The notes under the pieces: model-generated | Seen by the model: the letters and a program-made list of their open reading frames with translations, nothing else | Told to the model about the DNA's origin: nothing | The model's database searches: none | Translations under genes and position numbers: made by a program | In this document: piece after piece, positions 1-35,829 of the stretch | Layout: each line of letters begins with the position of its first letter | Numbering within the stretch: position 1 is the first letter of the stretch | From: Thermoplasmatales archaeon | GTDB lineage: Archaea; Thermoplasmatota; Penumbrarchaeia; Penumbrarchaeales; Penumbrarchaeaceae | Direction: 5' to 3' | Assembly (NCBI GenBank): GCA_030595715.1 | Contig: JAUVCN010000018.1 | Span: 1-35,829 of the forward strand | Length of the DNA: 35,829 nucleotides

Positions 1-51
1 ATACACTCCGGAAAATTAGATGGAGAATTTCAGATCTCTCTTGCAGATGAG

Positions 52-59
52 TTAAATAT
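52..59 (+). promoter_or_regulatory. TATA box for the methylthiotransferase gene
   Basis: The AT-rich motif TTAAATAT is centred about 26 bases upstream of the TTG at 82. This is the usual archaeal distance from TATA box to transcription start, so the mRNA would begin at or next to the start codon (leaderless). No Shine-Dalgarno sequence is visible, which fits. Confidence 0.5.
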
Positions 60-81
60 CTCTGCATATTTCTGTGACCTG

Positions 82-1371
82 TTGACATCCAAGAAGATAT
101 CCGTTCAATCATACGGATGCACCATGAACAGCGGTGAGGCAAGACGGGCTGCGATGATCCTTTCTGACAAGGGATATGAGATCATACCATTGGAAGATGG
201 CAAGGTCCCGGACAGGGTCGAAGCTGTGATCCTGTTCACCTGTGATGTGATCTCTTCCACAGAGCGGAGGATGTGGAAGCGTATGGCCGAGATCGAAGAG
301 AGCGGAAAGGAGCTTTATGTTGCGGGATGCCTTGCATCGATCGAAGGAGATAGGATCATTGAAAGGCACCCGGACGCTATTCTTCTGGACACTATGGGTT
401 TGAACCGACTGGAGGATTCCATTTCAGAGTTGTTCGATGACCTTGATGTTAAAGAAGGCCTTGAAGGAACGGATGAGATCAGGCGATTGGACCATATCGT
501 CCCGATCGCATCGGGATGTGCAGGGTCATGTTTGTACTGTATCACGAGGAATGCAAGGGGGTCCCATGTTTCCAATACACCGGACCGGATCATGGATATT
601 TTCAAGGATGGTATCGGAAACGGAAGACGTGAATATCTGATCACCTCGCAAGACACCGGTGCTTACGGGATGGACCTTGACCCCAGGCTGGACCTCGGGG
701 ACCTTCTGAGAAAGATGACCTCCTCTGTACCAGATGATATCAGGATCCGAGTAGGTATGATGAATCCGAACCATCTCATATCCCATATGGACAGCATACT
801 TGATGGATTCGATGACAGAAGGGTATTCAAATTCTTCCACTTGCCAATTCAATCCGGGTCGGACCGGATACTGGAACTGATGGGAAGAAGATACACATTG
901 GGAGGGGTTCTCGAGGCGATCAGGTCCCTCAGGGAAAGATATCCAAATGCAACCATCTCAACCGATGTGATCACCGGTTTTCCGACAGAGACCGATGAGG
1001 ATCATCTTTGTTCCCTTGAAATGTTGAAGGAGGTCGATCCTGACATCCTCAATATTACCAGGTTCTCGAGAAGGGAGGGGACGCCAGCAAATTCAATGGA
1101 TGGTCAGATAGCGGGCGGGATCTCAAAGGATAGATCAAGGGAGTTCACAAGGGTCCACCGGGAGATCGTTCGGGAGAAGCTCGAGAGACGGTCAACGGTA
1201 CATCGGTCCTGTCTCGTCACCGAATCAGGGAAAGGGGGGACCATGATGGCGAGGGATGGGAATTACACACCGATAGTCATCCGGGGAGGAATGGACCTTC
1301 TTGGAAGCTTCGTTGATATCGAGACCTACAGAACGGGTCCGACCTATCTTTATGGTCGGATCGTCAACTGA
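82..1371 (+). CDS. tRNA N6-threonylcarbamoyladenosine methylthiotransferase (MiaB-like, CDKAL1/MtaB type, radical SAM)
   Basis: A 429-residue protein with the three-part MiaB-family layout. The N-terminal UPF0004 domain has three conserved cysteines: C13 in SYGCTMN, C54 in FTCDV and C83 in AGCLA. The radical SAM core carries CxxxCxxC at C146, C150 and C153 for the catalytic 4Fe-4S cluster. The C-terminal ~60 residues look like a TRAM RNA-binding domain. By family knowledge the archaeal and eukaryotic members convert t6A37 to ms2t6A37 in ANN-decoding tRNAs; that substrate is inferred here. The start is TTG at 82, supported by a well-placed TATA box and by family N-termini beginning just before the YGC motif. 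The frame stays open to the window edge with no ATG or GTG upstream, so a longer product starting outside the window cannot be excluded. Confidence 0.9.
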   Translation: MTSKKISVQSYGCTMNSGEARRAAMILSDKGYEIIPLEDGKVPDRVEAVILFTCDVISSTERRMWKRMAEIEESGKELYVAGCLASIEGDRIIERHPDAILLDTMGLNRLEDSISELFDDLDVKEGLEGTDEIRRLDHIVPIASGCAGSCLYCITRNARGSHVSNTPDRIMDIFKDGIGNGRREYLITSQDTGAYGMDLDPRLDLGDLLRKMTSSVPDDIRIRVGMMNPNHLISHMDSILDGFDDRRVFKFFHLPIQSGSDRILELMGRRYTLGGVLEAIRSLRERYPNATISTDVITGFPTETDEDHLCSLEMLKEVDPDILNITRFSRREGTPANSMDGQIAGGISKDRSREFTRVHREIVREKLERRSTVHRSCLVTESGKGGTMMARDGNYTPIVIRGGMDLLGSFVDIETYRTGPTYLYGRIVN

Positions 1372-1390
1372 ATGCACTACCATCGGTAAT

Positions 1391-1432
1391 CTTTAAAATC
1401 CAGGCAATCGTTCTCCACTGCCCCAACGGAGG
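1391..1432 (+). promoter_or_regulatory. glnA promoter and ribosome binding site
   Basis: CTTTAAAATC at 1391-1400 is a TATA-like box with a predicted transcription start near 1422. GGAGG at 1428-1432 lies 8 bases before the ATG at 1441. This gene therefore appears to have a short leader with a Shine-Dalgarno site, unlike its leaderless neighbours. No clear operator palindrome was seen. Confidence 0.5.
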
Positions 1433-1440
1433 CATTCACC

Positions 1441-2814
1441 ATGGCAGAGAACAAAGGATCGATCGATGCGGCCAATGAAGAACTCTCGAAAGCAGGTGTG
1501 ACATGGGTATACTGTCAGTTCACCGACCTCGATGGAAAGATCAGGTCGTTCACCGTCCCGGCATCCGATTTCCTGAGCGGTAAGCTCTGGAAGGATGGTA
1601 TGACATTTGACGGGTCATCCGTAGGATTTGCCAAGACGGAGAGGTCGGACCTCAGGGCAATACCGGATCCAGATACACTATTGATACTTCCCTATGGGGA
1701 GGGCGTCCAGAAGGTTGCCAGGGTGATCACGGATACATATACCTCGGATGGTCTATCTCCATATCCGGTGGACCCAAGGAACGCGGCCAAGAGGACAAAG
1801 CAGAGGATCATCGACATGGGGTATATGAAGGCCCATCTTCAGCCGGAACTTGAATTCTATCTTCTGAAAGAGGGTTTCAACCCTGCTGTTGTCCATGACC
1901 ACGGAGATCCCGTATACAAGATCCATCCGAAAGAGGGTTATTTTGCATCGGTTCCCTGGGATAATTCCGATTCCTTCAGGAACGAGTTCACGAGCAACCT
2001 GCTGAAGGCGGGGATCCCCATCAAGTTCCATCATCATGAGGGAGGTTCCCAACAGGTGGAGGTGGAGTTCAAGCACATCGATGATATCGTAAAATGTGGT
2101 GATGTTTCGATGTTATACAAGCTGCTTTCCAGACTGACCGCCAAACAGTATGGATATTCAGTATCCTATATTCCAAAGATCTCACAGTTCGATTCGGGGA
2201 ATGGGATGCATGTCCACATGTGGATCGAAGGAAAGAACGGATCGGCCTTCAGCGATCCGGAGGATGAGATGGGTCTCTCTCAGACAGCAAGATACTTCAT
2301 CGGAGGGATCCTGGACCATGCACTGGGAACTTGCCTTTTCACGAACCCTTCCATCAACTCCTACAAGAGATTGATACCGGATTTCGAGGCTCCTGTATTC
2401 GCAACCTGGGGCCACAGCAACAGGACCGCCATGGTCCGGATCCCCGGGTCCCCTGGAGCCAGGAGAGTTGGTGATATCGAGGTACGCCATAGTGATACCT
2501 CATCCAATCCTTACCTTGCATTCACGGTCCTTCTCGAAGCGGGTCTCGATGGTGTGAAGAGAAAGATCGAACCCCCCGCACCGATCTCGGAGGACCCCAA
2601 CAAGATGACCGATGCCAGGCGTGCAGACCTCGGAATAGAGATGCTGCCCACCTCTTTACATGAGGCTCTGGAAGCTGCCAAATCCGATGATGTCATCAAG
2701 AGAGCTGTTGGCAAGGAGATCTTCGATTCATTCGTGGAAATAAAGGAAAAAGAGGTAATGGCATTCAGACAGCATGTTACCGACTGGGAGATCGAACAAT
2801 ATCTGCCACTTTGA
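1441..2814 (+). CDS. glnA: Type I glutamine synthetase
   Basis: A 457-residue enzyme of normal GSI length that forms glutamine from glutamate, ammonia and ATP in the cytoplasm. Recognisable blocks, in order, are the N-terminal beta-grasp domain with DGSSVGFA, the metal-binding PELEFYLL and HHHEGGSQQVEVEF, GNGMHVHMWI, the ATP-binding NPSINSYKRLIP followed by EAPVFATW, and the substrate-arginine block GDIEVRHSDTSSNPYLAF. The usual RSPD of this last block reads RHSD here. The tyrosine of the adenylylation loop (NLYDLP in GSI-beta enzymes) is absent and NKM stands in its place, so adenylylation control is not expected. The gene has its own promoter and is followed 45 bases later by a sugar kinase. 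A double Lrp-like regulator two genes downstream could be part of nitrogen control, but this is inference. Confidence 0.96.
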   Translation: MAENKGSIDAANEELSKAGVTWVYCQFTDLDGKIRSFTVPASDFLSGKLWKDGMTFDGSSVGFAKTERSDLRAIPDPDTLLILPYGEGVQKVARVITDTYTSDGLSPYPVDPRNAAKRTKQRIIDMGYMKAHLQPELEFYLLKEGFNPAVVHDHGDPVYKIHPKEGYFASVPWDNSDSFRNEFTSNLLKAGIPIKFHHHEGGSQQVEVEFKHIDDIVKCGDVSMLYKLLSRLTAKQYGYSVSYIPKISQFDSGNGMHVHMWIEGKNGSAFSDPEDEMGLSQTARYFIGGILDHALGTCLFTNPSINSYKRLIPDFEAPVFATWGHSNRTAMVRIPGSPGARRVGDIEVRHSDTSSNPYLAFTVLLEAGLDGVKRKIEPPAPISEDPNKMTDARRADLGIEMLPTSLHEALEAAKSDDVIKRAVGKEIFDSFVEIKEKEVMAFRQHVTDWEIEQYLPL

Positions 2815-2831
2815 CCCGGCATACCCAGTGA

Positions 2832-2837
2832 TTAAAT
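2832..2837 (+). promoter_or_regulatory. TATA box for the PfkB kinase gene
   Basis: TTAAAT is centred about 25 bases before the ATG at 2860. It predicts transcription starting at the start codon, and no Shine-Dalgarno site lies between. The kinase therefore probably has its own leaderless transcript and does not rely on glnA read-through. Confidence 0.45.
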
Positions 2838-2859
2838 CCAATGAGGTATTATCTATACC

Positions 2860-3798
2860 ATGGCCGGAAAGAGGATCTCTTCCGTGGGTGATATGGTGTG
2901 CGATATCCTCTGTTCACCAATATCCCATCTTGGAGATTCCGACCTCCAGATCGAACTGGAGGGAATGACCCTCTCACCGGGAGGGAATACACTGAACTTC
3001 TCGCTTGCAGCAGCAGCTTTCGGGACAAAGGTATCTTTTTACGGAGCCATGGGGGATGATGCTTTTGGGTCCTTTCTTCGAAGATGGATGGAAAGGATAG
3101 GTGTAAAGGACCATTCCATCAGGATGATGGGGTCCCAGACCTCCACAACGATATCGATCCCCAACATGGCAGGCGAGAGGAGACTGCTGACGCATCCCGG
3201 AGCCAATGAGAAATTCTTCATTGGGCCAGAAAAGGTGGACCTTGACTGGTCGGGACATGTTCACTCCGGTGGTTTCTGGTTCACCAAGAAGATGGCAAAA
3301 GGAGGAACGAAGGATCTTTTCAGAGTATGCAGGGAGAGATGCATACAGACATCTCTTGATCCGGCCTCTCCTCCGTTCGGGTTCGGCGGAGCGATGGCGG
3401 AGCACTTCAAAGAGGTTCTACCCTATGTCGACATACTTTTCGTCAATACCGATGAATTGACCAATATAACAAAGTCCAGGGATATTTCAAAGGGAGCTTC
3501 CAAACTGATAGAAAAGGGTGTTCATACGGTGGTCGTCCACAGAGGAGAAAGAGGGACATCCATTATCTGTGATGAAGGAAGGCACAACTTTTCCGCTTAT
3601 CGCGTACTGGTCCCGAGGAATCCAACAGGATGCGGAGATGTGTTCAACGGATGCTTTATAGGAGCGATGATGGAGGGAAAGCCGTTGGAAGAAGCAGCGG
3701 AACTTGGAATGGCTGCAGCCTCACTGCACCTTTCATCCAGTGAACCTCTCTATCCGGAGCGAGAAAGGATCATGGAAAGGATCAGAAGAGGTAAATGA
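2860..3798 (+). CDS. PfkB-family carbohydrate (ribokinase-like) kinase
   Basis: A 312-residue protein of the usual PfkB length. It has the N-terminal family signature around SPGGNTLNFSLAAAAFG (about residues 42-58) and the C-terminal signature NPTGCGDVFNG. In the latter, D260 is the expected catalytic base within the GxGD anion hole. The first residue of this signature, normally Asp, is Asn (RNPTG). Family members phosphorylate sugars, nucleosides or sugar phosphates with ATP. The sequence alone does not reveal the substrate, and archaeal relatives include nucleoside, fructose and 2-keto-3-deoxygluconate kinases. The ATG at 2860 is chosen because a TATA box lies 26 bases upstream and it gives a family-like N-terminus. 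Confidence 0.88.
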   Translation: MAGKRISSVGDMVCDILCSPISHLGDSDLQIELEGMTLSPGGNTLNFSLAAAAFGTKVSFYGAMGDDAFGSFLRRWMERIGVKDHSIRMMGSQTSTTISIPNMAGERRLLTHPGANEKFFIGPEKVDLDWSGHVHSGGFWFTKKMAKGGTKDLFRVCRERCIQTSLDPASPPFGFGGAMAEHFKEVLPYVDILFVNTDELTNITKSRDISKGASKLIEKGVHTVVVHRGERGTSIICDEGRHNFSAYRVLVPRNPTGCGDVFNGCFIGAMMEGKPLEEAAELGMAAASLHLSSSEPLYPERERIMERIRRGK

Positions 3799-3857
3799 TC
3801 GTTCCCGAAGATCCCATATCTGGTCAATTCCCTGAAGGTGAACATACATATGACATA

Positions 3858-3880
3858 TTATCTGCTAAAATGATAAATAT
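3858..3880 (+). promoter_or_regulatory. TATA box with overlapping inverted repeat upstream of the Lrp-like gene
   Basis: GATAAATAT at 3872-3880 is a TATA-like box about 31 bases before the ATG at 3908, giving a predicted leader of roughly 6 bases. The arms TTATC (3858-3862) and GATAA (3872-3876) form a 5-base inverted repeat with a 9-base spacer. The right arm overlaps the TATA box, as expected for an autoregulatory operator. The arms are short, so chance is possible. Confidence 0.35.
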
Positions 3881-3907
3881 ACCCGATAATGATAGGTAGA
3901 CGTTCAA

Positions 3908-4798
3908 ATGGATGTAAAGGACCTGGAATTACTCACCATTCTGAACTCGCATGGGAGAGCGGATGCTTCATTCATTTCATCCAAGATCGGCATCTCTCCC
4001 GGAAATGTCGATCGAAGGATCAAGCTTCTCACAAGATCGAGTATCATCAGCTCTTTCTCTGCTTTCTTCGACAGGAGAATGTTCGGTTACGACACAACGT
4101 ATATCAAGCTTCATTATCGGATGAGGGACATAGACAAGGTGATAGAGAGCGTTGCATCCATGCCTCAGATTGCGCAGATATATCCCAATATGGATGATTT
4201 CATGATAGTAGAGGTGGTTCACTGGGATAAGGAGACATTGAGGTCTGCCATCAGAGCGATGGAACGAGCGTCAAGACCGATGACGGTTTCAGCACATTTC
4301 ATCCCCAGGTTACCTGATGAGATCCCCGAGACCCCGAAGGGGGTGAACCTCGAACTTCTCATGTACCTCGTAAAGGATGGAAGAGCTCCGATCGATCTAC
4401 TTGCATCGATGACAGGCCTGGAAGATAATGAGGTGGAAGAGAAGATATCCCGGATGCAGATGGACCGTACATTCGAGGTTCGTCCCGTGATCAACGAGCA
4501 GGAAGTACAACCATTTCCAACATTTTCAACGATCATCTCCATAAAGAATAAAAATTCCTTTTCCGAATGTTTCAGCGAGATCCAGAGAATCGGGAAGGAA
4601 AACTGGTCCTGCAAACCGATGGAAAGACCCACAGGAGTTTGGTTGAAGTCATTTGGAAGGGACCTGCATTCCATGGATATGATGATAGAGAGGTTCAGAA
4701 GAGAGGAGTATGTCGAAAATGTTCTCGTTGTGATCCCCGACGAGATGGTGACAAAGAGATCTGTGGACCTGAACATCATCAAGGACGCAATGTCCTAG
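3908..4798 (+). CDS. Lrp/AsnC-like transcriptional regulator with two winged-helix modules
   Basis: A 296-residue protein, about twice the length of a standard Lrp/AsnC protein. Residues 1-55 form an Lrp-type helix-turn-helix (MDVKDLELLTIL, then SKIGISPGNVDRRIKLL). Residues ~60-140 resemble a RAM/ligand-binding ferredoxin-like fold. A second HTH-like segment (LELLMYLVKDGRAPIDLLA) covers ~150-195, and a second alpha/beta segment runs from ~200 to 285. The order HTH-RAM-HTH-RAM suggests an internal tandem duplication, so a monomer may act like an Lrp dimer. It lies 109 bases after the kinase gene with its own promoter. Lrp proteins sense amino acids and often control nitrogen genes, so a link to the nearby glnA is plausible but inferred. 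Confidence 0.78.
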   Translation: MDVKDLELLTILNSHGRADASFISSKIGISPGNVDRRIKLLTRSSIISSFSAFFDRRMFGYDTTYIKLHYRMRDIDKVIESVASMPQIAQIYPNMDDFMIVEVVHWDKETLRSAIRAMERASRPMTVSAHFIPRLPDEIPETPKGVNLELLMYLVKDGRAPIDLLASMTGLEDNEVEEKISRMQMDRTFEVRPVINEQEVQPFPTFSTIISIKNKNSFSECFSEIQRIGKENWSCKPMERPTGVWLKSFGRDLHSMDMMIERFRREEYVENVLVVIPDEMVTKRSVDLNIIKDAMS

Positions 4799-4802
4799 GT
4801 CC

Positions 4803-5627
4803 TCATTCAAGAGGCCACGAGAACAATCTTCCTGGATCCGTTATATTGACGTTAACATATCTCCCCTTTCTGTTCAGGGAGACATAACCCTCTTTTTCAA
4901 GGGACCTGAGGACCCTGCTCAGATGCGCTCTCTTCCTGGCCAGGTAGGACCTTTTTGATTCCGTGTCTTTCCTTTCATCAAAGAAATCCGGCACATCCTC
5001 CAGTGGCTGGATCAGTGCTGTTTCATGTCTTACACTGCCACCATGGGATGCAAGGATGCGGAGGAGTTTTTGCCCCTGTCCTGTCGGCCCTATGATCCTT
5101 ACGCTCGGTATCTCCATCACCGAGGAAACGCCATGTGAAAGGACCTCTTTGTCGCTGGGGATCGAATAGCTCACCGGTCTCACATAGTATGGATGCGAGC
5201 CAGTCATATAGCATGCCAGCAAGGCGGCGGAGGTAACGATCCTGTTCCCGGTCGAAAGGTTCACATATACACTGTGTCCTTCATTCTTCAACCCTTCAAG
5301 CATCTGGACTATCTTCCTGGTTGACTCGAAGAAATCGAATATATCCAGTTCGATCTCTTCGATATCGATGGTCGCTGACACCTTTTCCTTGATCCTCGCT
5401 CCATTTACCCTGGCCCTCATTTCGATATCGGAATCCTGATCCGTGCCATAAAGGAGAATTGCCCTGTTGGTCGGGAACTCCTTCAGTCCTCCGAGGACCC
5501 GGTCGATTTCCAATCCCATGGGGATGACATGGACCTTGGTTCCTTTCTCCTGCATGATGATACTAATATCGCGTATCATTAATTGATTTTTCGTATCAAT
5601 GTGAATCATATCTGTCTTTACCTTCAT
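4803..5627 (-). CDS. CARF-domain winged-helix transcriptional regulator (HFX_2341/Csa3-like)
   Basis: A 274-residue protein in the longest reading. Residues 31-175 look like a CARF Rossmann fold. The first strand and turn read KVHVIPMGLEIDRV, as in HFX_2341-type regulators, and the ligand-site strand and loop read VNLSTGNRIVTSAALLA (~122-138). Residues ~185-262 form a winged helix with the basic segment SKRSYLARKRAHLSRVLRSL. CARF domains bind nucleotide signals, in CRISPR contexts cyclic oligoadenylates, and the winged helix binds DNA. No CRISPR array or cas gene is in the window. The start is uncertain. ATG at 5627 has a strong TATA box upstream, but homology begins only near residue 25, where ATG at 5555 would give 250 residues. 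The AT-rich extra segment contains palindromes and may be non-coding. It is divergent from the XPD-like gene. Confidence 0.8.
   Translation of the reverse strand: MKVKTDMIHIDTKNQLMIRDISIIMQEKGTKVHVIPMGLEIDRVLGGLKEFPTNRAILLYGTDQDSDIEMRARVNGARIKEKVSATIDIEEIELDIFDFFESTRKIVQMLEGLKNEGHSVYVNLSTGNRIVTSAALLACYMTGSHPYYVRPVSYSIPSDKEVLSHGVSSVMEIPSVRIIGPTGQGQKLLRILASHGGSVRHETALIQPLEDVPDFFDERKDTESKRSYLARKRAHLSRVLRSLEKEGYVSLNRKGRYVNVNITDPGRLFSWPLE
5557..5600. promoter_or_regulatory. Palindrome cluster, possible operator of the CARF regulator
   Basis: A perfect 7-base inverted repeat, ATGATAC (5557-5563) and GTATCAT (5573-5579), is separated by 9 bases. A second inverted repeat follows: ATTGAT (5582-5587) and ATCAAT (5595-5600). 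The half-site GTATCA occurs twice in direct orientation exactly 20 bases apart (5573 and 5593), about two helical turns. The cluster lies within the first 24 codons of the long form of the regulator, or immediately upstream if translation starts at 5555. Its shape suits dimeric winged-helix binding and autoregulation. Confidence 0.45.
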
Positions 5628-5647
5628 TGAACCAATGCTACCTGCGA

Positions 5648-5659
5648 TATTTTAAATCT
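5648..5659 (-). promoter_or_regulatory. Shared AT-rich promoter element between the divergent CARF and XPD-like genes
   Basis: Read on the minus strand, TTTAAAATATC lies about 28 bases before the ATG at 5627 and would start a near-leaderless or 72-base-leader transcript of the CARF regulator. Read on the plus strand, the same bases give ATTTTAAATC, which could start the XPD-like transcript near 5681 with a leader of about 67 bases. One element may thus serve both directions. Confidence 0.45.
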
Positions 5660-5747
5660 GAAAATACCGATGACGCCTTTTGCCGTAAAGGATGGGGACG
5701 GCAAGTGGAAAAGGTCCATCCCGGATGAGAAACGGGAATGAGTTATC

Positions 5748-7607
5748 ATGGCGCAAGCAGCGACCCTGCATGAAGAAGGGGATCAAACATACATGGGGAT
5801 GAAGGGGGATATCATCCAGGCAATGGATAGGAGGATGAACCTCTTCGCACTCCTCGCCGCAAAGGGTCAGATGGCAAGGAGCTTCATTGGCTGGACCTTC
5901 ACCGAGGCAAGGAAGAAGAGAAAGAAACCCATTTTTCTGGCCCCATTCTCCGATATATCCTGGATACATTCATCGATCGTTGAGGCCAGGGGGAATGACA
6001 AGGGAAGAGAGGGGATAGTATCCATTGGCAAAGGGGTCCTCAACTGCATGGGAGACGCATCCTATGTGGATACGTCCGATGTTCTTAACCACTGTTTCAA
6101 GAAGGCCACGATCGAGGGTTGTCCATATCAGTCAGGATTCGATCTGGAAACATACCGCGAAGCGAAAAGGAGTGGTGGCAATATATTGGTGGATTCCCAT
6201 GAGGAGATGAAGGAGAAGGGGATGTGCCCTGCAAGGATGGCCCTTGACCTCGCGGCCGAAGCTGAGGCCGTCGTTGCGGATTATTCATTCCTTATCACCG
6301 AGGACTGGAGGTCTGTCCTGAAATTCCTCGAGAGGGACGGTCAGGATTGTGTCCTTGTTGTCCATGATCCCGCATCCTTTATCAGGTTCCTCAGGAAGAA
6401 GTTCACCTATTCCCTTGATGAACAGGACCTTGATATCGACAACTGGGATATATCGAACCTTTCCGAGGAAGAGAGAGATGGTCTGACCACCCTGCTTGAG
6501 ATCCTATCGGACCTATCACACAGGACGGATCCCAAGAAACAGATCGAAAGAAGACTTCTCATCGAGGGATTCCGTGAAAGGGCAGAGAAGAAAAGGGGTA
6601 GTACAAGCCTGGTCAATGTGATAGGAGCCGTCAAGGGGATGCTGACCGAAGGTTCGTTCGGTACCATATCAGAAAGAAAAAGGGCCAAGGAATTGTACAT
6701 GATGATCAAGTACTGGCTTGGACATTATACTGCCGTTTCCCGTGTCAGGCGAGAATCAGAGACAGGAGATTCCATCGAGCTCTCTCTGATCGACCTCTCG
6801 ATATTCACCTCTGATCTTCTTTCCTCGTTCTCTTCCGTAATGCTGATCGGTGACACTCTCTATCCTCATACGATATATTCCTACATACTGGGAGTAAGGT
6901 CGGAAAAGATAATGAACCGATCATATATCGACAAGAGCACCATCAAAGGGACCTCCATTCTCACAATGGGCAATGTGGACATATCGTTCAAACATCGATC
7001 GGAGTCCTCATATCTCAGGATCGTTGAGAACCTTTCAAGGATCTCCGAGACCACACCCGGACTGAAGATGGTCATACTTCCCTCCTATTTTCTTCTGGAA
7101 CAGGTCATGTCAGCAATGGCGGAGACGGGTTTCAAATATCCGGTTGTGGAAGAGGTCCGTGGAATGAGCCGTGAAGAAAAGAATGGATTACTGGATGAGA
7201 TAAAGGTAGGTGGGGACCTGATGGCCCTGATCGTTCAGGGAGGTCATCTTGCGAGGTCCATGGAGATCGGAACGATCTCACCCGACACGGTGGTGATAGT
7301 TGGTCTTCACCTCACTCCCCCGGACCCGACCACAAGTCAGATGAAGGTCCATCTCCAGAAGAAGTACGGTCCGAACGTGGGTCACATCATATCCGTTCTG
7401 ATGCCGGCGATAACAAAGGTGATGAATGTCGTGAACGGCATGGTATCATCTGAGATGGAAAGGAACAACATGGTCCTGCTCATGGACCGGAGATACCATG
7501 ACAGGAGGATACTGGAATGTCTTCCGAGGTTCTATGATATCAAATTACTGGAGGGGCCCGGCGATTTCGATGGGGGCAGGTTCCTTGAAGGAGAGGATAT
7601 ACCATGA
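5748..7607 (+). CDS. XPD/Rad3-like protein with degenerate helicase motifs (probable inactive helicase paralogue)
   Basis: A 619-residue protein that follows archaeal XPD (~550 residues) from end to end. The Walker A position reads AAKGQMARSF, without GKT. Four cysteines (C100, C116, C125 in EGCPY, C160 in MCPARMA) match the XPD 4Fe-4S domain. AEAVVADYSFLI matches the strand before motif II, but the DEAH site reads VVHDPASF. The SGTL motif reads IGDTLYPH, LPSYFLLEQVMSAM matches the FPSY region, and VVIVGLHLTPPDP matches VVIVGIPYPPPD. The arginine-finger motif QxxGRxIR reads NVVNGMVSS. The fold and Fe-S cysteines thus seem kept while ATP binding and hydrolysis look lost. Likely roles are DNA binding or scaffolding (inference). 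The ATG at 5748 is the first possible start after an in-frame stop at 5739-5741. Its stop overlaps the next gene as ATGA. Confidence 0.75.
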   Translation: MAQAATLHEEGDQTYMGMKGDIIQAMDRRMNLFALLAAKGQMARSFIGWTFTEARKKRKKPIFLAPFSDISWIHSSIVEARGNDKGREGIVSIGKGVLNCMGDASYVDTSDVLNHCFKKATIEGCPYQSGFDLETYREAKRSGGNILVDSHEEMKEKGMCPARMALDLAAEAEAVVADYSFLITEDWRSVLKFLERDGQDCVLVVHDPASFIRFLRKKFTYSLDEQDLDIDNWDISNLSEEERDGLTTLLEILSDLSHRTDPKKQIERRLLIEGFRERAEKKRGSTSLVNVIGAVKGMLTEGSFGTISERKRAKELYMMIKYWLGHYTAVSRVRRESETGDSIELSLIDLSIFTSDLLSSFSSVMLIGDTLYPHTIYSYILGVRSEKIMNRSYIDKSTIKGTSILTMGNVDISFKHRSESSYLRIVENLSRISETTPGLKMVILPSYFLLEQVMSAMAETGFKYPVVEEVRGMSREEKNGLLDEIKVGGDLMALIVQGGHLARSMEIGTISPDTVVIVGLHLTPPDPTTSQMKVHLQKKYGPNVGHIISVLMPAITKVMNVVNGMVSSEMERNNMVLLMDRRYHDRRILECLPRFYDIKLLEGPGDFDGGRFLEGEDIP

Positions 7608-8386
7608 GATTTTGCGTACTGGGTTCCTCCTCTTCCGGCAACTCGACCCTGATCACCGAAGAGGGTACATCTATTCTGATCGATGCAGGTCTTCCGGTCA
7701 AATACACCATTTCGAACATCGAGAGTATAACCGGAAAGGAAGAACTGAATGCCATCTTCGTAAGCCATGAGCATATCGATCACACGAGGAATCTTTTTGC
7801 ACTTGCCAGGAATCTCTCATGTCCGGTATATACCTCATCTCCAGTTTCCTGGTTCCTTGGACGGAGGGATGATATTGATATGAGGGAGATCAAGGACGGA
7901 TGGCCTGTAGAGATAGGATCACTGAAAGTGACCCCGTTCATAGTTTCGCATGATGCCATCGATCCATTTGGGTTCATCATAGATGGGATCAGTTCCTCCA
8001 TGGGTTTGATGACGGATATCGGATGTTTCGATGACCATATCTGTGATCTTCTCAGAAACCGTGATGGACTGGTCGTGGAATCCAATTATGACCTTGATAT
8101 GCTTGTAAATGGCAGATATCCCAGTTACCTGAAGAAGAGGATCCAGGATGGGAAAGGACACCTTTCCAATCAGCAGTGCAGGGACCTTCTCGGTGAAGTT
8201 ATCGGACCAAGGACAAAGGAGGTAGTTCTTGTCCATCTTTCAGAAGAGAACAACGATCCATTACTTGCCATTGAAAGCTCCATGGAGGTAGTGGGGACCT
8301 CCGGCGAAGGTCCAAATCTTCATATATCATATCCCAGGCATCCGACATCGATCATCGATCTTGGAAACGGAACGGGAAAGGCATAG
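7604..8386 (+). CDS. Metallo-beta-lactamase-fold hydrolase, WalJ/YycJ-like (possible nuclease)
   Basis: A 260-residue MBL-fold protein. The N-terminus MRFCVLGSSSSGNSTLI is typical of the YycJ/WalJ family. The metal motif HxHxDH is intact at H55, H57, D59 and H60 (SHEHIDH). Further ligand regions are SHDAIDPFGF, MTDIG, VVESNYDLDML (the family usually has ESNHD) and VLVHLSEENNDP. Bacterial YycJ-type proteins have been described as 5'-3' DNA exonucleases linked to mismatch repair; activity here is inferred. Its ATG overlaps the XPD-like stop by four bases (ATGA), which implies translational coupling and a joint function. No separate promoter is visible. Confidence 0.85.
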   Translation: MRFCVLGSSSSGNSTLITEEGTSILIDAGLPVKYTISNIESITGKEELNAIFVSHEHIDHTRNLFALARNLSCPVYTSSPVSWFLGRRDDIDMREIKDGWPVEIGSLKVTPFIVSHDAIDPFGFIIDGISSSMGLMTDIGCFDDHICDLLRNRDGLVVESNYDLDMLVNGRYPSYLKKRIQDGKGHLSNQQCRDLLGEVIGPRTKEVVLVHLSEENNDPLLAIESSMEVVGTSGEGPNLHISYPRHPTSIIDLGNGTGKA

Positions 8387-8387
8387 G

Positions 8388-8537
8388 ATGAATTCAAAGA
8401 TCCGATCAGAAGTTCAATACATCCGTTCTCTGTTAAATGAACTGCAAATATCCGCATTATCGATCGTTCAGAGAAGGATCCTGCTTCAAACGATATTTCA
8501 TTTTACGATTCGATTCTGTACTAATGAGTTTATATAA
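8388..8537 (+). CDS. Possible small protein of 49 residues
   Basis: The ATG lies one base after the MBL gene's stop codon, and the 49-codon frame ends in TAA inside the next gene's TATA box. The first 30 residues look amphipathic and helix-prone (EVQYIRSLLNELQ), and the tail is hydrophobic. There is no recognisable domain and no strong Shine-Dalgarno site. It may be a third member of the XPD-like/MBL unit or a chance frame. Without it, this 200-base spacer holds only the downstream promoter. Confidence 0.22.
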   Translation: MNSKIRSEVQYIRSLLNELQISALSIVQRRILLQTIFHFTIRFCTNEFI

Positions 8538-8578
8538 TTACATAATTGAATGTTATGAATACAGGTGAACCCTGGAGG
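8529..8578 (+). promoter_or_regulatory. Promoter and ribosome binding site for the FG-GAP protein gene
   Basis: TTTATATAATTA at 8529-8540 is a strong TATA box, with a transcription start predicted near 8561. GGAGGT at 8574-8579 lies 7-8 bases before the ATG at 8587. A leader of about 26 bases with a good Shine-Dalgarno site is therefore likely. Confidence 0.6.
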
Positions 8579-8586
8579 TAGATACG

Positions 8587-11529
8587 ATGGACAGGTGGGA
8601 ATCAAGTGGCAGAAGCAGATACATTGATCCGGATGATAAAGGGAACGGACCCACCAGGCCGAAAAGGGAGAGTGAGCCACCAGGAAGAAGGTCTAAAGGA
8701 TCCCACAGGACAGGATCACGATCCCATGGAAGAGGATCCGGTGCTCCAGGGCGAGATCATCTAACCCAGGGAAGAAGAGTCCCTCCTCCGAGATCGAGGC
8801 GCGATAAGGTAGAGGATGTTCGGGATATTCCCTCAGAGGGAACCGCCGGGCTCAATGGATGGGTCGATAGCAACCGGGGTATGCTCTTCGGGGTCGTTGT
8901 GGTTGCAACGGCATCCCTTCTGATCCTGGCCGGTCTCATGATATGGGCCAATGACGGTGAAAAGGCAACTGGTCATACAGATTTTGTAACGACCTTTTTC
9001 GACGGTTCATCGGAAGTTCTTGTTAACTCCAGCTATTTGGGTAATGATGTGTTCATAAGGATCCCTTGGAATGCAACCATCACCGATGCCAGGCTGAAGA
9101 TGTCCGGTGCCCTTCCTCCGGGAAGGATGAACTTTGAAACCGGGAAGAACCCCATTGATCTGGATGTCGGAGATGTGGACGGGGACCTGTTGGATGACGT
9201 TGTAGTTGTTAATTACGAGGATTCAACATTGATGGTAATGAAGAACAATGGTGACAAGACATTCACAAAGAGCAGGACCTTTGAGGTGGGCCAGGCACCA
9301 ATAAGGATAGAACTTGTACATCTGAACAAGGACGATCATATTGATGCACTGGTCCTTTCCGAGGATTCAAGGGATCTCCGGGTCATGATAAACGATCATA
9401 TAGGTGGATTCATGAAAAGGGGTGAACCGTTCGGTCTTCCGACGCTTCCATCTGACCTTCAGATCATTGATATCGAGGGTGATGGGGACATGGACGTCAT
9501 TATTTCGACCATCAACGATCATAACATTTCACTGTATGTCAATGATGGGAATGGGGATCTGGTCATGGAGAAGAAGATACTCACCGACGGAAACCCTACC
9601 AGGATGGCCATAGCGGATATGGACAATGATGGTCTGGACGATATCGTTGTATCCAACAGGAGAGACCTTGATGAGACCATATATTCACTCGAAAAGGAGA
9701 GGGAGGTCAGATGGTTCAATTCAGTTTCCTTCCTTCACAATAATGGTGACCTTTCATTTTCGAAGATGGTTGATGATGTGAGGACCCAGAAGGGGATCTC
9801 ATCTATCGCCCTCGGGGACCTCAATGGAGACGGATACAGAGATGTGGCAATGTCGAATCTGGGATATCACAATATGACCCTCATTCTCTCCAATGGAACT
9901 GGGGATTATCAAAGAGGCTCCTCATTCGAACTGGATGTTATCGATTACGAGTCCATGGACCCCATAGAGGTGATGATAGAGGACCTGGATATGGATGGAG
10001 ACCTTGATGTATGGGCCCTTACCAGATCGGCAGATTCCATTCTGTTCTATCCCAATGACGGAACCGGATCCCTTCAACCATTTATCCAATCCTTCATCGG
10101 TGTGAACCCCACATCCTTTGACATGATGGATTTCGATGGGGATGGTGACCTCGATATCATCACATCCGATTGGAAAGCATGGGAGAAGAAGTTCCACGGT
10201 AATGGGACGATATCGGTACTGGAGAATATGAGGGACGGTGTTTTCAGGACCTATCGACAATACCCTACTGGCAATAGTCCAAGAGGTGTTTTTGCGAGAG
10301 ACATCGACCTTGACGGTGACATCGATATATCATCTGCAAATTACTTCGGTTCCACCGTTTCCGTGCTGGCAAATAACGGAAATGGCAGGTTCAAGCTGGA
10401 TCATGAGTATCCCATCGGCCTTGAACCGTATGCTGTCGTTCTGGAGGATTTCGATTCTGATGGATATGTTGACGGTGCCTCTGCTGACGAGGCAAATTTC
10501 AGGATCGTTCTACTCCGTTCCGATAAGGATGGAGGATTCACCACCGAGAGGTTCCTCTATGATATCGGTGCCTATCCATTCTCGCTCAGGACGACCGACA
10601 TCGATGGAGATGGTGATATTGACATGTACACATCCAACTATTTCCAGAACTCGACCACTCTGCTCATGAACGATGGTTCCGGGGACTTCGAGACCATGTT
10701 CCGAGAGACGATCACGGTCTACCTTGGCGACAACATGCCCTATGATAGTCTGATAGAGGACATCAACGGAGATGGGATGAAGGACCTCATCACAGTTAAC
10801 AGGGGAAATTCCCTCGACCCATCCGACACCATCAGTGTAATGATCAACGATGGTACATACTCATTCACCGATATGGTAGAATACAAGGTAGGAACGGAAC
10901 CCGCATCAGCGATCTTTCTGGACCTCGACAATGACGGTGATCTGGATATAGGGACAGCTAATGTTGGTGACGATACTTTCACCACGCTTATAAATGATGG
11001 TTCTGGTGCATTCAGCCTCGGAGGGACATATCCAACAGGTGACAGACCTCAGTATATCAATACCATGGATATCGATTCCGATGGTTGGCTCGATATCATC
11101 GTTAGCTCTTCCGATTCCAATACACTGACATTCTTCCGAAATGACAATAGAGGCGGATTCACCCTGTTCAGCGATCTGAACATCGGGGCCTATCCCTATG
11201 CTATAGACATAGCGGATTTCAACTCCGATGGACGGGATGATCTCGTCCTGACATCGGTCAATACAAATTCCGTCATTGTGACCGGATGCTATTATTATCC
11301 CACAGGGGTAAGTATTAATGTGGGGGTCGATGCGGATACAGACTACTTCCATGCTGGACCCATGACCTCCTCCATCAGTGTCAAGGTCGATATAACCGAT
11401 GAGTTGAACAGCTACATCAGGCAAAATGCGGTGGAAGGTGAAGAACTCAAGGTCCCACTGAGGGTGGTATGCAAGGAAGAAGGGGTTGTTTCCCTATCCA
11501 ATCTACTGATAGTTTACTCTCAACCATGA
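8587..11529 (+). CDS. Signal-anchored surface protein with 14 FG-GAP/VCBS repeats
   Basis: A 980-residue protein. Residues 1-95 are Arg-, Ser-, Gly- and Pro-rich and probably a disordered cytoplasmic tail. Residues ~99-120 form one membrane segment, so the remaining ~860 residues should face outside. Fourteen FG-GAP-type repeats with the calcium-loop pattern DxDxDGxxD start near residues 195, 244, 294, 343, 410, 465, 514, 571, 620, 670, 724, 778, 827 and 876. Fourteen blades fit two seven-bladed propellers. The array is flanked by VFIRIPWNATITDARLKMSG (~145-165) and a C-terminal part (~905-980) with DITDELNSYI and VSLSNLLIVYS. These look like two halves of one beta-sandwich often seen whole in archaeal surface proteins. 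Likely role is adhesion or surface-layer interaction (inference). It is convergent with the next gene, 4 bases apart. Confidence 0.85.
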   Translation: MDRWESSGRSRYIDPDDKGNGPTRPKRESEPPGRRSKGSHRTGSRSHGRGSGAPGRDHLTQGRRVPPPRSRRDKVEDVRDIPSEGTAGLNGWVDSNRGMLFGVVVVATASLLILAGLMIWANDGEKATGHTDFVTTFFDGSSEVLVNSSYLGNDVFIRIPWNATITDARLKMSGALPPGRMNFETGKNPIDLDVGDVDGDLLDDVVVVNYEDSTLMVMKNNGDKTFTKSRTFEVGQAPIRIELVHLNKDDHIDALVLSEDSRDLRVMINDHIGGFMKRGEPFGLPTLPSDLQIIDIEGDGDMDVIISTINDHNISLYVNDGNGDLVMEKKILTDGNPTRMAIADMDNDGLDDIVVSNRRDLDETIYSLEKEREVRWFNSVSFLHNNGDLSFSKMVDDVRTQKGISSIALGDLNGDGYRDVAMSNLGYHNMTLILSNGTGDYQRGSSFELDVIDYESMDPIEVMIEDLDMDGDLDVWALTRSADSILFYPNDGTGSLQPFIQSFIGVNPTSFDMMDFDGDGDLDIITSDWKAWEKKFHGNGTISVLENMRDGVFRTYRQYPTGNSPRGVFARDIDLDGDIDISSANYFGSTVSVLANNGNGRFKLDHEYPIGLEPYAVVLEDFDSDGYVDGASADEANFRIVLLRSDKDGGFTTERFLYDIGAYPFSLRTTDIDGDGDIDMYTSNYFQNSTTLLMNDGSGDFETMFRETITVYLGDNMPYDSLIEDINGDGMKDLITVNRGNSLDPSDTISVMINDGTYSFTDMVEYKVGTEPASAIFLDLDNDGDLDIGTANVGDDTFTTLINDGSGAFSLGGTYPTGDRPQYINTMDIDSDGWLDIIVSSSDSNTLTFFRNDNRGGFTLFSDLNIGAYPYAIDIADFNSDGRDDLVLTSVNTNSVIVTGCYYYPTGVSINVGVDADTDYFHAGPMTSSISVKVDITDELNSYIRQNAVEGEELKVPLRVVCKEEGVVSLSNLLIVYSQP

Positions 11530-11533
11530 AGTA

Positions 11534-13393
11534 TCAAGCGAGTTTGAAATTCTCTTTGCAGAATGGGCACTGCCCCTTCTCAACCGCTTTTTCTGTCAGG
11601 TTCCTTTCGCAGCTAGGGCACATGTAGAGGGTCACTTCCTTATCCCCGGCAGCGAACATCTCCCCGCAATGAGGACATACGGATGATCCAAGTTCCTCTT
11701 CCGAGATCATCCCTCCACAATTCGGACAGTGATATTCCACCTCCTCTTCCTTTGAGGCCTGCTTGAATATTTTCCTTTCCGATTCCAGTTCCTCTCTGGC
11801 CGACTTCAGGTTGGATTGTGCCTTCTTGATCGCTTCCTGCTTTGCCTTTAAGGTCTTGTATTCCTTTTCCAGGTCTGCCATCCTCGAATCGAGATCTGCC
11901 CTCTGATCCGTGATCTCCTGCTGTTCGGTCTCCAGATCCTCTGCATCCTTCTTTATCACCTGTTGCTGGGATGCAAGTTCTTCTTGATACTTTGTGAGTG
12001 TCTCACCATATTCTGTCCATTTCCTGGATGCTTCTTGTATCTTTGCATCCTTCATATCGAGTTCTTCTTCTTTGAGCTTCAGAGCATTCTCCCTTTCCTC
12101 TATCTCGGACATATCAGGTCCTTGCGGAGCTTCCTTGAGCTTCTGGTTCTCTTTCTGAAGCTTCATAACGGCCCCCTGGAGGTTCTCCAGCTGCTGTTTG
12201 GTATTCTCCAGTTCTTCGTTGGAGGCAGTTATCTCATTACTTTCCAGAGCTCCCTCCTTTTCAATGAGTTCAGCTTTCTTCGTTTCGAACTCTTCTCTCT
12301 GTTTTCCGAGGTCCTCATGTTCAGAAAGCAGGTCGGAATGGTATTTTTTAAGTGTCTCTCCATATTCATTCCATTTATTGGAAGCTTCATCGATCTCGTT
12401 TTCTTTCTGCTCGAGATCCTCTTTCTTTTGCTCCAGGTCGGCAAACTCCTTCTCCGATCCTAGCTGTTCCTTTACCTGCTTGTTCTCCTGTTGGATCCTA
12501 ACAATGATCGTCTGGAGCTTATCCACCTGTTCCTGTAGCTCCACGGATCGTTTCTCATCGATCCCTGTCTCTTCCTTGCAGCTTTTTTCGATCTCTTCCT
12601 CCCTTCTCTGAATGTCGCTTTCCCGGGAGTTGAGCTCCTCCATTTTCTGCTCTTTCTCGTCCAGATCGAGCTCACGCTTCTCAAGCTTTCCTTTCTTCTG
12701 TTCGAGCAGTGTGCTCAGGTCCTCGAGATTTTCCCTGTAATCCTTCAGAGCCTGTTCCTTTTTTTCTATCTCATCAGCGGTAAGGTGTTCTTTTTCCTGT
12801 TCAGATGCCTCTTGCATCTCATCACTTTTCCTTTGAAGAGCTTCTTGCTGTTTGGTGAGGTCTGCCTGATAGTCCTTCAATGTCTCTCCATATTCCGTCC
12901 ATTTCTTGGATGCCTCTTGTATCTCTGCATCCTTCATATCAAGTTCTTCTTCTTTGAGCTTCAGACCATTTTCCCTTTCCTCTATCTCGGACGTATCAGG
13001 CACCGGTGGAGCTTCTTTCAGCTTCTGGTTCTCTTCTTGCAGCTTCATGACGGCTCCCTGCATGTTCTCCAGCTGCTGTTTGGTCTTTTCCAGTTCTTCA
13101 TTAGAGGCGGGTTCTTCCGGTTTCTGTTCCAGTTCATCCTTTTCCTTTTGAAGAGCTTCCTGCTGTGTGGTGAGGTCTGTTTGATAGTTCTTCAATGTCT
13201 CTCCATATTCCGTCCATTTCTTGGCAGCCTTTTCCACTTCGTTCTCCCTCTTTGCGACCTCCTCCTCCCTGGAACCGACTTCCTTCAATTTATCTCTGAG
13301 GATCTTCTTCATTGCCTCTAGACCGTCCTTATTACCATTGCTCCCATTTTCCTCCGTCAATTGGCTCCCTCCATCTGATGATCGAGATATCAT
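11534..13393 (-). CDS. Long coiled-coil protein with two C-terminal zinc ribbons
   Basis: A 619-residue, highly charged protein with Glu/Lys/Gln-rich heptads over residues ~25-550. No signal peptide or membrane segment is visible, so it is probably cytoplasmic. The block KWTEYGETLK and its variants occur four times (near residues 59, 164, 340 and 458). A ~90-residue stretch is duplicated (98-187 and 391-480). The C-terminus has two zinc-ribbon-like modules: CPNC (556-559) with CPHC (573-576), and CPSC (592-595) with CPFC (609-612). Function is unknown; SMC-like, scaffold or filament-like roles are all possible. It begins inside the stop of the upstream coiled-coil gene (ATGA overlap at 13390-13393), so the two are probably translated together as partners. 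Confidence 0.8.
   Translation of the reverse strand: MISRSSDGGSQLTEENGSNGNKDGLEAMKKILRDKLKEVGSREEEVAKRENEVEKAAKKWTEYGETLKNYQTDLTTQQEALQKEKDELEQKPEEPASNEELEKTKQQLENMQGAVMKLQEENQKLKEAPPVPDTSEIEERENGLKLKEEELDMKDAEIQEASKKWTEYGETLKDYQADLTKQQEALQRKSDEMQEASEQEKEHLTADEIEKKEQALKDYRENLEDLSTLLEQKKGKLEKRELDLDEKEQKMEELNSRESDIQRREEEIEKSCKEETGIDEKRSVELQEQVDKLQTIIVRIQQENKQVKEQLGSEKEFADLEQKKEDLEQKENEIDEASNKWNEYGETLKKYHSDLLSEHEDLGKQREEFETKKAELIEKEGALESNEITASNEELENTKQQLENLQGAVMKLQKENQKLKEAPQGPDMSEIEERENALKLKEEELDMKDAKIQEASRKWTEYGETLTKYQEELASQQQVIKKDAEDLETEQQEITDQRADLDSRMADLEKEYKTLKAKQEAIKKAQSNLKSAREELESERKIFKQASKEEEVEYHCPNCGGMISEEELGSSVCPHCGEMFAAGDKEVTLYMCPSCERNLTEKAVEKGQCPFCKENFKLA
11954..12223 (-). repeat. 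Second copy of an internal coiled-coil duplication
   Basis: This encodes residues 391-480 of the 619-residue coiled-coil protein. Residue by residue it closely matches residues 98-187 (12833-13102). Shared landmarks are KQQLEN, QGAVMKLQ, ENQKLKEAP, EIEEREN, LKLKEEELDMKDA and KWTEYGETL. DNA similarity is also visible, for example CTCCAGCTGCTGTTTGGT in both copies, which points to a fairly recent or conversion-maintained duplication. Confidence 0.75.
12833..13102 (-). repeat. First copy of an internal coiled-coil duplication
   Basis: This encodes residues 98-187 of the coiled-coil protein and pairs with 11954-12223. The copies begin about 880 bases apart and are separated by a non-duplicated coiled-coil segment, so this is a dispersed and not a tandem duplication. 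Confidence 0.75.
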
Positions 13394-15468
13394 TTCACAA
13401 GTTTATTGATCTTTTCTTCTTCCTTTTTCAGGATCTTATGTTGATCCTGGATCCTTCTCTCCAGCTCATCCTCGGATGGACCGCCAGGTGTGGCTATGAT
13501 CTGCTGACGTTTTACCTTCTCCCGTGTGTCCTTCAGAGTGGCTGTTATCTTTTCCCATTTTTCGGTCATATCTTTCTCCCTCCTATCGAGGGATCCACTC
13601 TTTTCATTAAGGGTATTCTCCCAGTTCTCAAGGAATTTCTTTTTGTCATCGTTCTGTTCTCTTTTTCCATCAAGCTCGATGTTGGTGGCTTCCAGAAGGC
13701 TTTCCAGTTCTTCGGTCCTCTTGGAATATGTTTCCCATTCCTTATGGGCCTTTTCAAGGCTGAATGTCTTTTCGGAGATGGACCTTTCCTGGCTATCAAG
13801 TTCTTTCTTTTTCTTATCAACGGAAATATTCTGCTTTTTGAGTTTGATACCGAGCTTCTTCAATCTGTCGTCGAAATCGGAAGATCTCGATTCTCTATGT
13901 TCGATCTGTTTCTCTCTTTCATTCATCTCTTTCGTTCTCTTTGTCAATTCATCTTCCTTGAACTTCTGCTCCTGTTCATTTGTGGCAAGCTGTGTTTTCC
14001 ACTCATCAAGGTTGGATCTTTTCTCCTGGACCTCTTTCAATTTTTCCCTAAGCTTACCTTTACCTTCTTCGAGTTTGGCCGATCCCCTATCAAGTTCCTT
14101 TTCCTTCTCCGAGATCTCTGATATCTTTCCATTCAATTCATTATGTTTTTCATCCAATCCATTTTCTCTTGATCTAAGGATATCTTCCGCTGATATGATC
14201 TTTTCTTCTCTCTCATGGAACTGCTTTTCCAGTTCCTCTATCTCTTTTTCCTTCTCGGTCATCTTCCTTTTCCTTTCATCAGCTTCAAGGGAGGATCTCT
14301 CCAGGCTGGAGGACCGATCTTCGATAAGCTTTTCTTTTGATCTTATCTTGCCTGCCTTCTGGTCCAGATCCTTTTGTGATTTTTCGACCTTGATCTTTTC
14401 CATATTGATGCCGTCGATCCTGCGAATAACTTCATCTTCTCTGTCTTTCAGTTCATTCTTATTCTGAACAACGACATCGGCCAATTCTTCTATCTGCTTG
14501 AGGTTGCCTCTTAGAATGGAGAGGTCCTTTTCCGTCTGGTTCAATGATATCTGTCTCTCATCCATTTCCAATTCCCAGGATGAAAGGCCCACTTTTATCT
14601 TTTCCAATTCCTTTTTATTCTCTTTATTATTTTCAAGCTCTTCACTCTCTTTGGCCATGGATATGGCCTTTTCTTCGAGCTCTTCCCTGTACTCATCCAG
14701 TTCCTTTCTGAACTGCCCTTTCTCTTCGGCCTTCTTATCCAATTCACGGAGAACCGAATCCAATTTCTTCGATCCGAGTTCCAATTCCTCTTTGAGACGA
14801 ATGATCTTCTCTCCCTTTTCATTCAGCTGTGTATTCAATTCTTCTTCCTTGTCCTCTTCACCTGACATGACCTCGTTCAACTTCTCGGATAGGTCCTGGT
14901 TCTCGTTGGATAGGTTCGAGATGATATTGGCCTGAGACACCATTCTATCGCTGAGCTGCTTGATCTGTTCTTGAAGCTCCTTTGAAGTATTCAGGCCTTC
15001 GATCCCAACACGATGGGATCGCAGGTCCTTGTTATCTTTTTGAAGTTTGATCATTTCCTTCTTCAGGTTCTGGTTCTCCTTTTCAATGATCATGTAATTT
15101 TCTGGATTGATGTCCATTTCCTCTAACGATTGCTGTTTTTTCATAATGGACGATAGTTGATCGGTTATGGACCTGTATAGCTGAGTTTCTTCATTGGTGG
15201 TTTCCTTTCCATCCTTTTCTTTTTCTTTGAGATCATTGGAGATCATGTCAAGAAGCGCCAATGTATCCCCATCGTCCTTGTGGGTATGGGTCTTTCTAAC
15301 ATCTCCTTCGACAATGTCTGAATTTGGAAGAACAGTGAAGATCCCCTGGCAGGTCCTGCAACTGTATAGTTTAGGCGAAGGTGCAACTTCCGCTCTCAGT
15401 TTGCTTTGACAGAAAGGGCAGGTGAATATTTTCTTGATAACCCCGGTTCCATTCAAATGAATCACCAC
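13390..15468 (-). CDS. Long coiled-coil protein with an N-terminal zinc ribbon
   Basis: A 692-residue protein. It opens with a zinc-ribbon-like module, CPFC (17-20) and CRTC (37-40). From about residue 75 to the end it is almost continuous Lys/Glu-rich heptad sequence. There is no signal peptide or membrane segment. The zinc module is at the opposite end from that of its downstream partner, which overlaps it by ATGA. Function is unrecognised. The start is uncertain: GTG at 15468 and GTG at 15465 are possible, and a TTG at 15456 is preceded by GGTGAT, a good match to the anti-Shine-Dalgarno sequence. All give the same zinc module. The gene is divergent from the transmembrane J-domain gene across a 153-base spacer. 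Confidence 0.78.
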   Translation of the reverse strand: MVIHLNGTGVIKKIFTCPFCQSKLRAEVAPSPKLYSCRTCQGIFTVLPNSDIVEGDVRKTHTHKDDGDTLALLDMISNDLKEKEKDGKETTNEETQLYRSITDQLSSIMKKQQSLEEMDINPENYMIIEKENQNLKKEMIKLQKDNKDLRSHRVGIEGLNTSKELQEQIKQLSDRMVSQANIISNLSNENQDLSEKLNEVMSGEEDKEEELNTQLNEKGEKIIRLKEELELGSKKLDSVLRELDKKAEEKGQFRKELDEYREELEEKAISMAKESEELENNKENKKELEKIKVGLSSWELEMDERQISLNQTEKDLSILRGNLKQIEELADVVVQNKNELKDREDEVIRRIDGINMEKIKVEKSQKDLDQKAGKIRSKEKLIEDRSSSLERSSLEADERKRKMTEKEKEIEELEKQFHEREEKIISAEDILRSRENGLDEKHNELNGKISEISEKEKELDRGSAKLEEGKGKLREKLKEVQEKRSNLDEWKTQLATNEQEQKFKEDELTKRTKEMNEREKQIEHRESRSSDFDDRLKKLGIKLKKQNISVDKKKKELDSQERSISEKTFSLEKAHKEWETYSKRTEELESLLEATNIELDGKREQNDDKKKFLENWENTLNEKSGSLDRREKDMTEKWEKITATLKDTREKVKRQQIIATPGGPSEDELERRIQDQHKILKKEEEKINKLVK

Positions 15469-15514
15469 TCATGCGTACCGGGAAGACCCAGGACCATGGG
15501 ACCTATATGACAGA

Positions 15515-15525
15515 CCATTTTAATA
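15515..15525 (-). promoter_or_regulatory. TATA box for the zinc-ribbon coiled-coil operon
   Basis: Read on the minus strand, TATTAAAATGG gives a predicted transcription start near 15494, roughly 26-38 bases before the candidate starts (GTG at 15468/15465, TTG at 15456). The spacer also holds the opposing promoter at 15590-15601, so the two transcription units are divergent but have separate TATA boxes about 75 bases apart. Confidence 0.45.
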
Positions 15526-15589
15526 CGTTTTGTTCATTTTTTATTTGGAAGCGAATTTCAAAATTCCATATGTTATAGTTAATGACATA

Positions 15590-15601
15590 AAGTTTTTAAA
15601 G
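15590..15601 (+). promoter_or_regulatory. TATA box for the transmembrane J-domain gene
   Basis: AAGTTTTTAAAG is centred about 26 bases before the ATG at 15622. This predicts a leaderless transcript, and no Shine-Dalgarno site is visible. AT-rich DNA extends upstream to about 15525. Confidence 0.55.
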
Positions 15602-15621
15602 ACAACAAGGTTTGACACTCC

Positions 15622-17709
15622 ATGAAAGAACAGGGTAACCGTTCGTTCAGTGCTGGACTGGACCGGACTCTTGTATTCGGTATCTTGACAGCATCCCTAT
15701 TTTTGTTCCTGGTCATGGAAGGGATGAATGTTGATTCTGAGGTTACCCGTTCCAATGTGGACTATATCGGGTACATCGATGGCGAGGGAGACTCGGATGA
15801 TATACTTCTGGCCGGTCATCGATGGTACACATGCAATTTTACCTTCGTAGATTGGATAGAGAGTGTTGATCGGGCAATGGTGAAGATGGGATACGGGACC
15901 ACGGTCCAAGAGCTGTTCGAATTTACTCCCTCCACCGAGGAGCTTACCAATCTGGACACGTCTGGATTGGTTGATGTCAAGGACCCTCTGATCGTCCTCC
16001 AACGTGGTGTGAACCTTACTTTGACATTCAAGATCTGGGTCCATCTCAATTGGTCCCATGATCCCATTGTGGAGCTCACACCGGAGATCTGGTCCAATGG
16101 GACAGGTCTGGAATTGGATTCAGCGAATCTCCTCAGGTTCGAGATACATGGAAAACTTGAACCATTGACAGACAGGATAATGGTCATCGATTCATTGGGA
16201 AGACAGGTAGGGACAGGTGAGGCTGTCCTTTCGGGTTCAGTGGTTTCGGTTACAGGTATATCATTCCAGTATGATGACATCTCGGACCGTTTTTCAGGGC
16301 TTCAGCCAGTTCCATCCGAGATCTCTCCGATCGTTGGGTATGGCGACATTCGATTCAATACGACGTTCAAAGGTTCAGGTTATCTTGCCGAAGTGATCAT
16401 CTCCGAACTTGAAACGGGAACGATCGATCTGACCATTGATATCCCGGAGATAAGGGATGAATGGTTATACAGTCTTGAAACATGGACATTCTCCATCGAC
16501 ATCGATGGACTGGGTCCCAAGATCGACATGATCAAACCTGCAAAGAACCAGCAACTGGGTGATGTGGAATTCGAATGGAACGTTACCGTAACGGACAGAC
16601 CCGTACAATCAGGGGTTCTCGTTAATGGATCGACCGCTCAATACAGGGTCTGGACCAGGGCAGGAAACTGGACCGATTGGAATGATGTTGTTGAAAAGGA
16701 AAATGCAAGATCGGTATTCTTCACCGGCAACGCTATAGGTGAACCGGGAAAGGACTCAACAATGGTCCAGTTCAGGGTGAAGGACGAACTGGGGAATCTG
16801 AACATCTCGATCGAATTTCCGGTACACATCAATGTCGCACCTGTCATCCATATCTCTGCCGAAAACATTGATATGGAGCTCATGGACAATCAATCCCTGA
16901 ACCTTGATGGTTCCGAATTTGCCTCTGATGAAGATGGTGATAATCTACAATATGAGTGGTATCTCGATGATTCGGATGCGCTTTCAACATTGAAGGATTT
17001 CCGTAAACCCCTGTTCGATGTGGAACCTGGCCTTCATACTGTCAGAATAGTCGTTTTCGATGGGTTCGTCAAGGTCGAGGCTTCATTCGAAATTAACGTT
17101 ACCATGGCACCCGTAGAGATTGATGAAAGGAGCATTATCGAGAAGTTCATGGATGATGAGAACTTCTATCTGATCGTGATCCCGGTGGCAGTCCTGCTTG
17201 TTTTCATCCCCATGGTGATAATCATCATTTTGATATCCAAGAAGTCAAGGGATAGGAGAAGGGATGATTTCATCATCGATGAGGATCGGTCAATGGATCG
17301 GAGTCAGGCCGAGGATACAGCGAGAAGGATCCTTCAGAACATGACGGAAGCTCAGGAAGCCGAGTTAGAAATGGGTGCGGAAGCAGTGATAGAAACCGAA
17401 GGTTTCGATTTCGACTATGATCTCTACGAGGTCATAGGTCTTGATCAGACGGCCACAGAGGTCGAGATCAAGAAGAAATACAGAAAATTGGCGGCTTTCT
17501 ATCATCCGGACACTGTCGCCCTGAATGGGCAGATCTCGAAAGAAGATGCAAGGGAACATATGGTCAAGATCAACAAGGTGAAAGAGGTCCTTCTGGATCT
17601 CGAGGTCAGGGAGAGATATGACGAGTATGTCTCCGATTCGGATTTCGATATGGACATCGGTGACCTCCATGATGAAGAAGATGATGATCTCGAAAATGAA
17701 TGGGATTAA
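15622..17709 (+). CDS. Membrane protein with large ectodomain and cytoplasmic DnaJ (J) domain
   Basis: A 695-residue protein. A hydrophobic segment at ~16-34 acts as signal anchor or signal peptide. The ~480-residue ectodomain is beta-rich with many Asn-X-Ser/Thr sequons and, near 405-495, a PKD/Ig-like region (LDGSEFASDEDGDNLQYEWY, then LHTVRIVVFD). A second membrane helix at ~515-539 ends in the basic stop-transfer KKSRDRRR. The cytoplasmic tail carries a J domain at ~598-670: YDLYEVIGLD, helix II with KKKYRKLAAFYHPD, and ERYDEY. The essential HPD is intact at 628-630, so stimulation of an Hsp70 (DnaK) ATPase at the membrane is expected. The acidic C-terminus is disordered. If residues 16-34 are an uncleaved helix, the N-terminus is also cytoplasmic. 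A 61-base gap separates it from the giant-protein operon. Confidence 0.83.
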   Translation: MKEQGNRSFSAGLDRTLVFGILTASLFLFLVMEGMNVDSEVTRSNVDYIGYIDGEGDSDDILLAGHRWYTCNFTFVDWIESVDRAMVKMGYGTTVQELFEFTPSTEELTNLDTSGLVDVKDPLIVLQRGVNLTLTFKIWVHLNWSHDPIVELTPEIWSNGTGLELDSANLLRFEIHGKLEPLTDRIMVIDSLGRQVGTGEAVLSGSVVSVTGISFQYDDISDRFSGLQPVPSEISPIVGYGDIRFNTTFKGSGYLAEVIISELETGTIDLTIDIPEIRDEWLYSLETWTFSIDIDGLGPKIDMIKPAKNQQLGDVEFEWNVTVTDRPVQSGVLVNGSTAQYRVWTRAGNWTDWNDVVEKENARSVFFTGNAIGEPGKDSTMVQFRVKDELGNLNISIEFPVHINVAPVIHISAENIDMELMDNQSLNLDGSEFASDEDGDNLQYEWYLDDSDALSTLKDFRKPLFDVEPGLHTVRIVVFDGFVKVEASFEINVTMAPVEIDERSIIEKFMDDENFYLIVIPVAVLLVFIPMVIIIILISKKSRDRRRDDFIIDEDRSMDRSQAEDTARRILQNMTEAQEAELEMGAEAVIETEGFDFDYDLYEVIGLDQTATEVEIKKKYRKLAAFYHPDTVALNGQISKEDAREHMVKINKVKEVLLDLEVRERYDEYVSDSDFDMDIGDLHDEEDDDLENEWD

Positions 17710-17740
17710 ATGGTAAACAAGTGGTAATTACCCATTCTCC

Positions 17741-17750
17741 TATTATATAG
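17741..17750 (+). promoter_or_regulatory. TATA box for the giant surface-protein operon
   Basis: TATTATATAG is centred about 26 bases before the ATG at 17771, giving a leaderless transcript. It is the only clear promoter seen before 32653. Every later gene in the series starts within the stop codon of the one before, so this element probably drives a ~14.9-kb four-gene mRNA. Confidence 0.55.
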
Positions 17751-17770
17751 TACATCTTCAGCTCATCTCG

Positions 17771-20700
17771 ATGAGAGATGATATTATGCAGAAACTTTCA
17801 TCCAGAGGATCAGGTAAGAAAGCCGATCTCAAGGCAGTATCCGAAGCAATAGGTACGGTCCTTCTGCTTGGAATCTCTATCACATTGACTGGCGGTATCG
17901 CTCTCTGGACCTCTCAGATCGAGGAGGGTGATGAAGCCCTTATCGTCGATCTGTGGGCCTATATAAGAGGAGATGATCTTGTCCTGATCCATCGGGGTGG
18001 GGATCGTCTTGAAGGTGTTACCACCTTGATAACTCTCCTTGACAGCTCGAACGTTCAGATATCCTCCGACGATTATGAAACCCTGTCCGCAGACACTGAT
18101 GGGTCATGGACCACCGGAGAAGAGCTTACCATGGATGTATCCGGTATCCCTGATGAATTCCAGATCCTTGTAACAGCGGTAAAGAACACCGGTGTCACAA
18201 CGGTCATCTTGAAGAATTCATTGGTAAGGTCCTCTTCCATTTCAGCGTTTGCCGATCTAGCTATCACACGTGTGACAATAATGAATTCAGATTCGGTCCC
18301 GGTAACGAGGATCAATGATGACGGGACATACATCTTCTTTGTGGAGATCATGAACTTCGGAAGCGACATGTCAAGCCCACATTTCTCTGTAAGCGGTGAT
18401 AATACACTGAACAATCTCCGTCTGTTCGACGAAACGGATGAACTTGAATTCAGTGGTATCGTTGCTGTCCATTATACAAATGGAGGAACGACCACATTGT
18501 ATCCCGGTAATGGTGGATTCGGAAGACTCCTCAATGGGGATACCATTGAAGTATATTTCACCTGGGGAAGGACAACAATGGACCCAAGGACCCTGGGATT
18601 GCATACACTGAATGTAAAGATCATTCCGTTCCTGGAGGGTGAAAGGGATTACAGCAATAATTATGTCAAGAGGGAATACAAGGTTGACAAATTATTGAAA
18701 CCGATACCATTCTTCGGACCCGATCCGGGAATATACAGTGTGACATTCAGCGATGATGCTCCGAACAGCGGAGATGTGGTGATCGTTACCGTGATCGTTC
18801 AAAATTCAGGTGATCAACCAATTCGTGCAGAGGACGGGGTTTCGCTGGTTGTGTCTCTATGGAAACCGGAGATCCATCAGAGTGTCAGTACAGTTTCTTA
18901 CGACTGGAGGGGCGACTTTGCAGGTCATGAAGGCGATTGGAGGGGCACAGTGGACCATATCCCTCTGTTCTATGATGATGAGTTCCCAACCTGTGTGGTT
19001 CCGAACATTGCGCTTCTTACCGGTGCGTATTTCTTCTTCTATTTCGAACTCGAAGCGAGAGTGGATGTTCCAGGTGGAATGCAATGGATCTATGCTGCTA
19101 TCGATGTGTATGATGAACCTGATCATCAGGAAGGGATACCGATCATCAACGGAGATTCTACGAACGATAACTTCGCTCTCAGTTCTATACAGGTCCTGCC
19201 ACGGATCCTTCTGGTGGATGATGATGATGTAGCAACCGGATCTGATGATGATATGACATCATCGGTTCTGGAATCATTGGTTGGATCTGGTATAAAGATA
19301 GACACTCTATTTCAGACAGATCGGATCATGGACAACGGAGTTGAAAGGGATGGACCTGCTTTTTCCTATGAACAGGATGGAATATCTACAGCTTCCATGG
19401 AGGATTTCGATGTCGTGATCTGGGTAACAGGGTATGTAGCGGACCCATTGACAAATAATATCTCCGATCCTGGTGGAGGGAATATTCAGGAAATGATGAA
19501 ATTCATGGATGACAACGGCTATTTGATGATCGTTGGATCGAGACCATTCGGAGGACTGGCATCGCATTTCGGTTCCGGAAACACCTTTCCGGTACCAGCT
19601 TTGCCTCCGGCCGAGGAACCATATGCGGAGAATGCTTCCGTATTTCTATATAATTATCTGGGTATCAAGAAGGTCGATACCGGTATCGATATGCCAGGCG
19701 GAGAGGGAGCCCACTTTGTTGGATCGGATACTGACGAAGGAGGATTGACCCCAGGTGCCAATTATTCGATCACTCTTCGTGAGGGTCCGGATAACGATCC
19801 GGAAATGGACCTATTTACGATCCGCAGCGAGTTCGATCCCGTATCCTTTGGATTCGAAACACCGGTAGGTGTGCTATCGACGGAGGCGGATCTGCTTACC
19901 CTCCCTCCAAGGTACAGTGTTGTCAGATCGAACTCCACTCCCGATGCAAACCAATCAAATTCGCAGTATAGATCCGTTTCTATCTCATTCGATATCAAGG
20001 ATATCCGGTATCTGAACGAGAAGATCGATCTGATAGCCACCGTATTGAAATGGTTCGACTGGCAGATCAATGTGGGAAGGGACCTGGCGATCACGAAGAT
20101 GGAGATGTCCATCATTACAGAGGTCATCGACGGTGGAACGACGGTCTGGGAACCGATACCTGTGACCAATGATAATCTTCCAAAATATCTTGATACCATC
20201 CTTATCGAAGCTACAGTTCGTAACAATGGACCTTCTGTGGATGGATCCTCCGTGATATTCTATGTAAAGGGACCGGATGGGGTCGAACTTCCGATAACAC
20301 CTGGAATACCGGATCCAAGGACCGAAGAGAGGGAGATCTACGGGAATCCATATGATGTCCCCTCGATCCCCGGAGCGGGCGGTGAAGAGGAGATCTTCAA
20401 GCTATGGCTTGCTGTGGGAGTGGGAAGTTACGAGTTCAGGGTGGTAGTTGATCCGTATCAATTGGTTTCGGAGATATCAGAAGAGAACAACGATATCTCA
20501 TATTCCACCTCCACGATCACTTCGTTCGTTACCCAGAACAATGTTCTGATAGTCGATGATGATTCATCTGATGATAATTTTGACTGGGGTGGTGAAACCC
20601 AGGGAATGAAGGGAACAAGGGTGATCGATTATTCATCGAGAGGCGGAGAACCCAGTGAGCTGATAAATACATCCCTCACCATGATGGATATCGATCACGA

Positions 20701-23700
20701 GGTCCATATTGTAAGGAACTCGTTCAATGCAAGTGAAGGTTGGACATATGATAGCGGACTTTCGATCATCGATCTAAAGAGATACAATTCGATCATATGG
20801 ATCACCGGGGATACAGGGGACAGGGCCGGTCCGGTGAAAAGAGAGACATTGACCGATAATGATATCAGGTCCATCTCATACTATCTGGATGGGAATTATC
20901 CGGAAGCTGACTATCTTCCTGTAACACACAATGAGAACATGATGTTCATAGGTCAGGGTTTGATCCCTGAACTGACCACTTACGGTGATGAGATGGTCAC
21001 TGCCTCGATGAGCGTCGATGAATTCATCATGGAATATCTCGGGATCGCAACTTCCGATCCGCTTGAAGGAACTGCCAGATTGGCCTATGGTCCCCCATAT
21101 GGTGAATTCCTTGAGGATATCTTCGTCGGCATCCAGTACTTGACAGATGATTTCGATATGAGGTTCGATCATTCTTCGATCACTGCAGATCCCGGGATAG
21201 ATGCTGATATGCAAACGTTCACACCGGGTCTGTACACCATAGACGATTCCACACGCACCATTCGTATGATATCCGGTCAATACTCGTATCATGACGAGGT
21301 TGTTAGCAATCACTTCAGAACGCTTACTCATTCATGGCAGATAGGAGCATCGGATCATGATCTGCTCGAGACCACATTAAATGAGATCATGTTCCTTTGC
21401 ATGCACTGGTTCGAGACACCGTCAGAGAAACCGGAACTTGTGGGGCGGAATACCAAGATATTCTTTGAGAACGATCATCCGGTCATCGGAAATTCCTATC
21501 TGGTAGTGGTAGAGATAATAAACCTGGGTGGGGCCCCAGGTGGTGGAACCGTTCGTTTCAGGGACGGAGGGACACTGGTCAACTCCATTAACGTCTATCT
21601 CGATCCCGACCAGTCAACGATACTTGAGACCATATGGACCCCGCTCTATGCCGGAACACGGGAGTTCACCGTCTCGATCGACCATTTCAATGATTATGAT
21701 GAGATCTTTGACACGATGAACAATGTACCCAGGCAGAGAAGGACGATCTATTTTTTCTGGGATAACCTGGAGTCAGGGACCGACAACTGGGACCATGATG
21801 CGACCATTATGCTATTGAATGGTGAATCACCGGTCGATTTCATGGATCCTCTGATACCCGATGTGGACACAAATGTGATCTCCGAATGGGACGATACTCT
21901 GAGCGTTGGTATGGAAACCACCGATAACGAGAGCCATAGCGCGCCATATTCTTTCTATTTGAAAGAGGCACAGGGTGTGACAAGATCCAACGCCAATGTC
22001 CTGTTATCCATTGTCATAGATGACTCGGCCTCCATGACCGGTCGATATGCTAGCGATGGAGTTACCAATTGGTTGGAATCTGCAAAAGATGCAGCCAAGA
22101 TCCTCCTTGACCAGTTGAGCAACGATTCGGTCGTCATCTCCATATGGGATTTTGCCGGAAATCTTGAAAGAAGGTTTTCCGGTCCTGATGATGATATCTC
22201 ATACTCGAGCAGTAGTGTTGCAACCAGCATCAAGAGATTACCTGTTCGATTGGGAGATGATCATGGAGGAATAGATGGTAGACAGCTGATAAGGAACGAG
22301 ATTGATTCCATGTCGAATCCATCCGGCACAACGATACTATGGGATGCCATAGGTGGAGCATACGAGGATATCTCATACTATTCCTCCTACTATCCGGACC
22401 TCAATCCGACCGTCATAGTCCTTTCCGATGGAACGGATGTTCAGGCATCGGACAGGGGTACTCTTGGATATCAGAAACTGGAAGCAGGTTCCGATGCCTG
22501 GGCTCCCTGGGATGATATGGCCGACGGAACTCAAAGTTACGATAATGGACATTTCGGAAAGTATACGCTGGATTGGTCCGACCCTGCAGGAACTACCGAA
22601 TGGGTATGGGCCCTTCAACACGGTGGAGCAATAGATAGAACAAGGATCGGGCTTCTCTATTCGGATATCCCGATATACACGATCGGCCTTGGAGTGGAAG
22701 GCCATGATCCGCCATATGAACCGGTAAGGACAACCAGGCCTGCAGAGTATACACTGGATACCACATATGCGGTCTGCACGGGAAGCGGATGCCAGGAATC
22801 AGGAACCCTGGAATACAATCTCTGGAGAATAGCAAATACATCGAAAGCGCAGTATTTCCACGCTCCATCAGCAGACGATCTGGCCGATGTGTTCAAGACA
22901 CTGGGTCAATTGATCGCCGATCAAGGTTCAATGACCCGTTCTTCCCTCGAAATGACGAGGGCCGACGCTGATCCGGAGGAGGATAATTCCAACAAGACCG
23001 CAGTGACAAGAACGGTTTCCATATTGGGCTCTTCACAGGCCATGGTCTCACTATGGCATAAGTTTGACTTCGTAGGTGGATCGAACGGAGCTTACATGGA
23101 GGTCGGTTATCGGGACCCGGATGTCGATTCGAACGGGAACGGCATCGGGAACGATGATTGGGACTGGAAGTATATCATTCCATCCAAGGGCCATTACAAT
23201 GATAATCTCTACCTTTCCGTGGAACGGAAGGATTCATTCGACAATGATATTGTCTGGGGATGGAGTGGAACATCCGGTAATGGCAGGTTCACCTGGGACT
23301 ACGTGGAAGTTGACCTTCTGGACCATGTTCCGGAAGATTATCGCGGAATGGTCAAGGTCAGGTTCTGCTACGTTCAATATGGGGGAGGGACAGGGAATGG
23401 TTGGTGGATTGATGATGTCCGGATCTCGGTTTCCAGGACGGAGTCCACTGCTGTTGGTGTCTTCAATCCTGATATGTGGACATATCTCACGGGATCGGAA
23501 TTTTCAGGAAATACCCATAGCGGGGCCCATTCCTGGTTTGCTGGTGATATGAAGAACAAGGATGGGGATCTTCTGGATGGAGTTGATAATTCGCTCTATA
23601 CCAGGAGCATTGATCTTACAAATGCAAAGAGCGCGACGCTTTCAGCTTACTTCAAATTCAACATCGACAAGGAAGCGGGCATGCCACCCGACTGTTTGAG

Positions 23701-24346
23701 GGTAGAGGTTTCCACTGATGGCGGTTTGACATGGATATCGCTGAACATGGGTGTAAGAGCAGCGTGGGGTGTAAGTGGTTCCGAACCGGATGATGGTGAT
23801 GGTTTCGAGGATAAGAGATCATACACCGGTATCGATGAGGGGGGTGGATGGGTGAATGCCAACACGATGACCAGGCTGACGACCGATCTTAGCGGATTCC
23901 TGGGAAATACAATTAGGATCAGATTCAGGATCGTAACCGATGTCGAAACGGACCATTTCGAGAGCGACTCCGAACCCAAAGGCGTCTATATCGATGATAT
24001 CGTGGTCTACGGACAATCATTGGAATCAACAAGAAGCTCGAACGATGATATCATTCCATTTATGATGGAAGGACCTTCGAATGAGATGAAAGATGTTCCA
24101 GTCTTCGAAGGATCGTCAGGATATGTAGGAAGCTCAAAGGAGGATATCTCTCCATCAGGAGCGGAAGGGTCCTTCGATGAGTTGAATGGGATACATCATG
24201 ACATGACCAACGAGACCATGGCCGGAGGAACATCCATTTCGTTGGTGGTCCTCTTTGCACTCATATTAACGATGATATCCATCAAAAATCTGATAAGGAA
24301 ACGTAAGGGGAAAGGAACTGAACGTATGCAGGAGGTGGTCGAATGA
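17771..24346 (+). CDS. Giant pilin-like/vWA surface protein, paralogue A
   Basis: A 2191-residue protein. The N-terminus has a basic stretch, then AVSEAIGTVLLLGISITLTG (~22-41), like archaeal type IV pilins, and the pilin-type DLVLIHRGGDRLEG follows. Domains by eye: two CARDB-like domains (~155-450); an amidotransferase-like Rossmann domain starting RILLVDDD (~475-655); CARDB (~765-905); a second such domain (~922-1200); and CARDB (~1219-1320). Next comes a jelly-roll (MAM-like) domain interrupted by a vWA domain. Its MIDAS is D1417-x-S1419-x-S1421, then TTILWDA and LSDGTD. The jelly roll resumes at ~1748-1890. A further jelly roll (~1900-2075) precedes a C-terminal membrane helix (~2155-2172) and basic tail. 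Likely exposed on the surface, with both ends at the membrane unless the N-terminus is processed. Adhesive or fibre-forming role inferred. Ends in ATGA overlap. Confidence 0.82.
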   Translation: MRDDIMQKLSSRGSGKKADLKAVSEAIGTVLLLGISITLTGGIALWTSQIEEGDEALIVDLWAYIRGDDLVLIHRGGDRLEGVTTLITLLDSSNVQISSDDYETLSADTDGSWTTGEELTMDVSGIPDEFQILVTAVKNTGVTTVILKNSLVRSSSISAFADLAITRVTIMNSDSVPVTRINDDGTYIFFVEIMNFGSDMSSPHFSVSGDNTLNNLRLFDETDELEFSGIVAVHYTNGGTTTLYPGNGGFGRLLNGDTIEVYFTWGRTTMDPRTLGLHTLNVKIIPFLEGERDYSNNYVKREYKVDKLLKPIPFFGPDPGIYSVTFSDDAPNSGDVVIVTVIVQNSGDQPIRAEDGVSLVVSLWKPEIHQSVSTVSYDWRGDFAGHEGDWRGTVDHIPLFYDDEFPTCVVPNIALLTGAYFFFYFELEARVDVPGGMQWIYAAIDVYDEPDHQEGIPIINGDSTNDNFALSSIQVLPRILLVDDDDVATGSDDDMTSSVLESLVGSGIKIDTLFQTDRIMDNGVERDGPAFSYEQDGISTASMEDFDVVIWVTGYVADPLTNNISDPGGGNIQEMMKFMDDNGYLMIVGSRPFGGLASHFGSGNTFPVPALPPAEEPYAENASVFLYNYLGIKKVDTGIDMPGGEGAHFVGSDTDEGGLTPGANYSITLREGPDNDPEMDLFTIRSEFDPVSFGFETPVGVLSTEADLLTLPPRYSVVRSNSTPDANQSNSQYRSVSISFDIKDIRYLNEKIDLIATVLKWFDWQINVGRDLAITKMEMSIITEVIDGGTTVWEPIPVTNDNLPKYLDTILIEATVRNNGPSVDGSSVIFYVKGPDGVELPITPGIPDPRTEEREIYGNPYDVPSIPGAGGEEEIFKLWLAVGVGSYEFRVVVDPYQLVSEISEENNDISYSTSTITSFVTQNNVLIVDDDSSDDNFDWGGETQGMKGTRVIDYSSRGGEPSELINTSLTMMDIDHEVHIVRNSFNASEGWTYDSGLSIIDLKRYNSIIWITGDTGDRAGPVKRETLTDNDIRSISYYLDGNYPEADYLPVTHNENMMFIGQGLIPELTTYGDEMVTASMSVDEFIMEYLGIATSDPLEGTARLAYGPPYGEFLEDIFVGIQYLTDDFDMRFDHSSITADPGIDADMQTFTPGLYTIDDSTRTIRMISGQYSYHDEVVSNHFRTLTHSWQIGASDHDLLETTLNEIMFLCMHWFETPSEKPELVGRNTKIFFENDHPVIGNSYLVVVEIINLGGAPGGGTVRFRDGGTLVNSINVYLDPDQSTILETIWTPLYAGTREFTVSIDHFNDYDEIFDTMNNVPRQRRTIYFFWDNLESGTDNWDHDATIMLLNGESPVDFMDPLIPDVDTNVISEWDDTLSVGMETTDNESHSAPYSFYLKEAQGVTRSNANVLLSIVIDDSASMTGRYASDGVTNWLESAKDAAKILLDQLSNDSVVISIWDFAGNLERRFSGPDDDISYSSSSVATSIKRLPVRLGDDHGGIDGRQLIRNEIDSMSNPSGTTILWDAIGGAYEDISYYSSYYPDLNPTVIVLSDGTDVQASDRGTLGYQKLEAGSDAWAPWDDMADGTQSYDNGHFGKYTLDWSDPAGTTEWVWALQHGGAIDRTRIGLLYSDIPIYTIGLGVEGHDPPYEPVRTTRPAEYTLDTTYAVCTGSGCQESGTLEYNLWRIANTSKAQYFHAPSADDLADVFKTLGQLIADQGSMTRSSLEMTRADADPEEDNSNKTAVTRTVSILGSSQAMVSLWHKFDFVGGSNGAYMEVGYRDPDVDSNGNGIGNDDWDWKYIIPSKGHYNDNLYLSVERKDSFDNDIVWGWSGTSGNGRFTWDYVEVDLLDHVPEDYRGMVKVRFCYVQYGGGTGNGWWIDDVRISVSRTESTAVGVFNPDMWTYLTGSEFSGNTHSGAHSWFAGDMKNKDGDLLDGVDNSLYTRSIDLTNAKSATLSAYFKFNIDKEAGMPPDCLRVEVSTDGGLTWISLNMGVRAAWGVSGSEPDDGDGFEDKRSYTGIDEGGGWVNANTMTRLTTDLSGFLGNTIRIRFRIVTDVETDHFESDSEPKGVYIDDIVVYGQSLESTRSSNDDIIPFMMEGPSNEMKDVPVFEGSSGYVGSSKEDISPSGAEGSFDELNGIHHDMTNETMAGGTSISLVVLFALILTMISIKNLIRKRKGKGTERMQEVVE

Positions 24347-27300
24347 GAAAGGATCTTAGTGGACCCAAGAGGTTGAAAGGAAGAAGGAATAGTGGTGTAT
24401 CCGAAGCAATTGGCACAGTCTTGATGCTTGGGATATCGATATCACTTGCCGGTTTTGTAGCCTTGTGGGCCAACAGCATCGAAGAGGGAGAAGAGGGCAT
24501 TTATTCTGATATATGGGCTACAGTTCAGGGAACCGACCTCATACTGACCCATCGCGGAGGGGATATCCTTGATGGGTCCAATACGATGATAATCATAACG
24601 GATGGGACCCATGGAGAGGTCCATCGTGATTCCTACTATACGTTATCAGGTACTAATGATAAGAGCTGGTCGGCGAGTGAAGGTCTTTCCATTGATCTAT
24701 CCGGTGTGGATGATTCATTCGATCTGGTGATCACTTCGATACTCAACAGTGGAAAACCCGTGGTGATCCTGAAGAACTCAATGGCGAAGACGGCCATTGC
24801 CTCGGGACTACCGGACCTTGCGGTCACACAGGTGACCTTTCTGAGATCTGATGGTGTATCGATCACCAAGCTGAACGATTACGGTACCTACAGGATCCGT
24901 GTTGAGGTGACGAATTTCGGTTCTGATATGACATCTGTCTATTTCTCTGATGAGGGTAACCATCTCGTGGAGAATCTGAGATTGTACGATCGAATGGATG
25001 ATCTATTATTCACAGCACTTACGATAGAACATTATGATCTGGACCTCGATTACGGTGGAACAGATGGCCACTATGTTCCGGATGGACACGCAAATTTCGG
25101 GATAATGGAGACAGGTGACAGAATGGAATTTGAATTCAACTGGACCGCCACATCGGTTCTTCCAAGGACCCTGGGTCTCCATTCTCTCAATGTGAAGATA
25201 GTGCCGCATTATCAAGGTGAGATCGATTACAGGAACAATTACGTGGAAAGGGCATTTACCGTTGACAAGCTTATCACACCGGTTCCGATATTCGGTCCCG
25301 ATCCAGGGCTGTACGATATATCGTTCAGCAATGAAGCTCCAAATTCCGGAGAGGAAGTTACGGTTACCGTGATCATTCAGAACTCCGGGGACCAATCGAT
25401 CCTTCCAGAGCATGGGGTCCATCTTATCGTATCCACCTGGCAGCCCAAGGTGAATGTATCAATAAGTACCGTATCATATGATTGGAGGGTCGATTCGATG
25501 GCGAATTATGGGAAATGGAAGAGTGAGGTACCTTCGGAATCCCTCAATTATGATATCGAATTCCCGACCTGTATCGTACCCAATATCACCCTTCTTCCTG
25601 GTGCTTATTTCTTTTACTATTTCACACTGGAGGCAAGGGTCGATGTTCCTGGTGGTGAACAATGGGTATATGCTGCCATAGATGTATACGAGAATGCCGG
25701 ACATCTTGAAGGGATAGCGATCGAGAACGGTGATGACAATGGTGATAATTTCGCCCTTGGTAACATTCAGGTCCTTCCCAGGATCATGATCGTGGATGAT
25801 GATAGCTCGTCCTCCGGGTCTTCCGGTGATATGACCTCATCCGTGATCGAGGCCCTGGTAGGGTCCGGTGTGACCGTTGACACTATATTCGTACCACAGA
25901 CAGTGGAAGATGATGGGCTTGATAGGGATGCACCTGCGTTCTCATACGTGCAATTCGACAACCCTGCCCCCGCGCTGGAAGATTATGATATTGTGATATG
26001 GGTTACGGGTTACGATGAAGATCCGTTGACGAACAATCCGAATGCGAGCGAATATCGGGGAAATATCCAAGAGATCATGGAATATCTGGATGCACGGAAA
26101 TATTTCCTCCTTATCGGAGAATCTCCTCTGGAAGGACTCTCCATCAATTTCAACGGAGGAGACCCACTTTCAGATTCTGGCATTGGATCACTTTCCGAAT
26201 ATCAGGCTGCCAGCGATTTCGTGTACAAATACCTGGGGATATCGAGATTGGTGAACGATCAGGATATCAACTCCACGGATACCACACTTTACGGTATCGA
26301 TAATGGTGCTGGAGGTCTGACGCCGAAGGAACCGGATGATTCGTTATTCGAGATCATCCTTGACGATCAGATAGCAGGCAACGGATTGAGCCAGTTTTAT
26401 CTCCCCAGGGATATTTTCATTCCAGGAGGGGTGGGATTCGAGCCGGCCCAGGGAGTTCTGACATATTTCTCCGAATTCCCCCTGGATGGGACGGATTACG
26501 TCAATACCATCAGGAGCTATTCCGCACCTTTGGGGAATTATAGCCTACAATACAAATGCGCTCTGATCGGATTCGATGTGAAGCAGATCACGTATCTTAA
26601 TGAGAAGATCGACCTGATCGCCGGTTTCCTCCGATGGTATGATTGGCAGATCAATGTGGGAAGGGACCTTGCAATAACCAAGATGGAACTTTCGATCATG
26701 AAAGAAGTTGAGCAGTCACCAGGTGTTTTCACATGGATATCGGACCCGATCGATGATGATAATCTACCGAAATATCTGGACACCATACTTATCGAAGCAA
26801 CTGTCAGGAACAATGGACATGCACCCGAGTCCACATCGGTAATGTTCTATGTTACAGGACCGAACGGTATAGAGCTTCCCGTGGCGACCGGGATCCCTGA
26901 CCCGACGAACAACGGAACCACCGAACCTTACTCCAATCCAAAGGATATCAGTGGTCTGGCAGGAAATGGTGGGGAGGAGTATGTTTACAAGTATTGGCTT
27001 GCAGTTGGTGTTGGGACCTACGCCTTCAGGGTGGTGGTCGACCCCTATCATCTGATGTCGGAGATATCAGAGGACAACAACGATATCACATACTCCACAT
27101 CGACGATAACATCATTCGTGACCCAGAATAATATCCTGGTGGTGGATGATGATTTCTCATCAGATAATTTCGTTGTAGGTCCACCGACCAATACCGTGAA
27201 AGCAGGTAAGACATATACCTATTCGAACGGAGAACCTTCCGAGATCATATCGGATGTTCTCGATGACCTGGAATATGATTACGAGGTCCATACCGTTCTT

Positions 27301-30300
27301 AACAGCTACGATGGTGTGGACTGGACCTATGATAGCGGCCTTTCGATCCTCGATCTCAAGAGGTACAATTCCATTCTATGGGTGACCGGTAGTTCCGGCC
27401 AGCGGGACCTGAACAGACCGGAAGCATTGACGGTTTCCGATATGTATGGGATAACAAAGTATCTGGATGGTGTGTACGACGAGGCGGAATACCTTGATGT
27501 CGATCATCACGAGAATCTCATGTTCATCGGTGAGGGTTTCTATGATGAACTGATATATTTCAATTCAACCGTCTTCGATGTGGAAGGCTCAAGGGACCTT
27601 GCCGATTTCGTCACTGATTATCTCGGCCTCGACCCTGCGGGAGCGACATCTGCAGGCACCGGTGATAATCTGTTCGGATTGAGAGAGGGAGATATAATAT
27701 CGGATGTGTTCATGGGGGTCGATTACTGGCCTGTTCATTTCAATGCCAATTTCGAATACACCGGTCTCCCGCTTCCTGCACAACTTGAAAGTGAAGGAAG
27801 AGAGCTTATTCCCGGACTCTACTTTGTTGTCGATGATGATGAATACTATCCCGTGACCACTCAGTTCCATATGATGAATGGGTCCACGGACAATTATTTC
27901 CACACCATCGTCCACTCATTTGACATGACGACCATGAAAAGGTCATCCGTCGAGACAGCCCTTTACGAGACGCTCTACCTATCGATGCATTGGTTCGGGA
28001 CCCCCGAAGACCAGTCGGAGATCCTATCGAGGAACTGCTTGATGTCATTCGATAATGACAATCCGGTTCTGGGAAACTCCTATTTGATAGAGCTGGAGAT
28101 AGCCAACCTGGGTGGGGTAGCGGGTGGTGGAACCGTGAGGTTCACGGATGGGAATACCCTTGTGAAATCCGAGAATATATATCTGGACCCCGATACTACG
28201 ACCACATTGGAGGCGATCTGGACCCCTCTCTATGCCGGAGACAGGACCCTCGTTGCATGGATCGATAGATATGATGATTATGATGAGGTCTTCGATATAA
28301 TCAACAACGCTCCTTTCAAGGAGAAGGAGATCTTCTTCTTCTGGGATGATATGGAGAACGGATCAGAGAACTGGGGACATGAATCAACAGAGATAATGAT
28401 AAACGGTGAGGGAAAACTTGATTATATGGATGAACCGACATATGTCAATATTGAAAATGAATGGTTGACAATGGATGGTTTCTATCTCAATCATGATATT
28501 GAGAATCCACATATCCAGGCGCAGTACAAGAGTTCTCCCAACTCATATTTCATGCATGAAAGTTCGGGCAGCATTAAAAAAGCCGTTGACGTGGCCCTGG
28601 TCATCGATTCATCCGGGTCGATGGGTGAGGACTATGACGACAACGATCCCGACAATGTAAGGAAGAGTGCAGCGAGGAATTTCATCGACAACATGTATGA
28701 TGAGGACCAGGTTGCTGTGTTCGATTTCGACAGCAGTGTCAACATGGTCATGGGTCTGACCAGCGAGAAGACCGATGCCAAATCATCCATCGGTGAGATA
28801 GATTCTTCAGGTTCAACAGCACTTTATGACGCCGGTATCGATGCACTTCGATATATGGGGGCCAATGCCAGAAGCGAGAACCAGGTCGTCAGGGCCGTTG
28901 TGATCCTGACCGATGGCGAGGATACGGCAAGTACGAACAGATTGTCAGATTTCTGGGCTGTCAGGGACCAATACGACGATTCTCCGTCAACAGAGGAGAA
29001 GATATTCGTTTTCACCATCAGACTGGTAGATGGGGATGAAAACGTACTGCGGTCGATGTGCACTCAACCGTGGGATGAGGGCCCATATTATTTCTATGCC
29101 AACGACGCAGAAGATCTGAACAAGATCTACGAGACCATCAGGAGTATCATTCAGGACCTCTCTCAAGCAGCGACCAGAGGTTTGGAGGATGAGACCAGGG
29201 CTGCCAGAGGTGTTACCATCTTCGATGAGAGTTTTGATGGATTTACATCGATAGCGGATCTGAACGTCGCCGGATGGGCAACGACCGGTGACCCGGATCC
29301 TTCCAAGACGGCCTTCAATTCAACACCCATATCCATAGAACTCGAATACAGGGATGATCTGGAGACCCCGGTCATTGACCTATCACTCTACCAGGAAGCC
29401 TATCTGGAATTCAACTGGCGGTCTGCAGCAGATGATACTGCGGGAGCCAATGGAATACCCGAGCGTGGAGATAGGTTATGGGTGGATATATACACCAGTA
29501 CGGCAGGAGGCACGTGGGTTCCAGATTATTATCTGGTCAACAATAATTGTTTCTCCACACCGTGGACAAGGGAGAGGATCCAGCTTCCGGATGAGGCCAT
29601 ATGGAATGGTTTCCAGATCCGGTTCAGGGCAAGTACCAGCTCGAGCGATCCTATATTTGATGCATATTATCTGGATGATGTGAAAGTGATCGAAGGTGAT
29701 TTCGGATCAGGATCCCTGGGAGTTCAGAACTACAATAGATGGGACGATGGTGTTTCTGAGGCCAGGGACAAGTACATCGAAACCAAGACGATAGACCTTA
29801 GATATGTCGATGAAGCAGAACTTTCATTCGAACATAAATACAATATGAAGATAGGAAGCAATGGCGGTGTGATCATGATCGGAACCTCTGATTTTGTGGG
29901 AGGGCCCTTTACTTACAAATATTCACAGCCTGACCAACCATACACAGGTAATATCCTGATATCCGCATGGGAAACAACCCTTGATGATCACGGGACACCG
30001 ATGAAATGGTGTTTCAACGGGATATCATCCTCCGGAACCATGGATTGGGACAAGATCACTGTCGATCTGACTGAATTCTCCGGAAAATATGTAAGGGTCA
30101 AATTCCAGTATCTCTTCAATCAGGGAGGCACGGGATACGGGTGGATCATCGACGACGTTCATGTTACCATAACATCGGACAGGGTGGACTCATCGAAGTA
30201 TCTGACAGATGATGCCTGGAAATTGATAAAGGCATCAACACCCGGGATCGAGTCACACAGCGGTTCCCATTCATGGTATGCCGGGGATCCGGCATATTCA

Positions 30301-30954
30301 GGTGGTGACCTGAAGGACGGAGTTGATAACTCCCTCTACACCAGGAACATCGATCTTACAAATGCGAGGAGCGCAACTCTCTCGGCCTATTTCAGGTTCA
30401 ATCTCGATCAGACACCTGGAAGACCTCCCGACGGGTTCAGGGTGGAGGTATCATCGGATGGCGGCAATACATGGATGGCCATCAATCTAGGTGTTAGGTC
30501 TTCATGGTCCGTATCCGGGGTCCTCAACGATGCATCGGATGGGATCATGGATGGGAAGTCATTCTCCGGGATAGATGCCGGGAACAACTGGGTCGAGGCC
30601 GGATCATTGACACGACTTATTACGAATCTGAACGGTTTCACGGGTAATGTGATCACGATCAGGTTCAGGGTTGTAACGGATACGGACCCGGATCATTTCG
30701 ATGCCACCGAGGCAGCGACCTTCAGGGGATTCTACGTGGATGATGTCATCGTCTATGGTGAGTCTCTCGAGAGCTCCAGATCGGACATGGAAATGCCTCC
30801 GATGGTCGATATGGAGGGACCTTCCAACGAGGAGGTTTCCCCTTCATCAGCTGTTTTACGAACCGGAAAGGAGAGTATAGATACCTGGATGTTCCTTCCA
30901 TTGACCATACTGGGAATCATCAGTCTCATGTGGGTCAGGAGGAATGCGGATTGA
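24343..30954 (+). CDS. Giant pilin-like/vWA surface protein, paralogue B
   Basis: A 2203-residue tandem paralogue of the preceding protein with the same domain order. The pilin-like N-terminus is SGVSEAIGTVLMLGISISLA (~16-35) with DLILTHRGGD. Then come CARDB-like domains (~155 and ~320), amidotransferase-like domains (~477 and ~928) and CARDB (~772 and ~1228). The start of a jelly roll at ~1330 is followed by a vWA domain with a canonical MIDAS (D1422, S1424, S1426 in DSSGSMG; STALYDA; LTDGED). Unlike paralogue A, a complete extra jelly roll (~1626-1785) lies between the vWA domain and the resumed jelly roll (~1806-1945). A last jelly roll (~1973-2135) and a short C-terminal helix (WMFLPLTILGIISLMW) follow. 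Its ATG overlaps the preceding stop (ATGA). Co-expression with A suggests hetero-assembly (inference). Confidence 0.82.
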   Translation: MRKDLSGPKRLKGRRNSGVSEAIGTVLMLGISISLAGFVALWANSIEEGEEGIYSDIWATVQGTDLILTHRGGDILDGSNTMIIITDGTHGEVHRDSYYTLSGTNDKSWSASEGLSIDLSGVDDSFDLVITSILNSGKPVVILKNSMAKTAIASGLPDLAVTQVTFLRSDGVSITKLNDYGTYRIRVEVTNFGSDMTSVYFSDEGNHLVENLRLYDRMDDLLFTALTIEHYDLDLDYGGTDGHYVPDGHANFGIMETGDRMEFEFNWTATSVLPRTLGLHSLNVKIVPHYQGEIDYRNNYVERAFTVDKLITPVPIFGPDPGLYDISFSNEAPNSGEEVTVTVIIQNSGDQSILPEHGVHLIVSTWQPKVNVSISTVSYDWRVDSMANYGKWKSEVPSESLNYDIEFPTCIVPNITLLPGAYFFYYFTLEARVDVPGGEQWVYAAIDVYENAGHLEGIAIENGDDNGDNFALGNIQVLPRIMIVDDDSSSSGSSGDMTSSVIEALVGSGVTVDTIFVPQTVEDDGLDRDAPAFSYVQFDNPAPALEDYDIVIWVTGYDEDPLTNNPNASEYRGNIQEIMEYLDARKYFLLIGESPLEGLSINFNGGDPLSDSGIGSLSEYQAASDFVYKYLGISRLVNDQDINSTDTTLYGIDNGAGGLTPKEPDDSLFEIILDDQIAGNGLSQFYLPRDIFIPGGVGFEPAQGVLTYFSEFPLDGTDYVNTIRSYSAPLGNYSLQYKCALIGFDVKQITYLNEKIDLIAGFLRWYDWQINVGRDLAITKMELSIMKEVEQSPGVFTWISDPIDDDNLPKYLDTILIEATVRNNGHAPESTSVMFYVTGPNGIELPVATGIPDPTNNGTTEPYSNPKDISGLAGNGGEEYVYKYWLAVGVGTYAFRVVVDPYHLMSEISEDNNDITYSTSTITSFVTQNNILVVDDDFSSDNFVVGPPTNTVKAGKTYTYSNGEPSEIISDVLDDLEYDYEVHTVLNSYDGVDWTYDSGLSILDLKRYNSILWVTGSSGQRDLNRPEALTVSDMYGITKYLDGVYDEAEYLDVDHHENLMFIGEGFYDELIYFNSTVFDVEGSRDLADFVTDYLGLDPAGATSAGTGDNLFGLREGDIISDVFMGVDYWPVHFNANFEYTGLPLPAQLESEGRELIPGLYFVVDDDEYYPVTTQFHMMNGSTDNYFHTIVHSFDMTTMKRSSVETALYETLYLSMHWFGTPEDQSEILSRNCLMSFDNDNPVLGNSYLIELEIANLGGVAGGGTVRFTDGNTLVKSENIYLDPDTTTTLEAIWTPLYAGDRTLVAWIDRYDDYDEVFDIINNAPFKEKEIFFFWDDMENGSENWGHESTEIMINGEGKLDYMDEPTYVNIENEWLTMDGFYLNHDIENPHIQAQYKSSPNSYFMHESSGSIKKAVDVALVIDSSGSMGEDYDDNDPDNVRKSAARNFIDNMYDEDQVAVFDFDSSVNMVMGLTSEKTDAKSSIGEIDSSGSTALYDAGIDALRYMGANARSENQVVRAVVILTDGEDTASTNRLSDFWAVRDQYDDSPSTEEKIFVFTIRLVDGDENVLRSMCTQPWDEGPYYFYANDAEDLNKIYETIRSIIQDLSQAATRGLEDETRAARGVTIFDESFDGFTSIADLNVAGWATTGDPDPSKTAFNSTPISIELEYRDDLETPVIDLSLYQEAYLEFNWRSAADDTAGANGIPERGDRLWVDIYTSTAGGTWVPDYYLVNNNCFSTPWTRERIQLPDEAIWNGFQIRFRASTSSSDPIFDAYYLDDVKVIEGDFGSGSLGVQNYNRWDDGVSEARDKYIETKTIDLRYVDEAELSFEHKYNMKIGSNGGVIMIGTSDFVGGPFTYKYSQPDQPYTGNILISAWETTLDDHGTPMKWCFNGISSSGTMDWDKITVDLTEFSGKYVRVKFQYLFNQGGTGYGWIIDDVHVTITSDRVDSSKYLTDDAWKLIKASTPGIESHSGSHSWYAGDPAYSGGDLKDGVDNSLYTRNIDLTNARSATLSAYFRFNLDQTPGRPPDGFRVEVSSDGGNTWMAINLGVRSSWSVSGVLNDASDGIMDGKSFSGIDAGNNWVEAGSLTRLITNLNGFTGNVITIRFRVVTDTDPDHFDATEAATFRGFYVDDVIVYGESLESSRSDMEMPPMVDMEGPSNEEVSPSSAVLRTGKESIDTWMFLPLTILGIISLMWVRRNAD
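30937..30953 (+). promoter_or_regulatory. Ribosome binding site that sets a TTG start
   Basis: AGGAGG at 30937-30942 lies 8 bases before TTG at 30951, which overlaps the TGA of paralogue B (TTGA). The upstream in-frame ATG at 30930 has no such site and would extend the protein by seven unusual residues, so the TTG is the better start. Confidence 0.65.
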
Positions 30955-31802
30955 AGAACCTTGTCAGGGACCGGAAGGGAGACGCGGTGATGGTAACATC
31001 GGTACTGCTCCTTTCCCTCCTTCTTTCCGTCGGAGGAAAACTCCTCCTCGATCAGGGAGAGATACAGGGAAAGGAGGATGACATGCTCCATGTTGCCGAC
31101 GTGGAGTCTTCGATGCTGAGGACCAGGTCCTCGATGCTGGTCCTTCAGGAGAACCAGGACCATTCCATGGTGATCATGAACCGTGTGACACTTGGAACCT
31201 ATGGCAGTCCATATCTGGGTGTGGCCAGATCATCCGGGGAACTATCCTTTGATCCATCTTCCGATGAATACCATATGGGTATCTATCTGGAGGAAGGCGG
31301 AACAAGATCACTGCTCAATTCCATTAATGGACAGTTGAAGTTCGAATCGAACAATTTCTATTATCATGATCAGAACCTTTTCTTCCAATCCGGAGGTATA
31401 GTCCGGGATGAATATGGTTCATACGCGGTTGCCTGGTCGCCTTCTATCGATATCATCAAAGGGCCATCCACATGGGCGATCTACGGAAATATCTATGGCA
31501 TGACCGGAAGTAAGTGGTCGATCACAGGGATCGAGTCCATTTCGATGATCATCAGAATGGCAGGGTCCTCTGATGTCTCACATGTTCTATCGGCCGGGCA
31601 GACCATTGTGCTCGTATATGACGGAGATACGAATTCAGCCTGGGAGGAATGGTGGAGATCAACAGCTCAACTGAACGGATTGACAGTTGGTACTGACATC
31701 GACCTCACATGGCCATCAGGTATATCGGGACCTTTGGAAGTTGAATTGATATCACTCGAGTCGATCAAACTGAATATTGGGGATATGGAGGTGAGTATAT
31801 GA
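30951..31802 (+). CDS. Small pilin-like secreted or membrane protein
   Basis: About 283 residues from the TTG start. A basic N-terminus (KNLVRDRKGDA) is followed by a hydrophobic helix at ~13-30 (VMVTSVLLLSLLLSVGG). It ends in a beta-rich C-terminal domain with no recognised family motif. The layout resembles archaeal minor pilins and pilin-operon accessory proteins. The polar segment after the helix is probably helical (EDDMLHVADVESSMLRTRSS), as in the pilin stalk. It lies between the giant paralogues and another pilin-like gene and overlaps both by four bases. A role as minor subunit or assembly primer of the surface structure is inferred. Confidence 0.72.
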   Translation: MKNLVRDRKGDAVMVTSVLLLSLLLSVGGKLLLDQGEIQGKEDDMLHVADVESSMLRTRSSMLVLQENQDHSMVIMNRVTLGTYGSPYLGVARSSGELSFDPSSDEYHMGIYLEEGGTRSLLNSINGQLKFESNNFYYHDQNLFFQSGGIVRDEYGSYAVAWSPSIDIIKGPSTWAIYGNIYGMTGSKWSITGIESISMIIRMAGSSDVSHVLSAGQTIVLVYDGDTNSAWEEWWRSTAQLNGLTVGTDIDLTWPSGISGPLEVELISLESIKLNIGDMEVSI

Positions 31803-32653
31803 GAGTACTGAAGGATACATACGGCGTATCCAATGTAGTATCTTTGATAATGATAGCCGGTATCATCGTTTCCCTGATGGGGATGGTATTCGCAACATAC
31901 CTTCCCGCCTGGGGAAAGGACAATGAGGCACAGACGTTGGAGGAAGTGATGGGCTCTTTCATGGACATGAAATCCGGTATGGACACACTAGCGGTCGGAG
32001 GTGATGCAGGGACATCATTAACGACCAAGATGCCTCTCGGATCCGAAGGGGGTCCGATGTTCGGATTTGGACGTATGACAGGTTCGATCTTCCTGGATAG
32101 AGAAGGTGGCCTGATGCAAGTGTCCGACGGAACCGGTGTAGTATACGGTCAAAGTAGAGGGCGTATCATATACTCGTCGAACAACATCAATGTGGAGGAC
32201 CAGGAGATCACACTTGAAGGAGGTGCTCTTTTCAGGGAACAATCGGGAGCGTCGGTGATGAAGGGTCATCCGAATCTGCTGATCAACAACTACGAGAATA
32301 CGGGTGAAGTGATCTTTTTCATACTGATGCCAACCATCGAAGGTGTTGATCAGAGCTATACAGGGACATCGACATACCTTGTATCGACAACTCTGGTATC
32401 AGAAGAGAAGACCGATTATTATATGGGACCCGGAACATCCACAATATTCAGGGTAACCTCGGAATATGCGGATATCTGGTATTCACATATCAGGACCATG
32501 GCTATCTCCGAAGGTCTGGTCGAAGGCGCGGCCAATGATTTCGTAGCATCGACCGGGGTCGATGGCGATGGCAACGATTATTTCGAGATCATCTTGTACA
32601 ACATCGACAGGATAGAGGTCAGAACAGCGATCTATCAGATAAATATCAACTAG
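31799..32653 (+). CDS. Pilin-like protein with archaeal type IV pilin-type N-terminus
   Basis: A 284-residue protein. The N-terminus MRVLKDTYGVSNVVSLIMIA continues into a hydrophobic helix (~12-34) ending in LPAWGKDNEAQ. This pattern (basic residues, GVSNVV, helix, then a helical stalk EEVMGSFMDMKSGMDTLA) is common in pilin-like proteins of archaeal pilin operons. The remainder is a beta-rich domain of unknown family. It starts within the preceding stop (ATGA). It ends in TAG inside a CTAG that is also the stop of the convergent NMD3 gene, so it is the last gene of the operon. Prepilin-peptidase processing before GVSN or VSN is plausible but untested. Confidence 0.75.
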   Translation: MRVLKDTYGVSNVVSLIMIAGIIVSLMGMVFATYLPAWGKDNEAQTLEEVMGSFMDMKSGMDTLAVGGDAGTSLTTKMPLGSEGGPMFGFGRMTGSIFLDREGGLMQVSDGTGVVYGQSRGRIIYSSNNINVEDQEITLEGGALFREQSGASVMKGHPNLLINNYENTGEVIFFILMPTIEGVDQSYTGTSTYLVSTTLVSEEKTDYYMGPGTSTIFRVTSEYADIWYSHIRTMAISEGLVEGAANDFVASTGVDGDGNDYFEIILYNIDRIEVRTAIYQININ

Positions 32654-33666
32654 ACAAGGTAGAGATCACCTTCTATCAGCGCTCCCTTTATGGTCTCTCC
32701 CTCGGGCTTTCTGCCCTCGAGCAGGAGGACCGTTGTTACGAATGTAGTTGGATGGAGTACCTGGATCTCCGTATCATCATGTGAAATGATGACGAGGTCC
32801 ACTTCTATCTCGTTCTTTTTCATCTTTCTCATTTCCATGGCCACGGCATGGTCCAGAGCTTCATCCCTGGACGTCTTCAGGGATCTGACCATGATCCTCC
32901 TTGCTATCTTGATCACCTTCAATGTATCTTCTTCCCTGATGAGGTAGTCACCTACGACAAAACCCGGAAGACGGACGAGATATGTATGCCTGTAGATATC
33001 TCGACCTCCTTTCCTTCCGAACAGTGATGAGGACCATTTCGCCTCTCCTCCGTATGTATCATGTAGCTTCTGCGCCATCTGTTTCGTGAAAGAGTTCTCT
33101 CCCATGTAGAAATCGTATCCGCCCCGGACCTTTTCAAATCTTGAGATGAAAACATTAGGGTCCTTCAGATGGATCTTCTCTGTTGAGTCGTTTATATGAT
33201 TGAGAAGTTTCTCGATCTCATCTTCTGAAAGCCCCTCCAATCCCCTGATCTGCAGGATCGCCTCGAAGTAGTTGCCCGATCGTTTCGAACAGAATGGACA
33301 TTGGGCCAATGACAACCTTACCTCGGTGGAAAGATCGTTCTCGAGAAATACCCCTTTGTAGTTCGACCGGGCATGACCTGATATCCTGAACACATTGCCG
33401 GAGTAATTGTCAACGGAGAGTTCTATCTCTGGGAATCTGATATCCTCATGTTTGATCAACGATAAGAGGGCCACCTGACAGGCAGCATCGGAGACCTCTC
33501 CCGCACATTCATCCCATGATCTACCCTTCAGGATGCGGTTGCAGGTTGGGCAGACAGTTCCATGGACAACGGGTTGTGTCTTCACGGGGTGAACGGTATC
33601 CATCAGACATTGTTCACATATATTGTCTGCGAACTGTTCTCTTTTACCACATCTTAGACAGAGCAT
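32650..33666 (-). CDS. nmd3: NMD3-family ribosome-associated protein
   Basis: A 338-residue protein matching the archaeal and eukaryotic NMD3 family. The zinc-binding N-terminus has C3xxC6 and C17xxC20, then C39xxC42 paired with a later CPFC (~122-125). It is followed by GNYFEAILQIRG. The C-terminal part contains GGYDFYMGENSF, the KW-SSSLFGRKGGRD region, TYLVRLPGFVVGDYLI and a final beta-domain. In eukaryotes NMD3 is the 60S export adaptor. The archaeal protein lacks the nuclear transport tail and is thought to act in large-subunit maturation. Its presence is strong evidence that the organism is archaeal. The stop codon shares CTAG with the convergent pilin-like gene. ATG at 33666 has a TATA-like box about 27 bases upstream and no Shine-Dalgarno site. 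Confidence 0.92.
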   Translation of the reverse strand: MLCLRCGKREQFADNICEQCLMDTVHPVKTQPVVHGTVCPTCNRILKGRSWDECAGEVSDAACQVALLSLIKHEDIRFPEIELSVDNYSGNVFRISGHARSNYKGVFLENDLSTEVRLSLAQCPFCSKRSGNYFEAILQIRGLEGLSEDEIEKLLNHINDSTEKIHLKDPNVFISRFEKVRGGYDFYMGENSFTKQMAQKLHDTYGGEAKWSSSLFGRKGGRDIYRHTYLVRLPGFVVGDYLIREEDTLKVIKIARRIMVRSLKTSRDEALDHAVAMEMRKMKKNEIEVDLVIISHDDTEIQVLHPTTFVTTVLLLEGRKPEGETIKGALIEGDLYLV

Positions 33667-33687
33667 CGGTCCCTGACACTATGGGTG

Positions 33688-33697
33688 ATACTAAAAT
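33688..33697 (-). promoter_or_regulatory. TATA box for nmd3
   Basis: Read on the minus strand, ATTTTAGTAT is preceded by an A-rich run and centred about 27 bases before the ATG at 33666, predicting a leaderless or near-leaderless transcript. Confidence 0.45.
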
Positions 33698-33783
33698 TTT
33701 TTTATTGTGTAGAAAATTCAGATCATCCGGTCAGGTGTTATTAAGAGTGATCGGATCCGGATATTTGGGTTACGGGAAAGGAT

Positions 33784-33801
33784 ATGAATGCACTCATTCA
33801 T
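33784..33801. repeat. Hairpin-forming inverted repeat
   Basis: ATGAATG (33784-33790), loop CACT, then CATTCAT (33795-33801) form a perfect 7-base stem. On the minus strand it lies 20-40 bases beyond the ends of the small frames in this spacer and could end that transcript, although no long U-run follows. Confidence 0.5.
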
Positions 33802-33945
33802 GTCCGATATTCTGCTGAATGTCACTCATCATCTTCACGGACGAGGCCAATTTTCGTATGATCGGTCAACGTTGGACCGGAGAGCAAGGAGGAACTTTCA
33901 ATAGTGGAAATGGTGAACATATAACAATCGGTGCATCGGGTGCCA

Positions 33946-34041
33946 TCACAGAGTTCCTGGACCCTGCCGCACCAGAGCTTTTCGATAGAAACACCAGGTT
34001 TCCTCTGCTGGACCTTTTTCGAAAAAGGTTCTTCCAATCAT
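33946..34041 (-). CDS. Possible 31-residue small protein
   Basis: ATG at 34041 follows a strong purine-rich ribosome binding sequence (GGGAGGGA, 34050-34043, though only about 3 bases from the ATG) and lies about 43 bases downstream of a TATA-like box. The 31-residue product (begins MIGRTFFEKGP, ends GPGTL) matches no family I know. Its TGA overlaps another ATG (TGATG) opening a 26-codon frame. The signals are better than expected for chance, but coding is unproven. Confidence 0.25.
   Translation of the reverse strand: MIGRTFFEKGPAEETWCFYRKALVRQGPGTL
34010..34031. repeat. Ten-base-pair hairpin within the nmd3-ahcY spacer
   Basis: GGACCTTTTT and AAAAAGGTTC, separated by CG, form a near-perfect inverted repeat with one G-T pair. 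The T-run is inside the stem, so it is not a standard archaeal U-tract terminator. It lies at codons 4-11 of the possible 31-residue frame and may be an RNA structure or a protein-binding site. Confidence 0.5.
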
Positions 34042-34079
34042 ATCCCTCCCTATGAATACCAGAATAATGTTGATGGTGT

Positions 34080-34087
34080 ATAAATAA
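34080..34087 (-). promoter_or_regulatory. TATA-like element in the nmd3-ahcY spacer
   Basis: The minus strand reads TATTTATA, predicting a transcript starting near 34058 and covering the hairpin region and small frame. The plus strand reads TATAAATA and could alternatively start an antisense transcript into the 3' end of ahcY near 34110. The orientation cannot be settled from sequence. Confidence 0.35.
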
Positions 34088-34089
34088 TC

Positions 34090-34111
34090 GATCGAAGGTA
34101 ATTTTTCGATC
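34090..34111 (-). terminator. Possible terminator hairpin at the end of ahcY
   Basis: GATCGAA and TTCGATC form a perfect 7-base stem with an 8-base AT-rich loop, directly overlapping the ahcY stop codon (34110-34112). The following minus-strand sequence is T-rich (GATTATTTATA). It may end the metK-ahcY transcript. Confidence 0.35.
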
Positions 34112-35384
34112 AAGTTCCTTCTTCCCATGATGTCAGATATTCTTTCTGTTCATCTGAGAGAGAATCCACTTCAAATCCCATTGTCGCCAGTTTCAATGAA
34201 GCTATCCTTTCATCAAGTGATCTCGGGAATTCCACAACGGCAGGCAAGAACTCCCGGGTTGCGATCAACTCCGCACCGGCTGCCTGGATGGCAAATGACA
34301 TGTCCATGATCTCAACCGGGTGTCCCTGGCCGGATGCAAGATTGACCAGACGGCCTTCGCTCAACAGATAGACCCTTTTACCCTTAACACGATATGAGTG
34401 TACATGTTCCCTCGCCCTTTCTTTCTCGAAAGTATCGAGGTATGCAACATCGATCTCGTTGTCGAAGTGTCCTGAATTGGCAAGGATGCATCCATCCTTC
34501 AATTCATCGATGATATCCCTGCTTACAACTCCTCTACATCCTGTGGACGTGACAATGATATCGGCATCCTTTGCAAGGTCGAGAAGTTTCTGGACGGCAA
34601 AGCCATCATGTACGGCTTCCACCGCCTTTATCGGATCCACTTCCGCGATCGAGACCATTGCTCCCATACCTTTCATCCTCATGGCTATTCCACGCCCGCA
34701 CCAGCCGTACCCGGCGACCACCACCTTCTTTCCGGCGATGGTGATGTTGGTTGCGTTCATGATGCCGTCCATGGTGGATTGACCTGTTCCGTACCTGTTA
34801 TCGAAAAGATGCTTCATGGCACAATCGTTGACGTTCATCATGGGGAATTTCAATTCACCTTCTTCCGCCATTGCCTTCAGGCGAATTATGCCTGTGGTGG
34901 TCTCCTCGCACCCGCCTCTGACGTTGTCAAGGAGTTCCTTTCTTTCCGTGTGGACAAGTTTGACAAGATCACCTCCGTCATCGATCAGGACATGAGGTTC
35001 CATATCAAGGGCCCAGTTGAGTGCATGATAATACTCATCTCTGGATATTCCGTGCCTTGCCATGACCTCGAGGTTGGGATGTGAGAACTTGAGAGCATAT
35101 GCCACCGGATCGTCCGTGGAAAGAGGATTGCAGGAAGTCAACCTCACCTTGGCACCCGCTTCTGCCAATGTCAGCGCCAGTACCCCGGTCTTTGCTTCCG
35201 TATGAAGTGCCATGGCTATTTTGATGTCCTTCAGTGAGTTGGAGGCCTTGATCTCGTTACCCAGGATCTTCAGAACAGGCATATGGACCCTTGCCCAGTT
35301 GATCCTGTCAATGCCGGATCTTTTTAGATCGGCAAGTTCATTCTCATCCAGTTCATCGAAATTGAGATAGTTCATGTTGTTCAC
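34110..35384 (-). CDS. ahcY: Adenosylhomocysteinase (S-adenosylhomocysteine hydrolase)
   Basis: A 424-residue NAD-dependent enzyme that cleaves S-adenosylhomocysteine to adenosine and homocysteine and so removes product inhibition of methyltransferases. Conserved segments include [52 protein letters not shown], the archaeal-type block [15 protein letters not shown] with upstream [10 protein letters not shown], the Rossmann NAD site [15 protein letters not shown], and [10 protein letters not shown]. Length and motifs match a functional archaeal or bacterial enzyme without the large insertion of some bacterial forms. GTG at 35384 overlaps the metK stop (GTGA). ATG at 35375 is an alternative start three codons later. 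With metK it forms a SAM-cycle operon. Confidence 0.96.
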
Positions 35385-35829
35385 AATCCTGCAGCAGACC
35401 TGAGTTCCTCTTTTCTATCGGTGTTCTCCCAGCTGAATTCCGGCCTGCCGAAATGTCCATAGGAAGCCGTTGCCTTGTAAATAGGCCTGAGCAGATCAAG
35501 GGTCTCGATGATCGCTTTCGGGCGGAGGTCGAAATGTTTCGAAACGATGCTCTCGATCCTCTCTTCTTCTATCTTGCAGGTTCCATGGGTGTCCACCATC
35601 AGTGAAACCGGTTCGGCCACGCCGATCGCATATGCGACCTGGACCTCAGCTCTGTCCGCCAACCCTGCAGCGACTATGTTCTTTGCAACGTATCTCGCCA
35701 TGTACGAACCTGATCGGTCCACCTTGGAGGGATCCTTTCCGCTGAATGCTCCTCCTCCGTGTGAACCCACACCACCGTATGTATCGACAATGATCTTCCT
35801 GCCGGTAAGTCCGGTGTCGGCCTGTGGTC
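35381..35829 (-). CDS. metK: S-adenosylmethionine synthetase, bacterial type (3' part; 5' end beyond the window)
   Basis: The last ~148 codons of methionine adenosyltransferase, which makes SAM from methionine and ATP. The reading frame is open to the window edge. Signature segments of the bacterial/eukaryotic MetK family are visible: [19 protein letters not shown], then [44 protein letters not shown] and the C-terminal [11 protein letters not shown]. This is not the sequence-divergent archaeal MAT family found in most Euryarchaeota. The stop overlaps the ahcY GTG by four bases, so the two are probably translated together. Confidence 0.95.

Follow-up and report, generated by a model that had tools for sequence, protein, structure and literature searches.

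The window, i.e., the whole stretch of 35,829 nt analysed here, comes from an uncultured archaeon of the phylum Thermoplasmatota and contains two very large adjacent genes, putative giant modular pilins A (P0001; 17771..24346, +, 2,191 aa) and B (P0002; 24343..30954, +, 2,203 aa); all features given below lie on the same (+) strand. The coordinates of both genes were exact, internal stops were absent, and both ORFs were intact. The sequence-only reading had described two tandem paralogues of ~2,200 residues, and the proteins were indeed 45% identical across their first ~1,585 residues. Immediately upstream of P0001, a gene for a membrane J-domain protein (15622..17709; DnaJ, 2.8e-15) ends 61 bp before it, and this gene is kept next to giants at loci L039, L040, L041, and L046. 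Downstream of P0002 are a 290-aa companion with a pilin-like N-terminus (30930..31802) and a 284-aa DUF7289 companion (31799..32653; PF23960, 5.9e-13) with a class III-type start, YG/VSNVVS. The 290-aa companion had no match in the Pfam scan, was a distant relative of DUF7289 using phmmer (1e-12 to DUF7289 genes), and has an orthologue with 44% identity at the equivalent position in L058; DUF7289 genes also come after giants in the pilus operons of relatives. The gene set is tightly packed, as successive genes overlap by 4 bp (P0001/P0002), 25 bp (P0002 and the gene at 30930), and 4 bp (the next gene, at 31799). An FG-GAP (integrin-alpha-like) membrane protein also neighbours the giants.

Both proteins begin with the features of a class III signal, namely a short basic leader, G or A at position -1, and about 20 hydrophobic residues. 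The leader of P0001 (residues 1-22; 17771..17836) ends in K-A before V23, the predicted prepilin peptidase site, and that of P0002 (residues 1-18; 24343..24396) ends in S-G before V19. Position -1 was G or A in all 77 giant-type ORFs tallied (46 G, 31 A), and position -2 was variable across the family, with a charged residue in P0001 (K) and none in P0002 (S). The leader is followed by a pilin domain at about residues 23-150 of P0001 (17837..18220), with a hydrophobic helix, an HRGGD motif, and a W..GE motif, and at about residues 19-149 of P0002 (24397..24789), in both cases with profile matches. In the genome search with Pilin_N (PF07790; curated cut-off 25.2 bits), P0001 scored 26.8 bits and P0002 39.1 bits, both above the cut-off; in the whole-protein hmmscan, P0002 was above it (33.9 bits) and P0001 below it (20.7 bits). 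A profile built from 23 relatives, with the window rows excluded, gave 62.3 bits for P0001 and 67.5 bits for P0002. P0001 is, as judged from sequence, borderline by the Pfam model and clear by the family profile.

Without the helix, the beta-domain alone scored 30.6 bits (P0001) and 31.0 bits (P0002) with the leave-out profile, and in controls with a shuffled beta-domain, the score fell to ~29 bits with a maximum of 36. Together, these scores argue that the match covers the whole pilin domain and is more than a hydrophobic start. The leave-out test took the place of a beta-domain-only search of the PDB, where the best match, 8fj5, had an E-value of 0.19 and was non-significant alone. When the full family profile was searched against the whole PDB, the only significant matches were archaeal pilins (8fj5, 9myg, 8gi2, and 8rey), and profile-profile comparison with the phylum's ordinary small pilins aligned the whole domain over 127 columns (probability 98.6, E 8.6e-16). 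The N-termini of P0001 and P0002 are thus, by profile comparison, a complete archaeal pilin domain after a prepilin-type signal, as the sequence-only reading had suggested. An ordinary signal anchor that is pilin-like by chance, which that reading had named as an outcome counting against it, could account for the 20.7 bits of P0001 against the cut-off of 25.2, but not for the 62-72 bits obtained when the window was excluded from the profile, where shuffled controls reached ≤36 bits, nor for the restriction of significant PDB matches to solved archaeal pilins; it is refuted at the sequence level by the leave-out profile test and is considered extremely improbable.

Several further domains are found along both proteins. 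CARDB domains were identified using Pfam at residues 809-908 of P0001 (20195..20494; 6e-11), where a second CARDB stretch scores elsewhere in the protein, and at residues 814-915 of P0002 (26782..27087; 3e-12). The vWA domain of P0001 (22007..22918, right boundary set by eye) was matched by VWA_2 at 20.6 bits, under the 27-bit cut-off, and that of P0002 (28588..29133) by PF00092 at 4e-13, with a fold match to the model. The MIDAS residues (DxSxS, T, and D) are complete in both, being D1417/S1419/S1421, T1521, and D1553 in P0001 and D1422/S1424/S1426, T1492, and D1524 in P0002. InhA-like MAM (jelly-roll) domains were matched using Pfam in P0001 (23576..24007; 3.5e-9) and P0002 (30229..30753; 2e-13), and a reelin-subrepeat-like jelly-roll in P0002 (29377..29688) was weak and below cut-off, with reelin folds among the model matches. 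By hydropathy, each protein ends in a membrane helix, followed by an RKRKGK tail in P0001 (24233..24295) and by RR in P0002 (30883..30936). The vWA, MIDAS, CARDB, jelly-roll, and terminal helix assignments made earlier from the letters alone were all borne out. No PGF-type archaeosortase motif was seen by eye in the C-terminal 62 residues of P0001, P0002, or related giants, and archaeosortase-processed anchoring was rejected, as the sorting motif before the membrane helix is absent.

Each giant protein also carries two related alpha/beta-looking segments of ~165 residues, delimited by alignment (P0001, 19190..19690 and 20534..21040; P0002, 25768..26262 and 27127..27627). These are the segments that had been called amidotransferase-like. 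They had no Pfam match at E ≤ 10 and no meaningful PDB profile match, and their alignment lacks an invariant cysteine; their identification as class I glutamine amidotransferases was therefore rejected. AlphaFold models of both ends, made using five sequences, were poor (residues 1-478, mean pLDDT 52; residues 1325-2203, mean pLDDT 44). Using Foldseek, the 1-478 model matched generic Ig-like chains, and the low-confidence 1325-2203 model had vWA, reelin, and immune inhibitor A (InhA) among its top matches, in agreement with the profiles. Given their quality, the models speak neither for nor against the fold and add little to the profile matches.

Across Thermoplasmatota, ORFs with Pilin_N fell into two size classes, small pilins of 100-250 aa versus giants of 1,100-2,650 aa; giants (1,000 aa or more) made up 57 of the best 150 rows and came from 49 genomes. 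The classes also differ at position +3, which is E, D, or S in giants (69, 5, and 3 of 77) and P in 15/15 small pilins. Among 28 giants, the modules were CARDB (13), MAM (8), FG-GAP (7), VWA_2 (6), and laminin-G lectin (4), with PKD and beta-helix modules also present. In trees, P0001, P0002, and G029 grouped together over their N-terminal 1,330 residues (100/98), while over the vWA and jelly-roll region P0001 grouped with the second of the twins in G020 (100/100). In the first of these twins, the final D of the MIDAS is lost (LTAGDD). By domain matches, giants are one conserved pilin domain plus exchangeable modules. The C-terminal membrane helix with a basic tail was found in 5/5 complete proteins of the P0001/P0002 family and also in another group of related proteins, and is missing in most relatives of the giants.

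The source genome (G000) encodes pilus machinery, the absence of which the sequence-only reading had named as a further outcome counting against it. A prepilin peptidase ORF with the motifs MDIRTRRI and GGADAK is on contig G000:C73, and an ATPase + TadC + TadC motor is on G000:C64; small pilins (VSP-type) and an archaellum locus are also present. The motor sits on a separate contig from the giants and is tied to them through orthology only, its ATPase being 61% identical to the ATPase of the giant-pilin operon in G076 and 35% identical to the archaellum ATPase. In G076, a genome of the window's own class, a single directon comprises twin giants, DUF7289 genes, a T2SSE ATPase, and two T2SSF genes, and the same gene set was found at eight further loci (L053, L086, L087, L088, L095, L096, L097, and L104). 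Giants therefore adjoin a pilus ATPase and paired TadC genes at nine loci, in two families (one close, one distant). Many giant loci had no ATPase within the flanking sequence examined, and with motor operons drawn from these two families, the giant-motor linkage is not universal.

Among the closest described counterparts are the modular type IV pilins of Streptococcus sanguinis, the tip-located PilB (vWA) and PilC (ConA lectin) (PMC8179133, PMC9934059). Like these, the giants combine a class III signal and a pilin moiety with grafted modules, occur as several per pilus system, and bear vWA and lectin modules, among others; the vWA of PilB also has a MIDAS. A modular pilin has a pilin module plus a domain that is not pilus-specific, and such domains are vWA, CARDB, and MAM here and FG-GAP and laminin-G in relatives. 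Bacterial modular pilins carry IPR012902 as their N-terminal motif and typically one to a few modules, whereas the giants have archaeal Pilin_N, no Pfam match of the IPR012902 kind, and many modules, which makes them an archaeal counterpart outside the set surveyed by Raynaud et al. 2021. The largest bacterial modular pilin named in that InterPro survey has 860 residues (Raynaud et al. 2021; PMC8179133, PMC9934059), whereas giants reach 2,200-2,650 residues and the P0001/P0002 family adds a C-terminal membrane helix. In Tad pili, TadG/KilN with the minor pilins TadE/TadF/KilL/KilM are proposed exchangeable tips (PMC12075869), and the giants resemble TadG/KilN in being large pilin-like subunits that bear a module at the C-terminus and are encoded with smaller companions of pilin-like type and a two-platform motor. 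This likeness is in gene content and layout only; the giants are far longer, their companions are DUF7289 proteins, and Pfam and NCBIfam scans of the window proteins gave no TadE/TadG match. PilY1/PilC is likewise a large modular vWA protein proposed for pilus-tip adhesion and force sensing, but has no pilin domain and docks through a minor-pilin complex (PMC9210963).

Among archaea, ordinary PilA-type pilins (8fj5, 8gi2, 9myg) have a homologous pilin domain over ~125 residues, but are mostly 140-210 aa, start with VSPVIA, and lack extra modules. The sections of Makarova et al. 2016 considered here describe two kinds of large protein in archaeal T4P loci, those with DUF2341 in clade 1 (Epd-type) loci and, in Thermoproteales loci, ones that are secreted or anchored at the C-terminus; they are proposed to act as adhesins at the tip, as minor pilins, or in an S-layer-like role (PMC4858521). 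The giants are likewise associated with archaeal T4P loci; those adhesins were predicted from context, whereas the giants carry a demonstrable full pilin domain and had no DUF2341 match in the Pfam scan. The same sections hold no description of Pilin_N giants with vWA, CARDB, or FG-GAP modules (PMC4858521). No description of giant or modular archaeal pilins was found in the open-licence literature searched, which is weak evidence of absence. The sequence-only reading had recognised no described system, and this holds for the archaeal giant form in the literature searched, but not for vWA/lectin modular pilins as such, which are well described in bacteria (PMC8179133, PMC9934059).

The reading favoured here, with moderate confidence, is that P0001 and P0002 are giant modular minor pilins that present adhesive modules via a type IV pilus, probably at its tip. 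The pilin domain, the adhesion modules, and the frequent adjacency to pilus motor genes suggest that giants are probably the gripping ends of pili, in keeping with the earlier description of giant pilin-fused adhesins, and relatives' genes lie inside pilus operons. The leader would be cut by a FlaK-type peptidase, and the pilin domain would then join a type IV pilus built by a PilB3-like ATPase and two TadC platform proteins, with DUF7289-type companions taking part beside the giants. As a few special subunits, the giants would start or cap the filament, and capping a fibre is preferred over forming one; tip position, assembly, and ligand are all predictions of this model. The modules would thereby be displayed outside the cell envelope and would grip surfaces, partner cells, or polymers, in the case of the vWA probably by way of a MIDAS metal ion. 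In the P0001/P0002 family, the C-terminal helix, if it is not removed, would also tether the opposite end of the protein to the membrane. This is hard to reconcile with export to a distant tip, and because of the second anchor, the complex may remain surface-bound or sit on a filament that is very short. Anchoring at both ends, as proposed earlier, fits the P0001/P0002 lineage and does not extend to the giants at large, most of which lack this helix.

Class III signals are known in archaea on non-pilin surface proteins such as those of the bindosome. The giants could similarly be cell-surface adhesins in which the processed pilin domain is a membrane anchor only and never enters a filament, the N-terminal and, here, C-terminal helices holding an arch and the motor at most exporting them. 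The C-terminal helix with its basic tail and the frequent distance of giants from any ATPase gene are consistent with this, but the entire pilin beta-domain is conserved beyond the helix, most relatives lack the second anchor, and genes for an ATPase, a TadC pair, and pilin-like DUF7289 proteins accompany giants at the nine loci; this alternative is therefore plausible but doubtful. A further reading, for the P0001/P0002 family, is unlikely. The pilin end of a double-anchored protein would sit in the base of the motor's filament and the other end in the membrane, such that the motor extends or strains an adhesive arch with no free pilus and, with the FG-GAP neighbour and the two MIDAS vWA proteins, might act as an archaeal motor-driven, integrin-like grip and touch sensor.

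A pseudopilus-type secretion or capture device, in which subunits of a short filament bind and bring in substrate, as at the tip of a T2SS pseudopilus or in the bindosome of Sulfolobus, would suit the polymer-binding capacity of the lectin, FG-GAP, and beta-helix modules of relatives, and the twins with their companions look like a bulky tip set. The modules are nevertheless of adhesion types, the window holds no substrate-uptake or hydrolase genes coupled to the giants, and no dedicated transporter adjoins them at the loci examined, making such a device improbable. A thick fibre with the giants as its principal building blocks is very unlikely; fibre formation was one option offered by the sequence-only reading. 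The pilin domain could polymerise and the twins could alternate, but ordinary small VSP-type pilins are present in the same genome and in many relatives, the giants are unlike these at +3, subunits of ~240 kDa would crowd the pilin core, and the P0001/P0002 family has second anchors. The preferred reading as modular minor pilins bears on how archaeal type IV pili bind specific targets, which is poorly known, as census papers give candidate adhesins from gene context only. Found phylum-wide and motor-linked in several lineages, the giants are direct candidates for archaeal pilus-borne adhesins. They show that the module-grafting strategy of bacterial pilins exists in archaea too, in another pilin family and at 2-3 times the largest size in the survey, and raise the mechanical question of how a pilus motor handles a ~240-kDa subunit with a second membrane anchor.

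A first contig scan using a profile of the N-terminal alignment gave no match; the contig scan was pattern-based and blind to the wider giant family, which was recovered by the whole-genome searches. The second contig scan returned two relatives from 'Candidatus Thermoplasmatota' MAGs and one beta-helix protein, whose similarity to the giants is limited to the CARDB and repeated segment further downstream.

The window is the entire contig G000:C181 of a 3.07-Mb assembly that is 95.6% complete. Two tandem giant paralogues, P0001 (17771-24346, plus strand, 2,191 aa) and P0002 (24343-30954, plus strand, 2,203 aa), were recovered at exactly the ORF positions of the sequence-only reading; they are 45% identical, and their genes overlap by 4 bp. 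Genes for proteins of 290 aa and then 284 aa follow directly, with overlaps of 25 bp and 4 bp; the 284-aa product is a DUF7289 protein (5.9e-13) and the 290-aa product a distant relative of DUF7289.

Both giants scored above the Pilin_N cut-off in the genome search; P0001 was below it in a whole-protein hmmscan. To guard against circularity, a leave-out profile was built from 23 relatives with the window sequences excluded, giving 62.3 bits for P0001 and 67.5 bits for P0002, or 67.7 and 71.6 bits with the leader and first 130 mature residues, while the beta-domain without the helix scored 30.6 and 31.0 bits, with shuffled beta-domain controls at a mean of 28-29 bits and a maximum of 36. Searching the giant-family profile against the whole PDB gave four significant matches, all archaeal pilins or pilin-like proteins (8fj5 at 1.6e-12, 9myg, 8gi2, and 8rey), and the giant profile aligned with a profile of 15 small pilins (100-250 aa class) of the same phylum over 127 columns (probability 98.6, E 8.6e-16). 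The leave-out scores, PDB matches, and profile-profile alignment show the N-terminus of both giants to be a complete pilin, as its pilin-type start with HRGGD had suggested; the motifs of the domain are HxGGD and, further on, W..GE. At the sequence level, an ordinary signal anchor was ruled out on the beta-domain scores and the archaeal pilin matches in the PDB. Mature position 3 is E (69), D (5), or S (3) in giants versus P in 15 of 15 small pilins, so the distinction between them lies at the point where the helix begins.

Beyond the pilin domain, CARDB, vWA, and MAM modules in P0001 and P0002 scored above or near cut-off. Pfam gives a weak vWA match in P0001, yet all MIDAS residues are there, as they are in P0002, so the predicted MIDAS-bearing vWA holds for both proteins. 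In a low-confidence model, the C-terminal part of P0002 matched vWA, reelin, and immune inhibitor A folds. Each protein carries two related segments (P0002 residues 476-640 and 929-1095, and their P0001 counterparts) that had been called amidotransferase-like; Pfam and PDB profile searches gave no match of note for either, and that label was dropped. In a tree of residues 1-1330, P0001, P0002, and the giant of genome G029 group together (100/98), although this tree should be read with caution since the second twin of genome G020 sits on a long branch in it. In the tree of the vWA and jelly-roll region, P0001 instead groups with the second G020 twin (100/100), while P0002, the first G020 twin, and G029 fall elsewhere, and the P0001 vWA is 60% identical to that of the G020 twin versus 28% to that of P0002. 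These conflicting, well-supported trees indicate that the vWA and jelly-roll history differs from that of the N-terminal stalk, and they make two vWA types older than the present stalks, which suggests either module exchange or gene conversion of stalks between the twins.

A search of the same genome for a prepilin peptidase and a pilus ATPase found both: a 307-aa peptidase ORF on contig C73 (MDIRTRRI and GGADAK motifs, PF06847 30.3 bits), and an ATPase with two single-T2SSF TadC genes on C64. The genome also holds an archaellum-like operon on C47, two small VSP-type pilins on C17, and two further T2SSE ATPases on C190 (weak PilB3_C match) and C16, with no adjacent TadC genes. With a full pilin N-terminus and peptidase and motor genes present, neither outcome named as counting against the sequence-only reading, a mere signal anchor or a genome lacking assembly machinery, was observed.

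Within the window's family, G020, which has twin giants, and G029, which has one giant of 2,530 aa, share a gene order with the window: J-domain protein, giant(s), 286-aa protein, DUF7289 protein. In G076, of the window's class, twins of 2,040 and 2,109 aa are followed on the same strand by a pair of DUF7289-type genes, then a T2SSE ATPase that matches PilB3_C weakly, and a pair of T2SSF genes; the C64 ATPase is 61% identical to this ATPase versus 35% to the archaellum ATPase of its own genome. This gene set recurs at eight loci, all of one distant family (L053, L086, L087, L088, L095, L096, L097, and L104), with 1-2 ATPases and 1-3 giants, each about 830-1,370 aa long. Epd-like pili and Tad are described with this layout of two single-domain platform genes (PMC6668835), and an archaeal census reports that many clade 2 systems of euryarchaea have paired tadC genes (PMC4858521). 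Two different T2SSE ATPases stand in tandem before paired TadC genes at L053, L086, L087, L095, L097, and L104, possibly as separate extension and retraction motors or for two pilin sets.

Across 284 Thermoplasmatota genomes, each at least 90% complete, Pilin_N matched in 205. Among the best 150 matches, open frames fell into two size classes with a thinner middle: 69 measure 100-250 aa and 57, from 49 genomes, reach at least 1,000 aa, with 24 between them at 250-1,000 aa. In 28 domain-scanned giants, chosen for matching the pilin profile, the modules were CARDB (13), MAM (8), FG-GAP (7), VWA_2 (6), and laminin-G lectin (4), with PKD and beta-helix in single ones. The closed genome G034 (1,486,778 bp) encodes a giant VSE-type pilin of 2,166 aa whose gene stands alone (L121:9936-16436).

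We think it somewhat probable that the giants are tip or minor pilins. The leader would be cleaved and the protein would enter a pilus, perhaps at a tip or initiating position, as its size and the tip complexes of S. sanguinis and Tad suggest (PMC9934059, PMC12075869), where it may act in adhesion. An awkward fact for this model is the C-terminal hydrophobic helix that ends both P0001 and P0002, as the sequence-only reading had it, with basic residues behind it. Within the window's family, 5 of 5 complete proteins have this helix, and so does another group of relatives (e.g., L056, L073, L076, L083, L092, and L103). The alternative, that the giants are surface anchors that are never polymerised, is rather unlikely in our estimate; most giants, those of the motor operons among them, are without the helix. 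For a tip or minor pilin, either the helix would be shed or the complex would be tied to the membrane in the lineages having it.

Bacteria are already known to have modular pilins: over 1,200 were listed in an InterPro survey, with 860 residues in the most extreme case (PMC8179133); that survey was based on a bacterial motif, and archaeal Pilin_N proteins fall outside it. Possible large minor pilins or adhesins are mentioned in the archaeal census (PMC4858521), and the open-licence literature searched gave no account of modular pilins of giant size in archaea. The view that this is not a described system may thus stand for the giant archaeal form and not for modular pilins as such; the apparently new part is a phylum-wide giant archaeal version, with one candidate in a closed genome.

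Among the neighbours, a membrane protein with a PKD-like extracellular part and a C-terminal cytoplasmic J-domain (15622-17709) ends 61 bp upstream of P0001, and such a protein also directly precedes giants at L039, L040, L046, and L041 (908 aa); a dedicated J-protein for biogenesis of the pilus or giant protein would be unusual, if true. The single-helix FG-GAP membrane protein (8587-11529; 13 FG-GAP stretches, integrin-alpha-like propeller) is 45% identical to L057:2555-5335, near the giant pilin of that genome, so one neighbourhood holds both vWA proteins and an integrin-alpha-like one. In three genomes, at L045, L054, and L124, a secreted ORF with a carboxypeptidase-like start (LGTTWEGR...MGGHH, M14-like by eye) adjoins the giant pilin. 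On the minus strand, a pair of overlapping coiled-coil proteins that end in zinc ribbons (11534-15468; low G+C, strong strand skew) have weak homologues placed divergently beside giants at L039/L058 and L040/L057, and an ORF of similar look occurs at L046.
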